Source of the DNA: Variovorax sp. PAMC28562
GTDB taxonomy: Bacteria; Pseudomonadota; Gammaproteobacteria; Burkholderiales; Burkholderiaceae_C
Direction: 5' to 3'
Assembly: GCF_014303735.1 (NCBI RefSeq)
Contig: NZ_CP060296.1
Span: 186,001-250,000 of the forward strand
DNA length: 64,000 nt
This document shows, piece after piece, positions 1 to 64,000 of the stretch. Numbering within the stretch: the stretch's first letter is position 1; each line of letters opens with the position of its first letter. The position numbers and the translations under genes were made by a program. The notes below the pieces were generated by a model, which saw nothing but the letters and a program-made list of their open reading frames with translations, was not told the DNA's origin and made no database searches.

Positions 1-608
1 TTGTACGACGCGTGCGCGAAATTGACGAGCGCCTCGTCGTTGAGCGCGAAGGCCTGGAGCGCGACACCGGGCGCGTTCTGGTGGCCCGAGTCGGTACCGA
101 CGGTGACGAATCCGCGCGCCAGCGGCGACGGCTGATCGATGCGCGCAGAAGGTGGCAACCCGACCGCGTTAACCAACGCACCGTTGAAACCACCGCCGCC
201 GTACTGCAGCGATCGGCCGTTCCACTGGCTCGGCAGGTTCACCTGAAAGCGGATCGGCGGCGCCGCCGGATCGACCGGCTGCACGGCGCCCAGGACCCGG
301 CAGTACTGCGGCGTCGCAGGCACCACCACCACTTCGGGCGGTGGCGGAACAAAGGGCAATGGATTCGTCAATGAGAGTTCGCTGGCTGACACCAGCGTGG
401 CCGATTCGATCACCGCGCCCGAGCTCGGCAGGCCGATGGCCGCGGCTGGAATCGGCTGCATCATTGCAGCGCACGCAGCCGCCGGATCGGCCACGGCGCG
501 GACCGAGCCGGTGTCTGCGCAGCCGGCCAGCAGCGCGACGGTGAGGCTTGCCAGAGCAGCCAGCGGCGCAGCGCCGGCACGCGCCCACGCGGTTGTCGAT
601 TGCTTCAT
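1..608 (-). CDS. Tannase/feruloyl esterase family lipoprotein (partial, 3' end outside window)
   Basis: The frame is open from the ATG at 608 to the window edge, about 202 codons with no stop. The N-terminus is a lipoprotein signal peptide with lipobox LLAGC at about residues 27-31, so the protein is probably anchored in the envelope. The motifs YCRVLGAVQP, FQVNLPSQWNGR, QYGGGGFNGA and FVTVGTDSGHQ match the start of the tannase/feruloyl esterase alpha/beta-hydrolase family, which cleaves esters of gallic or hydroxycinnamic acids. The nucleophile serine and the rest of the triad lie beyond the edge. It diverges from the enolase-superfamily gene at 720, with about 110 bp between them. Family is fairly secure; substrate is unknown. 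Confidence 0.8.
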   Translation of the reverse strand, partial: MKQSTTAWARAGAAPLAALASLTVALLAGCADTGSVRAVADPAAACAAMMQPIPAAAIGLPSSGAVIESATLVSASELSLTNPLPFVPPPPEVVVVPATPQYCRVLGAVQPVDPAAPPIRFQVNLPSQWNGRSLQYGGGGFNGALVNAVGLPPSARIDQPSPLARGFVTVGTDSGHQNAPGVALQAFALNDEALVNFAHASY

Positions 609-719
609 ACGTCTCCTGTTGTTTTTTGAAATCGGGCGCCAGTATGAAGCAACGCGATGTGTCACGTCGGGCCGCATTGCGCCATGTGCGCGCCGCTTGT
701 TGCAACGAAAATAGACGCC

Positions 720-1901
720 ATGCAAATGCCTCCGTCGACCCCTTTCCAGATCCGGCAATTCGATGTCTTCGTGTTTCGCGCGCCGGCCGACCCGCCGGTG
801 CAGACCTCGTTCGGAATCATGCGCGACCGCCCTGCCGTTCTGGTGCGCCTGACCGATGCGGACGGTCATGTCGGCTGGGGCGAGATCTGGTGCAACTTCC
901 CCACCGTGGGCGCAGAGCATCGCGCGCGGATGGCGTTGGCTTACTGCAAGCCGGTGGTCATGGCGCACGCCTGGACACACCCGCGCGAGGGTTTCGAAGA
1001 ACTCACGCGCCGCTTCGCCGTGCTGGCGATTCAGACTGGCGAATACGGTCCGTTGCATCAGATCGTCGCCGGCGTCGACACGGCGATGTGGGACCTCTTT
1101 GCGCGCCGCGCCGGCAAGCCGCTCTGGCAACTGCTGGGAGATACCGATGGCGCAGAAGACGGTGCGCGTGCCCCACCGATCCAGGTCTACGCCTCCGGCA
1201 TCAACCCGACCGAGCCCGACCGACTGGCGCTGCAAAAACGTGACGAAGGCTATCGTGCGTTCAAGCTCAAGGTCGGCTTCGGCGCCGAGCGCGACCTCGC
1301 CAATCTGCGCCTGTTGCGCGACGCACTGGGCAACGAAGCGACGCTGATGGTCGATGCCAACCAGGCCTGGGATTTCGACGAGGCGCGCCTCGCCGGCCAG
1401 CGCATGGCGGGCTTCGATCTGCTGTGGATGGAAGAGCCGATGCGCGCCGACCAACCGGCACCACGCTGGACCGAACTCGCGAAGGCGCAACCCCTGACCC
1501 TGGCCGGCGGCGAAAACCTCACCGGCTTGTCGCAGTTCCGCGAGTTCATTGCCGCGCAGGGGCTGCCGATCATCCAGCCTGACGTCGGCAAATGGGGTGG
1601 CATTACCGCGTGTCTCGACGTCGCCCTCGAAACGGTGGCGGCCGGCAAGTGGTACTGCCCCCACTGGCTGGGTGGCGGCATCGGCCTCGCCGCGTCGATG
1701 CATCTGAAAACCGCTGTCGGCGGTCCGGGCTATGTCGAAGTCGACGCCAATCCGAACCCGCTGCGCGAACTGACCGCGCTGCCGAACTTCGTCGTGCGCG
1801 ACGGCGCCGTCACGCTGTCCAACGCACCCGGCCTGGGCGTGGTGCCCGACCTGGAGGCATGCCACCAGTACCTGATCGAGGTCTCGCTGACCGGTGTCTG
1901 A
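720..1901 (+). CDS. Mandelate racemase/muconate lactonizing enzyme family protein (probable sugar-acid dehydratase)
   Basis: This is a 393-aa enolase-superfamily protein of the usual full length. It carries the catalytic KxK (K182, K184 in KLKVG), metal ligands at D212 (VDANQAW), E238 (MEEP) and E265 (GGEN), QPDV near 288, and a C-terminal catalytic His (H315 in CPHWLGGG). Such enzymes abstract the alpha proton of a carboxylate; many are acid-sugar dehydratases. It ends 15 bp from the stop of the convergent IlvD/Edd dehydratase. A second dehydratase, an aldolase and a sugar-type ABC system nearby favour an aldonate or aldarate substrate. The ATG at 720 was chosen; an upstream in-frame start at 657 adds a low-quality leader, and an ATG at 726 is possible. 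Confidence 0.88.
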   Translation: MQMPPSTPFQIRQFDVFVFRAPADPPVQTSFGIMRDRPAVLVRLTDADGHVGWGEIWCNFPTVGAEHRARMALAYCKPVVMAHAWTHPREGFEELTRRFAVLAIQTGEYGPLHQIVAGVDTAMWDLFARRAGKPLWQLLGDTDGAEDGARAPPIQVYASGINPTEPDRLALQKRDEGYRAFKLKVGFGAERDLANLRLLRDALGNEATLMVDANQAWDFDEARLAGQRMAGFDLLWMEEPMRADQPAPRWTELAKAQPLTLAGGENLTGLSQFREFIAAQGLPIIQPDVGKWGGITACLDVALETVAAGKWYCPHWLGGGIGLAASMHLKTAVGGPGYVEVDANPNPLRELTALPNFVVRDGAVTLSNAPGLGVVPDLEACHQYLIEVSLTGV

Positions 1902-1916
1902 GACACCGGTCGCTCC

Positions 1917-3698
1917 TCAGTAAATGGCTGGCTCCGGCGTCGGCCCGTTGCCCGACAGGCTCTCGAAGTCGCAACCCAGATGCGCCTGCGTGACCTCGCG
2001 CTGGAACATGCGCGTGTAGCCGCGTGTGAATGGTTGCACCGGCGCGACCCAGGCCCGGCGCCGTTCGGCCAGTTCTTCATCAGGCACCAGCATGTCGAGC
2101 CGGCGTTCGCCGATGTCGAAGCGGATCATGTCGCCGGTTTTCAGCAGCGCCAGCGGCCCGCCGATTGCCGATTCGGGCGACACATGCAGGATGCAGGTGC
2201 CGTAGTGGGTGCCGCTCATGCGCGCGTCGGAGATGCGCAGCATGTCGCGCACGCCCTGGCGCAACAGCTTCTTAGGGATCGGCAAGTTGCCCCACTCGGG
2301 CATGCCGGGCCCACCGACCGGGCCACCGTTGCGCAGCACCAGCACGGTCGACTCGTCGACGTCCAGAGCTTCGTCGGCCATCGCCGCGAGCATCTCGGCG
2401 TTCGACTCGAAAACGAGCGCGCGGCCGGTGTGGCGCAACAGGGCCGGTGTCGCCGCCGATGGCTTGACGACGGCACCGTCGGGGCACAGGTTGCCACGCA
2501 GCACAGCCAATGCGATACCGGCTTCAGGACAGTCGACGGTACCCCGGATCAGCGGTGTCTCCGGGTCGAGGATGGTGCCGTCGTCGGTCGACGGCCAGTG
2601 GACTATGTTGTCGCCCAGCGTGCGGCCGGTGACGGTCATGGCCGACAGGTCCAGATGCTTCGCGATCTTGTTCAGCACCGCCGGCAGGCCACCTGCAAAG
2701 TGAAAGTCTTCCATCAGCTTCTCGCCCGACGGATAGAGGTTGGCGATGACCGGCACCTTGCGCGCAATTTCATCCAGGTCGTCTACGGTGATTTCGATGC
2801 CGGCGCGCCCGGCCATCGCCGGAAGGTGAACGGCCGCATTGGTCGAGCCACCCAACGCCATGTAAGCCGCGATGGCATTCATGAACGACGCTTTGCTCAC
2901 GATGCGCGAGGGCTTCAGGTCTTCCCACACCATGCCGACGATGCGCTCGCCGCAGCGCCAGGCCATGCGGCTGTGCTCTGCATCCACCGCCGGAATGCTC
3001 ATGGCGCCCGGCAGCGAGAGGCCGAGTGCTTCGGCAATGGCCGTCATGGTGCTGGCCGTTCCCATCGTGTTGCAGGTGCCGGTGGTGCGCGTCATGCGCG
3101 CTTCGAGTCCGACCCATTCGGCCTTGTCGATGTTGCCGATGGTGTACTCGGCCCAGAACTTCTTGGTGTGCGTGCCGGCACCGACCGCCTGACCTTTGTA
3201 GCGGTCGTTCAGCATCGGGCCGGCAGGCATGAAGATGGCGGGGATGTCCATCGACAGCGCGCCCATGATGAGTCCGGGCGTCGTCTTGTCGCAGCCGCCC
3301 ATCAGCACCGCACCGTCGATCGGCAGGCTGCGCAGCAGTTCCTCGCACTCGATCGACAACAGGTTGCGGTAGATCATGGTGGTCGGCTTGACCATCACTT
3401 CGCCGAGGCTCAACGCCGGCAGTTCGAGCGGGTAGCCGCCGGCCTGCAGCACGCCGCGCTTGACGGCTTCGGCACGCTCGCGGAAGTGGGCGTGACACGG
3501 AGACAGGTCGCTCCATGTGTTGATGACGCCGATCACGGGCCTGCCCATGAATGCTTCGCGCGCCAGCCCTTGCGCCTGCATGCGCTGACGATGCGCGAAG
3601 CCACGAATGTCGTCGCTGGCGAACCAGCGCTGGCTGCGCAGCTCTTCGATGGATCGAGTCGGCTTGGCGGTGTGGGTCACTGAGACATCAACGGACAT
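1917..3698 (-). CDS. IlvD/Edd family dehydratase (sugar-acid type)
   Basis: This 593-aa dehydratase has the family's iron-sulfur cysteines: C68 (SPCHAH), C136 (GGCDKTTP) and C209 (TCNTMGTAS). Length and the N-terminal RSQRWF block resemble the pentonate dehydratases (L-arabinonate/D-xylonate type) more than housekeeping dihydroxy-acid dehydratase; this is inference from resemblance. The reaction would turn an aldonate into a 2-keto-3-deoxy acid, which the HpcH/HpaI aldolase encoded just upstream in the operon could cleave. It is the last gene of the leftward operon. A perfect 12-bp palindrome lies directly before the start codon, and no clear Shine-Dalgarno is visible there. Confidence 0.9.
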   Translation of the reverse strand: MSVDVSVTHTAKPTRSIEELRSQRWFASDDIRGFAHRQRMQAQGLAREAFMGRPVIGVINTWSDLSPCHAHFRERAEAVKRGVLQAGGYPLELPALSLGEVMVKPTTMIYRNLLSIECEELLRSLPIDGAVLMGGCDKTTPGLIMGALSMDIPAIFMPAGPMLNDRYKGQAVGAGTHTKKFWAEYTIGNIDKAEWVGLEARMTRTTGTCNTMGTASTMTAIAEALGLSLPGAMSIPAVDAEHSRMAWRCGERIVGMVWEDLKPSRIVSKASFMNAIAAYMALGGSTNAAVHLPAMAGRAGIEITVDDLDEIARKVPVIANLYPSGEKLMEDFHFAGGLPAVLNKIAKHLDLSAMTVTGRTLGDNIVHWPSTDDGTILDPETPLIRGTVDCPEAGIALAVLRGNLCPDGAVVKPSAATPALLRHTGRALVFESNAEMLAAMADEALDVDESTVLVLRNGGPVGGPGMPEWGNLPIPKKLLRQGVRDMLRISDARMSGTHYGTCILHVSPESAIGGPLALLKTGDMIRFDIGERRLDMLVPDEELAERRRAWVAPVQPFTRGYTRMFQREVTQAHLGCDFESLSGNGPTPEPAIY

Positions 3699-3703
3699 AC
3701 GAG

Positions 3704-3715
3704 GAAAGCGCTTTC
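3704..3715. promoter_or_regulatory. 12-bp perfect palindrome before the IlvD/Edd gene
   Basis: GAAAGCGCTTTC is self-complementary. It sits between the aldolase stop (3718) and the dehydratase start (3698), over the expected ribosome-binding region. It resembles LacI-family half-site pairs around a central CG. It could be an operator or an RNA hairpin. No LacI-family gene is present in the window. Confidence 0.4.
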
Positions 3716-3717
3716 AT

Positions 3718-4542
3718 TCAGTAGGTGGCGGGCGCTTTGGCCGCCGCATTCACGGGCGCACCGGACACCGACGCGGACTTGAAGCGCGCAGCCACGTCGT
3801 CGGCAGCCTTGCGCAGCAACACCTGGTCGGTAGCGACCGCAACGAACAGCGCGCCGAGGTTCAGGCACTCGCGGGCGCGTGGTTCGTCGAGCATCAAAAT
3901 GCCCGGCGCCTTGCCGCACGCCAGGATGCGGCGGATGGCGGCGTCGATGGCGGCACGCACTGTCGGGTGATTGACCTGGCCGGCCACGCCCATGCTGGCG
4001 GACAGGTCACCGGGGCCGATGAACACGCCATCGACACCGTCCACGTTGGCGATGTCTTCGAGTTGCTCCAGCGCCTCGGCCGTTTCGACCTGCACCAGCA
4101 CGCACAACTCACGCTCGGCCTGCGCCACATAGCCGGTGTCGCGACCGAAGCGCGAGGCGCGCATGGTGCCGCCCATGCCGCGGATGCCACCCGGCGGATA
4201 GCGCGTTGCAGCGACGGCCGCCTCGGCCTCGGCGCGGTTCTGCACGAAGGGCAACAGCAGCGTCTGCGCACCGATGTCGAGGTATTGTTTGATGAGCACC
4301 GAGTCGTTCCACGGCGGCCGCACGACGGCCGACGTCGGCTTGTCCCTTTCAGCCTGCACTGCCTGCAGTTGCTGCAGCATCAGCACCGGGTCGCTCGGCG
4401 CGTGCTCGGTGTCCAGCATGATCCAGTCGAAGCCGGCCCCGGCGAGCAACTCGGAGATGTAGGGATACGGCAGCGTCGACCAGATGCCGATTTGCGGCTG
4501 CTTGGCAGCGAGTGCGTGTTTGAAGAGGTTGATGGCGGGCAT
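3718..4542 (-). CDS. HpcH/HpaI family class II aldolase
   Basis: This 274-aa protein carries the family's signatures: the GFDWIMLDTEH block with the catalytic His near residue 45, VQVETAEALE with a metal-binding Glu, and GVFIGPGDLSASMG with the metal-binding Asp. These aldolases cleave 2-keto-3-deoxy acids to pyruvate plus an aldehyde (GarL and HpaI are examples). Position between the Bug binding protein and the IlvD/Edd dehydratase supports a dehydrate-then-cleave route. The ATG at 4542, preceded by GAAAG, was preferred to the GTG two codons upstream. Confidence 0.88.
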   Translation of the reverse strand: MPAINLFKHALAAKQPQIGIWSTLPYPYISELLAGAGFDWIMLDTEHAPSDPVLMLQQLQAVQAERDKPTSAVVRPPWNDSVLIKQYLDIGAQTLLLPFVQNRAEAEAAVAATRYPPGGIRGMGGTMRASRFGRDTGYVAQAERELCVLVQVETAEALEQLEDIANVDGVDGVFIGPGDLSASMGVAGQVNHPTVRAAIDAAIRRILACGKAPGILMLDEPRARECLNLGALFVAVATDQVLLRKAADDVAARFKSASVSGAPVNAAAKAPATY

Positions 4543-4576
4543 AAGCACTTTCGGTTCGGTAGGTTTCTTGCGGCGC

Positions 4577-5602
4577 TCAGTCGATCTGCACGTTGCCGGC
4601 TTTGATGACCTCGCCCATGGTGGCGTAGTCGGCCTTGATGCGTGCTTCGAATTCCTGCGGCGTGGACGACAGCACGTCGAAGCCCTGATCTTCCATCGAC
4701 TTGCGGAACGCGGGTTCCTTGAGGACTTCGCGCATCTCCTTGTTCAGCCGATCGACGATCGGCGCTGGCGTGCCGCTGCGCACGAGCATGCCGCTCCAGG
4801 CGAGCTGCACCACGCCCGGCGCGCCGGCCTCGGCCATCGTCGGCACGTTCGGCAACAACCTGGAACGATGCGTGTCGGCGACCGCCAGCACCCGCACCTT
4901 GCCGGCCTTCTCGAAAGCCAGCACCGCCGAAAGGTTGTGGAACATCATCGGGATTTGCCCGGCGATGACATCGTTGAGCGCGGCAGGGCCGCCCTTGTAC
5001 GGCACGTGGATCATCGAGGTGCCGGTCTTCGTTTCGAACTGCAGCCCTGTCAGGTGCATGGTGTTGCCGTTTCCGGCCGAGCCGAAAGTCAGCGTACCCG
5101 GCCTGGCCTTTGCGGCGGCGACCACATCGGCCACCGTTTTATAGGGCGTTGCCGCACCGACGATCAGCACGTTCGGCGTCTGGTTGGTCAGCGTGATCGG
5201 CTGAAAATCCTTGAACGAGTCGAAGCCCGGCGTCTTGTACAGATGCGGGTTGACGGCCATCGTGCTGACCGAGCCGAAGAAGATCGTGTAGCCATCGGAT
5301 GCCTGTTGCCGTGCCACATAGGCAGCCGCGATGTTGCCGTTGGCGCCGGGCTTGTTCTCGATGACGATCGGCTGTCCCAGGCGCTTGGCCAATACCTGCG
5401 CGAACGGCCGCGCGAACTGATCCGCTGCGCCACCGGCCGGCTGCGGCACGACCAGCATGATCGGCTTCTGGGGATAGTCGACGGCGGACTGCGCGTGCGC
5501 TAGGGAGGCGCCCAGCGCCAGGGCGGCAGCGAGGATTGGCCAGGCCCGTCGGGTCATCTTGAACTTCGGCATGTAGCTCTTCGGCATGTATCTCTTCGAC
5601 AT
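4577..5602 (-). CDS. Bug/TctC family periplasmic solute-binding protein
   Basis: The mature part is a standard tripartite tricarboxylate transporter binding protein: YPQKPIMLVVPQPAGGAADQ, GQPIVIENKPGANGN, VPYKGGPAALNDVIAGQ. It binds small carboxylates in the periplasm. A Sec signal peptide (MTRRAWPILAAALALG...AHAQ) begins at the ATG at 5557. No TctA/TctB membrane genes are adjacent, which is usual for orphan Bug proteins of Burkholderiales. The start is uncertain: ATGs at 5602, 5587, 5572 and 5557 are in frame, and the first three are embedded in a 15-bp tandem repeat. A GTG at 5647 would overlap the aroE-like gene. I give 5602, the first ATG after that gene's stop. Confidence 0.85.
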   Translation of the reverse strand: MSKRYMPKSYMPKFKMTRRAWPILAAALALGASLAHAQSAVDYPQKPIMLVVPQPAGGAADQFARPFAQVLAKRLGQPIVIENKPGANGNIAAAYVARQQASDGYTIFFGSVSTMAVNPHLYKTPGFDSFKDFQPITLTNQTPNVLIVGAATPYKTVADVVAAAKARPGTLTFGSAGNGNTMHLTGLQFETKTGTSMIHVPYKGGPAALNDVIAGQIPMMFHNLSAVLAFEKAGKVRVLAVADTHRSRLLPNVPTMAEAGAPGVVQLAWSGMLVRSGTPAPIVDRLNKEMREVLKEPAFRKSMEDQGFDVLSSTPQEFEARIKADYATMGEVIKAGNVQID

Positions 5603-5614
5603 GTATCTCTTCGT
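5570..5614 (-). repeat. Three tandem 15-bp units, each carrying an SD-like stretch and an ATG
   Basis: Read on the coding (minus) strand, the unit is close to CGAAGAGATACATG plus one base. It occurs three times, with one substitution in the copy nearest the signal peptide. Each unit places an AAGAG-like stretch about six bases before an in-frame ATG, so it multiplies a candidate translation-initiation site of the Bug gene. If translated, it adds the amino-acid repeat KRYMP/KSYMP. Confidence 0.75.
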
Positions 5615-5618
5615 TGGC

Positions 5619-6434
5619 TCACTTGGGCGAGACGTGATGGTCGCCACGCCAGAACGCGATCTGGTGCGCCACCTGGTGCTCGACCATCGGGCGCCCGCCG
5701 AGTACGCGCAGCCCGCGTGCTACGGCGCCGGCCATCAGTTCGGTGTCGCGCGCGGCAATGATGTCGAACAGCGCGGCATCGGCCGGCAGCAGCGCCGGGT
5801 CGAAGGGCATCGGATCATCTTCATGCAGGCCCATCGGCGTGGCGTTCACGGCCAGCCCGGCGTGGGCCAGGGCTTCGCGGCGATGGCCGACGGCAAGGTC
5901 GGGAAACTTCCGCTGCAGCGCGTGTCGCAGGGCTGCGGCGCGGTTGGCGTCGGTGTCCAGCACGTCGATCTCTCGCACACCGGCTGCGGCCAGCGCGAAA
6001 GCGATCGCGGTGCCTGCGCCGCCCGAGCCTGAGATCACCACCGGCCTGCCCGTGTCGAGCAGACCGTTCGCGCGTGCGGCGCCGAGAAAGCCGATGCCAT
6101 CGGAGTTGGCGCCGGCCCAGTGGCCATCGGCTTCGAGCCGCAGCGTGTTCGCCATGCCGGTATCGCGCGCCTCGGCCGTGGCCCGGCTGCACAGCGCGAA
6201 AGCCGCCGCCTTGTGCGGAATGGTGAGGTTGACGCCTTGCAGGTTGGTCACGCGCGCCAGCTGCGCCAGCGTCGCGCTCAGGTCGGCGGGCAAGACGCCC
6301 ATCGGCACCATGTGCCAGTCGAGCCCGGCGGCGGCGAACGCGGGGTTGTAGGTGCGCGGTGCGCGCACATGATCGACCGGATGGGCCAGGATAGGAACGA
6401 TGCGCGTTGCGCCGGTAAGGGGTGGGTGGGACAC
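5619..6434 (-). CDS. Shikimate/quinate dehydrogenase-like protein (AroE family)
   Basis: This 271-aa AroE-fold protein has NLTIPHKAAAFALC (the PHK catalytic Lys region), ANSDGIGFLGA, the nucleotide-binding GSGGAGTAIAFALAAAG and VNATPMG. It starts at a GTG two bases after the stop of the second ABC permease, so it is translationally linked to a sugar-type transporter. This context argues against housekeeping aroE and for a catabolic dehydrogenase acting on shikimate, quinate or another cyclic or sugar-derived polyol acid. The start was set by this spacing; the frame extends further upstream through the permease but that part is not protein-like. Confidence 0.85.
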   Translation of the reverse strand: MSHPPLTGATRIVPILAHPVDHVRAPRTYNPAFAAAGLDWHMVPMGVLPADLSATLAQLARVTNLQGVNLTIPHKAAAFALCSRATAEARDTGMANTLRLEADGHWAGANSDGIGFLGAARANGLLDTGRPVVISGSGGAGTAIAFALAAAGVREIDVLDTDANRAAALRHALQRKFPDLAVGHRREALAHAGLAVNATPMGLHEDDPMPFDPALLPADAALFDIIAARDTELMAGAVARGLRVLGGRPMVEHQVAHQIAFWRGDHHVSPK

Positions 6435-6436
6435 GC

Positions 6437-7273
6437 TCAACCCTTCACCGCGCCGGCCGTCAAACCGCTGACCAGATAGCGCCGCACCAGCATCGAGAAC
6501 ACCAGCACAGGCGCCATCACCAGCGAGCCGCCGGCGGCGATCTTGCCCCACTCCCAACCTTCGTAGTTCATGAAGTTGACAACCGCCACGGGTGCCGTGC
6601 GGGCATCGGTGCGGGTCAGGATGAGGGCGAAGAAGAAGTCGTTCCAGGCGTACAGAAAACACAGGATGGAAGTGGCGGCGATGCCCGCCGTCGCCATCGG
6701 CATGACGATCTCGAAGAACACCGTCGGAAAGCCGGCGCCGTCCATCAACGCCGCCTCTTCGAGCGATTCCGGCACCGCGTCGAAGAACGGCTGCATCATC
6801 CAGATGACCAGCGGCAGGTTGAAGGTCATGTAGATCAGGATGAGGCCGGTGCGCGTGTCGAGCAGGCCGAGCCAGCGGTACGCCAGAAAGAACGGAATGG
6901 TGAAGGCGATGGGCGGCGCCATGCGCGTCAGCAAAATGCCGAGCCCCAGCCCGAAGCGCCCTCTTCCGGTCCAGCGCGACAGGGCATACGCGGCTGGAAT
7001 TCCCAGCAGCAAGGCCAGCACCGTCGACACGATGCTGGTGATCAGGCTGTTGACGAAAGACTCCGGAAAGCCCGCTTGCCAGAGCCCGACGTAATGCTCC
7101 AGCGTCGGCGTGAAGAACACGCGCGGCGGAAATTCCAGGATCAGCGGCGTCGGCTTGAACGACATCTGCAGCAGCCACAGGAAGGGCAGCAGCATCACGA
7201 GCAGGATGATCGGCACGGCCCACCGCGCCAGCGGCCAGCGGCGGCGCAAAGCCAGCATGCGTTGCGATGTCAT
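6437..7273 (-). CDS. Carbohydrate-type ABC transporter permease (MalG/UgpE family)
   Basis: This 278-aa inner-membrane protein has six predicted hydrophobic segments. The permease EAA loop is at ESLEEAALMDGAGFPTVFFEIVMP, split here as EEAALMDGAG then the FEIVMP helix. It is one half of the channel with the permease at 7270. Its ATG overlaps the upstream stop as ATGA, and its own stop lies 2 bp before the aroE-like GTG. The ATPase partner is encoded divergently at 10515. Confidence 0.9.
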   Translation of the reverse strand: MTSQRMLALRRRWPLARWAVPIILLVMLLPFLWLLQMSFKPTPLILEFPPRVFFTPTLEHYVGLWQAGFPESFVNSLITSIVSTVLALLLGIPAAYALSRWTGRGRFGLGLGILLTRMAPPIAFTIPFFLAYRWLGLLDTRTGLILIYMTFNLPLVIWMMQPFFDAVPESLEEAALMDGAGFPTVFFEIVMPMATAGIAATSILCFLYAWNDFFFALILTRTDARTAPVAVVNFMNYEGWEWGKIAAGGSLVMAPVLVFSMLVRRYLVSGLTAGAVKG

Positions 7274-8166
7274 GAATCGATTCCCCGGTTGCGGCTGACC
7301 CGCATCGCGGCCCAGCTGATGAGCACCGTGGCCACCAGCAGCACCACGGTGATGGCGCTCGAATAGCCCAGCTCGCCGAAGTTGAAAGCCACCAGGTAGG
7401 CGTAGTAGTTGGTCACCTCGGTCACCGAACCGGGCCCGCCGCCGGTCAGCAGGAAGATCAGCGGGAACGCCTTGATGCTGTCGATCAGCCGGAACAGCGT
7501 GCACACCAGCAGCACCGGCGCGATGTACGGCAGCACGATGTGGCCGAACACGCGCCAAACATCGGCACCATCCATGCGCGCGGCCTCGACATATTCGGCA
7601 GGCAGCGTCTGCAACGACGCAAGCACCATCAGGAAGGTGAACGGCGCCCACTCCCAGGTGTCGGCGATGACGATAGCCCACAGCGCGAAGTCGACATGCG
7701 TCGTCATCGCCGGCAGCGCAATGCCGAGCATCCGCGCGGCCTGGTAGATCGGGCTGATGTCGGGCGTGTAGATCAGTTTCCAGATCACCGCCACGACGAT
7801 GGGCGGCAGCACCATCGGGATCACGAACAGGTGCCGCAACGACTTCCAGCGGTCTTGTCCCGAGTGCACCAGAAGCGCCAGCCCGGTGCCGAGCAGCACC
7901 TGCAACACCACCGTGTAGACCGACAGCCGCGCCTGCACCCAGAGCGAGCCTACGAAGCGCTCGTCGCTGCCGAGCAACTTGTAGTTGCGCAGCGGCTCGG
8001 TGAAGTCGGTGAGCGAACCGGGGTTGACCAGCGCCCCCGGCGTCAGGCTGGTGACCAGCAGGAACAGCGTCGGCAAGCCCGCCACGAGCAGCAGGAACAG
8101 CAGGCTCGGCGCGATGGCCATCCGCACGAAACTGCGGCGTTGACGTTCATAGGATGCAGCGGCCAT
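7270..8166 (-). CDS. Carbohydrate-type ABC transporter permease (MalF/UgpA family)
   Basis: This 298-aa membrane protein has six hydrophobic helices and the EAA loop at VEAARMDGADVWRVFGHIVLP. It pairs with the MalG-like permease, which it overlaps by 4 bp. It lies 13 bp downstream of the solute-binding protein gene. The set is a CUT1-type importer. Confidence 0.9.
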   Translation of the reverse strand: MAAASYERQRRSFVRMAIAPSLLFLLLVAGLPTLFLLVTSLTPGALVNPGSLTDFTEPLRNYKLLGSDERFVGSLWVQARLSVYTVVLQVLLGTGLALLVHSGQDRWKSLRHLFVIPMVLPPIVVAVIWKLIYTPDISPIYQAARMLGIALPAMTTHVDFALWAIVIADTWEWAPFTFLMVLASLQTLPAEYVEAARMDGADVWRVFGHIVLPYIAPVLLVCTLFRLIDSIKAFPLIFLLTGGGPGSVTEVTNYYAYLVAFNFGELGYSSAITVVLLVATVLISWAAMRVSRNRGIDS

Positions 8167-8179
8167 CGGCGGTGCGGGC

Positions 8180-9559
8180 TCAGACTTTCGCGCCAGCGCG
8201 GCGCAGGCTGCCGAGTGCGGCCTCTTGCGCCGACTTCATCGACTCGGCTGGAGGCATCTGGCCCGACACCACGCGCTCGACCGCCTTGTTCACCACGTCG
8301 CCGATCAGCGGGAATTCCTTCACCGTGCGGTAGGCCATGTAGTTGTGCGTCTTGCTCGGCATGTCGAGCACTTCGAGGTAGAGCTTGCCGATGTCCTGGC
8401 CGTTGACCGTATTGATGCGCTTGTATTCGGCGCTCTCGATCACCGAGCGGCGGCAGATCGACGGATGGCCGGTGTCCTTCACGATGCGCGCGGTCAGCTC
8501 GGGGCTGAGCGTCCATTTGATGAACTCCCAGGCGGCTTCCTTGTTCTTGGCGTTCTTCGGAATGCCCAGGCCCTGGCTGTTCGATGCGGGAAAGTCCCCT
8601 TTAGGCCCGGCCGGCATGCGCATCACGCGGGCCGTGTCCTTCACTTTGCTGTCGGGCGAGGTGAGCATCGCGGTGACCCACGAACTGGAGTGGATGAAGA
8701 TGTTCGAACGGCCGCTGATGAGTGCGGCGCGGGCCTGGTCTTCGGTGTAGCCGAGCACGCCTTGCGGCCCGTATTTCGACAACAGCGTCGTGTAGAAAGC
8801 GGTGGCCTCGATGGACGCCGGCGTGTCGAGCGCCGGCTTGATGTCGGTGGGCGGGTTGACGAACAGATCGCCGCCGTAGCCCTGAATGTAGGGTGGCAAA
8901 AACCAGTGATGCAGGTTCGAGCTGACGAAGCCGGTGACCGGCCCGCTGCCGCCGTCCTGCCCATTGACCGCTTCGCACACCTTCATGAGTTCGTCGAAGG
9001 TGCGCGGTGCTTCCACGCCGCGCTTTTTCATGAGGTCGGTGCGGCTGATGCCCATCAACATGGCGCCGCCTTCCCATGAATAGCCGAAGGTCTTGCCAGC
9101 CTTGTCGAGGTACGGCAGTTGCGCACCCTTGACGAAGTCGTCGGGGTTCCAGCTGGCCGGCGTGAGCTTGCGGTCGTTGCTGAAATCGTCGAGGTTGGCG
9201 AGCAGGCCAGCGGCCACCCAGCGCGCCGCCAGGATGAAAGTGACGTTGCAGAAATCCCAGGCGCTGCCACCTGACGACAGCTCCAGGTCGGCCTGCTGGT
9301 TGTAGACCGGAAAGGCCGACAACTGCAGGTCGACCGTCATGCCCGTTTGCGCCTCGAACTCGGGAATGTATTTGCGCAGGATGTTGAAGAAGCCGTGCTG
9401 GTAAGCAGCGCCGCGCAGCTTCACGCCAGCGAAGGGCTTGGCCTGCGCGAGGGCCGGAAATGCGAGCGTGCTGCCGGCACTCACCGCCACGGTGGCGGCG
9501 GCAGCCTTGATCAGGCGGCGACGCTGGGCGTCGATTCGAAGGGGTTCGGTGGTGCGCAT
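8180..9559 (-). CDS. Extracellular solute-binding protein, family 1 (Tat-exported)
   Basis: This 459-aa periplasmic receptor is for the MalFG-type importer encoded immediately downstream. The N-terminus is a twin-arginine leader: QRRRLIKAAAATVA followed by an Ala-rich stretch ending ALAQA, suggesting export in folded form. The family-1 binding-protein features include an SGGSAWDF block and a GLGIPKNAKNKEAAWEFIKW C-terminal lobe motif. It is the first gene of the leftward operon, with an AGGAG sequence 8 bp before the ATG. Ligand is unknown; downstream enzymes suggest a sugar acid, glycoside or cyclic polyol acid. Confidence 0.9.
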   Translation of the reverse strand: MRTTEPLRIDAQRRRLIKAAAATVAVSAGSTLAFPALAQAKPFAGVKLRGAAYQHGFFNILRKYIPEFEAQTGMTVDLQLSAFPVYNQQADLELSSGGSAWDFCNVTFILAARWVAAGLLANLDDFSNDRKLTPASWNPDDFVKGAQLPYLDKAGKTFGYSWEGGAMLMGISRTDLMKKRGVEAPRTFDELMKVCEAVNGQDGGSGPVTGFVSSNLHHWFLPPYIQGYGGDLFVNPPTDIKPALDTPASIEATAFYTTLLSKYGPQGVLGYTEDQARAALISGRSNIFIHSSSWVTAMLTSPDSKVKDTARVMRMPAGPKGDFPASNSQGLGIPKNAKNKEAAWEFIKWTLSPELTARIVKDTGHPSICRRSVIESAEYKRINTVNGQDIGKLYLEVLDMPSKTHNYMAYRTVKEFPLIGDVVNKAVERVVSGQMPPAESMKSAQEAALGSLRRAGAKV

Positions 9560-9646
9560 GGTGTGTCTCCTAGAGGCTCTGCCGGGGATGGACCGCAGGC
9601 AGGCTCGACATGCTCCTTGCCTTTGGCAGTCAGGAATATGACAGAC

Positions 9647-9656
9647 AATTTAAATT
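9647..9656. promoter_or_regulatory. AT-only palindrome in the divergent promoter region
   Basis: AATTTAAATT is a perfect 10-bp palindrome in the 166-bp gap between the binding-protein gene and the GntR-family regulator. It is the most AT-rich spot there. It may be part of a promoter or an operator for the adjacent regulator. It does not match the usual FadR-type TNGTNNNACNA core, so this is weak. Confidence 0.25.
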
Positions 9657-9725
9657 CATACCGTCGTGGAAAACCCGGAGATCAGGCGCAATTCGCCTCG
9701 TATAACCTCCATCAGCCAAATTATT

Positions 9726-10481
9726 ATGTCTGACCAGAATATCCCCTCAGTGACTTCAGCCAGCCCCGCTGCGCGGCGTGGGCCGCTGGCCGTCACCGAG
9801 GCGCTGGCGCGGCGAGTGATGGGCGGCGAGTGGGGTGACGGCACCTCGCTGCCGACCGAAGTCGAGTTGGCCGAACAGTTGGGCGTGGCCCGTACCTCGG
9901 TGCGCGAAGCGTTGAGCCGGCTCAAGGCCAAGGGCCTGCTGGTGTCGCGGCAAAAAGCCGGCACCCGCGTGCTGCCGCGCATGCAATGGAACATGCTGGA
10001 CGAAGACGTGTTGCGCTGGGCCTGGTCGGGCAACGATCGCGTGCAGATGGCGCAACACCTGATGCAGTTGCGGCGCATCGTCGAGCCGGCCGCGTGCGAA
10101 CTCGCGGCCGCCTCGGCGCCCGATGCCGCCATCGCCGCCATCGAGCGTGCCTACCGTGCGATGGATGCTGCGGGCATGGACCCGGTCGCCTATGCGGGGC
10201 CCGACCTGGAGTTCCATCACGCCATCCTGAGCGCCACCGGCAACCCGTTTTTAGTGGCCTTCGGTGCCACCATCGAGGCCGCGCTGCGCACCTCGTTCGA
10301 GCTGTCGACGCGGCAACCCGGCGCGCCGCGCAAGAGCCTGCCGCTGCACCGCGCAGTGCTCGACCAGATCTGGGCGCGCAAGCCAGCCGAGGCGCGCAAG
10401 GCGATGGAGGAACTGCTCGGACTGACCGAATCCAACATCCAGCGCGGGGTCGCGCAGGCGGCCAATTCGCCCACGGGCTGA
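9726..10481 (+). CDS. GntR family regulator, FadR subfamily
   Basis: This 251-aa regulator has an N-terminal winged helix (LPTEVELAEQLGVARTSVREALSRLKAKGL, about residues 40-70) and an all-helical FCD ligand domain with metal-type His residues (DLEFHHAIL and LHRAVLDQIW). FadR-subfamily members of this kind often sense sugar acids such as gluconate, galactonate or glucuronate. It diverges from the transporter operon and precedes the ATPase gene by 33 bp, so it probably controls both arms. The ATG at 9726 was taken; a GTG at 9666 would add 20 residues unlike the family. Confidence 0.88.
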   Translation: MSDQNIPSVTSASPAARRGPLAVTEALARRVMGGEWGDGTSLPTEVELAEQLGVARTSVREALSRLKAKGLLVSRQKAGTRVLPRMQWNMLDEDVLRWAWSGNDRVQMAQHLMQLRRIVEPAACELAAASAPDAAIAAIERAYRAMDAAGMDPVAYAGPDLEFHHAILSATGNPFLVAFGATIEAALRTSFELSTRQPGAPRKSLPLHRAVLDQIWARKPAEARKAMEELLGLTESNIQRGVAQAANSPTG

Positions 10482-10514
10482 CACCTTTTTCAACGCAACG
10501 CAGCAAAGAAATTC

Positions 10515-11627
10515 ATGGCCGAGATCCAACTCAAATCCATCAGCAAGCGCTTCGGCGACGTCGAGGTGATTCCCGACATCGACCTCACCATGCCCGACGG
10601 CCAGGTGACCGTGCTGCTCGGTCCGTCGGGCTGTGGCAAGTCGACCTTGCTGCGCATGATCGCCGGCCTCGAAACGCCGAGCGGCGGCGAGGTGCGCATC
10701 GCCGGCCGATTGATGAACGACGTGCCGCCCTCCGACCGCGGCTGTGCGCTGGTGTTCCAGAACTACGCGCTGTACCCGCACAAGACCGTACGGCAGAACC
10801 TGGCCTTCCCGCTGCGCATGGCCAAGGTGTCGGCCGCCGAACAGCAGCGCAGCGTCGACGAGATCGCCGGCACGCTCGAACTCACGCCTCTGCTCGACCG
10901 CTTTCCGCGCCAGCTCTCGGGCGGCCAGCGGCAGCGTGTGGCCATGGGCCGCGCGATGATCCGCCGGCCCGAGGTTTTTCTGTACGACGAGCCGCTGTCG
11001 AACCTCGACCTCGAGCTGCGAGTGCGCCTCCGCCTCGAGATCGCGCGAATGCAGCGAACGTTGAAAGCGACCGCCGTGTACGTGACGCACGACCAGACCG
11101 AAGCCATGACGCTGGCCGACCAGATCGTGGTGTTGCGCAAGGGTCGCATCGAGCAGGTCGGCTCGCCGCTGACGCTGTACCGGTCGCCTGCCAACCTGTT
11201 CGTCGCCGGCTTCATCGGCACGCCGCGCATCAACCTCTTCAAGGTCCAGCGCTGCGAGCCGGATGCGCGCGGCACTTTCTTGAGGCTGGGCGACGCGACG
11301 CAGCAGGTGCCGCTCCATGTCCCGCTTCGGCTGCACGGGGAAGCCACCACGATCGGCTTCAGGGCCGAGCAGGCCCGCATCGGCGAACCAGCGCCCGGCG
11401 AGGTCGTGCTGGAACTGCGCGACTGCGAAACGCTGGCCGTCGAGCAGCTCGGCGATCGCGCCTTCTGCTACCTGCGCTCGGCCCTCGGCGAGCTGGTGTT
11501 GCTCGCACCGACCGCCAACCCGCAGCTCAGCGGCACGCTGCGCCTTTCGATTGCGCCCGAGTCGTTGCACTTTTTCAGCGCCGACGAGCGCGCGGTGCAA
11601 AGCGAGGCGATTCGCGCCGTCGCCTGA
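10515..11627 (+). CDS. ABC transporter ATP-binding protein (UgpC/MalK type)
   Basis: This 370-aa ATPase has Walker [10 protein letters not shown] (about 37-45), Q-loop [10 protein letters not shown], signature [14 protein letters not shown], Walker [13 protein letters not shown] and the H-loop [14 protein letters not shown]-terminal TOBE/OB region of about 130 residues is typical of MalK/UgpC. It is the only ATPase near the MalFG-type permeases at 6437-8166 and very likely energises them, although it is transcribed with the GntR regulator on the other strand. Confidence 0.92.
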
Positions 11628-11636
11628 GTTCGCCGA

Positions 11637-11666
11637 CCTCGAGCGAACTCGAGCGACCTCGAGGCA
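11637..11666. repeat. 10-bp direct repeat, about 2.7 copies
   Basis: CCTCGAGCGA, ACTCGAGCGA and a partial third copy CCTCGAGGCA run head to tail. They fill the gap between the converging stops of the ATPase (11627) and the carotenoid oxygenase (11667). Each unit contains the palindrome CTCGAG. Confidence 0.7.
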
Positions 11667-13187
11667 CTACGTCGGCACGAAGGTCCCGTGCAGGCCCAAT
11701 GGCAGCGCGTACGGCAAGGTGGCTTGCGCAACCGGTCCATCGGTCAAGGCGTCGGCGGCAAAACAGGAGAGCACCGTCTTTTTCTGCGCATAGTCGAACA
11801 CCGTGCCCAGCACCCAACCCGGGCCTCGACCGTCCGGCACGAACAGGTGTTCCTCGACCACCGATTCCTTTCCATAGCTGAAGACCTGGGACGATCCTGA
11901 TTCGACGTTGGTGTTGGCGATCGCGCTCAACATCGGCAGGCCGACAAGCGGATTCGTCGCATGAATCACGTGGCCATGTCGCAGTCCGACCGAGCGTGGA
12001 TCGATGCGCGGAAACTCGGCTTCTGCTGCGAGGTCGACCTGCGTCGCCTTGCCGCTTCCAAGGTCGAGGCTGGCGACTGTGAGCGTCGGGCTCGAAGCGC
12101 GTACCAGCTGGCCGCGCATGACGTCGCGCGTGCTTGCGAAGAGGGTCGACGCATCGGCGGAGCGCGCATAGTCGACATGGACCACGGTGCCGCTTGCGGT
12201 CTCTTCTTCCCAGGCATTTCCGAGGTGAAACAGAAAGCCGACTGGCAGCATGAATGTCTGCTGCCGCTTCCAGTCTTTTTTGTCGATGACCAGCGCGCGC
12301 ATGCCGAGTTCGGGCCGCCACACATGCGAGTCGAGAACGCTGGCGCCGGCCATCCTTCGCTTGACGTCGTACACCAGCGGCGGCAGCAAAAAGACGAGGT
12401 GCCTGGCGGTCACTGCGAAGTCGTGAATCATCGGCAGGTCGGCGAGCGGCAGCGCATCGGCACGTCGCAGCACGCCGTCGGGCGCGATCTCGTAAAGCAG
12501 CAACAGGCCGCTGTTCGAGCTCAGGCCGAAGTTCCAGACCGTCCCGTCGGGCTCGACCCTCGGATGGGCGGAGAACGGGACGCCCGCAAGATCGGCGCGC
12601 CAGGTCTTGATGCCGCGCGTCTCCAATGTTTGCGGATCGAGGCGCGTGGCCGAGCCGCCTTCCCAAAGCGCCAGCAGTTCGCCGCCCACGTGCAGCATGC
12701 TGATGTTGGCGACGTTCATGCTGTCGGGAGAGGTCACTTCGTCGGTGCCCTTGAACACGGTGCCGAAGCCCTCCGTCAGCCGCCGCCCGGCGCGCATTTC
12801 AGCCGCGCGCTTGGCGGTCGCCACGTAGCGGCCCTGGTGGTGAACCTCGCTGCCGGCGATCACGAAACGATGCGCCATGCCATCGCCGTCGAACCAGTGG
12901 TGGTAGCGCTCACCGCCCAGGTCATGGCCGGCCGGGCCGATGCGATAGAGCGTGCCAGCGACGGCATCGGGGAAACGCCCGCGCACCCGGGCGGCGGTCA
13001 GCGGCAGGTCGCCCTTCGGCGTAGCGAAGGCCGACTTCCAGGGCATGGTCGAGGCATCGAACTGCGCCTGCCAGGTGTCCGGCGCGTCGAGGGTGTCGGC
13101 GCGGGCCGACATCGACGGAAGAAGTTGCAGAAGCGGCGACACACTGCCTGCGGCAAGCAGGCGGCGCAGAAGTTCACGGCGATCCAT
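11667..13187 (-). CDS. Carotenoid oxygenase family protein (carotenoid/stilbene cleavage-type)
   Basis: This 506-aa protein has the four Fe(II)-binding histidines of the family, visible as H208 (SAHPRVEPDG), H255 (MIHDFAVT), H321 (FHLGNAWEE) and H500 (LHGTFVPT). The FDGDGMAHRF motif is also present. The N-terminus looks like a signal sequence (RRELLRRLLAAGSVSPLLQLL), possibly Tat, so export is likely. The family cleaves conjugated double bonds of carotenoids, apocarotenoids or phenylpropenoids and stilbenes with O2. It lies 15 bp downstream of a DUF2141 gene, probably co-transcribed. Substrate cannot be told from sequence. Confidence 0.88.
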   Translation of the reverse strand: MDRRELLRRLLAAGSVSPLLQLLPSMSARADTLDAPDTWQAQFDASTMPWKSAFATPKGDLPLTAARVRGRFPDAVAGTLYRIGPAGHDLGGERYHHWFDGDGMAHRFVIAGSEVHHQGRYVATAKRAAEMRAGRRLTEGFGTVFKGTDEVTSPDSMNVANISMLHVGGELLALWEGGSATRLDPQTLETRGIKTWRADLAGVPFSAHPRVEPDGTVWNFGLSSNSGLLLLYEIAPDGVLRRADALPLADLPMIHDFAVTARHLVFLLPPLVYDVKRRMAGASVLDSHVWRPELGMRALVIDKKDWKRQQTFMLPVGFLFHLGNAWEEETASGTVVHVDYARSADASTLFASTRDVMRGQLVRASSPTLTVASLDLGSGKATQVDLAAEAEFPRIDPRSVGLRHGHVIHATNPLVGLPMLSAIANTNVESGSSQVFSYGKESVVEEHLFVPDGRGPGWVLGTVFDYAQKKTVLSCFAADALTDGPVAQATLPYALPLGLHGTFVPT

Positions 13188-13202
13188 GGCTCGACTCCGC
13201 GC

Positions 13203-13622
13203 TCAGTGCAGCCGGAAAGCGATGGTGCTGTCGGCATCCACCTTGACCGCAGCCGCGTCGAACGACGGCGGACCCATGCGCCCTTTGGCATCGTTCGAAT
13301 ACCCGTAACGCTCGGTCGGCAATCCCACCAGATTCGTGTCGAGCTTTTCATTGCCGTTCTCGTCGGCGAAAGACTTGATCACATAGCGCCCCGCTGCCAG
13401 ACCGGCAAAAGCGAACTGCGCCGTGCCGTCCCGCATCGGAACCTTCTGCGACACCAGCGGCTTGTCGGCGGCAAAGGCTTCGGCCGAGTCGAACAGCGCC
13501 ACGAAGAGCGTGGCCGGAACCGTCGGTCCATCGGTGACCGTGACTTTGAGGTCGGCTGCACTGGCGGCGAACGGGAGCAGCAATGCAAAGATGGTCGCGC
13601 TCAGCGGTCGAAAAAGATTCAT
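13203..13622 (-). CDS. DUF2141 family secreted protein
   Basis: This 139-aa protein has a clear Sec signal peptide (MNLFRPLSATIFALLLPFAASA) and a beta-rich domain with the DUF2141 hallmarks GRYVIKSFADENGNEKLD and the terminal PSFDAAAVKVD. Function is unknown. It sits 15 bp before the carotenoid oxygenase gene on the same strand. The ATG at 13622 was chosen because the signal peptide begins there; the frame runs upstream to 13850 but that leader is not conserved-looking. Confidence 0.8.
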   Translation of the reverse strand: MNLFRPLSATIFALLLPFAASAADLKVTVTDGPTVPATLFVALFDSAEAFAADKPLVSQKVPMRDGTAQFAFAGLAAGRYVIKSFADENGNEKLDTNLVGLPTERYGYSNDAKGRMGPPSFDAAAVKVDADSTIAFRLH

Positions 13623-13839
13623 GTCGAAGCCCCTTGGGAAGTGGAACTCCGACCATCGCGCGAAGTGTTCTCGACGGCCATCGGAATGCGACGAGATGCT
13701 GCCGGCTGGCGCGAAGCGTTCGGAGGCTGCGCGGTGAATGCCGATGGCGTCTTGCACCGGCCGATCCGGGAAGCTGAACAAGACGACTTCCACTTCGGCC
13801 TCTAGCCGCAGCGTGGGCCACGACGGCACCACGAAAGTA

Positions 13840-14496
13840 TCAGCTCGCACGTTCCAATACCCGTGCCCGTGCCGATTGCATGAACGCCGTATCGGTCGTG
13901 GTCACGCCGACGATCTTGGCAAGCTGCCGGCTGACAGTGACATACGCGTGGCCGATGCGACCTTCGAAATACAGCGAATCGCCACGGGCCAGGTGCACTA
14001 CCTCACCACCCTCGAAGTGCACGTCGATCGCACCCGAGAGCACATAGGCGAACTCTTCGCCGGCATGTCGTGCGAAATCTTCCGGGCCGTTCAGGGTGCG
14101 CGAATGGACTGTCCCGACCACCGGGCTCATCTGCTTGCCGACCGCTGTGGTGCCGAGAAACTCATACGCGAAGGACAGGCCGCGGTACACCACGCCCTTG
14201 CCGGCCCGCGTGACCACCGGCCCCTCGAGCAAGGCCGGCTCGACACCGTCGCTGGCGAACATGGCGTTCATGTCCATCCGCAGTGCGCGCCCGAGTGCCG
14301 CGAAGTTTTCGTAGCCGAGCGCTAGCTGCCCACGCTCGGCACGCGAGATGGTCGTGATCGACACGCCCGACAACGCCGAAAGTTGCGACAGGGTCCAGCC
14401 GAACGCTTTGCGAGCCGAGCGCAAACGCTTGCCGAAAGTCTCGCGGTCGAGCGTGGTGGGCTCGACTGCGGGGGCGCTGCGTGAATGTGCTTTCAA
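13840..14496 (-). CDS. XRE-family regulator with C-terminal cupin domain
   Basis: This protein of about 218 aa has an N-terminal helix-turn-helix (LSQLSALSGVSITTISRAERG, read in two parts around residues 28-50) and a C-terminal cupin (FARHAGEEFAYVLSGAIDVHFEGG, ARGDSLYFEG). XRE-cupin regulators usually sense small amines or amino acids and control catabolic genes. It diverges from the oxidase/peptidase/transporter operon at 14693. The proposed start is a TTG at 14496 with AGGA nine bases upstream; an in-frame upstream extension to 14757 looks non-coding. A perfect inverted repeat lies between the two genes. Confidence 0.82.
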   Translation of the reverse strand: MKAHSRSAPAVEPTTLDRETFGKRLRSARKAFGWTLSQLSALSGVSITTISRAERGQLALGYENFAALGRALRMDMNAMFASDGVEPALLEGPVVTRAGKGVVYRGLSFAYEFLGTTAVGKQMSPVVGTVHSRTLNGPEDFARHAGEEFAYVLSGAIDVHFEGGEVVHLARGDSLYFEGRIGHAYVTVSRQLAKIVGVTTTDTAFMQSARARVLERAS

Positions 14497-14583
14497 GGCT
14501 TGCCGTCCTGTCGTTGTCGTTGCCGAATTCTGCCAGCCCAAACAAAAATGTTCATGCGTACGCCGCACCGCGAACTGGCCTGA

Positions 14584-14603
14584 AATTTGCGTATCCGCAA
14601 ATT
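14584..14603. promoter_or_regulatory. Inverted repeat, candidate operator of the XRE-cupin regulator
   Basis: AATTTGCG-tatc-CGCAAATT is a perfect 8-bp dyad with a 4-bp centre. It lies 88 bp from the regulator start and 90 bp from the oxidase start, midway in the divergent promoter region. Position and symmetry suit an operator for the adjacent regulator. Confidence 0.5.
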
Positions 14604-14692
14604 GTGATTTACGCTGCGCCAACTTTCGGTCTTCCTTTGCCCTGCTTCTTCCCGTCAATGCACCACTTGCGCGCAGTCCGCACCATCTTCCA

Positions 14693-15871
14693 ATGAGCGT
14701 CACGGCTTCATCACCTTCCGCAGTCCAGGCGGACTTTCTCGTCATCGGTGCGGGCATTGCCGGTGCCTCGGTCGCACACTGGCTCGCACCGCACGGCCGG
14801 GTCGTCGTGCTCGAGCGCGAAGACCAGCCCGGCTATCACTCGACCGGCCGCTCTGCCGCGCTCTTCATGGAAAGCTACGGCACGCCACAGGTGCGCACGC
14901 TCACGATGGCGAGCCGCGCTTTCTTCGACAACCCGCCACCCGGCTTCACCGACCATCCGCTGCTGACGCCACGCGGCGCCATGATGATCGCGGCGCCGGG
15001 CCAAGAGGCGCATCTCGATGAGCACTGGGAGGTGCTGCGCGGCATGAGCAAGGGCGCGCAACGACTCGATACCGCCGCCGCCCTCGCGCTGGTGCCGGTG
15101 CTGCGCGCGGAGCAGGTCATCGGCGCCGTCTACGAACCCGACGCGGCCGACATGGACGTGCATGCCATTCACCAGGGTTATCTGCGCGGCATGCGACAAG
15201 CCGGCGGCAAGTTGGTTTGCAACGCGCCCGTCGATGCGATGGAGCGTACCGGGCAGGGCTGGCGCGTGCAGGCTGGCGGTGTCACGTATGAAGCGCCCGT
15301 CGTGCTCAATGCGGCCGGCGCCTGGGTCGACACCATCGCGAAACTGGCCGGCGTGCAGCCGATCGGCATCGAGCCACGGCGGCGCTCGGCCTTCATCTTC
15401 GCGCCGCCCGAGGGCGTCGACGCATCGCGTTGGCCGATGGCTTTCGGCGCGACCGAAGACTGGTACATCAAGCCCGACGCCGGCATGCTGCTCGGTTCGC
15501 CGGCCAACGCCGACCCGGTCGAGCCGCAAGACATCCAGCCTGAAGAGTTCGACATCGCGCTGGCGATTCACCGCATCGAAGAGAACACCACGCTCGCGAT
15601 CCGCAGGCCGACGCGCACCTGGGCCGGGCTGCGCTCCTTCGTGGCCGATGGCGATCTGGTGGGCGGCTTCGACGACGCAGTGCCCGGCTTCTTCTGGGTC
15701 GCGGCGCAAGGCGGCTACGGCATTCAGACCTCGCCCGCGATGGGCGAAACCTGCGCGGCACTGGCGCGCGGGCTGCCGGTGCCGGCGCACGCCGCGTCGT
15801 TCGGACTCACCGCGGAGATGCTCGGCCCACAGCGGTTGCGCAAGGCCGCAGCCCTTTCACCCACCTCATAA
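14693..15871 (+). CDS. FAD-dependent oxidoreductase (DadA/D-amino acid oxidase-like)
   Basis: This 392-aa flavoprotein has the dinucleotide motif GAGIAG at residues 19-24, VVLERE, YHSTGRSAALF, a mid-protein LNAAGAWVD and the C-terminal GGYGIQTSPAMGE substrate/FAD motif of the glycine/D-amino acid oxidase superfamily. It probably deaminates D-amino acids or N-substituted amino acids released by the peptidase and deacylase of the same cluster. The start ATG is at 14693; the open frame extends upstream without family resemblance. It lies 10 bp before the M81 gene. Confidence 0.87.
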   Translation: MSVTASSPSAVQADFLVIGAGIAGASVAHWLAPHGRVVVLEREDQPGYHSTGRSAALFMESYGTPQVRTLTMASRAFFDNPPPGFTDHPLLTPRGAMMIAAPGQEAHLDEHWEVLRGMSKGAQRLDTAAALALVPVLRAEQVIGAVYEPDAADMDVHAIHQGYLRGMRQAGGKLVCNAPVDAMERTGQGWRVQAGGVTYEAPVVLNAAGAWVDTIAKLAGVQPIGIEPRRRSAFIFAPPEGVDASRWPMAFGATEDWYIKPDAGMLLGSPANADPVEPQDIQPEEFDIALAIHRIEENTTLAIRRPTRTWAGLRSFVADGDLVGGFDDAVPGFFWVAAQGGYGIQTSPAMGETCAALARGLPVPAHAASFGLTAEMLGPQRLRKAAALSPTS

Positions 15872-15881
15872 GGAGCCCACC

Positions 15882-17342
15882 ATGCGCGTCTTCAGCGGAT
15901 CTCTCGCCACCGAAACCAACACCTTCGGACCCATGCCCACGGGCCTCGCATCGTTCAAGGACCGCGGCTACTACGCCGCCGGCAAGCACCCCGATGCGAT
16001 GACGTTCTTCTCCGGCCCGCTGTGGGCGGCCCGCCTTCGCGGCAAGGAACTCGGCTGGGACCTGGTCGAGGGCATGGTTGCCGGCGCGCAGCCCAGCGGC
16101 ACCACGACGCGGCACGCCTACGAAACGCTGCGTGAAGAGTTGCTGGCCGACCTTGCCGCCGCATTGCCGGTCGACATGGTGGTGCTCGGCCTGCACGGGG
16201 CCATGGTCGCCGACGGCTACGACGATTGCGAGGGCGACCTGCTCACCCGCGTGCGCGCACTTGTCGGGCCCAAGGTCGTGGTCGGCGCCGAGCTCGATCC
16301 GCACTGCCACCTCACGCCGGAAATGATCGCGCAGGCCGACCTGCTGATCGCCTTCAAGGAGTACCCGCACACCGACGTGCTGGAGCGCGGCATCGAGCTG
16401 GTCGACCTCTGCGCGGCGATGGTCGAAGGCAAGATCAAGCCGGTGGCCTCGGTGGTCGACTGCGACATGATCGTGACCGTCCACACCTCGCGCAATCCGG
16501 CGCGCGCTTTCGTCGATCGCCTGCAGTCGCTCGAAGGCAAAGACGGCGTGCTGTCGATTTCGGTCGCGCACGGTTTCTCGTGGGGCGACGTGCCGGAGAT
16601 GGGCACCAAGCTGCTGGTCTATGCCGACGGCGACCAGGCCAAGGCCGATGCCCTCGCGCGCCAGCTGGCCGACGAACTGATCTGCATGCGCGAGGCGCTG
16701 GCGGTGCGCTATCCCGACATCGACAGCGCACTCGACGAAGCGCTGGCTTTCGATGGCGGCCCGGTCGTGCTGGCGGACGGCGCCGACAACCCCGGCGGCG
16801 GCGCGGCGGGCGACTCGACCTTCATCCTGCGACGCATGATCGAACGTGGCATCGAGAACGCGGCCATCGGCCCGATGTGGGACCCGATCGCTGCACGCAT
16901 CGCATTCGAGGCCGGAGAAGGCGCACGGCTCGCGCTGCGCATCGGCGGCAAGATCGGCCCGATGTCGGGCGACCCGCTCGACCTGGTGTGCACGGTCAAG
17001 GCACTGCGCCACGACATGGTGATGACCGGCCTGGCAAATACGCCGGTGGCGCTTGGCGACTGCGCGCTGGTCGAGGCCAACGGCATCGAGGTCGTGCTGA
17101 TCACGCTGCGCAACCAGGCGATGGGTACGGATGTGTTCACGCAGCTCGGCTGTGACCTGGCTTCTAAAAAGATCATCGTGGTGAAGTCGTCGCAACACTT
17201 CTACGCATCGTTCTCCAAGGTCGCGAAGCACGTCATCTACGCGGGCGCGCCGGGCGCCGTGACCATCGATTTGTCGACCTTGCCGTACCGCAAGGCGCGC
17301 ATGCCGAAGTGGCCGCTGGTGGCCACCCTCGCCGCTGCCTGA
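15882..17342 (+). CDS. M81 family metallopeptidase (MlrC-like)
   Basis: This 486-aa protein matches the MlrC/M81 family along its full length: FSGSLATETNTFGPMPT at the N-terminus, LGLHGAMVADGYDDCEGDLL, the metal-type AELDPHCHLTPEM, FKEYPHTDV and the C-terminal domain with LADGADNPGGGAAGDST. MlrC is the zinc peptidase that finishes linearised microcystin breakdown; most homologues have unknown substrates. AGGAG sits 6 bp before the ATG. Placed between a D-amino-acid-oxidase-like gene and a peptide transporter, it probably cleaves unusual small peptides. Confidence 0.9.
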   Translation: MRVFSGSLATETNTFGPMPTGLASFKDRGYYAAGKHPDAMTFFSGPLWAARLRGKELGWDLVEGMVAGAQPSGTTTRHAYETLREELLADLAAALPVDMVVLGLHGAMVADGYDDCEGDLLTRVRALVGPKVVVGAELDPHCHLTPEMIAQADLLIAFKEYPHTDVLERGIELVDLCAAMVEGKIKPVASVVDCDMIVTVHTSRNPARAFVDRLQSLEGKDGVLSISVAHGFSWGDVPEMGTKLLVYADGDQAKADALARQLADELICMREALAVRYPDIDSALDEALAFDGGPVVLADGADNPGGGAAGDSTFILRRMIERGIENAAIGPMWDPIAARIAFEAGEGARLALRIGGKIGPMSGDPLDLVCTVKALRHDMVMTGLANTPVALGDCALVEANGIEVVLITLRNQAMGTDVFTQLGCDLASKKIIVVKSSQHFYASFSKVAKHVIYAGAPGAVTIDLSTLPYRKARMPKWPLVATLAAA

Positions 17343-17387
17343 TTCCCTTCTTTGTTTTCAGCCCAACTCACCACCGGAGTACCGACG

Positions 17388-18974
17388 ATGAAACGACGCA
17401 CGCTTGCAACCCTCGCTGCATGGGGCAGCCTGGGCCTCTCTCTGGCGCTTGCCGGCCTGCCCGCACAGGCGCAGACCAAGACATTGAAAGTCGTCGCGCA
17501 TGCCGACGTGAAGATCCTCGACCCGACCTTCACCACCGCCTACATCTCGCGCAACTTCGGCTACATGGTCTACGACACGCTCTTCGCGCAAGACGCTACC
17601 GGCAAGCCGCAGCCGCAGATGGTCGACAAGTACGCCATGTCGAAAGACGGCAAGCAGTGGAGCTTCTCGCTGCGGCCCGGATTGAAGTTCTCCGACGGCA
17701 GCCCGGTGACCTCGGCCGACGTGGTCGCATCGCTGCAGCGCTGGGGTGCGCGCGACAGCCTGGGCCGTGCCATGGGCGCGGTCGGTGCCGAGTGGAAGGC
17801 TGTCGACGCCAACAACTTTTCGCTGACGCTCAAGGAGCCTTTCGGCATGGTGCTCGATGCGCTGGCCAAGCCATCGGGATTTCCGCCGGTGATCCTGCCG
17901 GAGCGTCTCGCCAAGATGCCGGCGACCTCGCCATTGACCGAAGTGCTCGGCTCCGGCCCCTTCATCTTCAAGCGCGACGAGTGGGTGCCCGGCAACAAGG
18001 CGGTGTTCGTGCGCAACCCCAACTACGTCGCGCGCAGCGAACCACCGAGCGGCCTCGCCGGCAGCAAGAAGAGCAACTTCGATCGCGTCGAGTGGCTCTA
18101 TCTGCCCGACGCCAACAGCGCCATCGCGGCGCTGAAGAACGGCGAAGTCGATATCGTCGAGCAGGTACCGCCGGACTACATCACACCGTTGCGCACCGAC
18201 AAGAACGTGAAGATCGGCGCCGGCGGTTCTTACCAGGGCTTTCTGGTGCTTAACCACACGTACCCGCCCTTCAATAATCCGAAGGCACGGCAGGCACTCG
18301 CGATGGCGGTCAACCAGGAAAAGTTCACCGCGGCGATGGGCTACCCGCTCGACATGCGCGTGACCTACTGCGCGACGTATTTCATCTGCGGTGGTCCCAA
18401 CGAAACCTCTGCCGGCGCGGAGCCGTATCGCAAGACCGATCTGGCAAAGGCCAAGCAGTTGCTCGCCGAGTCCGGCTACAAAGGCGAGAAGGTCGTGCTG
18501 CTGGTGCCGACCGACGTCACTTACCTGAACGCCGAAGCCTTGATGGCCGCGCAGACGATGCGCAACATGGGCATGAATGTCGACATGCAGAACATGGACT
18601 GGGCCTCCATCGGCGCGCGCCGCGCCAAGAAAGATGCACCCGACGCCGGCGGCTGGAACATGTACGTGACGGTGGCCGGAGAGTTCGACGTCAACTCGCC
18701 CATTACCAACGCGTATCTGGGCGCGGCCTGCGGCAACTCGCTGCCCGGCTGGCCGTGCGACAAGGAGCTCGATGAACTGCGCACCGCGTGGATCAGGGAA
18801 ACCGTGCCGGCCAAGCGCAAGGAGCTGCTCGACGCCTTCCAGAAGCGCGCCTACGAGACCATTCCCTATGTGAACGCGGGCCAGTATTCGGCCGCCTTTG
18901 CGGCACGCTCCAACATCAAGGGCATCGACAAGTTGTGGTCGGGCATGCCGGCGTTCTGGGTGCTCGACAAGTAA
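17388..18974 (+). CDS. Peptide ABC transporter substrate-binding protein (family 5, DppA-like)
   Basis: This 528-aa periplasmic binding protein begins with a Sec signal peptide (MKRRTLATLAAWGSLGLSLA, then LPAQAQ). Family-5 motifs include WSFSLRPGLKFSDGSPVTSADVV and GSGPFIFKRDEW. The length is normal. It is the first of five transporter genes. The ATG at 17388 follows CCGGAG and puts the signal peptide at the terminus. Ligands are probably oligopeptides or peptide-like compounds. Confidence 0.9.
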   Translation: MKRRTLATLAAWGSLGLSLALAGLPAQAQTKTLKVVAHADVKILDPTFTTAYISRNFGYMVYDTLFAQDATGKPQPQMVDKYAMSKDGKQWSFSLRPGLKFSDGSPVTSADVVASLQRWGARDSLGRAMGAVGAEWKAVDANNFSLTLKEPFGMVLDALAKPSGFPPVILPERLAKMPATSPLTEVLGSGPFIFKRDEWVPGNKAVFVRNPNYVARSEPPSGLAGSKKSNFDRVEWLYLPDANSAIAALKNGEVDIVEQVPPDYITPLRTDKNVKIGAGGSYQGFLVLNHTYPPFNNPKARQALAMAVNQEKFTAAMGYPLDMRVTYCATYFICGGPNETSAGAEPYRKTDLAKAKQLLAESGYKGEKVVLLVPTDVTYLNAEALMAAQTMRNMGMNVDMQNMDWASIGARRAKKDAPDAGGWNMYVTVAGEFDVNSPITNAYLGAACGNSLPGWPCDKELDELRTAWIRETVPAKRKELLDAFQKRAYETIPYVNAGQYSAAFAARSNIKGIDKLWSGMPAFWVLDK

Positions 18975-19004
18975 GCGAGCGAAAAAGCACGAGGGCTTTT
19001 CGAC

Positions 19005-19940
19005 ATGGGCTACATCCTTCGCCGCCTGCTCGCCACGCTGCCCGTGATGGCGGTGGTCGCCGTCGTGGTGTTCCTGCTGATTCACCTGTCGCCCGGCGAC
19101 CCGGCGGCGCTCATCGCCGGCGACCTGGCGACAGTCGAGGACATCGAAAAGCTGCGCACGGCCCTCGGCCTGGACCAGCCGCTGTGGCAGCAGTTCGCGC
19201 TGTGGCTGGGCCGGCTCGCAACCGGCGACCTCGGCATCTCGATCTTTACGCAGGTGCCGGTGACCCAACTGCTCGCACAGCGGCTGGAGCCGACCGCTTC
19301 CATCGCGGCACTCACCATGCTGCTCACCTTGCTCATCGCCGTGCCGCTCGGCACGCTGGCGGCCTACCGCGCCGGCAGCTGGATCGATCGGCTGGTCATG
19401 CTCTTCGCGGTGCTGGCCTTCTCGGTGCCGGTCTTCATGATCGGCTATCTGCTGGTCTACGTCTTCGCGATCCAGTTGCCGTGGTTCCCGGTTCAGGGCT
19501 ACTCGCGCATCGCGGACGGCGTCGGCCCGTGGCTGCGCAGCCTTGTGCTGCCTTGCGTGAACCTCGCGCTGGTCTACATCGCGCTCGTCACCCGCATGAC
19601 GCGCGCGACCGTGCTCGAAGTGCTGCATGAGGACTACATCCGAACCGCGCGCGCCAAAGGTCTCGGTGTGCTGCCGGTGCTGGGGCATGCGCTGCGCAAT
19701 GCAGCGATCCCGATCGCCACCACCATCGGCGTTGGCATCGCGTTGCTGATCGGCGGCGTGGTCGTCACCGAGACGGTGTTCGCCATTCCCGGCGTCGGGC
19801 GACTCGTCATCGATTCCGTGCAGCGCCACGATTACCCGGTGATCCAGAGCGTGTTGCTCATTTCGGCCGGTGTGTACGTGCTGATCAACCTGCTGATCGA
19901 CCTGAGCTACCGCCTGTTCGACCCGCGCATCCAGTACTGA
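19005..19940 (+). CDS. Peptide ABC transporter permease (DppB-like)
   Basis: This 311-aa permease has an N-terminal helix (ILRRLLATLPVMAVVAVVVF), six hydrophobic segments and the EAA-type loop EDYIRTARAKGLG. It belongs to the DppB/OppB class and pairs with the gene 13 bp downstream. Confidence 0.92.
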   Translation: MGYILRRLLATLPVMAVVAVVVFLLIHLSPGDPAALIAGDLATVEDIEKLRTALGLDQPLWQQFALWLGRLATGDLGISIFTQVPVTQLLAQRLEPTASIAALTMLLTLLIAVPLGTLAAYRAGSWIDRLVMLFAVLAFSVPVFMIGYLLVYVFAIQLPWFPVQGYSRIADGVGPWLRSLVLPCVNLALVYIALVTRMTRATVLEVLHEDYIRTARAKGLGVLPVLGHALRNAAIPIATTIGVGIALLIGGVVVTETVFAIPGVGRLVIDSVQRHDYPVIQSVLLISAGVYVLINLLIDLSYRLFDPRIQY

Positions 19941-19953
19941 ACGCCCCCGCCTC

Positions 19954-20847
19954 ATGTCTACCGTTCTGCCTCCTGTCGTGCCCGATTCTTTCGCTGCAGC
20001 AGACGTCCCCTTCGTGCTGCCGCGTTGGCACTGGGCGCGCAAGCACCCGACGCTGATCATCGGTGCACTGCTGCTGATCGCGATCGCGGCGCTGTCGATC
20101 GCGGCACCGTGGATCGCCAACTTCGATCCGCAGGACATCGACCCGCTGGCACGCATGCAGCCGCCTTCCGCCGAACATTATTTCGGTACGGATGCGCTGG
20201 GGCGCGACGTTTTCAGCCGCGCGGTGTGGGGCGGCCGCGTATCGATGATCGTCGGCCTGTGGGTGGGCGTACTGGCCACGGTGCTGGGCGTACTGCTCGG
20301 GCTCTTGGCCGGCTTCGTGCCGTGGGCCGACACGGTGGTGATGCGCGTCATGGACGGACTGATGGCGATCCCCGGCATCCTGCTGGCGATCGCGCTGATG
20401 GCGGTGACGCGCGCCAGCCTGACGACCGTGATCGTCGCGATCACCATCCCCGAAATCCCGCGCGTGGTACGCCTCGTGCGCTCGCTGTCGCTGACGTTGC
20501 GCGAACAGCTCTATGTCGAAGCGGCGCATGCCGTCGGCACCCGGCTGCCGGTGATCCTGGCGCGCCACGTGCTGCCCAACATGGTTGCGCCGCTGATCGT
20601 GCAGGCGACCTTCGTGGCAGCGGCCGCGGTGCTGACCGAGGCCGCGCTGTCGTTCCTCGGTGTCGGCATCCCGGCGCAGACGCCGAGTTGGGGAAACATG
20701 ATGGCCGAGGGGCGCAACTTCGTCGCGGTGGCGTTCCACATCATCCTGTACCCCGGCATCCTGCTGGCCATCACGGTGCTGGCAATCAACCTGCTGGGCG
20801 ATGGCTTGCGCGATGCGCTCGACCCGCGCCTGGCACGCCAGCTATGA
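19954..20847 (+). CDS. Peptide ABC transporter permease (DppC-like)
   Basis: This 297-aa permease has the DppC-type N-terminal extension, [21 protein letters not shown], six membrane segments and the EAA loop [14 protein letters not shown]. Second half of the peptide channel. The coding end lies 28 bp before the ATPase start. Confidence 0.92.
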
Positions 20848-20875
20848 ACGCGCAGCGCACAGGAACACCCACCCG

Positions 20876-21921
<1,046 letters not shown>

Positions 21922-21925
<4 letters not shown>

Positions 21926-22938
21926 ACGCGGCTGTCCTAGATTCAAGGGCGCCTCTCGCAGAGGCTTCGACGACCTTGCTCAAGGTCGCAAACCTGAAGA
22001 AGCATTACGCCGCACCCAAACGCTGGTTGACGAAGCAGCAGTCGCCGGTGCAAGCGGTCGATGGCGTCTCCTTTACCGTGGCGCGCGGCGAGACGCTGTC
22101 GCTGGTGGGCGAGTCGGGCTGCGGCAAAACGACCACAGCCAAGTCGGTGATGCGATTGATCGAACCGACCTCCGGCTCCGTGCAGCTCGACGGCGAAGAG
22201 CTGACGACGCTGAGCCCCGAAAACATGCGGCTGCGCCGGCGCGATGTGCAGATCATTTTTCAGGACCCTTATGCGTCGCTGAGTCCGCGGCTGGCGGCCG
22301 GCGAAATCGTGGGTGAGCCGCTGCGCAACTTCGGCATGTCACGTGCGGAGCGGCACGAGCGCGTGACCTGGTTGTTCGGCAAGGTGGGGCTGCGACCCGA
22401 ATCCGTCACTCGATTCCCGCACGAGTTCTCGGGCGGCCAAAGGCAACGCCTGGGCATCGCGCGGGCGCTGGCGCTCAACCCAAAGCTGATCGTCTGCGAC
22501 GAGCCCGTGTCGGCGCTCGACGTGTCGGTGCAGGCGCAAGTGGTGAACCTGCTCATGGACCTGCAGGCCGAGTTCGGCATCGCCTATCTCTTCGTCGCGC
22601 ACGACCTGGCTGTCGTGCGCCACATCAGTCATCGGGTGGCGGTGATGTACCTCGGACGCATCGTCGAAGTGGCCGATCGCGACACGCTGTTTTCGGCACC
22701 CCGGCATCCGTACACCGAGATCTTGTTGTCGGCGGTGCCGGTGCCGAACCCGCGCACGCCGGCCAAGCGGATGCTGCTGCAGGGGGATCCGCCAAGCCCG
22801 GCGAACCCGCCTTCGGGCTGCCGCTTTCATACGCGTTGCCCGATGGCCAAGGACATCTGCAAGCAGCAGGACCCGACGTTGAGCGAGCGCGATTCCGCTT
22901 CGACCGGCGGGCACTGGGTGGCTTGCCATTTCCGCTAG
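21922..22938 (+). CDS. Peptide ABC transporter ATP-binding protein (DppF-like)
   Basis: This 338-aa ATPase has Walker [10 protein letters not shown], signature [15 protein letters not shown], Walker [13 protein letters not shown] and a C-terminal [14 protein letters not shown] cysteine motif shared with DppF/OppF. It completes the five-gene peptide importer and is followed 76 bp later by the deacylase. Confidence 0.92.
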
Positions 22939-23014
22939 CCGCTTCAGACAGAGGCCGTAGCCAGCCACCCCATTTAGCACCCACACCGCGACACAACCCA
23001 ACAAAGGATTTCCC

Positions 23015-24487
23015 ATGACGCCAGCGCCAAGCCATTACGACCTGCTCATCCACGGCGGCACCGTCATCGACGGCACCAAGGCGCCTCGTTTCATCGCCGA
23101 TATCGGCGTGATCGACGGTCACATCGCAGCCATCGGCAAGCTCGACGGTTGCACGGCAGACCGCACGCTCGACGCGACCGGCCGCATCGTGGCGCCGGGC
23201 TTCATCGACTCGCACACGCACGACGACCAGGCTGTGCTGTCGCAAGCGGCCATGCCCTTCAAGGTGTCGCAAGGCGTGACCACGGTGGTGGCCGGCAACT
23301 GCGGCATCAGCGCCGCACCGCTGCGCGCCGACATGGAACTGCCGATGCCGCTGAGCCTCATCGACTCGCCAGCCGAAGGTCGCTTCACGACGTTCAAGGC
23401 GTACCTGGATGCGTTGCGCGCGACGCCGTCGTCAGTGAACGTGGCGGCGATGATCGGCCACTCGACCTTGCGCGCGTTGACCATGGGCGACCTGGATCGG
23501 CCAGCCAACGAAGCGGAAATCGCGGCCATGCAGGCACATGTCGAAGAGGCGATGCAGGCGGGTGCAATCGGCCTTTCGACCGGGACGTTCTATCCACCAG
23601 CGGTAAAGGCCACGACCGAAGAAATCATCGAGGTGAGCCGTCCGCTGAGCAAGCGCAGTGCGGTCTACGTGACCCACATGCGCGACGAGGGCGACCGCGT
23701 CATGGAAGCGCTGGAAGAGACGTTCGCGATCGGCCGTGCGCTCGATATACCGGTGGTCATCTCGCATCACAAGGTAATGAACGCGCAGAACTTTGGCCGC
23801 AGCAAGGTGACGCTGCCCTTCATCAAGGAGACCATGAAGCACCAGTGCGTGTCGCTCGACTGCTACCCATACACGGCAGGCTCGACCATGATCCGCACCG
23901 ACCGCGGCATGCTCGAAGGCCGTGTGCTCATCGCCAGCAGCGAGCCGCACCCCGAGTGCGCCGGCCGCGACCTGGCGGACATCGCCAAGGAATGGGGCGT
24001 GCCCAACGACGAGGCAGCCCGCAAGCTGCAGCCCGGCAGCGCGATCTATTTCATGATGGACGAAGACGATGTGCAGCGCGTGATGGCGTTCGACGAAACG
24101 ATGATCGGCTCTGACGGCATTCCGCTGGGCGACAAGCCGCATCCGCGCTTGTGGGGCACCTTCCCGCGGGTGCTAGGCCACTACAGCCGCGACATCGGTT
24201 TGTTCCCGCTGGAGACCGCGGTGTGGAAGATGACCGGGCTCACTGCGCGCAACTTTGGCCTGCACGGCCGCGGCACGCTGAAGGTCGGGCAGCACGCCGA
24301 CATCGTGATTTTCGATGCGGCGACCATTCGCGATGCGGCGAATTACGAGACACCGACGAAGCCGGCGGAAGGCATCGATGCCGTGATCGTCAACGGCACC
24401 ATCACCTGGCATCACGGCGTTCACAGCGGTGCACGCAGCGGCCAGGTGATTACGCGCCGGGACAAGGCGACGGCGGAAGCGTCGTAA
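23015..24487 (+). CDS. N-acyl-D-amino-acid deacylase (D-aminoacylase) family amidohydrolase
   Basis: This 490-aa amidohydrolase has the metal-binding H67/H69 (IDSHTHDD), the D-aminoacylase-type cysteine C96 (AGNCGIS), VTHMRDEGDRV, VISHHKVM and the late Asp motif IGSDGIPLGDKPHPR. Members hydrolyse N-acyl-D-amino acids or D-residue dipeptides. It is the last gene of the cluster and could feed free D-amino acids to the oxidase at 14693. The assignment to the family is firm; substrate preference is inferred. Confidence 0.9.
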   Translation: MTPAPSHYDLLIHGGTVIDGTKAPRFIADIGVIDGHIAAIGKLDGCTADRTLDATGRIVAPGFIDSHTHDDQAVLSQAAMPFKVSQGVTTVVAGNCGISAAPLRADMELPMPLSLIDSPAEGRFTTFKAYLDALRATPSSVNVAAMIGHSTLRALTMGDLDRPANEAEIAAMQAHVEEAMQAGAIGLSTGTFYPPAVKATTEEIIEVSRPLSKRSAVYVTHMRDEGDRVMEALEETFAIGRALDIPVVISHHKVMNAQNFGRSKVTLPFIKETMKHQCVSLDCYPYTAGSTMIRTDRGMLEGRVLIASSEPHPECAGRDLADIAKEWGVPNDEAARKLQPGSAIYFMMDEDDVQRVMAFDETMIGSDGIPLGDKPHPRLWGTFPRVLGHYSRDIGLFPLETAVWKMTGLTARNFGLHGRGTLKVGQHADIVIFDAATIRDAANYETPTKPAEGIDAVIVNGTITWHHGVHSGARSGQVITRRDKATAEAS

Positions 24488-24494
24488 GCCCTCT

Positions 24495-24752
24495 TCAGGC
24501 GCGGCGCGCGGGCGCGGGCTCGATGTGGCGTTGCATCGCAGCGATGCCGGCCTGAACCGCCTGGCTTCGCGTTGGGTGTGGCACAGCTGCTTTTTCAAGC
24601 GTGGCGCGAGGCAGGCCGAAGACTTCGCGCCCAAGCACCGCCCACAAGAAACGTCCGCTGACGGGTTCGTCCACAACCAGTTCCAATCCTCTTCGCACGT
24701 CGATACCTCTGAGTTCAGTTGATGTGGACTCGATTGGACTTGGGCTGTGCAT
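24495..24752 (-). CDS. Small hypothetical protein
   Basis: This 85-aa protein is of no family I recognise. The core RGLELVVDEPVSGRFLWAVLG and the C-terminal segment RSQAVQAGIAAMQRHIEP read like a folded small domain rather than a GC-rich shadow. It converges on the deacylase gene with 7 bp between stops. No clear Shine-Dalgarno precedes the ATG; an internal GTG at the VRRG position is an alternative. Confidence 0.5.
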   Translation of the reverse strand: MHSPSPIESTSTELRGIDVRRGLELVVDEPVSGRFLWAVLGREVFGLPRATLEKAAVPHPTRSQAVQAGIAAMQRHIEPAPARRA

Positions 24753-24918
24753 GGCTGCGATGTGCGGATTTCACGCTTTCGCAAAGTAGGTAACAAAACG
24801 CTTGTTGGCGAGGCTTTTTACCAACGTCGCAGACGACGTTTTGCACGGCGGGTCGACCATGCGAACGCTACTCGATCTTTCCCCCGGTCAATTTGGCTAG
24901 AGGGTCATCGGCCACCGT

Positions 24919-25479
24919 TCATCGGCAGACGACCGTCGTGCCGACAGGCTGGCACCTCTGGCCGTTGAGACCTTGATAGCTCTGCAGTTTGCCGTTCGGG
25001 TTGTAGCGATTGCCGAGCGTGTCGTTGCAGCCGCCGGCATCGCACGAGCGGAGTTGCGGTCGCATGTCTTGCGGCGGGCCGGGTTGGCGGTACCTGCTGT
25101 CGGGATACGCGTAAGGGTATGGATATGGCGTGCCCGCGCTGTCGTCCGCGTATTCAGCGGCACGACGTTGGCGTTCCAGCGCGCGTCGCTGTGCTTCGGC
25201 ACGTTCTTCGGCGAAGCGATCGGCCGTTGGCGATTGCGGCGTTCGCGTTGCCGATGGCGGCACGGACGATGACGGCGGCCGCTCCGGCGGAGCCAGCCGC
25301 GGGTCGGTGGCCTCGGGGCCCATCACCTGTTCTGCGCTGCGCGTATGGGCCGGACACTTCTGATCGGTGTAGCTCACGTTGCCGCCACCATCGACGCAAC
25401 GAATGACCTGGGCGTGTGCCGCTCCGCCTGCCAGGGCGCCGACGTTGAGACAAAGCGCGAAGACGAAGAGGTGTCGCAT
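24919..25479 (-). CDS. DUF4124 domain-containing secreted protein
   Basis: This 186-aa protein has a Sec signal peptide (MRHLFVFALCLNVGALAGGA, cut after AHA), followed by the DUF4124 core VIRCVDGGGNVSYTDQKCP. Then comes a Pro-rich and Arg/Glu-rich linker, a Tyr/Pro stretch (YPYPYAYPDSRY) and a C-terminal Cys-containing segment (CDAGGCNDTLGNRYN, RCQPVGTTVVCR). Such proteins are common in Burkholderiales and functionally uncharacterised; periplasmic location is likely. Confidence 0.82.
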   Translation of the reverse strand: MRHLFVFALCLNVGALAGGAAHAQVIRCVDGGGNVSYTDQKCPAHTRSAEQVMGPEATDPRLAPPERPPSSSVPPSATRTPQSPTADRFAEERAEAQRRALERQRRAAEYADDSAGTPYPYPYAYPDSRYRQPGPPQDMRPQLRSCDAGGCNDTLGNRYNPNGKLQSYQGLNGQRCQPVGTTVVCR

Positions 25480-25494
25480 GGATAGCCATTGTCC

Positions 25495-26967
25495 TCAGTT
25501 AGTGCGCGGCGTGAATTGCGTGAATCGCATCACGCCATCGTCGACGGCACCGAACCGCATCGCCACCCTGTCGATCAGGTAGTTTTGGATCAGCTTGAAT
25601 GGTCGGGTAACGCCCTGCCTGGGCAACTGACCAGCGGCACGCTCAAAGTAGCTTGAAGAGAAATTGGTCCATGGACGCAGGGGCGCGTCGGGAGCCAACG
25701 CGGGAACCACGCACTGTCGCGCGCCAGTCTTTCGCATGTGATTGAGCAACCGGCAAACGTAGCGCGCGGTGAGGTCCGCCTTGAGCGTCCACGACGCGTT
25801 GGTGTAGCCGAAAGTGTTGGCCATATTGGGGACGCCGGTGAACATCAGGCCCTTGTAGTTGAAGCTGCGAGAGGGCTCCACGCGCTGGCCGTCCAGATAC
25901 AAGGCGGTGTTGCCCAGCACCGCCAGCTTCAATCCGGTGGCCATCACGATGATGTCGGCATCGAGCGAGGTGCCCGACGCGAGCCGCACACCGGTCTCGG
26001 TGAAGGACGCGATGCGGTCTGTCACCACAGACGCTCGCCCGGACTTGATCGCATTGAAAAAATCGCCATCGGGCACGAGGCACAGGCGCTGCTCCCAAGG
26101 GTTGTAGCGCGGCGTGAAGTGGGTGGCGATGTCGACGCCCGGCCCGAGCGCCCGGTGCACCCCACCGAGCAACAGCTTGCGCATGCGCTGCGGACGGTGC
26201 TTGCAGAGGGCGACCACGAACTGGCTCAAAAGCACGTTCTTCCAGCGCGCGATGCCGAGCGCCACACGCTGCGGCAGGTAGCGCCGCAACCGGACGTCCA
26301 GTGCGTCGACCGACGGCCGCGCCGCCATCCAGGTCGGCGAGCGCTGCAGCATCGTCACGTGCGCTGCCTTGTCAGCCATGGCCGGCACCAGCGTCACGGC
26401 GGTGGCGCCACTGCCGATCACCACCACGCGCTTGCCCGCGTAGTCCAGATCGGTCGGCCAGTGCTGCGGATGCACGATCCGCCCATTGAAGCGGGCCTCA
26501 CCGGGGAAGTCGGGCCGATAACCTTCTGCGTAATCGTAGTAGCCACTGCACATGAAGAGGAAGCCGCAGCGAATGGACAACGCGTTGCCACCTGGAGCGC
26601 GGCCGACTTCCACACGCCACTCCGACTTGGAAGAGGACCATTCCGCGCGCAGCACCTTGTGACCGAAGCGCACCTTGCGGTCGATGCCGTGCTCGCGCAT
26701 GGTGTCGCGCAGATAGTCGAGGATGGCCGGCCCTTGCGCTATGGCTTTGGCATCTGTCCAGGGACGGAACGAGAAGCCGAGCGTGTGCATGTCGGAATCG
26801 GAGCGCACGCCGGGATAGCGAAACAGGTCCCAAGTACCGCCGATAGAAGCGCGTGCCTCCACGATGGCAAAGCTTCGGTCGGGGCAGTACTGCTGCAGGT
26901 GATACGCCGCGCTGATGCCGGAAATGCCGGCGCCAACGATCAATACGTCAACAAATTCATCCGCCAT
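25495..26967 (-). CDS. Flavin-containing monooxygenase (EthA/Baeyer-Villiger type)
   Basis: This 490-aa protein has an N-terminal FAD site (GAGISGISAAYHL), GGTWDLFRYPGVRSDSDM, the BVMO-like fingerprint FNGRIVHPQHWPTDLDYAGK and a second nucleotide motif GSGATAVTL for NADPH. It resembles EthA-class monooxygenases that oxygenate ketones or thio compounds. It is 16 bp upstream of the DUF4124 gene on the same strand but a functional link is not evident. Confidence 0.88.
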   Translation of the reverse strand: MADEFVDVLIVGAGISGISAAYHLQQYCPDRSFAIVEARASIGGTWDLFRYPGVRSDSDMHTLGFSFRPWTDAKAIAQGPAILDYLRDTMREHGIDRKVRFGHKVLRAEWSSSKSEWRVEVGRAPGGNALSIRCGFLFMCSGYYDYAEGYRPDFPGEARFNGRIVHPQHWPTDLDYAGKRVVVIGSGATAVTLVPAMADKAAHVTMLQRSPTWMAARPSVDALDVRLRRYLPQRVALGIARWKNVLLSQFVVALCKHRPQRMRKLLLGGVHRALGPGVDIATHFTPRYNPWEQRLCLVPDGDFFNAIKSGRASVVTDRIASFTETGVRLASGTSLDADIIVMATGLKLAVLGNTALYLDGQRVEPSRSFNYKGLMFTGVPNMANTFGYTNASWTLKADLTARYVCRLLNHMRKTGARQCVVPALAPDAPLRPWTNFSSSYFERAAGQLPRQGVTRPFKLIQNYLIDRVAMRFGAVDDGVMRFTQFTPRTN

Positions 26968-27063
26968 CGAGTGTCCTTTTCAGGTCGTCCGCGCCTGAGT
27001 TTCACGCGAAGCTGGCGAAAGGCGCAATCAGGTCGATCACCGCTCTCGCGGCGGACCGCTGCG

Positions 27064-27507
27064 TCAGGAAGCGCAGCTCAACTTCAGCGCCTCGATGCGA
27101 CCCCCGAAACCCAGTTTGCGAACCAGACCGCCTTCACGGCTGTTGGCTGGAAAGTTCACCACGCGGTCCTTGAACATCGCGTGCTCGTAGACCTGCAGCG
27201 TCGCATTGGGACCGACCGACACACTGTCGATTTCGCGCTTGAGCGCGCGTGCGGTGCCTTTGTCCATGCTCTCGGCTTCGGCAGGCCCGACCAGGGTCAC
27301 CATGTCGCCTTCGAAGTTGCGCTGCGAATAGAACTGCGCCCAGCAGCCGGACTGCAATGCCGGATCGGTGATCTGCACCGGCACCAGCAGGATCGTCGGA
27401 TCCGGGCTGTTTACCGCGGTTGTCGTGGTCGACGGCGCGGTGCTGCAAGCACCGAGGGCCAATGCGAACGTGAGCGCGATGGCTGAAGCGAAGGGAGTGG
27501 TTTTCAT
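27064..27507 (-). CDS. Lipoprotein with possible beta/gamma-crystallin-like motifs
   Basis: This 147-aa protein has a lipoprotein signal (MKTTPFASAIALTFALALGAC; lipobox ALGAC). Two segments, CWAQFYSQRNFEGDMVTLVG and LQVYEHAMFKDRVVNFP, resemble the Y/F-x-x-x-x-F-x-G start of beta/gamma-crystallin Greek-key motifs. The two motifs are about 50 residues apart, as expected for one crystallin domain. The assignment is by eye only. It is monocistronic, with 96 bp to the monooxygenase downstream. Function unknown. Confidence 0.65.
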   Translation of the reverse strand: MKTTPFASAIALTFALALGACSTAPSTTTTAVNSPDPTILLVPVQITDPALQSGCWAQFYSQRNFEGDMVTLVGPAEAESMDKGTARALKREIDSVSVGPNATLQVYEHAMFKDRVVNFPANSREGGLVRKLGFGGRIEALKLSCAS

Positions 27508-27759
27508 GGGATGCGCAGCGGTGTGAAAGTAAGAAACACGGAGGTTAGACGCCGTCTCGTGCAGTCGCCACGGAAGCGCAGGCCGTGACCCTGTAGGCGC
27601 ACTTCTTCAGCGCCGTCAGGGTGGCGTCGCATCGCTACAGCCCCTTTTTACGGGACGCTTTCAAGTCGGTCGCGTCAGAAAGCGCACTAAGTCACGATCG
27701 AAAACAAATGTTTCCACCCAACATTTTGCGAGCCGCACTTGCGTCCGAATGTAACTAAA

Positions 27760-27963
27760 ATGGATTACATGAACGACGATACAGATACTAATTTCGGCTG
27801 GTGGACCGACAAGCCGGAACGCGCCACCCGCACCGCAGCGCTCGAGCGAAGCCGGCGCGAATACCGCAACAGCGGCGGCTCGCGCGTGTGGCTGCACGCG
27901 GGGCTGGTGATCGCATTGATGGTCGCCTTTGGCGTGTCGATCGTTTCCCTGGCAACCCGCTGA
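27760..27963 (+). CDS. Small single-pass membrane protein
   Basis: This 67-aa protein has an acidic, Trp-containing N-terminus (TNFGWWTDKPERATR), a basic middle, and one C-terminal hydrophobic helix (VWLHAGLVIALMVAFGVSIV). Start is uncertain: ATGs at 27760 and 27769 and a TTG at 27739 are in frame. The next small membrane gene starts 9 bp after its stop, so the two are probably one unit. Confidence 0.6.
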   Translation: MDYMNDDTDTNFGWWTDKPERATRTAALERSRREYRNSGGSRVWLHAGLVIALMVAFGVSIVSLATR

Positions 27964-27972
27964 TCGCACCCC

Positions 27973-28134
27973 ATGGCCAAACAAAAAAACACCCGCTCCG
28001 GCAACGACACAGGCTTTGCCGATTTGAGCAAGGCCGATGGAACCGGAGATCCCGCGCGCCGCGTATCGTGGCTGTGGATCGCGGCGGCGGTCGTCGCAGT
28101 CCTCGTCATTCTGGCCGTGGTCGTTCTTCGCTGA
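27973..28134 (+). CDS. Small C-tail membrane protein (53 aa)
   Basis: Frame from ATG 27973 to TGA 28132-28134. It has a polar N-terminus (MAKQKNTRSGNDTG...) and one C-terminal hydrophobic helix (SWLWIAAAVVAVLVILAVVV) ending in LR, so a tail-anchored topology is likely. Codon usage and the clean helix support coding. It follows the 67-aa membrane gene by 9 bp. No family recognised. Confidence 0.6.
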   Translation: MAKQKNTRSGNDTGFADLSKADGTGDPARRVSWLWIAAAVVAVLVILAVVVLR

Positions 28135-28170
28135 ACCGCCCTCTCGCTCGGGCGCAGAACTGCCAACCGC

Positions 28171-29259
28171 TCAACGCTCGATCGTCTTGTTCCAGCGCGC
28201 GTTCCAGGCGGGACGGTTCGCGTTGATGCTTTCCCAGTCCACTGTGATCGCGGTCTTCATGTAGCCGTTGATTGCAGCGACCTGCCCCACCCCTTCGCCG
28301 ACGGCCGGCGCCTTCGGGTTGGTCGGGATCTGGCTGCCGTACTGCAACACATTCGCTTGAGCCAGCGGCGACAACAGGAACTCGGCGAGCTTTTGTGCGA
28401 GTTCGGGCTCGCTGTTGTTGGCGATCACGCACTGGCCGACCATCAACACGACAGCGCCTTCTTTCGGGTTCGCGTACTCGACCGGAATGCCCTTGACCTT
28501 GAGCGCGGCCACGGCGGTTGGCGTCAGCGGAAAGATAGCCGCTTCATTCGTCTGCACCATCTCGGAAATCTTGGCCGAGCTCGGGATGTACTCCAGCACG
28601 TTCGGCCCGATGGTCGTGGGCCAGGCCTTGAAGCCAGGCTCGACGTTCTTGTCGTTGCCACCCTGGATGCGGTTGAACATCAGGAAGCCGTGAAGTCCGA
28701 ACGACGATGCCGACACTGACTGGAACACGACCTTGCCCTTGAACTTGGGGTCGGCCAGGTCCATCCACGAGGTCGGCGCGGCCCAGCCCTTTTCCTTGAA
28801 CATCTTCGCGTTGTAGGCGAGGCCCGTCACGCCCAGGCTCACGCCGCTGGCCATGTCGTCCTTGAAGCGCGCGGCCGGATAGATGTCGTTGAGCGCAGCG
28901 CTCGGGCGCTGCTTTTCGCAGAGGCCCATGCCGATGGCGCGCACCATGATGCCGTCGTCCAGGAACATCACGTGCATCTGCGGCTTGTCCTTGTTGGCCT
29001 GCGCCTTGGCCAGGATGTCCGACGAGGTGCCCGGCACCACGACGACCTTTGCGCCATAGAGCTTTTCGAAGGCAGGAAAGACGTACTGCGAGTACGCCTT
29101 CTCCATCGTGCCGCCGTTCATGCCGATGTAGATCGTCTTGGTCTGGGCGCTTGCCATGCCGCACGCGGCAAGGGCGGCAACTGCGGTCGCGGTGAAGAGG
29201 GCGCGACGCAAGGCGATGGGCTGTTGGGTTGAGCGGATGGAGCGGATGGAGCGGAACAT
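28171..29259 (-). CDS. ABC transporter substrate-binding protein (PotD/spermidine-putrescine type)
   Basis: This 362-aa binding protein has a Sec signal peptide ending CGMASAQ. IYIGMNGGTMEKAYSQYVFP, VVPGTSSDILAK and the C-terminal LQYGSQIPTNPKAP fit family-1 binding proteins of the polyamine/opine/thiamine group. It is the last gene of a leftward operon with PotA/B/C-like components (32175-34948) and an HcnABC-like dehydrogenase. The N-terminus includes the repeat RSIRSIRST, encoded by a 9-bp tandem repeat at 29231-29255. GGAAAG precedes the ATG at 29259. Confidence 0.88.
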   Translation of the reverse strand: MFRSIRSIRSTQQPIALRRALFTATAVAALAACGMASAQTKTIYIGMNGGTMEKAYSQYVFPAFEKLYGAKVVVVPGTSSDILAKAQANKDKPQMHVMFLDDGIMVRAIGMGLCEKQRPSAALNDIYPAARFKDDMASGVSLGVTGLAYNAKMFKEKGWAAPTSWMDLADPKFKGKVVFQSVSASSFGLHGFLMFNRIQGGNDKNVEPGFKAWPTTIGPNVLEYIPSSAKISEMVQTNEAAIFPLTPTAVAALKVKGIPVEYANPKEGAVVLMVGQCVIANNSEPELAQKLAEFLLSPLAQANVLQYGSQIPTNPKAPAVGEGVGQVAAINGYMKTAITVDWESINANRPAWNARWNKTIER

Positions 29260-29306
29260 GGGCTTTCCTTTCGAGGGTGGGGACGAGGAACGGGAAACGA
29301 AATGAC

Positions 29307-30464
29307 TTACGAGGCAAGCACCGGCGTTGCTGCCGGCACGGATGAAAAACGGTCGACCGCGAAGGCACCGATGGGTGTGCGGGTGCGGCCGTCGCGCGCG
29401 AGATCGGCGAGCACCTCGCCGACAGCCGGTCCGATCTGGAAGCCACCGCCGGAAAAGCCGAAACCATGGAACAGACCCGGCGTCGTGCGACTCGGGCCGA
29501 TCACCGGCTGACGGTCGGGCAGATAGCCTTCGGTGCCGCCCCACGTGCGAATGAAGTGAGCATTGCGGAGCATCGGCAGCAGCTCGATTGCCTGCTTCGA
29601 AAGCAGGGCGATGGTGTCGCGATCGGAGCGGGAGCGGTCGGCATCGAGCAGGCGACCCGGCCCACCGCCCAGCACCAGATTGCCCCGCGCGACCTGGCGG
29701 CAATACACACCGCCACCTTCCACGCCAAGGCTCCACTGCATGAAAAACGGCAACGGCTCGGTGACGGCCATGGCGGGGCTGCGGGAAACCATCGGCACCA
29801 CATCGCCGAACTGTTCAGCGATGGTGATGGCCCACGCGCCAGCGCAGTTGAGCAGGACCGGCGCCTCGACTTGGATCGCGTTGCCTGATTCCAGATTCAA
29901 AGCCCGCAGATGAAAGCGCTGGCCGTCGTGCGCGATCTCATCGACGCGCGTGCGCTCATGGACTACCGCGCCGGCACGCTGCGCGGCCATCGCGAAGGCG
30001 GGCGACACCAGCCGCGGATTGGCCTGGCCGTCTTCGGCGCAGAGCGATCCACCGACCGCCTTGCCGCCGAGCCACGGGCATTGCGCACGCAGCGTGGCGC
30101 CCGACAAGATTTCGATGCCGAGATCGAAATCGCGCGCCCTGTCGCGATAGCTTTCGAGCGCTGCCAGGTCGGCCTCGCTGCGTGCGATCTTGAAGTGGCC
30201 GGAGCGCAGGTATTCACCATCGATGCCGATGAGTTCGGGCAAGCGCCCCCACATTTCGTGCGCGCGCTGTGCCAACGGCAACTGGCTGAGCGGCCGACCC
30301 TGGCGGCGCACGCCACCGTAGTTGATGCCGCTCGACCGCGAGCCGCACAGGTCGCGCTCCAACAGCACCACGCCAAGCCCCATGCGGCGCAAAGCGAGCG
30401 CAGCCGAACTGCCGACGATGCCGCCGCCGACGATGGCCACATCGGTGACGATGCGCTGCGTCAT
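29307..30464 (-). CDS. FAD-dependent oxidoreductase, HcnC/DadA-like subunit
   Basis: This 385-aa flavoprotein has GGGIVGSSAALALRRMG near the N-terminus, VVLLERD, a mid LLNCAGAWA and the C-terminal HGFGFSGGGFQIGPAVGE. It belongs to the DAO superfamily and corresponds to the catalytic beta-type subunit of hydrogen-cyanide-synthase/opine-oxidase/hydroxyproline-dehydrogenase complexes. Its ATG overlaps the stop of the HcnB-like gene (ATGA). It probably oxidises a secondary amine or imino acid imported by the flanking Pot-type transporter. Confidence 0.87.
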   Translation of the reverse strand: MTQRIVTDVAIVGGGIVGSSAALALRRMGLGVVLLERDLCGSRSSGINYGGVRRQGRPLSQLPLAQRAHEMWGRLPELIGIDGEYLRSGHFKIARSEADLAALESYRDRARDFDLGIEILSGATLRAQCPWLGGKAVGGSLCAEDGQANPRLVSPAFAMAAQRAGAVVHERTRVDEIAHDGQRFHLRALNLESGNAIQVEAPVLLNCAGAWAITIAEQFGDVVPMVSRSPAMAVTEPLPFFMQWSLGVEGGGVYCRQVARGNLVLGGGPGRLLDADRSRSDRDTIALLSKQAIELLPMLRNAHFIRTWGGTEGYLPDRQPVIGPSRTTPGLFHGFGFSGGGFQIGPAVGEVLADLARDGRTRTPIGAFAVDRFSSVPAATPVLAS

Positions 30465-31858
30465 GCGCCGGCTCCTTCGCTCGCTACGTGCAGCAGGTGA
30501 ATCGGGATCGGCTTGATGGGTGCCTGACCACGCAGGCGACCGACCAGTTGCACGGGCTTGCCGACGGCGTGCGCAAGAATTTCCGCCGCCGCCACGCCGC
30601 ACATGCGGCCCTGGCAACGACCCATGCCGACTCGGCTCAAGGCCTTGAGCCGATTGAGTTCATCGGCACCGCTGTCATGGATGGTCTGGCGCAGCTCGCC
30701 TGCCGTCACGTTCTCGCAGCGGCACACCACGAGCTCGTCGGGTGCGTGCGCCGCCCAATCTTGTGGAAACGGAAAGGCGCGTTCGAGGCCCTCGCGAAAA
30801 CGCGACAGCTTTGCAAGCTTGCGCTCGAGCTTTCGCACACGGTCGGCGTCGATGTGCACGCCTTCGTCGGCGAGCAGTGACAGCGCTGCCAGTTCACCGG
30901 CCCACTCTGCGGCATCGGCGCCCATGATGCCGGCGCCATCGCCCGCAAGGTACACGCCGGCCACGCTGGAGCGGCCCACCGCATCGCGTTCGGGCAGGTG
31001 CGCCCGCTGCATCGGTGCGAAGGCGAAGCGGCAGCCGAGCAGGTCTGCCAATTGCGTCTCGGAGCGCAGCGCGTAGCCGAAGCCGATGGCGTCGCAATCG
31101 AGCGTGTGCTCGTGGCCGTCTTGCTCCCACACGACAGCGCTCGTGCGCTGGTCGCCAAGCACGCGCACTGGCCGCACGCCGCTGTGCAACGCCACGCCAT
31201 GCGTGCGCAACCAGCCGACGTAGTACACGCCCTTCATGAAGACGGCGGGCTGTGTGAGCATGGCCGGCACGGCAGCCAGCTGATCGGCGAAGTGCGCGGT
31301 GTCGAGCACGGCTGCCACCTCGACGCCGGCCTTCGCGTATTGGTACGCGACCAGATACAGCAACGGCCCGGTGCCCATGAACACCACGCGGGAGCCTATC
31401 GTGCAACCCTGAAATTTGAGCGCCACCTGCGCACCACCGAGCGTGTACACGCCGGGCAAGGTCCATCCCGGCACGGGCAGCACACGGTCGGTCGCACCTG
31501 ACGCGACGATGAGCTGGCGATAGGGCACGGTGCGCGTGGTTTGCGTCGGTCCGTGCATCACGTCGAGCCGCCCGTCCTGCACGTTCCACGCCAGACTGTC
31601 GGGCCGGTAGTCGATCGAGCCGACGACGCCGTCGATCGCGCCGTGCACCGCGGTCGCGCGCGATGCTTCCATGCCGTAGAGCGATTCAGGCGCACGCTTG
31701 AAGTGCACCGGCGGGCGGCGGTAGATCTGGCCGCCAGCGCGAGATGCTTCATCGATGAGCACGGGCTTGATGCCGTAGCCGGCCAGCGTCTGCGCGGCAC
31801 GGATGCCGGCCGGGCCGGCGCCGACGATCACCGGCTGCAACGCGAGGGTCGTCCTCAT
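30461..31858 (-). CDS. NAD(P)/FAD-dependent oxidoreductase, HcnB/opine-oxidase alpha-like subunit
   Basis: This 465-aa protein has FAD motif GAGPAG (13-18), a second nucleotide-binding region near GSRVVFMGTGPLLYL, and a C-terminal BFD-like [2Fe-2S] domain with C379, C381, C415 and C420 (CRC...CQGRMC). This is the HcnB/OoxA/NoxA architecture: it accepts electrons from the amine-oxidising subunit. It overlaps both neighbours by 4 bp, so the three subunits are tightly coupled. Confidence 0.9.
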   Translation of the reverse strand: MRTTLALQPVIVGAGPAGIRAAQTLAGYGIKPVLIDEASRAGGQIYRRPPVHFKRAPESLYGMEASRATAVHGAIDGVVGSIDYRPDSLAWNVQDGRLDVMHGPTQTTRTVPYRQLIVASGATDRVLPVPGWTLPGVYTLGGAQVALKFQGCTIGSRVVFMGTGPLLYLVAYQYAKAGVEVAAVLDTAHFADQLAAVPAMLTQPAVFMKGVYYVGWLRTHGVALHSGVRPVRVLGDQRTSAVVWEQDGHEHTLDCDAIGFGYALRSETQLADLLGCRFAFAPMQRAHLPERDAVGRSSVAGVYLAGDGAGIMGADAAEWAGELAALSLLADEGVHIDADRVRKLERKLAKLSRFREGLERAFPFPQDWAAHAPDELVVCRCENVTAGELRQTIHDSGADELNRLKALSRVGMGRCQGRMCGVAAAEILAHAVGKPVQLVGRLRGQAPIKPIPIHLLHVASEGAGA

Positions 31859-32172
31859 GCAAGCGCTCCGTCCGCAGCGCCTGATCTGCCTGTAGTGAGC
31901 GCCATGCCCGGCTCGATGAAGGTCGAGCAGGCACGCAGTCGCGCGCCATCGGCCGTTTCGACCCAGCAGTCCTGGCACGCACCCATCATGCAGAAGCCGG
32001 CCCGCGCCTCACCGCTGAACTCGTTGCGCCGCAACCTGCCGACCTGCGTGAGCATGGCCGTCAGCACCGTGTCGCCGACCAGCGCGCTCGCGGCCACACC
32101 GTCGATGCTGAAGGCCACGGCTTCGCGATCTTGTTCAGCGACGCGGCGCAGCAGGGGTTGGGATGAAGACAT
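31855..32172 (-). CDS. (2Fe-2S)-binding protein, HcnA-like small subunit
   Basis: This 105-aa ferredoxin-like protein has cysteines C61, C66, C69 and C82 (CMMGACQDCW...ACST), as in HcnA and the small subunit of heterotrimeric opine or D-hydroxyproline dehydrogenases. It lies 2 bp after the PotC-like permease gene and overlaps the HcnB-like gene by 4 bp. Confidence 0.88.
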   Translation of the reverse strand: MSSSQPLLRRVAEQDREAVAFSIDGVAASALVGDTVLTAMLTQVGRLRRNEFSGEARAGFCMMGACQDCWVETADGARLRACSTFIEPGMALTTGRSGAADGALA

Positions 32173-32174
32173 GG

Positions 32175-32969
32175 CTAGCGACGCCCCACCAGCACGCGGT
32201 CGAGCCCATACACGCGGTCGAGCAGGATCATCGCGACTGCAGTCACCGCCACCATCAGTGCCGACACCGCCGCCATCAGCGGATCGATCGATTCGGTCGC
32301 GTACATGTACATGCGCACCGGCAAGGTCACGGTGCTGGGCGAGGTGACGAAGATAGACATGGTCACTTCGTCGAAGCTGTTGATGAACGCCAGCATCCAG
32401 CCACCCGTCACGCCCGGCAGGATCATCGGCAGCGTGATGCGCGTGAAGACGGTGGCTTGCGTCGCCCCGAGCGACAGTGCCGCCTGCTCGGTGCTGCGGT
32501 CGAAGCCGACCAGCGCCGCGACGACCAGCCGCAGCGTGTACGGCGTGACGATCAGCGCATGCGCCATCACCAGGAAGCCGAAGCTGCCGGTGCCGCCGAC
32601 CAAGGCGAAGAGCCGCAGCAGCGCCACGCCGAGCACCAGGTGCGGAATGATCAACGGCGACAAAAACAGCGCGTTGAGGAAGTCGCGGCCCGGAAATTCA
32701 TAGCGCGTGATCGCCATGCCCGCAGGCACCGCCAGCAGCGTCGCGATAGTGGCCGACGCCAGCGCCAGCCACAGGCTGTTCCAGAACGACTGCATGAAGT
32801 CCGGGTGCGCGAACACCGCGCGAAACCAGCGCAGCGAGAATTCGGTCGTCGGCAGCGTGAGCGTGTTTTCTGGCGTGAAGGCGACGACGCACACCACCAC
32901 CAGCGGCGCCAGCATGAAGGCGATGACCAGCGCGTTGAACGCGAGGGCGAAGGGTCCGTTCTTGGTCAT
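32175..32969 (-). CDS. ABC transporter permease (PotC-like)
   Basis: This 264-aa membrane protein has six hydrophobic segments and the EAA-type loop EQAALSLGATQATVFTRITLP. PotC/PotI class. It is 18 bp downstream of the PotB-like gene. Confidence 0.9.
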   Translation of the reverse strand: MTKNGPFALAFNALVIAFMLAPLVVVCVVAFTPENTLTLPTTEFSLRWFRAVFAHPDFMQSFWNSLWLALASATIATLLAVPAGMAITRYEFPGRDFLNALFLSPLIIPHLVLGVALLRLFALVGGTGSFGFLVMAHALIVTPYTLRLVVAALVGFDRSTEQAALSLGATQATVFTRITLPMILPGVTGGWMLAFINSFDEVTMSIFVTSPSTVTLPVRMYMYATESIDPLMAAVSALMVAVTAVAMILLDRVYGLDRVLVGRR

Positions 32970-32987
32970 GGGAGCGTGGAGTTCATA

Positions 32988-33869
32988 TCAACCCAAGGAC
33001 TTCTTGTAGCGGCCTTCGACCAGCCGGTTGTAGCTCAGCATGACCACAAGATTGGCGACCAGCAGCACCAACGCGACAGCGGCGCCGAGCGGCCAGTTGA
33101 GTTCGTGCAGGTACTCGTCGTAGACGACCGTCGCGACCATCTTCAGCCGGCGCCCGCCGAGCAAACCAGGGATCGCGAAGGAACTGGCAGACAACCCGAA
33201 CACGATCAGGCTCCCCGACAGAATGCCCGGCATCACCTGCGGCAGCACGATGCGGCGCAGCGTGGTGAAGGGCGATGCCTTGAGCGACAGCGCAGCGTTT
33301 TCGACGCCCGGATCCAGCTTCTGCAGCGAGGTCCACACCGGGATGACCATGAAGGGCAGCATCACGTGCACCAGCGCGATGACGACTGCGGTCTCGGTGT
33401 AGAGCATCTTGATAGGCCCGATGCCGACAAGGCCGAGCAACCCGTTCACCAGGCCTTCAGGGCCGAGCAGCATGCTCCAGCCGAACGCGCGCACCACGAC
33501 CGACACGAGCAGCGGCGCCAGCACTACCAGCAGCAGGATCGAGCGCCACGGGTTGCGCATGCGGCTGAGCACGTAGGCTTCCGGCGTGCCGATCGCTACG
33601 CAGATCAGCGCCACCAGCCCGGAAATCCAAAAGGTGCGCCAGAAGATGCCGTAGTAATAGCTGTCGGTAAAAATCAGTGCGTAGTGCGCCAGCGTGAACT
33701 CGCCGGCCTTCGGTCCAGTGACCGGGTCGTAAACGTTGAACGACAGCACCGCGGTGAGCACCAACGGCACCACGAGCAGCGCGGCGAACAGCAGCAGCGC
33801 CGGCCCTGACAGCCACCACGGCGTGGCTTTGCTGCGCCCCTTGTTCGGCAGGCTCATCGTCTGGCTCAC
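32988..33869 (-). CDS. ABC transporter permease (PotB-like)
   Basis: This 293-aa membrane protein has an N-terminal helix (ALLLFAALLVVPLVLTAVLSF) and the permease loop ENAALSLKASPFTTLRRIVLP. It pairs with the PotC-like permease. Its ATG overlaps the ATPase stop. Confidence 0.9.
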   Translation of the reverse strand: MSQTMSLPNKGRSKATPWWLSGPALLLFAALLVVPLVLTAVLSFNVYDPVTGPKAGEFTLAHYALIFTDSYYYGIFWRTFWISGLVALICVAIGTPEAYVLSRMRNPWRSILLLVVLAPLLVSVVVRAFGWSMLLGPEGLVNGLLGLVGIGPIKMLYTETAVVIALVHVMLPFMVIPVWTSLQKLDPGVENAALSLKASPFTTLRRIVLPQVMPGILSGSLIVFGLSASSFAIPGLLGGRRLKMVATVVYDEYLHELNWPLGAAVALVLLVANLVVMLSYNRLVEGRYKKSLG

Positions 33870-34948
33870 GCTGCGACCTCGGCGACCACCGTTTCGTCAT
33901 CGGCCGGCAGCAACCGCGTGCAATGGTCCGGCCAGTCGACAGCGGCGCGCGCGCCCTCTTCCAATGCGTCGCGGCCATCGTTCGGGCACAGCACCATCAG
34001 GTCACCGATGGGCGTGGCGACGCGATAGAGCCATTGGCTGCCGAGAAAGAAGCGCTCGCCGACTTCGCCATCGAGACGGCCGCTGCCCGACGCCACCAGT
34101 TGCAGCTTTTCCGGACGCACGCTGAGCAGAACGGACGCCCCGGCGCGGAACCCGGTGTCGGCCACATCGACGCTCAATGCGCCGATCCGCACGGTTTGCC
34201 TCGGGCTGTCGCCGCTGATTCGGCCTTCGAGCAGGTTGGCCTTGCCGACGAAGGTCGAGATGAAGCGCGTGCGCGGATGCTCGTAGACGTTGTGCGGATG
34301 GTCGATCTGCGTGGCGCGGCCGCCTTCCATGACGACGACGCGATCGCTGATCGACATCGCTTCGCTTTGGTCGTGCGTGACCATGACGGTGGTGGTGCCG
34401 ACCTTGCGCTGGATCTGGCGCAGTTCGAACTGCATTTCCTCACGCAGCTTGGCGTCGAGGTTCGACAGCGGCTCATCGAGCAGCAGGACAGGCGGCTCGA
34501 TCACCAGGGCACGCGCCAGCGCCACGCGCTGCCGTTGTCCGCCGGACAACTCGCGCGGGTACTTGTCGGCGTGCGCTTCGAGGTGCACCAGGCCCAGCGC
34601 ATCGCGCACCCGCTCGCGCCTTTCGGACTTCGGCAATTTGCGCATCTCCAGCCCGAAGCTGACGTTGTCGCGCACCGTCATGTGCGGGAAGAGCGCGTAA
34701 GTCTGAAACACGATGCCGAGGCCGCGCGTGTTGGCCTTGGCATGGGTGATGTCGCGGCCGTCGAGTTCGATGCGGCCTTGTGTCACCGCCTCGAAGCCGG
34801 CGACCATCTGGAGCGTGGTGGTCTTGCCGCAACCGGACGGCCCGAGCAGCGAGACGAACTCGCCCTTCTCGACCGACAGGTTCATCGAAGACACGGCGCA
34901 GGTATCGCCGTAGAACTTGGTGACGCCCGTGAGTTGCAGGAAAGACAT
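33866..34948 (-). CDS. ABC transporter ATP-binding protein (PotA-like)
   Basis: This 360-aa ATPase has Walker A GPSGCGKTT, signature [15 protein letters not shown], Walker [14 protein letters not shown]-loop THDQSEAM and a C-terminal TOBE domain. It is the first gene of the leftward operon, with a strong AAAGGAGG ribosome site. The 170-bp divergent region to the IclR gene carries the palindromes described separately. Confidence 0.92.
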   Translation of the reverse strand: MSFLQLTGVTKFYGDTCAVSSMNLSVEKGEFVSLLGPSGCGKTTTLQMVAGFEAVTQGRIELDGRDITHAKANTRGLGIVFQTYALFPHMTVRDNVSFGLEMRKLPKSERRERVRDALGLVHLEAHADKYPRELSGGQRQRVALARALVIEPPVLLLDEPLSNLDAKLREEMQFELRQIQRKVGTTTVMVTHDQSEAMSISDRVVVMEGGRATQIDHPHNVYEHPRTRFISTFVGKANLLEGRISGDSPRQTVRIGALSVDVADTGFRAGASVLLSVRPEKLQLVASGSGRLDGEVGERFFLGSQWLYRVATPIGDLMVLCPNDGRDALEEGARAAVDWPDHCTRLLPADDETVVAEVAA

Positions 34949-35030
34949 GCCGACCTCCTTTTCATCTGCTTCCGCCGTGGTGGCGGAAGTTACGCAATCT
35001 ATTGCAAGGAATGCGCCCTAAGCGCTCGGG

Positions 35031-35044
35031 TATTCCATAGAATA
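35031..35044. promoter_or_regulatory. Short inverted repeat sharing the ATTCC half-site
   Basis: TATTC-cata-GAATA is a 5-bp dyad with a 4-bp centre, about 20 bp from the main palindrome. It shares its ATTCC/GGAAT-like arms, so it may be a secondary regulator site for the leftward operon. Confidence 0.35.
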
Positions 35045-35057
35045 GAATCTTTCTTTT

Positions 35058-35082
35058 ATTTATTCCGTTAAATGGAATAAAT
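35058..35082. promoter_or_regulatory. Perfect 9-bp inverted repeat, candidate IclR-family operator
   Basis: ATTTATTCC-N7-GGAATAAAT is a perfect dyad in an AT-rich patch, 36 bp upstream of the IclR-family start and 109 bp upstream of potA. IclR-family operators commonly contain GGAA/TTCC arms. It probably controls both divergent arms. Confidence 0.6.
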
Positions 35083-35118
35083 AGAGCATTAAAAGATAAA
35101 ACTATTCCGCGCAACGAC

Positions 35119-35937
35119 ATGACAGAACCCATAGCGTCGACGGCTGCAGTGCCTCGACTGTTTTCGGTGATCCGCGCGCTCACCGAGGTGCACCCGGATG
35201 GGGGCCGCGTGACCCAGATCGCGCGCAGCGTCGGGCTGACCCAGGCCACGGCGCACCGTTTGCTGCAGTCGCTGGTGGCAGAGGGCATCGTCGAGCAAGA
35301 CGCGCGCAGCAAGCTGTATCGGCTCGGCATCGAGTTCTTCGCCATGGCGGCGCACGCCGGCAATCCGGGCGACCTTCGCACGCTGTGCCGACCTGCCCTG
35401 TTGCGCCTGTGCGCAAGCCTCGGCGACAGCATCTTTCTGCTGGCACGCAGCAACTTCGACGCGATCTGCCTGGACCGCAGCGAAGGTCCGTTTCCCATTC
35501 GCTCTTTTTCCGGCGACATCGGTGGGCGCGTGGCACTCGGCGTCGGCCAGGGCGCGATGGCCATCCTGGCGTTCTTGCCCGAGGCCGAGCGTGAAGAAGT
35601 CATCCGCTTCAACCTGTCGCGGCTGCGCGAGTACGGCATCCACGACGAGGTCTATCTGCGCACCGAAATCGACCGGGTGCGGCAAGCCGGTTTTGCCGCT
35701 CGCAACGCAGGGCTGCTCGACGGCATGGCCGGTGTCGCGGTGCCGATCCTCGATCGCGAAGGCCGCGCCGTCGCCGCGCTGGCCGTCGGCACGATCGCCG
35801 ACCGGCTGAATGCCGACCGCCTGCCGACCGTGGTTGAACTGCTCAAGCGCGAGGCGGTCGCGATCGGGCCGAAGATCAATCCGTTCGATCCCACCTTGCG
35901 CCGGCCCTCGCAGATCCTGGCCAATGCGTCTGCTTGA
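35119..35937 (+). CDS. IclR family transcriptional regulator
   Basis: This 272-aa regulator has an N-terminal winged helix (GRVTQIARSVGLTQATAHRLLQSL) and the IclR effector domain with GDSIFLLARSNFDAICLDR and a C-terminal GMAGVAVPILDREGRAVAALAVG. It diverges from the Pot/Hcn operon and precedes the aldehyde dehydrogenase on the same strand. It is the likely local regulator of both. Confidence 0.92.
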   Translation: MTEPIASTAAVPRLFSVIRALTEVHPDGGRVTQIARSVGLTQATAHRLLQSLVAEGIVEQDARSKLYRLGIEFFAMAAHAGNPGDLRTLCRPALLRLCASLGDSIFLLARSNFDAICLDRSEGPFPIRSFSGDIGGRVALGVGQGAMAILAFLPEAEREEVIRFNLSRLREYGIHDEVYLRTEIDRVRQAGFAARNAGLLDGMAGVAVPILDREGRAVAALAVGTIADRLNADRLPTVVELLKREAVAIGPKINPFDPTLRRPSQILANASA

Positions 35938-36009
35938 TGCCGCGAATGCAGCCGATACGCCCTCCTCACGTGTCTTCGTCCTCCACCTATGCCTCCACTT
36001 TTTGACGCC

Positions 36010-37551
36010 ATGACCCAAGCCCAAAGCTCCCCTGCATCCGCTCTTTCCGAAGAAGTCGCAGCCCTGCTGGAGCGCCTCGGCGTGCCGCGCGCCGCAACCG
36101 TCGGTGGCGATCTTCCAGCACGTTCGCCCGTTACCGGCGAGACCATCGCCGCGGTCACGCAAAGCTCGTCAGCCGGGGCGACTGCCGCCATCGGGCGCGC
36201 CCACGCGGCCTTTCTGGAATGGCGCAAGGTGCCGGCACCACGCCGCGGTGAACTGGTCCGCCTGCTGGGCGAAGAACTGCGCACGGCCAAGACCGATCTC
36301 GGCCGGCTCGTGACCATCGAAGTCGGCAAGGTGCCATCCGAAGGCGCCGGCGAAGTGCAGGAAATGATCGATATCTGCGACTTCGCGGTCGGCCTGTCAC
36401 GCCAGCTCTACGGCCTGACGATCGCCACCGAGCGCGCACAGCATCGGATGATGGAAACGTGGCATCCGCTGGGTGTTTGCGGCGTCATATCGGCCTTCAA
36501 CTTTCCGGTGGCCGTTTGGTCGTGGAATGCAGCGCTGGCGCTGGTGTGCGGCGATGCAGTGGTGTGGAAGCCTTCGGAGAAAACGCCGCTGACCGCGCTG
36601 GCCGTGCATGCCATCGCGCAACGCGCCCTCGCACGCTTCGGTGACGCACCAGTCGGCCTGCTCGAGTTGCTGATCGGGCAGCGCGACATCGGTGAAACAC
36701 TGGTCGACGATGCGCGCGTGGCGGTGCTTTCCGCCACCGGCTCGACCGCCATGGGGCGCAAGGTCGGCCCGCGCGTGGCCGCCCGTTTCGCGCGCGCCAT
36801 CCTCGAGCTCGGCGGCAACAACGCCGCCATCGTCGCGCCATCGGCCGACCTCGACCTCACGCTGCGCGGCGTCGCGTTCTCTGCCATGGGCACGGCCGGC
36901 CAGCGCTGCACCTCGCTGCGTCGCCTGTTCGTGCACGACAGCATCTACGACGCTTTCGTGCCGCGCCTGGCCAAGGTGTATGCCAGCGTTCAGGTCGGCG
37001 ACCCGCGCGAGCCCGGCACGCTGGTCGGTCCGCTGATCGACGCTGCGGCCTTTGCCGGCATGCAGGCAGCGCTGCACGAGAGCCGCGCTGCCGGCGCCAT
37101 CGTGCATGGCGGCGAACGCGTGACCAGCATTGGCGGGGCCGACGCTTTTTATGCGCGCCCGGCTCTGGTCGAGTTGAAAGCACATGAGGGCGCCGTGCTG
37201 CGCGAAACCTTCGCGCCCATCCTCTACGTGGTGCGCTACGAAAACATGGACGAGGCCATTGCCTGGAACAACGCGGTCGGCGCCGGCCTGTCGTCTTCCA
37301 TCTTCACGCTCGACATGCGCGAGGCCGAGCGCTTCATGTCGAGCGCCGGTTCGGACTGCGGCATCGCCAACGTCAACATCGGACCGAGCGGTGCCGAAAT
37401 CGGCGGCGCTTTCGGCGGCGAAAAGGAAACCGGTGGCGGCCGCGAGGCCGGCGGCGACAGCTGGAAGGCGTACATGCGGCGTGCCACCAACACGATCAAC
37501 TATTCGACCGAATTGCCACTCGCGCAGGGCGTGACGTTCGACATCGGCTGA
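36010..37551 (+). CDS. Aldehyde dehydrogenase, ALDH7 (aminoadipate-semialdehyde/P6C dehydrogenase) type
   Basis: This 513-aa protein has catalytic C300 (GTAGQRCTS), general base E266 (LELGGNN) and N164 (SAFNFPVAVW). IEVGKVPSEGAGEVQEMIDICDF, read around residues 103-124, and the C-terminal GGAFGGEKETGGGREAGGD are typical of the ALDH7/AMADH group. That group oxidises alpha-aminoadipate semialdehyde in lysine and pipecolate breakdown. Beside an amine dehydrogenase and a polyamine/opine-type importer, it could oxidise the semialdehyde produced there. ATG 36010 is preferred to 35989; neither has a good ribosome site. Confidence 0.88.
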   Translation: MTQAQSSPASALSEEVAALLERLGVPRAATVGGDLPARSPVTGETIAAVTQSSSAGATAAIGRAHAAFLEWRKVPAPRRGELVRLLGEELRTAKTDLGRLVTIEVGKVPSEGAGEVQEMIDICDFAVGLSRQLYGLTIATERAQHRMMETWHPLGVCGVISAFNFPVAVWSWNAALALVCGDAVVWKPSEKTPLTALAVHAIAQRALARFGDAPVGLLELLIGQRDIGETLVDDARVAVLSATGSTAMGRKVGPRVAARFARAILELGGNNAAIVAPSADLDLTLRGVAFSAMGTAGQRCTSLRRLFVHDSIYDAFVPRLAKVYASVQVGDPREPGTLVGPLIDAAAFAGMQAALHESRAAGAIVHGGERVTSIGGADAFYARPALVELKAHEGAVLRETFAPILYVVRYENMDEAIAWNNAVGAGLSSSIFTLDMREAERFMSSAGSDCGIANVNIGPSGAEIGGAFGGEKETGGGREAGGDSWKAYMRRATNTINYSTELPLAQGVTFDIG

Positions 37552-37555
37552 GCCC

Positions 37556-38518
37556 ATGGCAGCAGGTCACGAAGCGAAGCGCGTCCTCGTCGTCAAGTCC
37601 GGCGGCGAAGCAGCGGTAGCCGAATGGCGCAGGCACTTTCAAGCCGTTGCGCCGCATATCGACGTGCACTGGTGGGACGACGCATCGGTGTCGCCGGAGC
37701 GAGTGGACTACGCGCTGGTCTGGGAGCCGGAGCCGGGCCGCCTGGCTGCGATGCCGAATCTGCGGGCGACGCTCAGCAGCGCCGCCGGCGTAGAGCACAT
37801 CACCGCCGACCCCGCCTGGCCCCGCCACTTGCCGCTGCTCCGCGCTGCCACGCCCGAAGCGTCGCAGCGTATGAGTGAGTACGTTTGCATGGCCGTGCTG
37901 GCGTTGCTGCGCGACTTGAAGCGAATGGTGCGGCAGCAGGCCGTGCATCGATGGGACATGTTCACGACGGAGCGCGCCGCGACCGACACCTGCGTCGGCA
38001 TCCTCGGGCTCGGCGCGATGGGCGCGCACACGGCGCAAATGGTGCGGGGGCTGGGCTTCGAGGTGATCGGCTGGTCACGCAGCCGCAAGGCGCTCGACGG
38101 CATCGAATGCCATGCGGGTGACGATGAGCTGCCAGCCTTTTTCGAGCGCTGCGATGTACTGGTTTGCCTGCTGCCGGCGACGCCTGAAACCGAAGGCATC
38201 CTCAGCGCGAAAACGTTCGCCCTGTTGCCCAAAGGTGCGGGCCTGGTCCACGTTGGCCGCGGGTCGCATCTGCGCTACGACGATCTGGCTGCGGCGCTCG
38301 ATGCGTCGCACCTGTGCGGCGCCTTCATCGACGTGTTCGAAGAGGAGCCGTTGCGGTCAGACCATCCAGCCTGGGCACACGACAAGATCTTCGTCACGCC
38401 GCATGTTGGCGCCATGGCTTCACGGCGCGCACGCGCTGTTTTCTTTGCGACGCAGATTGCGAAGTTCGAGCGGGGCGAGACGCCCGATGGGCTGTACGAG
38501 CCGGCCAGGGGTTACTGA
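37556..38518 (+). CDS. D-2-hydroxyacid dehydrogenase family protein (GhrA-like)
   Basis: This 320-aa protein has the Rossmann motif GLGAMGAHTA, a substrate-region RGSHL, the Glu of FEEEPL and catalytic His of TPHVGAMAS. The divergent N-terminal domain (VHWWDDASV) resembles glyoxylate/hydroxypyruvate reductase A. It begins 4 bp after the aldehyde dehydrogenase, so it is probably in the same operon and may reduce a 2-oxo acid end product. Confidence 0.87.
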   Translation: MAAGHEAKRVLVVKSGGEAAVAEWRRHFQAVAPHIDVHWWDDASVSPERVDYALVWEPEPGRLAAMPNLRATLSSAAGVEHITADPAWPRHLPLLRAATPEASQRMSEYVCMAVLALLRDLKRMVRQQAVHRWDMFTTERAATDTCVGILGLGAMGAHTAQMVRGLGFEVIGWSRSRKALDGIECHAGDDELPAFFERCDVLVCLLPATPETEGILSAKTFALLPKGAGLVHVGRGSHLRYDDLAAALDASHLCGAFIDVFEEEPLRSDHPAWAHDKIFVTPHVGAMASRRARAVFFATQIAKFERGETPDGLYEPARGY

Positions 38519-38829
38519 AAAACAGTCCGGCGCCGGTACGCGGCCACGCAGCGCCAGACGAACCAGAGCAGCGTCACGTTCAGGCAGACACCGCCCACCA
38601 CGAAGAAGCCGGCGCGTTCGGCAAAGCCGGGGGCTTGGTCCAGTGTCAACAGCACCAGCGACCACGGCAGGGCGCAAAGAATCGCAGCGCTCAGCAACCA
38701 GCTTTCTTCGTTCGGCGTCAGCAGTGCAGCAACCACCAGCACGCCGGCCAGTGCCGTGACAGTGACGCCGAGAGCCACGGTCAGCCACCAGTTACGACGC
38801 TGCCAAAAGGGTGATTGCGCAAGAACCAT
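38512..38829 (-). CDS. Small multi-pass membrane protein
   Basis: This 105-aa protein has three to four hydrophobic segments (WWLTVALGVTVTALAGVLVV, LLSAAILCALPWSLVLLTL, AGFFVVGGVCLNVTLLWFVW). Its end overlaps the converging GhrA-like gene by 7 bp. No family recognised. Confidence 0.65.
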   Translation of the reverse strand: MVLAQSPFWQRRNWWLTVALGVTVTALAGVLVVAALLTPNEESWLLSAAILCALPWSLVLLTLDQAPGFAERAGFFVVGGVCLNVTLLWFVWRCVAAYRRRTVFQ

Positions 38830-38906
38830 GAACAGAATTCTGCCCCGCGATGCATGCCGTGTCTGCGTAATTTGACACGTCTGGCCGGAGTTGCGTGCAA
38901 GCGTTT

Positions 38907-39857
38907 TCAGGGCACCACAGTTTTGCCGGCAGCCGCATGGGCAACGGCGTTGCCGGGCTGATTCGCCTCTGCGTTTTCGGCGTTCTGCGCGTCTCTTGCT
39001 TCCTTCAGTCGCCGAAGTTCCTGCATCTCCTGCTCGGTGTGCTCCAGCACCGGCTCTGCCACGAAAAAGACGTTGGCGATGTCGGAACTGGTCAAAAACA
39101 GGAAGCTCAGGCCGGCATCCAACTCGGCCGGCGGGATGTCTTGCACGGCGATGGCTTCCATCGAGCCCGCGTCGCCGATCCTGATGTGCCCCTTCTTCGG
39201 GTACCGGAGCACCAGCTGGCTGATCGTTCCGTCGGTCTTGACGAAAAAATCCTCGACCACGCCGGTGTAGATGAGCACGGCTCCGCTCGTATCGCCGGAC
39301 TTGGTCAACACATTGGCCCGGACCCGCTTCGCCTTCTTCGAGCCGCCTGCATGACGCCGCCCCTCGTTGAGCGAATACATCCAGCGATGGCGCGCGAAGC
39401 GCCGCATCGCCCGCAGTTGCATGACCATGCCGGCGGCCAGCCCGAGCAGCGCGCCGGTCACGGTGACGACGAAGAAATACGCCGTGATCTGGACAGCGTT
39501 TTCGTCAACCATCTTGCTGGTGGAAGCGAGCGTGCCGCGAATGGCCGACAACGTCTGCGGCGTGTCGCTCAGCCGGGGCGGCGCCGGCAGGCTGTCGATG
39601 CGCAGCAGCGGAATGAACTCGTCGAGCGCGACACAGCGCGCACCGAGGATTTCAGACCGGCACAGCCAGCCATTGATGGCGATATACCAGCCAGCGTGCA
39701 CGAGAAAGGCCACGCCGACGACGATTGCGAGCTGCCCGAGCGGGCTGATGGGCGTCGCCTCGCGCGTGACCTGGTCGGGCAGATAGAACCCGAAGAAGAA
39801 CGCAAAGCCCGGCAACAGAAGCACGACGACAACGACGGTTGCCCAGGCAAGCGACAT
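38907..39857 (-). CDS. Uncharacterised membrane protein
   Basis: This 316-aa protein has N-terminal membrane segments (WATVVVVVLLLPGFAFFFGF and GQLAIVVGVAFLVHAGWYIA), a third near residue 130 (ITAYFFVVTVTGALLGLAAG), then a soluble domain of about 150 residues (GAVLIYTGVVEDFFVKTDG, GSMEAIAVQDIPPAEL). It ends in a charged Glu/Arg helix and an Ala/Asn-rich tail. I do not recognise the family. Confidence 0.7.
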   Translation of the reverse strand: MSLAWATVVVVVLLLPGFAFFFGFYLPDQVTREATPISPLGQLAIVVGVAFLVHAGWYIAINGWLCRSEILGARCVALDEFIPLLRIDSLPAPPRLSDTPQTLSAIRGTLASTSKMVDENAVQITAYFFVVTVTGALLGLAAGMVMQLRAMRRFARHRWMYSLNEGRRHAGGSKKAKRVRANVLTKSGDTSGAVLIYTGVVEDFFVKTDGTISQLVLRYPKKGHIRIGDAGSMEAIAVQDIPPAELDAGLSFLFLTSSDIANVFFVAEPVLEHTEQEMQELRRLKEARDAQNAENAEANQPGNAVAHAAAGKTVVP

Positions 39858-39922
39858 GAGCGGAGGCGGGGTGCGGAGGCTAAAAAGGAACGGGGCGCGC
39901 GAGCCGGTCGAAAAGCTCGGGG

Positions 39923-40150
39923 CTAGACCGGTGCGACTGCCATCGCGAGCGGCACGTCGAGCACTCGCGAACGGAGTGCTGCCTGGCTTTTGCGCGCTGC
40001 CAGCAATTCGTCGATTTCCTTGATGACCTGTGGCAGCCTCACGCTGTCGCGCCCCGGTCGGGCCATTACCTCGGACACGATCTCGCTGCTGCCGGCGTAG
40101 CCGATCAACAGGTCGAAAACCTCGTCGTCGGTGTCAGTGAGAAATCTCAT
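39923..40150 (-). CDS. Small hypothetical protein
   Basis: This 75-aa protein begins MRFLTDTDDEVFDLLIGYAG and looks helical and soluble (VIKEIDELLAARKSQAALRSR). The ATG at 40150 is preferred to an upstream start at 40210, whose leader is Arg/Cys-rich and non-protein-like. No family recognised. Confidence 0.5.
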   Translation of the reverse strand: MRFLTDTDDEVFDLLIGYAGSSEIVSEVMARPGRDSVRLPQVIKEIDELLAARKSQAALRSRVLDVPLAMAVAPV

Positions 40151-40257
40151 CGAATGCGCTCTCCGGTTCGTACATGCCCGGAATGTAGAGCCTCGGGCGC
40201 ATGAGTTCAAGAGCGCAGTGTGTCAGGCGCTCGGCATCGCCTCATGGACTCAGAGCT

Positions 40258-40413
40258 TCAGAGCTTTTTCTTGACGAAGCCGGCCGCGTTTTCGTCAGCG
40301 CCGGCCTCACCCTCGTCCGAGTGAGGATTCGTCGGATCCTCGTCTGTCGGGAACTCCGGCTGCACGGGGAGCTGCGCCGGATCGTCTTCGGAAGGGACTT
40401 TGGGCATGTTCAT
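40258..40413 (-). CDS. Small acidic hypothetical protein (51 aa)
   Basis: MNMPKVPSEDDPAQLPVQPE is followed by an Asp/Glu/Pro-rich middle and a basic end (FVKKKL). It is probably disordered. AAAGGAG lies about 9 bases before the ATG, and its ATG overlaps the stop of the secreted protein upstream (ATGA). Confidence 0.6.
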   Translation of the reverse strand: MNMPKVPSEDDPAQLPVQPEFPTDEDPTNPHSDEGEAGADENAAGFVKKKL

Positions 40414-40814
40414 TTGAGGGGGCTCCTTTGTTGCGATAGGTCCGACCCAGTCGGCGTGACCGGTGCCTTCGGCGCCACTGGCGCTACAGGCCGTGGGTCG
40501 GTCGAAGCGGGTCCGACGTACTGCTGCGGCGGCGGCTCCGCGCTCGACGCGGCGCCGCACACGCGCTGCACGTCGCGCCAGGCCAGTTCGACGCTGCGCG
40601 GTTCGCGAACCGGCGCGCCGTTGACTGCCTGGTAGTTGCTATTGGCCTGCTCGCAGGACAAGGCGGGCCTTGCCGCTGCCGCTGCTGCTGGCGCGGGTTG
40701 CGCGGTGGCCGGCTGCGCCATCGCGATAGCGAGCAGACCGCCGAGTAGTGAGCCTGGTGCAAAGATGCAGCGCCGATGCTGCCCGGAGATTGAAGAATAA
40801 GGAGAAGAACACAC
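40410..40814 (-). CDS. Small secreted hypothetical protein
   Basis: This 134-aa protein has a signal-like hydrophobic stretch ending ATAQPA, a central segment with two cysteines (LSCEQANSNYQAVNG and LAWRDVQRVCGAAS) and a Pro-rich C-terminus. Start is uncertain since the residues before the hydrophobic stretch are long for a signal peptide. It overlaps the acidic 51-aa gene by 4 bp. Confidence 0.5.
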   Translation of the reverse strand: MCSSPYSSISGQHRRCIFAPGSLLGGLLAIAMAQPATAQPAPAAAAAARPALSCEQANSNYQAVNGAPVREPRSVELAWRDVQRVCGAASSAEPPPQQYVGPASTDPRPVAPVAPKAPVTPTGSDLSQQRSPLK

Positions 40815-40952
40815 AACTCACACGGTAAGCCCGACACCCCAGCAGGCATGTAAGGAGATCGCTTTTCCTCGATGGTGAGTTTTTTTGCCGTTCGCGCCGC
40901 CGGCATCTCGGTAGCATGGCGAGAGATTCCCAACCCGTTGCCGAGCCCGCCC

Positions 40953-41963
40953 ATGTCATCGCCCACCTCCACTGTCGCGCCCACTGCCACCACGGCCACG
41001 GCCGCCCGCTTCAACCAGCCGCTCGGCGGCGACGTCGTGCCACGCTTCGCCGGCATCGCGTCGATGATGCGATTGCCGATTCAGGAAACCAGCGATGGGC
41101 TGGACGCCTGCTTCGTGGGTGTGCCGTTCGATCTTGGCACCTCCAACCGCTCAGGCGCCCGCTTCGGGCCGCGCCAGGTGCGCAGCGAGTCCGTGCTGCT
41201 GCGCCCTTACAACATGGCGACGCGCGCCGCGCCCTTCGACTCGCTGCAAGTGGCCGACATAGGCGACGTGGCGACCAACGCGTACAACATCTTCGATTCG
41301 ATCGAACGCATCGAAACTGCCTACGACCGCATCATCGCCAACGGCTGCCGGCCCATCACCATCGGCGGCGACCACACCATCGCCTGGCCGATCCTGCGCG
41401 CGATGCACAAGAAGTACGGCCCGATCGGCGTGGTGCATGTCGATGCGCATGCCGACGTCAACGACACGATGGGTGGCGAAAAGATCGCGCATGGCACCCC
41501 CTTTCGTCGTGCGGTCGAAGAAGGCCTGCTCGACTGCGACCGCGTGGTGCAGATCGGCCTGCGCGGCACCGGCTACCACGCCGACGATTTCGACTGGTGC
41601 CGCAAACAGGGCTTTCGCGTGGTGCAGGCCGAGGAGTGCTGGCACAAGAGCCTGACGCCGTTGATGAAGGAAGTGAAGGAACGCGTCGCGGGCTTGGCAG
41701 GCCAGGGTCCGGTGTACCTGAGTTTCGACATCGACGGGCTCGACCCCGCCTTCGCACCCGGCACCGGCACGCCGGAGATCGGTGGCCTGAGCGTGCACCA
41801 AGGCATGGAAATCATCCGCGGCCTGCGCGGGTTGAATATCGTCGGTGCCGATCTGGTCGAAATTTCCCCGCCTTACGACCCGCACGGCACGACCGCTTTG
41901 GTCGGTGCCAACCTGGCGTTCGAAATGCTGTGCGTGTTGCCGGGCGTGCAGTATCGGGATTGA
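40953..41963 (+). CDS. Agmatinase/ureohydrolase family protein
   Basis: This 336-aa protein has all binuclear manganese ligands of the arginase fold: H141 (GGDHT), D164/H166/D168 (DAHADVND), D259/D261 (SFDIDGLD), plus PGTGTPE. The N-terminal SNRSGARFGPRQVR is typical of agmatinases, guanidinobutyrases and guanidinopropionases; which guanidine compound it hydrolyses is not determinable here. ATG 40953 was chosen; the upstream frame to 40872 is a poor leader. Directly downstream lies the remnant of an amino-acid binding-protein gene. Confidence 0.9.
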   Translation: MSSPTSTVAPTATTATAARFNQPLGGDVVPRFAGIASMMRLPIQETSDGLDACFVGVPFDLGTSNRSGARFGPRQVRSESVLLRPYNMATRAAPFDSLQVADIGDVATNAYNIFDSIERIETAYDRIIANGCRPITIGGDHTIAWPILRAMHKKYGPIGVVHVDAHADVNDTMGGEKIAHGTPFRRAVEEGLLDCDRVVQIGLRGTGYHADDFDWCRKQGFRVVQAEECWHKSLTPLMKEVKERVAGLAGQGPVYLSFDIDGLDPAFAPGTGTPEIGGLSVHQGMEIIRGLRGLNIVGADLVEISPPYDPHGTTALVGANLAFEMLCVLPGVQYRD

Positions 41964-41995
41964 TGCCGCCCACAACTTCAGGTCGTCAGGTCGTC

Positions 41996-42245
41996 AGGTC
42001 AGCGCTCGACTTCATCGATTACTTGCACTCGGGCGTCCAGTTCTACACACCGGCTTCGACTGCCGACGTGAGCGCGCCGATCGACCTCTGCGGCAAGACC
42101 ATCGGCACCGCCGCAGCACCGCATTTCCGGCGGAGATCAAGACCTGGAGCGACACCAATTGCGTTGCGGCGGTCAAGGCACCGATCACGGTCGAAGGGCC
42201 CTCGCCATCAAGCAAATCGCGATCAACGGCACGCCTGTGCCCTGA
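41996..42245 (+). pseudogene. Remnant of a family-3 amino-acid ABC solute-binding protein gene
   Basis: Three frames in order read like pieces of one binding protein. RSALDFIDYLHSGVQFYTP to PIDLCGKTIGT starts at 41996 and resembles the D-F-x-x-Y, S-G-V and LCGK-x-x-G-T blocks of family-3 receptors. After a shift, FPAEIKTWSDTNCVAAVKAP follows (about 42124-42180). Another shift leads to AIKQIAINGTPVP and a TGA at 42243. This needs frame changes plus internal deletion, with no start codon or signal peptide. It follows the ureohydrolase, so it may once have been its guanidine or amino-acid receptor. Confidence 0.6.
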
Positions 42246-42316
42246 TGCCGGGCTACGGGGGCTAGCATGGGGCGACAGCTGAAACCATTCGATTCAGCAA
42301 ACCTCAGAAAGCTTTC

Positions 42317-42691
42317 ATGCCGCGTCCCGTCCTAGATGAAGCCCATATCCATCCCGCTGTGCGCACCGCGATTTCGGAGAGCCGGCAAGGGATCGTGCGC
42401 GAAGTGATGGGCGCCATCGCCGCCAATGACATCGTGGTGGTCGGCATGGCGATCAACCCCTATCCGAAGAAGGCACGCAAGCTGCTGGACGAGGCCAGGC
42501 AGGCATTCAAGTACCTCGAATACGGCAGCTACCTGAGCGGATGGCGCGACCGCAATGCGCTCAAGATGTGGACCGGCTGGCCGACCTTTCCGATGGTGTT
42601 CGTCAAGGGCGTGCTCGTCGGCGGCGCCGATGAGTTGAAGGCCTTGCTCGACAGGGGTGAGTTGAAGGGCATGCTGGACCGCCGGGCCTGA
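42317..42691 (+). CDS. Glutaredoxin-fold protein lacking cysteine
   Basis: This 124-aa protein fits the monothiol glutaredoxin layout: a beta strand NDIVVVGMAINPYPKKARKLLDE (split at residues 38-59), the TGWPTFPMVFVKGVLVGG block (86-103, the WPT-x-P and GG elements that bind glutathione), and a C-terminal helix. The position of the active CGFS or CPYC motif reads NPYPKK (47-52), and no cysteine occurs anywhere. It is therefore not a thiol reductase or a normal Fe-S carrier. Function unknown. Confidence 0.8.
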   Translation: MPRPVLDEAHIHPAVRTAISESRQGIVREVMGAIAANDIVVVGMAINPYPKKARKLLDEARQAFKYLEYGSYLSGWRDRNALKMWTGWPTFPMVFVKGVLVGGADELKALLDRGELKGMLDRRA

Positions 42692-42725
42692 ACCTCAGGC
42701 TGCCTATCGAGCCCGGGCCGCTCCA

Positions 42726-42929
42726 CTATTTGCAGGCGAACACAATCCCGTTTTCCGCTTGCGCTTTGCCCAGAATGGAAGCGGTCAAGCCGTCCTTCTG
42801 GCAGTAAGTTATGGCCTGGTCGTAAAACGGTGCCCGGAACGTGCCTTCACGCAGCGAGATGATCTGGTTGGGCGGTGTACCGCAGCCCGCGATCAGCAGG
42901 ACGAAAAGATAGAGTGCGAACCGGTTCAT
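42726..42929 (-). CDS. Small lipoprotein (67 aa)
   Basis: The signal MNRFALYLFVLLIAGC carries a lipobox (LIAGC). The mature part has two more cysteines (ITYCQKDG and the terminal FACK) that could form a disulfide. The ATG at 42929 was chosen for the lipobox. No family recognised. Confidence 0.65.
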   Translation of the reverse strand: MNRFALYLFVLLIAGCGTPPNQIISLREGTFRAPFYDQAITYCQKDGLTASILGKAQAENGIVFACK

Positions 42930-43032
42930 CGCAGCATTCTGGCGCACTGGGCCATGGAACGCAGGCCACAACCGACGTTCCAACCTGGAGCAAATAGCCG
43001 CGGACCTCTGAATAGCATGGGTCAGCGGACGA

Positions 43033-43461
43033 TCAGCGCTGCCGCATCGGCATGCGATCGATCGTTGCAAATACTTGATCCAGATCGACGTCGTTTCCCT
43101 TAACCAGCTTCACGCCGCCGTCCTTGCCGACCAGCACGAAGGTCGGCGGGCCGTGCGGATTGAGTTCGAGCGCGCTTAGCAGGGAACGGGTCTGCTCGCG
43201 CGTCATCACCAAGCCGTTTCGTCGACCCTGGCCCGCTTCGACGGTGTAGAGAACCATCTCGCGCTCGACGAACGCTGCGCGAGTCGCGGGGCGTTCCAGC
43301 GCTGATTCGACGCGCCGCAGCAGAGCACGATCGGAGGCCGGAACGACAACCACGATCGGCCGCGACTGCCATCGTTCGGCGGCCAGCGGGTTATCGGTGG
43401 GTGATGCGGCGTGCGACGGAACAATGGGCAAGACCATTGCAAACGCAATGGCTCGCCACAT
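43033..43461 (-). CDS. DUF4174 domain-containing protein
   Basis: This 142-aa protein has a signal peptide (MWRAIAFAMVLPIVPSHAA) and a thioredoxin-like domain without CxxC: RPIVVVVPASDRALLRRVE, FVEREMVLYTV, and GPPTFVLVGKDGGVKLVKG. This matches DUF4174 by eye. AGGAGG is 6 bp before the ATG at 43461, which decides this start over one 39 bp upstream. Function unknown; periplasmic. Confidence 0.78.
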   Translation of the reverse strand: MWRAIAFAMVLPIVPSHAASPTDNPLAAERWQSRPIVVVVPASDRALLRRVESALERPATRAAFVEREMVLYTVEAGQGRRNGLVMTREQTRSLLSALELNPHGPPTFVLVGKDGGVKLVKGNDVDLDQVFATIDRMPMRQR

Positions 43462-43605
43462 GGCACCTCCTGGAAGCGGCGATAAACATATCGATTTCAT
43501 GATGGCGAGGTATAGCGCGCAAGCCTCAGCGCCTGAGTCGGACTATCGCGCGAGTGCGCGCGTACGAGAAACAACACGACGGCAGGCACCGTCATACTCG
43601 CCCAC

Positions 43606-43863
43606 ATGAACGAACCCGTCAGCCTCCGCACAAAAATTCAGTCCATCCGGGATGCTTCCCTGAAAGAGCCACCCTTTCCGTACAGCCAGGTGCCGCCCCA
43701 CTTCGACATCGGTGACGTGGCAAGGCTCACGCACAAACCTGCGGGTGATCAGCGGGTTCGCCAGCAACGCATCGAAGCCTGGGTGCGGGACGTGGATGCG
43801 ACTTGGAAGCGGGTCGCCATCAACCAAGCGGCGGCAGCGAAGGCACCGGGCAAAGTGGACTAG
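43606..43863 (+). CDS. Small hypothetical protein
   Basis: This 85-aa polar protein has no signal peptide. The segments LRTKIQSIRDASLKEPPFPY and RVRQQRIEAWVRDVDATWKR suggest helices. No family recognised. It stands alone between a leftward gene and the response regulator. Confidence 0.5.
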   Translation: MNEPVSLRTKIQSIRDASLKEPPFPYSQVPPHFDIGDVARLTHKPAGDQRVRQQRIEAWVRDVDATWKRVAINQAAAAKAPGKVD

Positions 43864-43930
43864 CGCCACGGTGATCGGCAACCATCCCGGACTCTTATTC
43901 CACGCTCCGCACATGGGTCAATGGCGGTCC

Positions 43931-44605
43931 TTAATCGAGCAAGCCGTGTTTTAAAGCGAAGTAAGTCAGGTCGCTGTTGGTCGACAGCTCGAGCTTTCTC
44001 ACCAATCGCGACCGGTAGAGCGTGACGGTTCTGGCCGAAAGATGAAGCTTCTTTGCGATCACGGCCGGCTTGTCTCCCGCCGCCAGAAGCAGAAGAATCT
44101 GAAACTCCCGTTTGGACAGGCGTTGATGGAGTGGCAGGGCCCCCTCGCACAATTCGCGCGCAAAGTGCTGCGACAGCGTTGCACTCAGGTATCTGCGGCC
44201 GCTGGCGACGCGACGGATCGCAACGATGAGCTGGTCCGGGTCGCAGGATTTGTGAAGGTATCCATGGGCCCCTTCCTCGAGCAGCTTGCGGGCGTACTGC
44301 GCTTCCGGATGGCCACTGAACACCAAAATGGCCATTCCCGGCGCCCTGGACCGAAGCGATCCGATGATGTCGAAGCCGTCCCTTCCGGGCATCGTGAGAT
44401 CCAGCACCAGCACGTCCAGTGTGTTGCGCGTGGCGAGTTCAAGCGCTTCGAAACCATCGGCGGCTTCACCTCCAATGCAGAGATCCGAGTGTTCCAGCAA
44501 CCAGTGCCGAAGTGCAGTTCGCACAACTGGGTGGTCGTCCGCGATGCCGATCCTGATCGGGACGCGGGCGACTGGGTCAGCTGCGGCGCCGAAACTGTCA
44601 TTCAC
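43931..44605 (-). CDS. Response regulator, NarL/FixJ family
   Basis: This 224-aa protein has a receiver domain with acidic pocket D23/D24, phospho-acceptor D69 (VLVLDLTMPGRDG), and K119 (GYLHKS). A C-terminal LuxR HTH follows (LSKREFQILLLLAAGDKPAVIAKKL, SARTVTLYRSRL). No sensor kinase is in the window, so it is an orphan here. It lies at the edge of the DUF6502/zinc-ribbon locus; a link is speculative. Confidence 0.9.
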   Translation of the reverse strand: MNDSFGAAADPVARVPIRIGIADDHPVVRTALRHWLLEHSDLCIGGEAADGFEALELATRNTLDVLVLDLTMPGRDGFDIIGSLRSRAPGMAILVFSGHPEAQYARKLLEEGAHGYLHKSCDPDQLIVAIRRVASGRRYLSATLSQHFARELCEGALPLHQRLSKREFQILLLLAAGDKPAVIAKKLHLSARTVTLYRSRLVRKLELSTNSDLTYFALKHGLLD

Positions 44606-44678
44606 CGCGCATCCCGCCGTGCAAGATTCTCTTGGGGCTAAGCAGACTCGTCATTGCGCGCCGCATGCAGTTCGCATT

Positions 44679-45341
44679 TCAGTTCGCCAGAACCGGATTG
44701 CGGCGCTCTTCGTCGAGACGACGCTGCGCCACCGCTGTCGCGCACTGCATCTGCCGGGCATGGCTCGGCAAAGCACACAGGTTGTTCATGCAGACGGCGC
44801 GCATCAGCACATTGCGACCTGCGCAAAGACCAGATGAGTGTTCGCCACCGGAAGGCCTGTAGGAAGTCAATCTGCGAGAGGCGGCCGGCACGGGAGCCAC
44901 GAGGGGAGCGACATAGCCTTGAGGGCTTCGAGCTTCCACTTTGCCGGGCTCCTGGGCCATAGACACCGGCGCTGCCGACTGAGCCTGCTGCGAGTCGTAG
45001 CTTTGCGACCGGTGGTGCAGCGCGTACCAAACGCAAAACGCGATGAACAGCAGCAACGGCACGATCAGCAAGCGTGCCATTACCCGGACGATCGGCGCCA
45101 ACGGCACGGCGCCCTGCCCTTCATCGCCTGTGCTGGGAGAAGCAGTCGACGACGTTTCGTGAGGCATGTGCACGGTCCCACAAACATCGCACCGCGCCTT
45201 GCGAGAACCTGCTGTTCGACAGAATTCGCACACCTGGATCGGCGACCGATCGCGCAGCCACAGCAGTCCAACGAAATCGGTCGGGGCTATGTAAGCGCGC
45301 AGCGGGTCTGCAAATGCCGGAAAGGGCCACGTGTGTTCCAT
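44679..45341 (-). CDS. Zinc-ribbon membrane protein with C-terminal cysteine motif
   Basis: This 220-aa protein begins MEHTWPFPAFADPLRAYIAP. A four-cysteine zinc ribbon is at IQVCEFCRTAGSRKARCDVC (about 36-56), then an acidic linker, one membrane helix (VMARLLIVPLLLFIAFCVWY) and a C-terminal domain with spaced cysteines (LCAGRNVLMRAVCMNNLC, MQCATAV). Ribbon inside and cysteine domain outside is the likely topology. ATG 45341 was preferred to an upstream start. Function unknown; compare the zinc-ribbon membrane protein at 49547. Confidence 0.7.
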   Translation of the reverse strand: MEHTWPFPAFADPLRAYIAPTDFVGLLWLRDRSPIQVCEFCRTAGSRKARCDVCGTVHMPHETSSTASPSTGDEGQGAVPLAPIVRVMARLLIVPLLLFIAFCVWYALHHRSQSYDSQQAQSAAPVSMAQEPGKVEARSPQGYVAPLVAPVPAASRRLTSYRPSGGEHSSGLCAGRNVLMRAVCMNNLCALPSHARQMQCATAVAQRRLDEERRNPVLAN

Positions 45342-45416
45342 GGAATCACTCGACTCAGGCCGAAAAGATGTCCTGGAACCCCGAACGCCCCGGGACACGC
45401 TTCAGTGCGCAGGCGT

Positions 45417-45659
45417 TCATGACCGGCCGCGCTGATAAAGAGGCCGACTGTCGTCCACTCGACGCTCCGCTTCGAGCTCCCCGATGACGGTCTTGCTCCG
45501 CGCTACCGCTGCCCGTGCTGCAAGGTCAGGCTCAAACGCGGCCAGAGCCAGAAGTTGTTGCGCTGCGTGCACCAGCCGTGCAATCGCGCCCGCTATCGCA
45601 TCCGTCGCGCTGTCCAGTAGTGCGTTCAGATTGGGTCGTTCAAACAGCGCAAGCTTCAT
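45417..45659 (-). CDS. Small Ala-rich hypothetical protein
   Basis: This 80-aa, mostly helical protein (ATDAIAGAIARLVHAAQQLL) has no signal peptide. CGGAGG lies 7 bases before the ATG at 45659, a good ribosome site. Copy 1 of the 17-bp palindrome lies 26-42 bp upstream of its start. No family recognised. Confidence 0.6.
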   Translation of the reverse strand: MKLALFERPNLNALLDSATDAIAGAIARLVHAAQQLLALAAFEPDLAARAAVARSKTVIGELEAERRVDDSRPLYQRGRS

Positions 45660-45684
45660 CGTGGCCTCCGAAGTAAGGTGAGAA

Positions 45685-45701
45685 ATGTGAGGAAGTCACA
45701 T
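45685..45701. promoter_or_regulatory. 17-bp palindrome, copy 1 (ATGTGA-N5-TCACAT)
   Basis: ATGTGA-ggaag-TCACAT. It lies in the AT-rich divergent region between the genes at 45659 and 45847, close to the leftward start. Identical arms and spacing occur at 45789 and 49440. The 5-bp centre differs from the 6-bp centre of CRP sites. Confidence 0.65.
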
Positions 45702-45788
45702 ACTATTGCGATACTTTGGTACTCCATTTGTCAGACATTACGCCGTCGCTTGTAGGTTTTGGGAATTGTTTCAGGCTGATTTACAACA

Positions 45789-45805
45789 ATGTGACAATGT
45801 CACAT
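45789..45805. promoter_or_regulatory. 17-bp palindrome, copy 2 (ATGTGA-N5-TCACAT)
   Basis: ATGTGA-caatg-TCACAT, 42-58 bp upstream of the ATG at 45847. It is nested in a larger imperfect dyad with CAACAA at 45784-45789 and TTGTTG at 45808-45813. Probable operator of the rightward genes. Confidence 0.65.
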
Positions 45806-45846
45806 AATTGTTGGTGAACAACGCTTCTGCTAAATCCGGAGACGCC

Positions 45847-46119
45847 ATGAGGGATGACAGTCTGTCGATGGGCGTTGCCTTTTCACACTGGCAACAACTC
45901 ACCGATGAATATGCGCAATCGCTGCAAGCGCTGGCGCGGGGCGACCGCCATTGCGTCGAGAACCTTGATCGCATCGCGCGTACGCTGCTTCAAAGTCAGG
46001 TCGCGCGCGCACCGAAGTCGGCATTGCCTCCGCCAGATAAGCCGTCAACTCGATGGAGGTGTTGGTGCAACGCGTTCGCATCTCTGTACAGGCTGCCGCG
46101 CGCGGCGGTTCGTCACTGA
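45847..46119 (+). CDS. Small hypothetical protein
   Basis: This 90-aa protein begins MRDDSLSMGVAFSHWQQLTD. The first half is helical (EYAQSLQALARGDRHCVENL); the second half is Arg/Trp/Cys-rich and less protein-like, so the true end or frame may differ. CGGAG precedes the ATG. It is followed 3 bp later by the first DUF6502 gene. Confidence 0.5.
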   Translation: MRDDSLSMGVAFSHWQQLTDEYAQSLQALARGDRHCVENLDRIARTLLQSQVARAPKSALPPPDKPSTRWRCWCNAFASLYRLPRAAVRH

Positions 46120-46122
46120 CAT

Positions 46123-47004
46123 GTGCATGAAGGCACCTTGACCGCCGCCGGCACCCAGGAAGCAGGCGTCGTCGCGCTGGACGCTTGCAGGCGTGTTTTG
46201 CGTCCAGTCATCCGGCTTGCACTTTCGCTTGGTTTGAAGCACTCGCACTTGCAACGCCTGCTCACAGAGCTTCTGCTGGACGAGGGGACGCATCTGTGGC
46301 GCGAACAAGCTGTGGAACCCAACATTAGCCAGCTGTCCGTAACCACCGGACTCAATCGCAAAGCCATCACGCTCAGAGTACGAACGCCTGCCAAGGATGC
46401 CCCGCATACCGAACTGTCGGCGGCGGCCAAGACACTCACACTCTGGGCCCAGCTGCGCGAAGACGATCCCGAACTCCAGTCACTTCCAGTTTCTGCGGAT
46501 GATGGTTCATTGACGTTTGAAGTCATTGCCCGTCGCGCCAGTCGAGGCAACCTGCACCACCGCGCCATTCTTGAAGAACTTATCCGGCTGGATTTGGTAG
46601 CAGTACAAGGCGGCCGGGCGAGCTTGAAGACTTCGAGTTTTGTGCCGCTGGCCGATCTGCGCAGCATGCTTGTCGTGCTCGGAGACAACGCCCACGATCA
46701 TCTGGCAGCGGCCGTCTCGAATGTGCTGCACGACAATCCGCCCATGCTTGAGCGCGCAATCTATGCGCGCGGACTGACGCCTGAGGCCTGCGAGGCGATC
46801 CAACAGTTGGTGCGCACGCGATGGTCTGTGCTTCACCGTGAGCTGGCAGCCACAATGACGCGCGCGGTCGACGCAGACAGCGACGACAAGAGCGCCCGCA
46901 TTCGTGTCGGCATCTATGCGTTCACGGAAAACAGCAGAGAAGATCCAATAGCGAATGCAATCCGGCCCACGAGCCGACAGCTTGGAGCACCCCGCGATGA
47001 ATAA
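46123..47004 (+). CDS. DUF6502 family protein, copy A
   Basis: This 293-aa protein has an N-terminal RVLRPVIRLALSLGLKHSHL segment and an HTH-like stretch (NISQLSVTTGLNRKAITLRV, about 68-87). Then comes LTFEVIARRASRGNLHHRAI, where the paralogue at 48388 is nearly the same, and a long helical C-terminal region. The HTH-like region suggests DNA binding, but no function is established as far as I know. Its stop overlaps the DUF5666 start by 8 bp. The start is uncertain since no good ribosome site is seen. Confidence 0.8.
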   Translation: MHEGTLTAAGTQEAGVVALDACRRVLRPVIRLALSLGLKHSHLQRLLTELLLDEGTHLWREQAVEPNISQLSVTTGLNRKAITLRVRTPAKDAPHTELSAAAKTLTLWAQLREDDPELQSLPVSADDGSLTFEVIARRASRGNLHHRAILEELIRLDLVAVQGGRASLKTSSFVPLADLRSMLVVLGDNAHDHLAAAVSNVLHDNPPMLERAIYARGLTPEACEAIQQLVRTRWSVLHRELAATMTRAVDADSDDKSARIRVGIYAFTENSREDPIANAIRPTSRQLGAPRDE

Positions 47005-48331
47005 AAACATTTGGCAGCCCGTTGTGCTTTTCGCGATAAGCCTTCTCATTGGCTCGTGTGGCGGAGGTGGCAGCGGGGGCTCAGGCGGCATAGGCATTGC
47101 GGGCACTGGCACAGCCGTGAACGTGGGCGGTTCAGGCGCTGCGCAAGGCGATGGCGCGGCAAACGCCGGAGGCGCCTCGTCTTCCGGCGCCGCCGGAGGC
47201 GTTTCTTCCGCTGCCGCAGCCGGTGGCGATGATGGCTCCGGGGTCGGGTCAGGAGGAACAGGCGTGAGCTCTGCGTCGGCCGCGGGCATCGGTTCGACCG
47301 ACGGCTTGGGCAGCGTGATTCTCAATGGCGTGCGCTACAACACCGACAGCGCCGTGTTCAACTTGCAGGATGCGCCAGAGCTGCTGCTCGGCATGAGCGT
47401 CAAGGTCACTGGTCCGGTCAATAGCAACTTCACCGCGGGCACGGCAGCGACGGTCGAGTCGGCTGCCGACTTGCGCGGAACGGTGTCTAACATCGACTTG
47501 GCAAGCAGCACCTTCAGCCTGCTTGGTACCACGGTTTCCACGGACGAGGAGACGGTCTGGGCCGACGCGAGCGGGCTGTCCGGCATTGCGGACGGATCGA
47601 CCTTGCAGGTCTGGGGTTTGCCCGCAGCGCCTGGCATGCTGCGCGCCACGCGTATCGCTCGAGTCGCTTCCGGAGGCGCGCCCATCCTGACGGGCACCGT
47701 GCGAAATCTGGACAAGGTTGCCGGCGTCTTCTCGATCGGCACGTTGAACGTGAACTATGCCAACGCCTTGTTTGTCGGTGGTCTTGATTCAGCAACGCTG
47801 GCGAATGGAACGATCGTCCGGGTTCGCGGGGTCGGATTTGCCAGCGCAGGTGCGCTGAATGCAACCGCCCTCCAATCGTGGTATTCGCTTGCGCAGGCAA
47901 CGGGACAGACGGCGACCCTTGACGGCGTGGTGACCGAATACGCTGGACTGGCGTCCTTGAAGGTACTCGGCGTGCCCGTCGATGCGGGCACAGCGCAGAT
48001 CACCGGCGGGCCGAGTTCGAGCATTGGCAACGGCGTGAAGCTGGAAGTAGCGGGCGTCTTCTCCGCCGGCATGCTGCGGGCGACGAAGGTGAAGATCCGG
48101 CACATTTCCGGCACCGGCGGCCCGTCCTCATTCGCACTCATTGGCACGGTAGGCGGGTTCACCAGCGCGGCGGACTTCAAGGTCCGCGGACAGCCCATCA
48201 ATGCAAGCGGTCAAAACGTGCTGTTCCAAAACGGCATCGTCGGAAACCTCGGCAACGGCGTCAAGGTGACGGTGACCGGCTCACAGGTTCTGAACGGCGT
48301 TCTTCTTGCGAACACGGTGACTTTCAACTGA
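46997..48331 (+). CDS. DUF5666 domain lipoprotein
   Basis: This 444-aa protein has a lipoprotein signal (NKNIWQPVVLFAISLLIGSC; lipobox LIGSC), then about 75 residues of Gly/Ser/Ala linker. Four to five OB-like repeats follow, each of the form L-x-G-x-V with a later F-x-x-x-G (for example LRGTVSNIDLASSTFSLLG, LTGTVRNLDKVAGVFSIG, LIGTVGGFTSAADFKVRG). This is the DUF5666 pattern. It is surface or periplasm anchored, function unknown. Overlap with the DUF6502 gene implies translational coupling. Confidence 0.85.
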   Translation: MNKNIWQPVVLFAISLLIGSCGGGGSGGSGGIGIAGTGTAVNVGGSGAAQGDGAANAGGASSSGAAGGVSSAAAAGGDDGSGVGSGGTGVSSASAAGIGSTDGLGSVILNGVRYNTDSAVFNLQDAPELLLGMSVKVTGPVNSNFTAGTAATVESAADLRGTVSNIDLASSTFSLLGTTVSTDEETVWADASGLSGIADGSTLQVWGLPAAPGMLRATRIARVASGGAPILTGTVRNLDKVAGVFSIGTLNVNYANALFVGGLDSATLANGTIVRVRGVGFASAGALNATALQSWYSLAQATGQTATLDGVVTEYAGLASLKVLGVPVDAGTAQITGGPSSSIGNGVKLEVAGVFSAGMLRATKVKIRHISGTGGPSSFALIGTVGGFTSAADFKVRGQPINASGQNVLFQNGIVGNLGNGVKVTVTGSQVLNGVLLANTVTFN

Positions 48332-48387
48332 GCAATTCGGGATGAACCAGCGGCAAGCCGCCGGTCATGGCGCACGCGCCTGCGATC

Positions 48388-49209
48388 TCAGTCGGTCGCG
48401 GCAGGTTTCGCCGCTGCTGCAGCGCGCTCTTCGTGATAGGCATAGACGCCCACGCGAATCCGAGCACCGCCATGGCCTTCGGCCGCATCGACGGCCTTTG
48501 TCATCAGCCCGGCAAGTTCGTGATGCAAAGCGTCCCATCGCAGTCGCGCCAGTTGCTGGATCGCACCGCAATCGTCGAGCGTGAGGCCGCCAGCGAAAAC
48601 CGACCGCTCCAGCATCTGGGGCGCCCGACCAAACGTGTTCGACACGCCGGCGAGCAGATGATCCCGTGCGTTGTCGCCGAGGAACGCCAGCATGGATCGC
48701 ACATCGTCGGCGGGCACGAAGCCAGCGACTGCCAACGTGGCGCGGCCATCCTTTTCCTCGACCATATGCAGTCGCGTCAACTCGTCAAGCACGGCGCGAT
48801 GATGGTGGTTCCCGCGGCTCGAGCGTCGGGCCAACATCTCGAAGCTGAGCAGCGGCTCCGCGGCAGTGACCGGGAGTGTTTTGAGATCGGGCAACGTGCT
48901 TACGAGCTCAAGCCACGCCGTCAAGGTCTTGGAGGCGGCTGACATGTCGGTGTGCGGCAGTGCGTCCGTTGGTGCTCTGACCTTGAGCGTGACCGCCTTG
49001 CGATTGAGTCCGGTGGTGATCGACAACTGGCTGATGTTGGGTTCGACTCCTTTTTCACGCCAGGATGTCCGTGCCTCCTCAAGCAGCAGATCGCGCACCA
49101 ACTCTTCGAGGTCACGATGCTTGACCCCCATATTCAGGGCAAGGCGGATCAAGGGACGCATGACGCGCGCGCAGACCGAAAGCGCCCAGCCTAAGCGTTC
49201 ATCAATCAA
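48388..49209 (-). CDS. DUF6502 family protein, copy B
   Basis: This protein of about 273 aa is parallel to copy A along its length: VMRPLIRLALNMGVKHRDLE, EPNISQLSITTGLNRKAVTL (HTH-like), LARRSSRGNHHHRAVLDEL and GARIRVGVYAYHEE. It converges on the DUF5666 gene, with 56 bp between stops. The start is a TTG: at 49209 with GAGGAAA just upstream, or at 49251 with a longer N-terminus. Like copy A, possibly a DNA-binding regulator. Confidence 0.78.
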   Translation of the reverse strand: MIDERLGWALSVCARVMRPLIRLALNMGVKHRDLEELVRDLLLEEARTSWREKGVEPNISQLSITTGLNRKAVTLKVRAPTDALPHTDMSAASKTLTAWLELVSTLPDLKTLPVTAAEPLLSFEMLARRSSRGNHHHRAVLDELTRLHMVEEKDGRATLAVAGFVPADDVRSMLAFLGDNARDHLLAGVSNTFGRAPQMLERSVFAGGLTLDDCGAIQQLARLRWDALHHELAGLMTKAVDAAEGHGGARIRVGVYAYHEERAAAAAKPAATD

Positions 49210-49546
49210 CGGTTTCCTCAACGAGCGATCGCAGGACGCGAAAGCGAACAATTCTCATACGCGAGGACTTTATGCGATTTCTGCGCAATCGTTAAGGTCC
49301 GGTTCAGCAATCACCGCAGCCAGCAGCAGAAGTTCGGCCCAACGTAGCGGGACAAATCGGCTCAGACAGTCTCTGGACAGAAGAATGCGGTGCCGTCCCA
49401 CATCCGCCCTGAGCACAAGGAATTTAGGCTTGGCCCGACATGTGAATTTTTCACATGAACGTTTTGAGGATGCAATTGATGGCCTTATTCGCTGGACAGA
49501 AAGTCGTGTGCTCCACAGAGATGATCAAAGCACGCGAGGTCGACGA
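49210..49546. other. 337-bp divergent intergenic region
   Basis: No convincing gene is seen between DUF6502 copy B and the zinc-ribbon gene. A frame crossing it has no ribosome site and poor composition. The region holds the third 17-bp palindrome at 49440 and AT-rich promoter-like sequence around it. Confidence 0.5.
49440..49456. promoter_or_regulatory. 17-bp palindrome, copy 3 (ATGTGA-N5-TCACAT)
   Basis: ATGTGA-atttt-TCACAT, with one more flanking C/G pair giving 7-bp arms. It lies 91 bp upstream of the zinc-ribbon gene at 49547 and about 230 bp upstream of DUF6502 copy B. Confidence 0.65.
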
Positions 49547-49867
49547 ATGAATACCGTTGCAATTCCAGAGCCTTCGACGGCTCTCAAGCCGCTGGTTGAG
49601 TGCCGGTTTTGCGGCAAGCAAAACGCAATCGACTCAACGCATTGCAGAGGATGCGGCAACGAGTTCGCCGAGGTAACGGTCAGCGACACCAGCAAGGGGC
49701 AGCGAATCCAAAATTTCAGCGCCTGGCAGCAAGTCAGCGCGCGACCCATAACCGCAGCCAATACCGAACCACCACGCGCTCGCTGGCTGTATTGGATCGG
49801 CGGCGTCGCGGTGGCTTCGTTGTGCATCGCGGTGCTGGCTTTTCTTTTGTACCGACTGCCTGTCTAG
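49547..49867 (+). CDS. Zinc-ribbon membrane protein (106 aa)
   Basis: The N-terminal four-cysteine ribbon VECRFCGKQNAIDSTHCRGC (about 19-38) is followed by a polar linker and one C-terminal helix (WLYWIGGVAVASLCIAVLAF). The ribbon is cytoplasmic if the helix anchors the C-terminus. The ribbon-plus-helix plan is shared with the protein at 44679 on the other side of the locus. Function unknown. Confidence 0.7.
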   Translation: MNTVAIPEPSTALKPLVECRFCGKQNAIDSTHCRGCGNEFAEVTVSDTSKGQRIQNFSAWQQVSARPITAANTEPPRARWLYWIGGVAVASLCIAVLAFLLYRLPV

Positions 49868-49998
49868 CTTTGCGACCGCGCTGCGCCCTCACGGTACCAA
49901 CCAACTACCCAAGACGCCGCCACAAATGAAGAATCGAGAGTTCGAATCTGTATTCCACACATGCGCTGCGAAAACAAGAAGAAGTAAGGGAGGCGTTG

Positions 49999-50166
49999 GT
50001 GAAAGTGGATAACGACGACTTCTGGAAGCGACCTTCTCAGCTTGAAGACCTCGAAGCCACGCGGCGTGAGACCGAGCAGCTGCACTCACGCGCATGGCGA
50101 CGTAACGTCGCAGCATTGCTGTTGATCGTGGTGTTGCTGGGTGTCGTTTGGCTGCTGCGCCGATGA
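49999..50166 (+). CDS. Small single-pass membrane protein (55 aa)
   Basis: The GTG start at 49999 follows AGGGAGG. The protein is a polar, Glu/Arg-rich N-terminal helix (KRPSQLEDLEATRRETEQLH) and a C-terminal hydrophobic helix (NVAALLLIVVLLGVVWLL) ending RR. It is about 130 bp downstream of the zinc-ribbon gene. Confidence 0.6.
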   Translation: MKVDNDDFWKRPSQLEDLEATRRETEQLHSRAWRRNVAALLLIVVLLGVVWLLRR

Positions 50167-50303
50167 ACGCAATACGACACGACAGCCTGCAACGAGCTCC
50201 TTTGCAGGCCTTGCTGCTCAGAAAACCGATCATGATGACGATCAAAGCTGTCTGCGAGCAGATCGAAGACTTCCAGGAAGTCGGCGAGCTCCTTTCCGGA
50301 TGA
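50163..50303 (+). CDS. Very small hypothetical protein (46 aa)
   Basis: The ATG overlaps the stop of the preceding membrane gene (ATGA). The sequence includes PIMMTIKAVCEQIEDFQEVG. There is no independent support beyond coupling and codon pattern. Confidence 0.3.
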   Translation: MNAIRHDSLQRAPLQALLLRKPIMMTIKAVCEQIEDFQEVGELLSG

Positions 50304-50353
50304 CTGTTTCATCACCACTGTCATCGATTTTCCATCCCTTCAAAGGAATCACC

Positions 50354-50779
50354 ATGCGCCTCAAAGCGGTCTTGTTCTGTCTGGCATTCAGCACTGTGTC
50401 TTCAGCAGCACTGTCACAGGTCTCGGTCCAGATCAATGTCCCGGGCATCGTACAGATCGCTCCACCGCCGCCCCGGTATGAGCCGGTTCCACGCGCGGCG
50501 CCGGGCCGGATTTGGATGCCTGGCAGATGGGCATGGAACGAGCGTGAATATGTCTGGCGCGCAGGCCAATGGCAAAGTGCACGACCTGACTACGTGTATG
50601 CACCGGGTCGCTGGGTGGCAAGAGACGGAGGCTGGCGCTGGTCAGAAGACCAGTGGCGCCGTCGGCCTGACGACAGGCGCGGGCGTGAGGAGGGCGATGA
50701 ACGTCGGTCGGGGGACGACGAGCAACACGGTGGCGGCTACCACTGTCCGCCGGGCCAGGCCAAGAAGGGGCGTTGCTGA
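50354..50779 (+). CDS. Secreted WxxGxW-repeat protein
   Basis: This 141-aa protein has a Sec signal peptide (MRLKAVLFCLAFSTVSSAAL), a Pro/Val stretch, and three aromatic repeats WMPGRW, WRAGQW and YAPGRW. These are spaced about 20 residues apart as in the YXWQ/BcpO-like repeat proteins. A highly charged Arg/Asp tail ends HCPPGQAKKGRC. AAAGGA precedes the ATG at 50354. Envelope location is likely; function unknown. Confidence 0.75.
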   Translation: MRLKAVLFCLAFSTVSSAALSQVSVQINVPGIVQIAPPPPRYEPVPRAAPGRIWMPGRWAWNEREYVWRAGQWQSARPDYVYAPGRWVARDGGWRWSEDQWRRRPDDRRGREEGDERRSGDDEQHGGGYHCPPGQAKKGRC

Positions 50780-50892
50780 AGCGACACCGCCAGTGACGGG
50801 TGGACTGTTTGGCGCCAGACAGCGATAGCGCAAGCGACGACGCGGGCCTTAGGAACCTGGCTTCCTTTGGAAGCCCGTGTTTATGGGCTGAC

Positions 50893-50980
50893 TGGCGGAG
50901 AGTGTGAGATTCGAACTCACGGACGCTTTCACGTCGGCAGTTTTCAAGACTGCTGGTTTAAACCACTCACCCAACTCTCC
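50893..50980 (-). tRNA. tRNA-Ser(UGA)
   Basis: This 88-nt tRNA has an acceptor stem GGAGAGT/ACTCTCC, discriminator G and encoded CCA, the anticodon loop CTTGAAA with TGA, a long variable arm and a GTTCGAATC T-loop. The long arm and UGA anticodon identify serine. Confidence 0.95.
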
Positions 50981-51017
50981 GCAGACGTCCGGCGTTGCAC
51001 CGGGTAGGTGGCCGATT

Positions 51018-51722
51018 TTAAGCGTTGATTGCGGACATGCCGTCGGGCATTGGATTCGGCGCCAGATCGAGTGCAGATCGAGGCGACCAGCCTTGCAGCA
51101 CCAGATCGACGATGCCCTCGGCCCAGAGCCGCCGTTCGGCGGAACCGGCCAACGGTTTCGAGATGAAAAAGCGCACGCCGCCAAAGGCCAGTGTCGACAG
51201 TTGCACTGCCGCGAGCTCGGGCGACGGCACGTTGAGGCGACCGGAGCGATGGGCCTCGGTAAGGTAGTCGACCACAGGGCCGAGCACGTAGCTGTTCTCC
51301 GCGTAGAGCGACTTGGCCAGTTCAGGAAAGCGGACGGCTTCCGCGATGACCAGCCGGAGTAGCGCCAGAGTTTCCGGCTCTGTCGCGCCGAGGTACATGC
51401 GCTCGACCAGGTCGAGCAACAGCTCGCGCTCATCGGCGCCCTCCCGCACGACGGTGGCGTGCATGGTGTTGCGCGCACTGCCGACCGCCCTGTGCACGAC
51501 CTCGTGGAACAGCGCCTCCTTGTTCTCGAACTGGCGGTAAATCGTGATCTTGGCGACGCCGGCATCGCGGGAGATGGCCTCGATGCTAGTCGCCGCATAC
51601 CCCTTTTCCAGAAACGATTGCAGTGCTGCCGCGAGGAAAGATTCGCGCAGTTCTGCTGCCTGCACGGCGCTGGGTCGGCCACGAGGTCGCCGTTTTCCCT
51701 CCAGAAACTCGAAGTTCAGCAT
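51018..51722 (-). CDS. TetR family transcriptional regulator
   Basis: This 234-aa regulator has an N-terminal HTH (FLEKGYAATSIEAISRDAG, VAKITIYRQFENKEALF) preceded by a basic RRPRGRPS tail, and a C-terminal TetR_C-type helical domain. It starts 8 bp after the hemW stop and may be the last gene of that operon. Regulated genes are not evident. Confidence 0.88.
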   Translation of the reverse strand: MLNFEFLEGKRRPRGRPSAVQAAELRESFLAAALQSFLEKGYAATSIEAISRDAGVAKITIYRQFENKEALFHEVVHRAVGSARNTMHATVVREGADERELLLDLVERMYLGATEPETLALLRLVIAEAVRFPELAKSLYAENSYVLGPVVDYLTEAHRSGRLNVPSPELAAVQLSTLAFGGVRFFISKPLAGSAERRLWAEGIVDLVLQGWSPRSALDLAPNPMPDGMSAINA

Positions 51723-51730
51723 GGCAATCC

Positions 51731-53050
51731 TCAGGCTGGTGGGAGAAACATTGTCTGCAAATCGCTCAGAAAGTCGAGCCCACGTTCGGTCGGCCATACA
51801 TGGCGCAGATCGCGCTTGATCAAACCCTTGCGCTCTGCCTCCTCCATTCCACGCTGGATCGTTGTGGTGGCGAGGCCGGTGCGCTCGCCAAACTGCGCCA
51901 GCGCGAAGCCTTCTTTCAGGCGCAGTGCGTTCAGCATGAATTCGAATGGCAGGTCGGCAATGGCGACGTCTTCGCTCTGCGCTACTGCGGCGCCGGCCAG
52001 CGCACCGTCCATGTAGCGGCGGGGCTCGCGCAGGCGCACTTGACGCACGACGCGGTGTGCAAAGCTCAGCTTGCTGTGCGCCCCGGCTCCTATGCCGAGG
52101 TAGTCACCGAACTGCCAGTAATTGAGGTTGTGGGCGCAGCGGTGACCTTCGCGTGCGTAGGCGGAGACTTCGTAGCGCGCCAGGCCGAGTTGGCCGGTGC
52201 GCTCGGTGATGCGGTCCAGCATCGCGTAGGCATCGTCGTCTTCCGGGATCACCGGCGGAAACTTCGCGAAGTAAGTGTTGGGCTCGATCGTCAGGTGATA
52301 GACCGACAGATGCGGCGGCGCAAGGGCCAGCGCCTGCTGCAGATCGGCATCGAGCTGCTCCAGCGTCTGACCCGGGAGCGCGTACATCAGGTCGAGGTTG
52401 AAAGTATCGAAGGCGCTGGCAGCCTCCTCGACCGCTGCAATTGCCTGCGCTCCGTCATGTACCCGGCCGAGCGCTTTAAGGTGCGTGTCGTTGAAGCTCT
52501 GCACACCGATCGACAGGCGTGTGACGCCTGCGGCGCGGTAGGCGCGAAAGCGGTTGCGCTCGAAGGTGCCGGGGTTGGCTTCCATCGAGATCTCGCAGTC
52601 GGGCGCGAGCTTCAGGCGCGCGCGCAGGTCGCCGAGCAGACGGTCGATTGCGTCGGGCGAGAAAAGACTGGGAGTGCCGCCGCCGATGAATATCGTGTGA
52701 ACGGTGCGGCCCCAGATCAGCGGCAGCGCGGCATCCAGGTCTGCGACCAACGCATCCAGGTAGCGCTGCTCGGGGATGTCGGCAGTGCTGTCGGCGCTGC
52801 TGTCGGCGCTGCTTTTGCCGGCGCGCCACTCGTGCGAGTTGAAGTCGCAATAGGGGCATTTGCGCAGGCACCATGGCAGATGCACGTAGAGCGACAGGGG
52901 CGGCAGCGCGGCGAGTTGCAGCGGGCCAGGGCGCATCAGGTGCAGCACATCGTTGGCGTGCGGCGCATTGGCAGACGCTGCGGCTGCTTCGATGGGGATG
53001 ATCACGGGGTCGTCCGGTGTCGTCGGCGGTAGCGGCGGCGTTGCAGTCAC
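51731..53050 (-). CDS. hemW: HemW, radical SAM heme chaperone
   Basis: This 439-aa protein has the radical SAM motif C61-x3-C65-x2-C68 (CLRKCPYCDF). IFIGGGTPSLFS, EANPGTFER and GVQSFNDTHLKALGR, plus the HemN C-terminal domain, mark it as HemW rather than coproporphyrinogen oxidase HemN. It transfers heme and binds an Fe-S cluster and SAM. The GTG start overlaps the rdgB stop (GTGA). Its place after rdgB and rph is conserved in Burkholderiales. Confidence 0.92.
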   Translation of the reverse strand: MTATPPLPPTTPDDPVIIPIEAAAASANAPHANDVLHLMRPGPLQLAALPPLSLYVHLPWCLRKCPYCDFNSHEWRAGKSSADSSADSTADIPEQRYLDALVADLDAALPLIWGRTVHTIFIGGGTPSLFSPDAIDRLLGDLRARLKLAPDCEISMEANPGTFERNRFRAYRAAGVTRLSIGVQSFNDTHLKALGRVHDGAQAIAAVEEAASAFDTFNLDLMYALPGQTLEQLDADLQQALALAPPHLSVYHLTIEPNTYFAKFPPVIPEDDDAYAMLDRITERTGQLGLARYEVSAYAREGHRCAHNLNYWQFGDYLGIGAGAHSKLSFAHRVVRQVRLREPRRYMDGALAGAAVAQSEDVAIADLPFEFMLNALRLKEGFALAQFGERTGLATTTIQRGMEEAERKGLIKRDLRHVWPTERGLDFLSDLQTMFLPPA

Positions 53051-53643
53051 CAGCGCTCGCGCATCAATTGAAGCATCGCCCGCGCTGCTTGGCCGCGATG
53101 GCTGTGCGCGTTTTTCTGCTCGGCCGTCAACTCGGCGAAAGTCTTGCCGAGCTGCGGCAAAAACATCACCGGGTCGAAACCGAAGCCGTTGGCGCCGGTG
53201 GGCACGCGGGTGATTTCGCCAGGCGCGCGACCGATGGCGATCAGCGGTTCGGGGTCTTCGGCACTGCGCAGCGCGACCAGCGTGCTGACCAGCGCGGCGC
53301 GGCGATCGTCGATGTCGGCCATCTGCTCGAGCAGCGCACGCACGTTGTTGTCGTCGCCCTTGGCGTAGCCGAACTGCGTCGCGTAGAAAGCGGTGTCGAC
53401 ACCTGGCAGGCCGCCGAATGCTTCGACGCAGAGACCGGCATCGTCGGCGACCGCCGGCAACCCGGTCGCCGCTGAAGCATGGCGCGCCTTGGCGAGCGCG
53501 TTCTCGACGAAGGTGCGAAACGGCTCTTCGGCTTCCTCGACACCCAGCTCCGACTGCCGCACCAGCGTCACGCTCAGCGGCGCCAGCAGGATTTGAAGTT
53601 CGGCGAGCTTGCCTGCGTTATTTGAAGCCAGTACGAGTTTCAT
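53047..53643 (-). CDS. rdgB: RdgB/HAM1 XTP/dITP diphosphatase
   Basis: This 198-aa protein begins MKLVLASNNAGKLAELQ and carries the family motifs FVENALAKARHAS, ADDAGLCVEAFGGLPGV, GFGFDPVMFLP and SHRGQAARAM. It hydrolyses non-canonical purine triphosphates (ITP, dITP, XTP). The ATG at 53643 gives the family's normal N-terminus. Confidence 0.94.
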   Translation of the reverse strand: MKLVLASNNAGKLAELQILLAPLSVTLVRQSELGVEEAEEPFRTFVENALAKARHASAATGLPAVADDAGLCVEAFGGLPGVDTAFYATQFGYAKGDDNNVRALLEQMADIDDRRAALVSTLVALRSAEDPEPLIAIGRAPGEITRVPTGANGFGFDPVMFLPQLGKTFAELTAEQKNAHSHRGQAARAMLQLMRERW

Positions 53644-53686
53644 ATGCAAAGGATCCGCGGCGAATGGGCCGGGATCAGTCAAGCAA

Positions 53687-54418
53687 TCACTTGGACGACA
53701 GGGCCTGCTGCTGCATGACGATCAGCTCGCCGATGCCCTTTTCTGCCAAGGCCAGCAGTTGGCTCATCTCATCGCGCGAAAACGCTGCGCCTTCGGCCGT
53801 ACCCTGCACTTCGACGAAATGGCCGGCGCCGGTCATCACGACGTTCATGTCGGTATCGCAGGTCGAGTCTTCGATGTATTCCAGATCGAGCAGGGGCGTG
53901 CCTTCGACGATGCCGACCGAGATGGCCGCCACGTGTCCCTTGATGGGCGATGCCTTCAGCGCGCCGGACGCCAGCAACTTGTCGACCGCATCCTGCGCGG
54001 CGACGAAGGCGCCGGTGATGGCGGCGGTGCGCGTGCCGCCATCGGCCTGCAGCACGTCGCAATCGAGATGGATGGTTCGTTCGCCCAAGGCAGCCAGGTC
54101 GAATACCGCGCGCATCGAACGGCCGATGAGGCGCTGGATTTCCTGCGTGCGGCCGGTTTGCTTGCCCTTGGCTGCTTCACGGCTGCTGCGGGTGTGCGTG
54201 GCGCGCGGCAGCATGCCGTATTCGGCCGTGACCCAGCCTTCGCCGCTGCCCTTCTTGTGCGGTGGCACGCGCTCTTCGACCGATGCGGTGCAGAGCACGC
54301 GCGTCTGGCCGAACTCGATCAGTACCGAGCCTTCGGCATGGATCGTGAAGCCGCGGGTGATGCGCACGGGGCGCAGGGCGTCGGCGGCGCGGCCTCCGCT
54401 TCGTGTGAAAGCAGTCAT
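53687..54418 (-). CDS. rph: Ribonuclease PH
   Basis: This 243-aa phosphorolytic 3'-5' exoribonuclease trims tRNA 3' ends. It shows the motifs [46 protein letters not shown] and [20 protein letters not shown]. It is 43 bp upstream of rdgB. Confidence 0.95.
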
Positions 54419-54462
54419 GTGAAACCCGAAGAAAAAAGTATGAGAAGCCGGCGTGCGCCAAC

Positions 54463-55368
54463 TCAGGTCTTGCGCGAAGCGGAACGGCGGATGGCTTCGT
54501 TGATCTCGGCGATGGAGCGCTCGATGGCATCGTCATCGAGATCGTCGAGTTCGCTGTCCGACGGCATGCCCGCCTGGATGGTCGAGGCGAATACGCCGTC
54601 GCCGACGCTGTCGGTCGACACGCCGCGCTCGTAACCCGGGGCGTCGGGCAGCTCCCATTCGAGGGCGATAAGAGTGACGTTGTCGCTGTGGCTGCCGCCG
54701 TTGCGCAGCGCCATCTCGGCCAGATCAGGGGCAGCATCGGACACCGGCTTGCCGGACGACAGCGTGTGCACGATAACCGCGTCGTCGAGCACACCCCAAA
54801 CGCCATCGGAGCACAACATGATGCGGTCGCCGCGCTGCAATTGCAGGGGCGGTGAAATGTCGAACAGCGGTGCCGTGGGCGAACCGAGACAGGTCAGCAA
54901 GAGGTTGCGATTGACCGGCTCGTTGCCCGCATTGGCGCGTGGGCGCTCGGCATGGGAATGGTCGCGGGTGCGCATCAGCAAGGTGCCGTCGCGGACCACG
55001 TAGAGGCGGGAGTCGCCGCAATGAATCCACGTGGCCGTGGTGCCCTGGAGCACCGCGGCCACCACGGTCGTACGCGGCGTGTCGAGCATTGCCTTGGTGC
55101 CTGCGTACCGCATGATTTGCTGGTGCGCGGCCATGACCGACGAGGTCAGGAAGGCCTTGACGTCCTTGACGATGGGCCGTGCCTCGCGCTGATACAACGC
55201 CGCGATGGTTTGCAGCGCAAGCTGCGCCGCCACCTCGCCCTCGGGATGGCCGCCCATGCCGTCGGCCAGCACGAACAGGCCGGACTCCCGCGTGTAGCAA
55301 TACCCCATGCGGTCTTCGTTCTTGAGACGGCCGCCCTTGCGGCTAACCTGGAATACTGAGAATTTCAT
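54463..55368 (-). CDS. PP2C-family serine/threonine protein phosphatase
   Basis: This 301-aa PP2C phosphatase has the metal motifs [41 protein letters not shown] and [11 protein letters not shown]. An acidic C-terminal tail of about 60 residues follows the catalytic core. It overlaps the kinase gene by 4 bp; the two form a reversible Ser/Thr phosphorylation pair. Confidence 0.92.
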
Positions 55369-56372
55369 GCGGGTCGCGTCGTTGGCGCGGCCGCCTTCGG
55401 CAGCCCCTTCTTGTCGAAGGAGCGCATGTTGTCGATGGAAAGGCGAACCTTTTCGCCCACGGTGAGCTTGGTGTAGTGACGCTCGCCTTCACGGCTTAGT
55501 TCTTTTTGCAGCGCGAACACCGACTGCGGGCGCGACAGCGGGTCGAGCGACATGCACCATTCGACAACCTCGATCATGTTGTCTGAATAGATGCCGCGCA
55601 GCCGCGACAGCGAGAGGCCGAGCCGGTCTTTTTCGATGCGCTGCGGCGCGTCGTTCGGCGGGTAGCCCTGCATGCAGGCATAGATGCAGGCGCCGATGGC
55701 GTAGATGTCGGTCCACGGACCCATCGAAGAGTCGCGGCGGTACATCTCGGGAGCGGCGAAGCCGGGTGTGTACATCGGTCGGATGAAATTGCCTTCTTTG
55801 CTAAGCACTTCACGCGCAGCGCCAAAGTCGATCATCACGGCGCGGTCGTCATCGGTCACGAAAATGTTGGCGGGCTTGATGTCGAGATGCAACATTTTGT
55901 GCTGATGCACGATGCGCAGACCACGCAGGATCTCATCGAACAACGACCGGATGGTCGACTCCCTGAATACTTTTTGCTTCTTCAGGTCGCGCGCGGTCAC
56001 GATGAAGTCCTGGAGGGTCGCGCCCTCCAGGTAGTTCATGACCATGTAAACGGTCTCGTTCTCGCGAAAGAAATTAAGCACGCTGACGACCGACGCGTGG
56101 GAAATTTGCGCCAGCGATCGGCCTTCTTCAAAGAAGCTTTTGAGCCCCAGCCGGTACAGCGACAGCTTCTCGGGCGACACCTGCGGCGCCAGTTCGCCCA
56201 TGCCGCGGGTCGCGAGAGACGACGGCAGGTATTCCTTGATGGCGACTTGCTGGCCGCTGTGGTCGACGGCCAGATAGACCACGCCGAAGCCGCCCGCTGA
56301 AAGACGGCGGATCACTCGGTAGCCGCCGATGATGGTGTCGGGCAGCAGGGGCGAAGGTTTGACCTTTGACAT
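55365..56372 (-). CDS. Serine/threonine protein kinase (Hanks type)
   Basis: This 335-aa soluble kinase has a Gly-rich loop LSAGGFGVVYLA, catalytic lysine K46 (AIKEYLP), catalytic loop HLDIKPANI (D164) and DFG at 182-184, plus the APE-equivalent GFAAPEMY. HLD replaces the usual HRD, so it is a non-RD kinase. There is no transmembrane or PASTA region. It is the first gene of a six-gene leftward run (kinase, phosphatase, rph, rdgB, hemW, tetR) and diverges from yicC. Confidence 0.92.
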   Translation of the reverse strand: MSKVKPSPLLPDTIIGGYRVIRRLSAGGFGVVYLAVDHSGQQVAIKEYLPSSLATRGMGELAPQVSPEKLSLYRLGLKSFFEEGRSLAQISHASVVSVLNFFRENETVYMVMNYLEGATLQDFIVTARDLKKQKVFRESTIRSLFDEILRGLRIVHQHKMLHLDIKPANIFVTDDDRAVMIDFGAAREVLSKEGNFIRPMYTPGFAAPEMYRRDSSMGPWTDIYAIGACIYACMQGYPPNDAPQRIEKDRLGLSLSRLRGIYSDNMIEVVEWCMSLDPLSRPQSVFALQKELSREGERHYTKLTVGEKVRLSIDNMRSFDKKGLPKAAAPTTRPA

Positions 56373-56462
56373 AATCCGGGAGTTTCGCCCGAAGGCGATG
56401 GTGCGGCAAGCGAACGTCGTGCCGGGCCCTCGATGCAGGCGAACAAATCACAGCGAGGCTCA

Positions 56463-57380
56463 ATGCCAGTTTACAGCATGACCGGCTATGCCAGCGGCCA
56501 AAACGGCCCGGTTGGCAGCCAATCCGAGGCCGATCCGCGGCCCCCTGCGACCGGCCGACTCGGAGTCGAAATCCGATCGGTCAACAGCCGCTTTCTCGAC
56601 CTGACTTTCAAGCTGCCGGAAGAACTGCGCCAGCACGAACCCGCGTTGCGCGACCTGATCATCGGCCGGCTCAAGCGCGGCAAAGTCGAGGTGCGAGCAT
56701 CGATAGAAAGCACTGCGCAAGCGGGCGTGACCGAGCCTTCGGTCAAGTTGCTGCAACGCCTGAACGGCGTGCAGGACGGCATCAAGGCCTGGCTCCCCGG
56801 CGCACGCGACCTGAGTGTGGCCGACGTGCTGCGCCTGGCTGGCGGCGACGGTGCCGCAGTACGCGGCGACTGGGCTGCCGACCTGTCAGAAGTCACGAGC
56901 AAGGCGCTCGACGCGCTGATGTCCGCGCGGCAACGCGAAGGCACCCGACTGGCCAAGATGCTGGAGGAGCATCTCGGCCAATTGCGCGTGTTGGCAAAGC
57001 AAGCTGTTCCGCTGGTGCCGAAGCTCGTCGAACAGCAGCGCGCCAAATTTCTGGAGCGCTGGCAAGATGCCATGGGCCTTACCGGCGGCACCTTGCCGGA
57101 GGCTGCGCAAGACCGTGCGCTGACCGAAGCAACCGCTTTTGCCATCCGCATCGACGTGGCCGAAGAACTGACCCGACTCAATTCGCACCTCGACGAGATC
57201 GAGCGTCTGGTCAAAAAAGGCGGAGAAATCGGCAAACGGCTCGACTTTTTGATTCAGGAACTGCATCGCGAGGCCAACACGTTGGGTGCGAAATCGGCAG
57301 CGCTCGAACTCACTCGCATCGGCGTCGACATGAAAGTGTTGATCGAACAGATGCGCGAGCAGGTGCAAAACATCGAATGA
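56463..57380 (+). CDS. yicC: YicC family endoribonuclease
   Basis: This 305-aa protein begins [13 protein letters not shown]. The N-terminal YicC domain has [20 protein letters not shown]; the C-terminal DUF1732 domain has [15 protein letters not shown] and [22 protein letters not shown]. The family acts in RNA turnover in E. coli. The ATG at 56463 is chosen because the family begins here. Its stop overlaps the gmk start. Confidence 0.93.
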
Positions 57381-58012
57381 GTGGCGAGCGTATGGACTAT
57401 CCCGGCAACATTTTCGTGGTCGCGGCGCCGAGCGGCGCCGGCAAATCGAGTCTGGTGAAGGCGTTGATGGAGCTCGATTCGGCGGTGCAGCCATCGGTCT
57501 CGCATACGACACGGCCTCCGCGAGGCCAGGAAAAGCACGGGCGCGAGTACTTCTTTGCGTCGCATCCCGAATTCGACGCAATGGTCGCATCTGATGCTTT
57601 CGTCGAGTGGGCGCACGTGCATGGTCAGCGCTACGGGACCTCGAAACGCGCCATCGAAGAGCGCATCGCCCAAGGCGCGGACGTCATCCTGGAAATCGAC
57701 TTTCAGGGCGCGATCCAGATTCGCAAGACGTTTGCGAACGCGGTCATGATCTTTATCTTGCCACCCAGTTGGGAAGAGTTGCGGTCGCGCCTGGAGCGGC
57801 GCGGCGAAGACAGCGCGTCGGTTATCGAGCTGCGCCTGCAGAACGCAGCCGACGAGATGGCGCGTGCCAATGAATTCGACTTCGTTATAATCAACGAGTT
57901 ATTTGAGCGTGCGCTTTTTGACCTGAAAGCCATTGTTCACGCACAACGGCTTCGTTATTCCGCACAGCGCCGAGCCCGTGCCGAAACCTTCGCAGCGCTC
58001 AATATTCCCTGA
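57377..58012 (+). CDS. gmk: Guanylate kinase
   Basis: This 211-aa kinase converts GMP to GDP. It has P-loop [36 protein letters not shown] and [15 protein letters not shown]. The ATG overlaps the yicC stop; an internal ATG five codons later is possible. rpoZ follows 46 bp downstream. Confidence 0.95.
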
Positions 58013-58058
58013 TTCAGCTACCTGTTAGCTACCCTAGTTAACCGACCGAAAGATCCTC

Positions 58059-58262
58059 ATGGCCCGCATCACCGTCGAAGATTGCCTGTTGCAAATCCCG
58101 AACCGCTTTCAACTCGTGCTCGCCGCGACCTACCGCGCCCGCATGCTGAGCCAGGGCCATGCACCCAAGATTGAAAGCAAGAACAAGCCTTGCGTGACCG
58201 CACTGCGCGAGATTGCAGAAGGCAAAATCGGCATTGAAATGCTCAAGAAGGTTCCGGGCTGA
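58059..58262 (+). CDS. rpoZ: DNA-directed RNA polymerase subunit omega
   Basis: This 67-aa protein begins [20 protein letters not shown] with AATYRARML, the standard omega sequence. It aids RNA polymerase assembly. A strong terminator follows, then spoT; the gmk-rpoZ-spoT order is conserved. Confidence 0.96.
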
Positions 58263-58286
58263 GTTGACTCGCAACTCCGCACAAAG

Positions 58287-58311
58287 AAGCACCGCGCGCG
58301 GTGCTTTTTTT
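58287..58311 (+). terminator. Rho-independent terminator after rpoZ
   Basis: AAGCACCGCG directly followed by its complement CGCGGTGCTT and a T run (TTTTTTT overall). It would end or attenuate rpoZ transcription before spoT. Confidence 0.85.
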
Positions 58312-58355
58312 GTGTCCGATCGCATCCTTGCAACGTGCACGCTAAAGTGGGGTTC

Positions 58356-60611
58356 ATGAGCGCGGTCGTCAAACCTCATTCCAGTGTCCCCAAAGGCTCG
58401 CCACGTCCGAGTCCGGCAGCGCTGAACGCGGCCGCAGCGAGCTTTGCCGCGCTCACCGCCCGCCTCGATTACCTGAACGCAGAAGACACTGAGCAGGTCC
58501 GTCGCGCCTACCGTTTCGCGGACGAAGCGCACCTGGGGCAATTGCGCAACAGCGGCGAGCCGTACATCACCCACCCCATCGCGGTCGCGGCGCAATGTGC
58601 CGAGTGGAAGCTCGACGCGCAAGCGTTGATGGCCGCCTTGTTGCATGACGCCATCGAAGACTGCGGCGTCACCAAGCCTGAACTGATCGAACGCTTTGGG
58701 GCACCCGTCGCGGAGCTGGTCGATGGCCTCACCAAGCTCGACAAGCTGCAGTTCAACACGCGAGAAGAGAATCAGGCCGAGTCATTCCGAAAGATGCTGC
58801 TGGCGATGGCACGCGATGTGCGCGTCATCCTGGTGAAACTGGCCGACCGCACGCACAACATGCGGACGCTGGACGACGCACCGCGCGAAAAATGGGCGCG
58901 CATCGCGGGCGAGACGCTCGAGATTTATGCGCCGATCGCACACCGGCTCGGGCTGAACCAGACCTACCGCGAATTGCAGGAGTTGTCGTTTCGGCACCTG
59001 CGACCATGGCGCTACGCCATCCTCGCCAAAGCCGTCTCCAAGGCGCGCGGTCGTCGGCGTGACCTGATTCAAAAAGTGCAACGGGAGCTGGAGAGCACAT
59101 TCACCGCGGCGGGCATGGTGGTGCGAATTGCCGGTCGCGAGAAAACGCTTTACTCGATCTACCAGAAGATGGAAGAAAAGCACCTGAGCTTTGCGCAGGT
59201 GACCGACATCTATGGATTCCGGATCATCGTGCCGAATGTCATCGCCTGCTACACCGGCCTTGGCATCCTTCACCAGATGTACAAGCCGCTGCCCGGCAAA
59301 TTCAAAGACCATATCGCGATCGCCAAACTGAACGGCTATCAGTCGCTGCACACGACGCTGGTCGGCCCGTCGGGCGTCAGCGTCGAGTTTCAACTGCGGA
59401 CCGAGGCGATGCACGTGGTCGCAGAATCAGGTGTCGCGGCACACTGGCTCTACAAAGCCGCGGAGCCAAATGCCACCGGTGCCGATCGCCTGGGCACGAA
59501 GTGGCTGCAATCGTTGCTCGACATCCAGCACGAGACGCGCGATGCCGCCGAGTTCTGGGACCACGTCAAGGTCGATCTTTTCCCGGATGCCGTGTACGTT
59601 TTCACGCCCAAGAGCCAGATCATGGCGCTGCCTCGCGGCGCGACGGTGGTGGACTTCGCTTACGCCATTCACAGCCGGATCGGCGATCACACGTCTGCAG
59701 CGCGGATCAACGGCGACCAGGTTCCGTTGCGCACGGAGCTGAAAAATGGCGACGTGGTCGAAGTCATCACCGCGCCGGTGTCGACCCCAAATCCGGCTTG
59801 GCTCGGCTTCGTGCGAACGGGCCGCGCGCGATCGAAGATTCGCCACTATCTCAAGACCCTCGCGCACGCTGAATCCGAAGGTCTTGGCGAGAAACTGCTG
59901 GCGCAAGCTCTGCGCGCGGAAGGCCTCGCCACGCTGCCATCCGCGGAGCCGGAAAACCAGGTCATCTGGGAAAAGCTGTTGCGCTTTACCGGAAGCCGCA
60001 CGCGCGCCGAATTGCTTACCGATATCGGCCTGGGCAAGCGCATCGCCAGCATCGTGGCCAAGCGCTTGATGGCGCTGCTCGCCGAGCGGGGCGAAAAGCC
60101 CGATGCGCTGCTACTCAGCCGCGAGCGCTTTACCGCGCAAGAAACCGTGTCGCAAGGCGCGGTGACGCTGGACGGCAGCGAAAACTCTTCGGTGCGCTTC
60201 GCCCTGTGTTGCAGGCCTATTCCTGGCGACGGGATCGTCGGCTATCTCGGGCACGGCGAAGGCCTGGTAGTGCACACCGACGCCTGCGGTGTCGGGCAGC
60301 GCCTGCACTACAAGGACAGCGAACGGTTCTTTGCCGTCGAGTGGGCGGACGATCCTGTGCGTGCATTCGAAACCGGCGTCGTGGTCACGGTGCGCAACGA
60401 CAAGGGTGTGCTGGCGCGGGTCGCGGCGACCTTGGCGACTGCGGAGGCCGACATCACGCACGTTGAAATGGCCGACGAGACGCCACAGGAATCGACCGAT
60501 ATGCGCTTCGTCATTGCGGTACGGGACACAACGCACCTGGAATCGGTGTTGCGGGCGGTGAAGCGGACGCCTTCGGTGCTTTCCGCTTCGCGGACAGTGC
60601 CCGCGCCCTGA
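58356..60611 (+). CDS. spoT: Bifunctional (p)ppGpp synthetase/hydrolase, SpoT/Rel family
   Basis: This 751-aa protein has, in order: an HD hydrolase domain (ITHPIAVAAQ, LLHDAIEDC), a synthetase domain (GREKTLYSIYQKMEEK, DIYGFRIIV, LNGYQSLHTTLVGP), TGS (VYVFTPKSQIMALPRGATVVDFAY, read in parts) and a C-terminal ACT domain (VVVTVRNDKGVLARVAATLA). The intact HD histidine/aspartate supports hydrolase activity. The ATG at 58356 was taken; a GTG at 58335 would add seven residues. Confidence 0.93.
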   Translation: MSAVVKPHSSVPKGSPRPSPAALNAAAASFAALTARLDYLNAEDTEQVRRAYRFADEAHLGQLRNSGEPYITHPIAVAAQCAEWKLDAQALMAALLHDAIEDCGVTKPELIERFGAPVAELVDGLTKLDKLQFNTREENQAESFRKMLLAMARDVRVILVKLADRTHNMRTLDDAPREKWARIAGETLEIYAPIAHRLGLNQTYRELQELSFRHLRPWRYAILAKAVSKARGRRRDLIQKVQRELESTFTAAGMVVRIAGREKTLYSIYQKMEEKHLSFAQVTDIYGFRIIVPNVIACYTGLGILHQMYKPLPGKFKDHIAIAKLNGYQSLHTTLVGPSGVSVEFQLRTEAMHVVAESGVAAHWLYKAAEPNATGADRLGTKWLQSLLDIQHETRDAAEFWDHVKVDLFPDAVYVFTPKSQIMALPRGATVVDFAYAIHSRIGDHTSAARINGDQVPLRTELKNGDVVEVITAPVSTPNPAWLGFVRTGRARSKIRHYLKTLAHAESEGLGEKLLAQALRAEGLATLPSAEPENQVIWEKLLRFTGSRTRAELLTDIGLGKRIASIVAKRLMALLAERGEKPDALLLSRERFTAQETVSQGAVTLDGSENSSVRFALCCRPIPGDGIVGYLGHGEGLVVHTDACGVGQRLHYKDSERFFAVEWADDPVRAFETGVVVTVRNDKGVLARVAATLATAEADITHVEMADETPQESTDMRFVIAVRDTTHLESVLRAVKRTPSVLSASRTVPAP

Positions 60612-60617
60612 GGCTGA

Positions 60618-61220
60618 TCAGGGCGGCCTACCACTGACTTCCTTGCTGTCTGCCTTGGGGCCAGCTTCGGGATAGGTCACCGACAACACCTCGACCTCGC
60701 TCACACCCGCCGGCGTCACGAGTTTGACGACATCGCCCTCGCGCGCTTTCAGCAGTGCACGCGCAATCGGCGAAATCCAGCTGACCTGTGCTTGTGTGCT
60801 GTCCGCCTCGTCGATTCCCAATATCGTCACCGTGCGCTCGTCGCCAGCCTCGTCGGCATAGCGAACCGTCGCACCGAAGAACACCTGATCGCTTCCATGA
60901 TGGACCGCCGGGTCGGTCGGCACGGCGATCTCCAGGCGCCTGGTCAAGAACCGGATGCGCCCATCTATTTCGCGCAGGCGTTTCTTGCCGTAGATGTAGT
61001 CGCCGTTTTCCGACCGGTCGCCATTCTTTGCCGCCCAATGGACGGCCTCGACCACCTTGGGCCGTTCGTCGTCCATCAGTTGCAGCAACTCCGCGCGCAT
61101 TCGGGCGTAGCCCTCAGGCGTGATGTAGTTTTTGCCCCCAGGAGTAAGCGGCACGGACAGCGCAGCAGTGCTGTCGTCCTCGTCGTCCGAGTCGCTTTCC
61201 TTGGTGAATGCTTTGCTCAT
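60618..61220 (-). CDS. greB: Transcription elongation factor GreB
   Basis: This 200-aa protein has the Gre coiled-coil domain (YITPEGYARMRAELLQLMDDERP, split near 33-55), EAVHWAAKNGDRSENGDYIYGKKRLREIDGRIRFL and a C-terminal FKBP-like domain (WISPIARALLKAREGDVVKL). The AVHWAAKNGDRSENGDYIYGKK form is GreB rather than GreA. An acidic N-terminal extension (SDSDDEDDS) is present. It restarts backtracked RNA polymerase. It converges on spoT. Confidence 0.92.
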   Translation of the reverse strand: MSKAFTKESDSDDEDDSTAALSVPLTPGGKNYITPEGYARMRAELLQLMDDERPKVVEAVHWAAKNGDRSENGDYIYGKKRLREIDGRIRFLTRRLEIAVPTDPAVHHGSDQVFFGATVRYADEAGDERTVTILGIDEADSTQAQVSWISPIARALLKAREGDVVKLVTPAGVSEVEVLSVTYPEAGPKADSKEVSGRPP

Positions 61221-61238
61221 TCAGGATGCTCCAATGAA

Positions 61239-61268
61239 AAAAGCCCGCAACAGATGTTGCGGGCTTTT
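61239..61268 (-). terminator. Rho-independent terminator after tRNA-Arg
   Basis: Stem AAAAGCCCGCAA / TTGCGGGCTTTT with a 6-base loop. On the minus strand it ends in a T run. It lies between tRNA-Arg and greB, so it should separate the tRNA transcript from greB. Confidence 0.8.
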
Positions 61269-61276
61269 CTTGATGG

Positions 61277-61353
61277 TGGTGCGGCTGGCAGGAATTGAAC
61301 CCACGACCCCTTGGTTCGTAGCCAAGTACTCTATCCAACTGAGCTACAGCCGC
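61277..61353 (-). tRNA. tRNA-Arg(ACG)
   Basis: This 77-nt tRNA has a GCGGCTG/CAGCCGC acceptor stem, encoded CCA, anticodon loop CTACGAA with ACG, and T-loop GTTCAATTC. The wobble A is expected to be edited to inosine by TadA. Confidence 0.95.
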
Positions 61354-61422
61354 ACAGCTTCCGATTATAGCACCGGCAAAAGTGCCTAAGCCGGAGTGTC
61401 AAACCGATTTTCGAATGCAACG

Positions 61423-61499
<77 letters not shown>

Positions 61500-61525
61500 A
61501 CGCGCCGCCGATTCTAGTGGGGCGC

Positions 61526-62530
61526 CTACTTCCGATGGCTCAGCGCGTTGGTCACCAGCCTCGAAGTGATATCGACGATCTGAATCATTCGCTCGTAGGG
61601 CATGCGAGTGGGGCCAATGACACCCAGCGTGCCGACGACCTTGCCGTCGACTTCGTAGTTCGCACTGACGATCGACAAATCGTCGAACGGCACGACCTGA
61701 CTTTCACCACCGATGAAGATCCGGACGCCGTCGGCCTTGCTCGACACGTCCAGCAAACGCATCAATTGCGCCTTTTGCTCGAACAGTTCGAAGGCCCGGC
61801 GCAGCTGGCCCATGTCGCTCGAAAAATCAGAGACGGCGAGCAGATTGCGCTCGCCCGAGATCACGACTTCGTCTTGCGCTTCTGTCATCACCTCGGAGCT
61901 CGCCTGTACGGCCGCCTGCATCAGCAACACGATTTCGCCACGGAGTTTTTCGACTTCGGATTGCAGTCGATCGCGCACCTGTTCGATCGTCAACCCGGCG
62001 TAGTTGGCGTTGATGTAGTTCGACGCTTCCACCAACTGCGACTGCGTGTAGTCGGCTTCCGGAAAAATCACCCGGTTTTGCACATCGCCATCGGGCGATA
62101 CGATGATGACCAGCAGCCGGCGGTCCGACAGTCGCAAAAATTCGATCTGCTTGAACACCGAAGCGCGCCGCGGGGCCATGACGACGCCAACGAACTGCGA
62201 CAGGTTCGACAACAGGTTGGCCGCGTTCGCGATCACCTTCTGCGGTTGGTCTGGCGCCAACGTGGCAGCGCTGAACTGGTCGCGTTGCGCGGTCAGCATC
62301 GTGTCGACGAAAAGGCGATAGCCGCGCGCGGTCGGGATGCGCCCGGCAGACGTGTGCGGGCTCGCAATCAGGCCCAGATTCTCGAGGTCGGACATCACGT
62401 TTCGGATAGTCGCCGCAGACAGTTCGAGCCCCGAAGCGCGAGACAGCGTGCGCGATCCCACCGGCTGTCCTTCAGCGATGTAACGCTCAACAAGAGTCTT
62501 GAGCAGCAACTTGGCGCGATCGTCCAGCAT
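61526..62530 (-). CDS. hrcA: Heat-inducible transcription repressor HrcA
   Basis: This 334-aa repressor begins [21 protein letters not shown] and has the winged helix [30 protein letters not shown] (split near 31-60), plus the C-terminal [19 protein letters not shown] block. It represses groE/dnaK-type operons at CIRCE. It diverges from nadK with 28 bp between starts; no CIRCE element is visible here. Confidence 0.94.
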
Positions 62531-62558
62531 CGATGAATTTTAGTGTTGTAATTTGTGA

Positions 62559-63455
62559 ATGACCTCCCGCTTTCGACGCGTTGCGCTGATTGGCAAGTAC
62601 CAAGCCTCGGGCGCGCGCGCTCAGGCCGGGGCGCAAGACGGCGTGATGGAAGACATCGGCGCATTCCTCGAATCGCATGGTTGCGAGGTCGTTGTCGAGC
62701 AGTCGACCGATGAGCATCCGGAGATCAGCCGCTATGCGGCCTTGAGCGTCGGAGAAATCGGCCGAACCTGCGATCTTGGCTTGGTGGTGGGGGGTGACGG
62801 AACGATGCTGGGCATCGGCCGCCAGCTCGCTTGCTACGGCGTGCCATTGGTCGGCATTAACCGCGGACGACTCGGATTCATCACCGACATCCGGCTGGAA
62901 GACTACAAGGCGACGCTGGTGCCAATGTTGGCCGGCGACTATGAAGAAGACCATCGCAGCCTGATGCACGCGCGCGTGCTGCGCGACGGCAACGTCGTGT
63001 TCGACGCGCTTGCAATGAACGACGTGGTGGTCAACCGTGGCGCGACATCCGGCATGGTCGAACTGCGTGTCACGGTTGGTCGACACATCGTCGCCGTGCA
63101 GCGCGCCGACGGATTGATCATTGCCTCGCCGACCGGCTCGACCGCCTATGCCTTGTCCGCCGGCGGCCCTTTGATGCACCCGGCCATTCCAGGCTGGGTC
63201 ATGGTCCCGATCGCGCCGCACACATTGTCGAACCGCCCGATCCTGCTGCCGGACGCGGACGAGATATCGATCGAACTGGTGTCGGGTCGCGACGCCAGCG
63301 CGAACTTCGACATGCAGTCGCTCGCCACGCTAATGCTCGGTGACACAGTTGTGGTTCGCCGGTCGGATCATCGCGTGCGCTTTCTGCATCCGAAGGGGTG
63401 GAGTTACTTTGACACGCTGCGCAAGAAATTGCACTGGAACGAAGGAGGTTCCTGA
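62559..63455 (+). CDS. nadK: NAD kinase
   Basis: This 298-aa kinase makes NADP from NAD. It has [14 protein letters not shown] (the GGDGT motif), [28 protein letters not shown] and [19 protein letters not shown]. It lies 1 bp before recN. Confidence 0.94.
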
Positions 63456-63456
63456 G

Positions 63457-64000
63457 GTGGCTCTGCGACGTATTGCGCTGCGCGATTTTGTGATCGTGCA
63501 TGCGCTCGAACTGGATTTTTCGACCGGCTTCACGGTATTGACGGGTGAGACGGGCGCCGGCAAGTCGATCCTGATCGACGCGCTTCAACTGGCATTGGGG
63601 AGCCGGGCCGACGCCGGCTCGGTGCGCGAAGGTGCCGAGCGGCTCGACGTGAGCGTGGAGTTCGACGCTGCACCGGCGTTGGCGTCGTGGCTCGACGAAG
63701 GTGGCTTCGAGGCCAATGAGGCTTTACTGCTGCGCCGAACGGTCGACCTGCAAGGACGCAGCCGTGGCTGGATCAACGGCGCCCCGGCCACCGCCGCGCA
63801 ATTGCGCACCGTGGGCGACCTGCTGCTCGACATTCATGGCCAGCACGCTTGGCAGAGCCTGACCCGGCCTGACGCGGTCAGGGGCTTGCTCGATGCGTAT
63901 GCCGACGTGAGCACGAGCGCACTGGAGGCGAGCTGGCACGGCTGGCGCCAGGCGCTGACCGCACTGGATGTCGCGCGCTCCGCACAAGATTCCTTGCAGC
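63457..64000 (+). CDS. recN: DNA repair protein RecN (partial, 3' end outside window)
   Basis: The open frame runs from a GTG at 63457, with GGAGG 8 bp upstream, to the window edge, about 181 codons. It has ALRRIALRDFVIVHALELDF, Walker A TGETGAGKSILIDALQLALG, RRTVDLQGRSRGWINGAPAT and LLDIHGQHAWQSL, the N-terminal SMC-like ATPase half of RecN. It acts in double-strand break repair. nadK-recN order after divergent hrcA is a common arrangement. Confidence 0.93.
   Translation, partial: MALRRIALRDFVIVHALELDFSTGFTVLTGETGAGKSILIDALQLALGSRADAGSVREGAERLDVSVEFDAAPALASWLDEGGFEANEALLLRRTVDLQGRSRGWINGAPATAAQLRTVGDLLLDIHGQHAWQSLTRPDAVRGLLDAYADVSTSALEASWHGWRQALTALDVARSAQDSLQ

Follow-up and report, generated by a model that had tools for sequence, protein, structure and literature searches.

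DUF6502 proteins as candidate autoregulators of a 17-bp palindromic operator, paired with a DUF5666 lipoprotein in Variovorax and other Pseudomonadota

What do DUF6502 (PF20112), a family without assigned function, and the DUF5666 lipoproteins do side by side? In the 64,000 nucleotides of Variovorax sp. PAMC28562 analysed here (the window), two DUF6502 genes converge on a DUF5666 lipoprotein gene with ribbon-helix genes outside. This layout was described in an earlier note, and the coordinates and Pfam scores agree with it, Table 1. From sequence comparison, we conclude that DUF6502 is very probably an undescribed family of autoregulatory one-component DNA-binding transcription factors, and DUF5666 its co-transcribed partner.

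The block is conserved. Eight of its genes have a match in a sister species, with dN/dS between 0.07 and 0.25, and the reported 8-bp overlap is present, the ATG of DUF5666 at 46997 lying within the last 8 bases of copy A (46997-47004). Of the small genes proposed, those at 45417-45659 (no Pfam family in a Pfam scan) and 49999-50166 are kept in the sister species under purifying selection, whereas neither the ORF at 45847-46119 nor the one at about 50163-50303 has a sister-species match at E <= 1e-3, and both are probably spurious. The quasi-symmetric double unit is present here but is no general feature: of the 101 Variovorax genomes, this one and one sister species were the only ones seen to have a pair of DUF6502 genes no more than about 2.3 kb apart.

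Table 1. Features of the DUF6502-DUF5666 locus, in window positions. Functions are predicted from sequence; identity and dN/dS refer to the sister species.
Feature	Position	Strand	Description
Ribbon protein 1	44679-45341	-	CxxC...CxxC, one TM helix, Cys-containing C-terminal part; identity 57%, dN/dS 0.25
Small conserved gene, 80 aa	45417-45659	-	Identity 68%, dN/dS 0.12
Operator 1	45685-45701	no strand	ATGTGAGGAAGTCACAT; upstream of A
Sigma-70-like promoter TTTACA-17-CATAAT	45780-45808	+	Straddles operator 2; 10/12 consensus matches
Operator 2	45789-45805	no strand	ATGTGACAATGTCACAT; upstream of A
DUF6502 copy A	46123-47004	+	Predicted DNA-binding regulator; PF20112 36.3 bits (cut-off 27); dN/dS 0.07
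DUF5666 lipoprotein	46997-48331	+	PF18914 78.4 bits (cut-off 27, two stretches); lipobox LIGSC, Cys21
DUF6502 copy B	48388-49251	-	Predicted DNA-binding regulator; PF20112 61.0 bits; dN/dS 0.10
Operator 3	49440-49456	no strand	ATGTGAATTTTTCACAT; divergent region between B and ribbon protein 2
Ribbon protein 2	49547-49867	+	CRFC...CRGC, C-terminal TM helix; identity 60%, dN/dS 0.18
Small single-TM protein, 55 aa	49999-50166	+	Identity 78%, dN/dS 0.17

Copies A and B are full-length members of DUF6502, aligning to positions 7-265 and 3-264 of the 268 in the profile, both above the curated cut-off, and PF20112 has no third match in the genome at E <= 0.001. Their TTGLNRK clade is however remote from those members that fit the profile best (36-61 bits against 277 for the member L003). 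A recent tandem duplication was rejected, as A and B share 54% identity and stand apart on the gene tree. Pfam helix-turn-helix matches of DUF6502 stay below threshold (Xre-like-HTH at E 0.0043, wHTH-PRTase_assc, KfrA_N), and a profile search for solved relatives gave spurious myosin light-chain matches only, with a best E of 0.019. No paper naming DUF6502 or PF20112 was found in the literature searched, which left out preprints and most subscription papers.

The case for DNA binding, which the earlier note had drawn from an HTH-like segment, is supported by the operators. The palindrome ATGTGA-N5-TCACAT occurs three times in the window against 0.03 expected, a count reached by 0 of 100 shuffles. 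Its shorter form TGTGA-N5-TCACA occurs four times in the 4.69 Mb genome, three of them at the locus (reversed pattern: one), and allowing one mismatch in the 17-mer gives seven sites genome-wide against none for the reversed pattern. The palindromes had been called identical; this holds for the 6-bp arms of the three sites, while the 5-bp centres differ. The distance between the lone trans site of this genome and its gene is conserved in the sister species.

Outside the window clade, the 17-bp geometry recurs with other bases at 24 of 90 DUF6502 genes at family level and 8 of 15 at phylum level, compared with 0.07 and 0.017 in shuffled sequence. In these operator searches the spacer was fixed at 5 in the pattern, following a spacer test on 31 loci. 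In the 420 nt before the profile match, an operator-like site was found for 78 of 175 DUF6502 genes and not for the other 97, and a perfect operator was found for 61 of 190. The operator is 6-8 kb off in one architecture and 2-4 kb in another, and in some DUF6502 loci none was found. When perfect 6-bp arms were scanned over the same 420 nt, the counts peaked at spacer 5 (79/175 genes versus 28.2 shuffled); spacers 1, 3 and 7 were also raised (63, 78 and 67 versus about 31), which probably reflects a single palindrome seen in nested or shifted form.

The bases of the operator go with the helix class of the protein. NRK proteins have ATGTGA (25) or ATGGGA (3), RRE proteins NTGTGC (17), ATGGGC (1) or ATGTGT (1), and HRK/HRR proteins NTGGGA (11) or TTGGGT (1). 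Base 6, compared across 61 sites, is C (20) or T (2) with RRE proteins, and with RK or RRA proteins it is A at 38 of 39. On the gene tree, however, a quick one built with the helix masked, the operator bases switch only two to three times and the helix classes one to two times, and an independent-pairs test is not significant. Because of the few switches and this test we do not claim a residue-to-base code; inheritance in cis alone could make the operator and gene trees agree. The three operator classes paired with three helix classes nevertheless offer a system for studying joint change of regulator and operator.

The palindrome's co-occurrence, position and specificity are observed, and from them we infer that DUF6502 binds it directly. 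Each DUF6502 protein would recognise NTG[T/G]G[A/C]-N5-[T/G]C[A/C]CAN (ATGTGA-N5-TCACAT in the window clade) at the promoter of its own operon, whose second gene encodes the DUF5666 lipoprotein, and also at divergent or unlinked operons for surface proteins. In the window, operators 1 and 2 may be sites for A and operator 3 a site for B, or all three may be shared by both proteins. The predicted regulon comprises a distant Gly-rich TM protein as well as the ribbon-TM genes and DUF6502-DUF5666. This would resemble TetR, GntR, MarR and similar one-component helix-turn-helix regulators, which control themselves from a palindromic operator at their own promoter and have small regulons with divergent targets. 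DUF6502 differs from them in having no above-cut-off Pfam match to any, and in the lipoprotein partner gene of most loci.

Binding may repress transcription. We weakly favour this sign, as some operators extend over the -35 element, the -10 element or the stretch between them. The overlap is clear in a minority of non-redundant loci only (4/14 for NRK, up to 4/17 for RRE and 0/10 for HRK). In the region of operator 2, two promoter-like sites compare with 1.2 expected, counted by consensus match only. DUF6502 might instead be an activator that sits around -38 and recruits RNA polymerase at the DUF5666, pilus and ribbon promoters, which we regard as possible although the less probable of the two signs. 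At several Variovorax promoters the right arm of the operator, TTCACA, does take the place of a -35 element, 17-18 bp from TATAGT. However, activators usually sit upstream of -35, and an operator in the spacer or over the -10, as for operator 2 of the window and at a few RRE loci, has the position of a repressor site.

Whichever the sign, the distribution of the site points to DUF6502 as its owner. The exact word ATGTGAANNNTTCACAT is found in 40 of 74 DUF6502-positive Variovorax genomes and in 0 of 27 DUF6502-negative ones, with its reversed control in 0 of 101 (Fisher p 7.9e-8, a value not corrected for relatedness). Within 10 kb of a DUF6502 gene lie 36 of 59 exact sites, where random placement would give about 0.4% each; adding 16 low-scoring or second-piece rows makes this 37. 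In the family background the exact site occurs in 4 of 299 genomes, three of them DUF6502-positive, and genome G266 has the site with no listed DUF6502 match.

This pattern bears on the idea that the palindrome belongs to a different regulator, such as one of the CRP/FNR type, and the DUF6502 genes are merely its targets. TGTGA/TCACA is the half-site of CRP-like proteins, the CRP word being TGTGA-N6-TCACA, and the sites lie in promoter regions, as they would for any regulator. However, with spacers of 4-7 allowed, the 31 loci gave 13 TGTGA/TCACA sites with spacer 5, as in the window operators, and one with spacer 6. The site is missing from all 27 DUF6502-negative genomes, where CRP/FNR proteins are presumably present. 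The operator bases also vary between DUF6502 clades across the phylum, some having GGGA or TGTGC half-sites. No cNMP-binding or HTH_Crp domain was found at E <= 1 in the 42 A2 DUF6502 members scanned. On spacer and phyletic pattern we reject CRP/FNR ownership of the site, and consider the whole explanation very unlikely.

The neighbourhood of DUF6502 and DUF5666 is conserved: DUF5666 follows DUF6502 for 150 of the 175 genes examined. With a profile trained on Variovorax, 8 of 17 phylum-level loci gave no downstream DUF5666. That two conserved but unrelated DUF genes came to lie together by accident, beside a palindrome due to chance, is hardly credible: the double arrangement was indeed observed in two genomes only and its two ribbon genes share no significant BLAST similarity, but this reading is contradicted by the 150/175 pairing, the excess of palindromes, the low dN/dS of the eight sister-matched genes, the phyletic pattern of the site (40/74 versus 0/27) and the operators of other clades.

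We know of no function for DUF5666, and a profile search found no solved relatives. The N-terminus of the window protein, MNKNIWQPVVLFAISLLIGSC, has a hydrophobic segment and a lipobox whose Cys21 is invariant in a 29-sequence alignment, as judged by eye, so that the sequence has the features of a bacterial lipoprotein with predicted processing. In passages of PMC10714799 and PMC12455991, DUF5666 is a bare entry in a gene list.

Elsewhere DUF6502 adjoins an operon of minor pilins (ComP-type pilin, PilV, PilW, PilX, PilY1, FimT/GspH), unlike the window locus, which has no pilus genes. Of the 79 named loci, 20 are of this kind (19, and L045, which is counted under architecture III too), and the site stands just before the first gene of the operon in 14 exactly and in 17 with at most one mismatch. 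In Variovorax and relatives it also precedes genes beside Tad-pilus operons, including a two-component pair. PilW genes are still present in 26 of the 27 DUF6502-negative Variovorax genomes. Recurring unlinked targets are minor-pilin operons (two genomes), the c13 protein family (four) and a second small-protein family (five). The operator at ComP-type minor-pilin and Tad-linked genes ties DUF6502 to surface attachment and possibly DNA uptake; we found no paper on Variovorax with type IV pili and a minor pilin in a search that left out preprints and most subscription papers.

DUF6502 is present in 116 of 299 sampled family genomes and, when a stricter Pfam profile was applied to a phylum-wide sample of 349, in 15 of these, so one binding experiment would help to annotate many genes. 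Two Pfam families without a function become one testable circuit, in which a regulator with a stated 17-bp operator is joined by a lipoprotein partner and has a predicted regulon. A bolder picture, which we find doubtful, is a Pseudomonadota-wide regulator-lipoprotein cassette with TGTGA, TGTGC and GGGA operator dialects, where DUF5666 would be the envelope-side partner telling a DUF6502 repressor when to release. If true, DUF6502-DUF5666 would be a new envelope feedback switch, recruited time and again to surface operons, among them those for pili and DNA-uptake pilins. The metal or envelope cue suggested earlier is unsupported, with evidence neither way.

Of the 79 named loci, 24 include a ribbon-helix gene, which is usually divergent and on the other side of the operator, in line with the expected co-occurrence; neighbour counts are approximate because the gene caller fragments some genes, for example in the region of ribbon protein 1. 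The ORF of this protein as listed extends to 45398, and its start is probably at 45341, since sister-species conservation begins nearby. Both proteins are as had been described, each with CxxC...CxxC and one strongly hydrophobic stretch (Kyte-Doolittle peak of 2.48 in ribbon protein 1), and the four cysteines of the two CxxC knuckles are conserved with the sister species, making zinc binding putative. In Pfam, ribbon protein 1 has no zinc-ribbon match and ribbon protein 2 stays below the cut-off (Zn_ribbon_3, 15.4 bits versus 27). By profile comparison, ribbon protein 2 matches the Variovorax ribbon cluster (hhalign P 1.2e-4, probability 55%).

The block is centred on two DUF6502 (PF20112) genes, A and B, which converge on a single gene for a DUF5666 (PF18914) lipoprotein. 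The coordinates confirm this arrangement, including the overlap of 8 bp between A and the DUF5666 gene described in the earlier note. A and B are the sole PF20112 matches in the 4,693,528-base genome. Since they share 54% identity and are placed apart on the DUF6502 gene tree, they are not recent duplicates. Outward from the block lie, on the left, an 80-aa gene and a gene for a ribbon-TM protein (CxxC...CxxC and one transmembrane helix), and on the right a second ribbon-TM gene followed by a gene for a single-TM protein of 55 aa.

Features of the block and its surroundings (window coordinates)
Feature	Position	Strand	Remark
LuxR-type response regulator	43931-44605	-	PF00072, PF00196; beside ribbon gene 1
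Operator 1	45685-45701		upstream of A
Operator 2	45789-45805		upstream of A
DUF6502 copy A	46123-47004	+	converges with B on the DUF5666 gene
DUF5666 lipoprotein gene	46997-48331	+	shares 8 bp with the end of A
DUF6502 copy B	48388-49251	-	converges with A on the DUF5666 gene
Operator 3	49440-49456		between B and ribbon gene 2
WXXGXW-repeat protein	50354-50779	+	PF12779, 37.3 bits; adjoins the 55-aa TM gene
tRNA-Ser(tga)	50893-50980	-	just beyond the block

To describe the neighbourhood, the best 80 of 86 confirmed stretches were used, corresponding to 79 distinct named loci, mostly Variovorax, with neighbouring genes identified by Pfam. DUF5666 is present in 64 of these. A larger set, 175 DUF6502 genes covered over almost their whole length, consists of the named loci without the partial L111 and L114, a second gene from L036, 90 family-level loci, five genus loci, and A and B. 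DUF5666 follows in the same orientation, at most 900 nt downstream, in 150/175 genes (68/85 Variovorax-centred, 82/90 family-level), i.e. the neighbourhood is conserved across genomes, as proposed. At the phylum level, DUF5666 was found by our Variovorax-trained profile in 9/17 loci. The ribbon-TM protein family is present in 24/79 named loci. In profile comparisons the window's ribbon proteins match this cluster only weakly: for protein 2 hhalign gives P 1.2e-4 and a probability of 55%, for protein 1 P 0.0075 and 5%. The quasi-symmetric form holds for the window but not in general, as the double DUF6502 form is listed in just two of 101 Variovorax genomes.

Three architectures recur. In architecture I (24 loci) the ribbon gene is near DUF6502, usually with the operator between the two divergent genes; the neighbourhood contains an exact site in 10/24 and a site with up to one mismatch in 18/24. 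In the window, two type-I-like units meet tail to tail and share one DUF5666. In architecture II (19 loci; 14 exact, 16 with up to one mismatch) DUF6502 accompanies a minor-pilin operon, in most loci in the order operator, ComP-type pilin, PilV, PilW, PilX, PilY1, GspH/FimT-type pilin, DUF6502-DUF5666; L062 and L096 have a divergent pilin operon. Architecture III (11 loci; 10 exact, 11 with up to one mismatch) reads DUF6502-DUF5666, site, small protein, site, histidine kinase, LuxR-type response regulator, and adjoins Tad-pilus genes. L045 combines II and III. The remaining 24 of the 79 loci, including that of the sister species, Variovorax MAG 339R, have an exact site in 10 cases and one with up to one mismatch in 12. 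Directly before the first pilin gene a site is found in 17/20 pilin loci, 14 of them exact. This first pilin (L037:3587-3937 and relatives) matches ComP_DUS, a DNA uptake sequence receptor, with 64.3 bits, which suggests that the architecture II pilins are tied to DNA uptake in these Variovorax. A LuxR-type regulator is seen beside ribbon gene 1 in the window and, near the operator, in architecture III loci. DUF4382 proteins lie beside the operator or DUF6502-DUF5666 in three loci (L178:1545-2798, L108:1759-2811, L092:4638-4868). In L055 the exact-arm site ATGTGAACTTTTCACAT is upstream of an acyl-carrier-like protein (L055:6173-6463), about 3.9 kb before the DUF6502 gene, possibly one more target.

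The core palindrome TGTGA-N5-TCACA occurs 3 times in the window, versus 0.03 expected, and 4 times in the whole genome (reversed-pattern control 1). With up to one mismatch in the 17-mer, the genome contains 7 sites and the control 0. Just one exact operator lies elsewhere in the genome (G000:C1:3429419-3429435, or L115:9419-9435). The ORF that begins 23 nt after it encodes 619 aa, with a single TM segment, a Cys-containing stretch, a very Gly/Ala-rich C-terminus and no Pfam match. In the sister this Gly-rich gene is conserved, with the site at equal distance before it.

Very probably, judging from sequence comparison, DUF6502 binds the palindrome, where it would control its own operon including DUF5666, as well as surface genes nearby or at a distance. 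The weight of this argument is carried by the phyletic pattern and the unlinked sites. Our DUF6502 profile matches in 74/101 Variovorax genomes. The exact word ATGTGAANNNTTCACAT occurs in 40/101, all among these 74, and in 0/27 DUF6502-negative genomes (seven of the 27 by subtraction); the reversed control word is found in 0/101 (Fisher p 7.9e-8 for site versus DUF6502, relatedness ignored). The negatives are not just genomes that lack pili: PilW is matched in 26/27. In total, 36/59 exact sites have a DUF6502 gene no more than 10 kb away (37/59 when 16 low-scoring or second-piece rows are added), where random placement gives about 0.4% each. In the wider family 4/299 genomes have an exact site, three of them with DUF6502; the fourth, G266, is absent from the genomes listed with a match. 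Its operator (G266:C45:35860-35876, L180) is near a DUF485 gene.

By the first count, 23/59 exact sites are unlinked to DUF6502, and the surroundings of 20, including the window genome's own, were examined (all except G054:C21, G071:C78 and G019:C40). The site directly precedes the pilE-like gene of minor-pilin operons in L124 and L137. The small protein family of architecture III is found at L121, L122, L123 and L126, a second small-protein family at L128, L129, L130, L134 and L138, and a JmjC/cupin-like protein at L125 and L133. L135 and L136, with a ribbon or c22 gene near contig ends, are probably cut-off DUF6502 loci. The Gly-rich gene is common to the window genome's site and L131; next to the sites of L127, L132 and L139 no shared gene was found. 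In G103, from another genus, the site precedes a DUF4382 protein. As a control, 915 other genes of the named loci were scanned over 420 nt upstream, which yielded 17 palindromes; we read 14 of these as known operators viewed from the divergent gene.

In the wider family and phylum the 17-bp geometry is kept and the bases differ. Perfect ATGNGN palindromes are upstream of 26/85 Variovorax-centred genes (shuffled mean 0.04) and 24/90 family-level genes (0.07; the 90 include three from Variovorax, B among them), counts that are not blind since the form was generalised after viewing family-level loci. For the phylum loci, fetched later, the wider form NTG[GT]GN was set after a first look; here 8/15 genes have a palindrome (shuffled 0.017), two more loci being left out as family-level repeats. 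Outside the family it is 7/13, three of the seven from one genus. This gives 61/190 genes in total (shuffled mean 0.27, maximum 2). No operator-like site was found within 420 nt upstream of 97/175 genes, partly because the operator heads a longer operon.

Operators differ with helix class: NRK has ATGTGA (25) and ATGGGA (3); RRE has NTGTGC (17), ATGGGC (1) and ATGTGT (1); HRK/HRR has NTGGGA (11) and TTGGGT (1). Two NRRA proteins have ATGTGA. Operator class follows the gene tree: it changes 10 times, where the minimum is 8 and the shuffled mean 30.3. As operator and gene are passed on together, this agreement is not by itself proof of binding, and there are too few switches to establish a residue-to-base code. 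Pfam helix-turn-helix families give sub-threshold matches only, and we found no prior report on DUF6502 in the open-access library searched.

We favour repression as the mode of action, because operator 2 overlaps both the spacer and the -10 of the window's best promoter match, and such overlap is seen elsewhere (4/14 NRK, up to 4/17 RRE and 0/10 HRK non-redundant loci). That DUF6502 would instead activate from an operator at about -38 seems less likely. The DUF5666 lipoprotein could act as output, as partner, or in both roles. That the signal is a metal or envelope cue is a guess.

The block is kept in the sister (L036; L140 is the same contig). At the amino-acid level A and B are 87% identical to their counterparts there, DUF5666 76%, and the ribbon proteins 57% and 60%. 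The eight block genes with a sister match have dN/dS of 0.07-0.25. For the ORFs at 45847-46119 and about 50163-50303 the sister has no counterpart at E <= 1e-3; probably neither is a gene. A horizontal gain of the block is possible. G+C is 0.59-0.63 at 43500-51000 and 0.64-0.68 at 36000-42000; 57000-60000 is equally low (0.59-0.62). The WXXGXW-repeat protein is 80% identical to that of the sister (dN/dS 0.08), and none of the three window operators is at the start of its gene.
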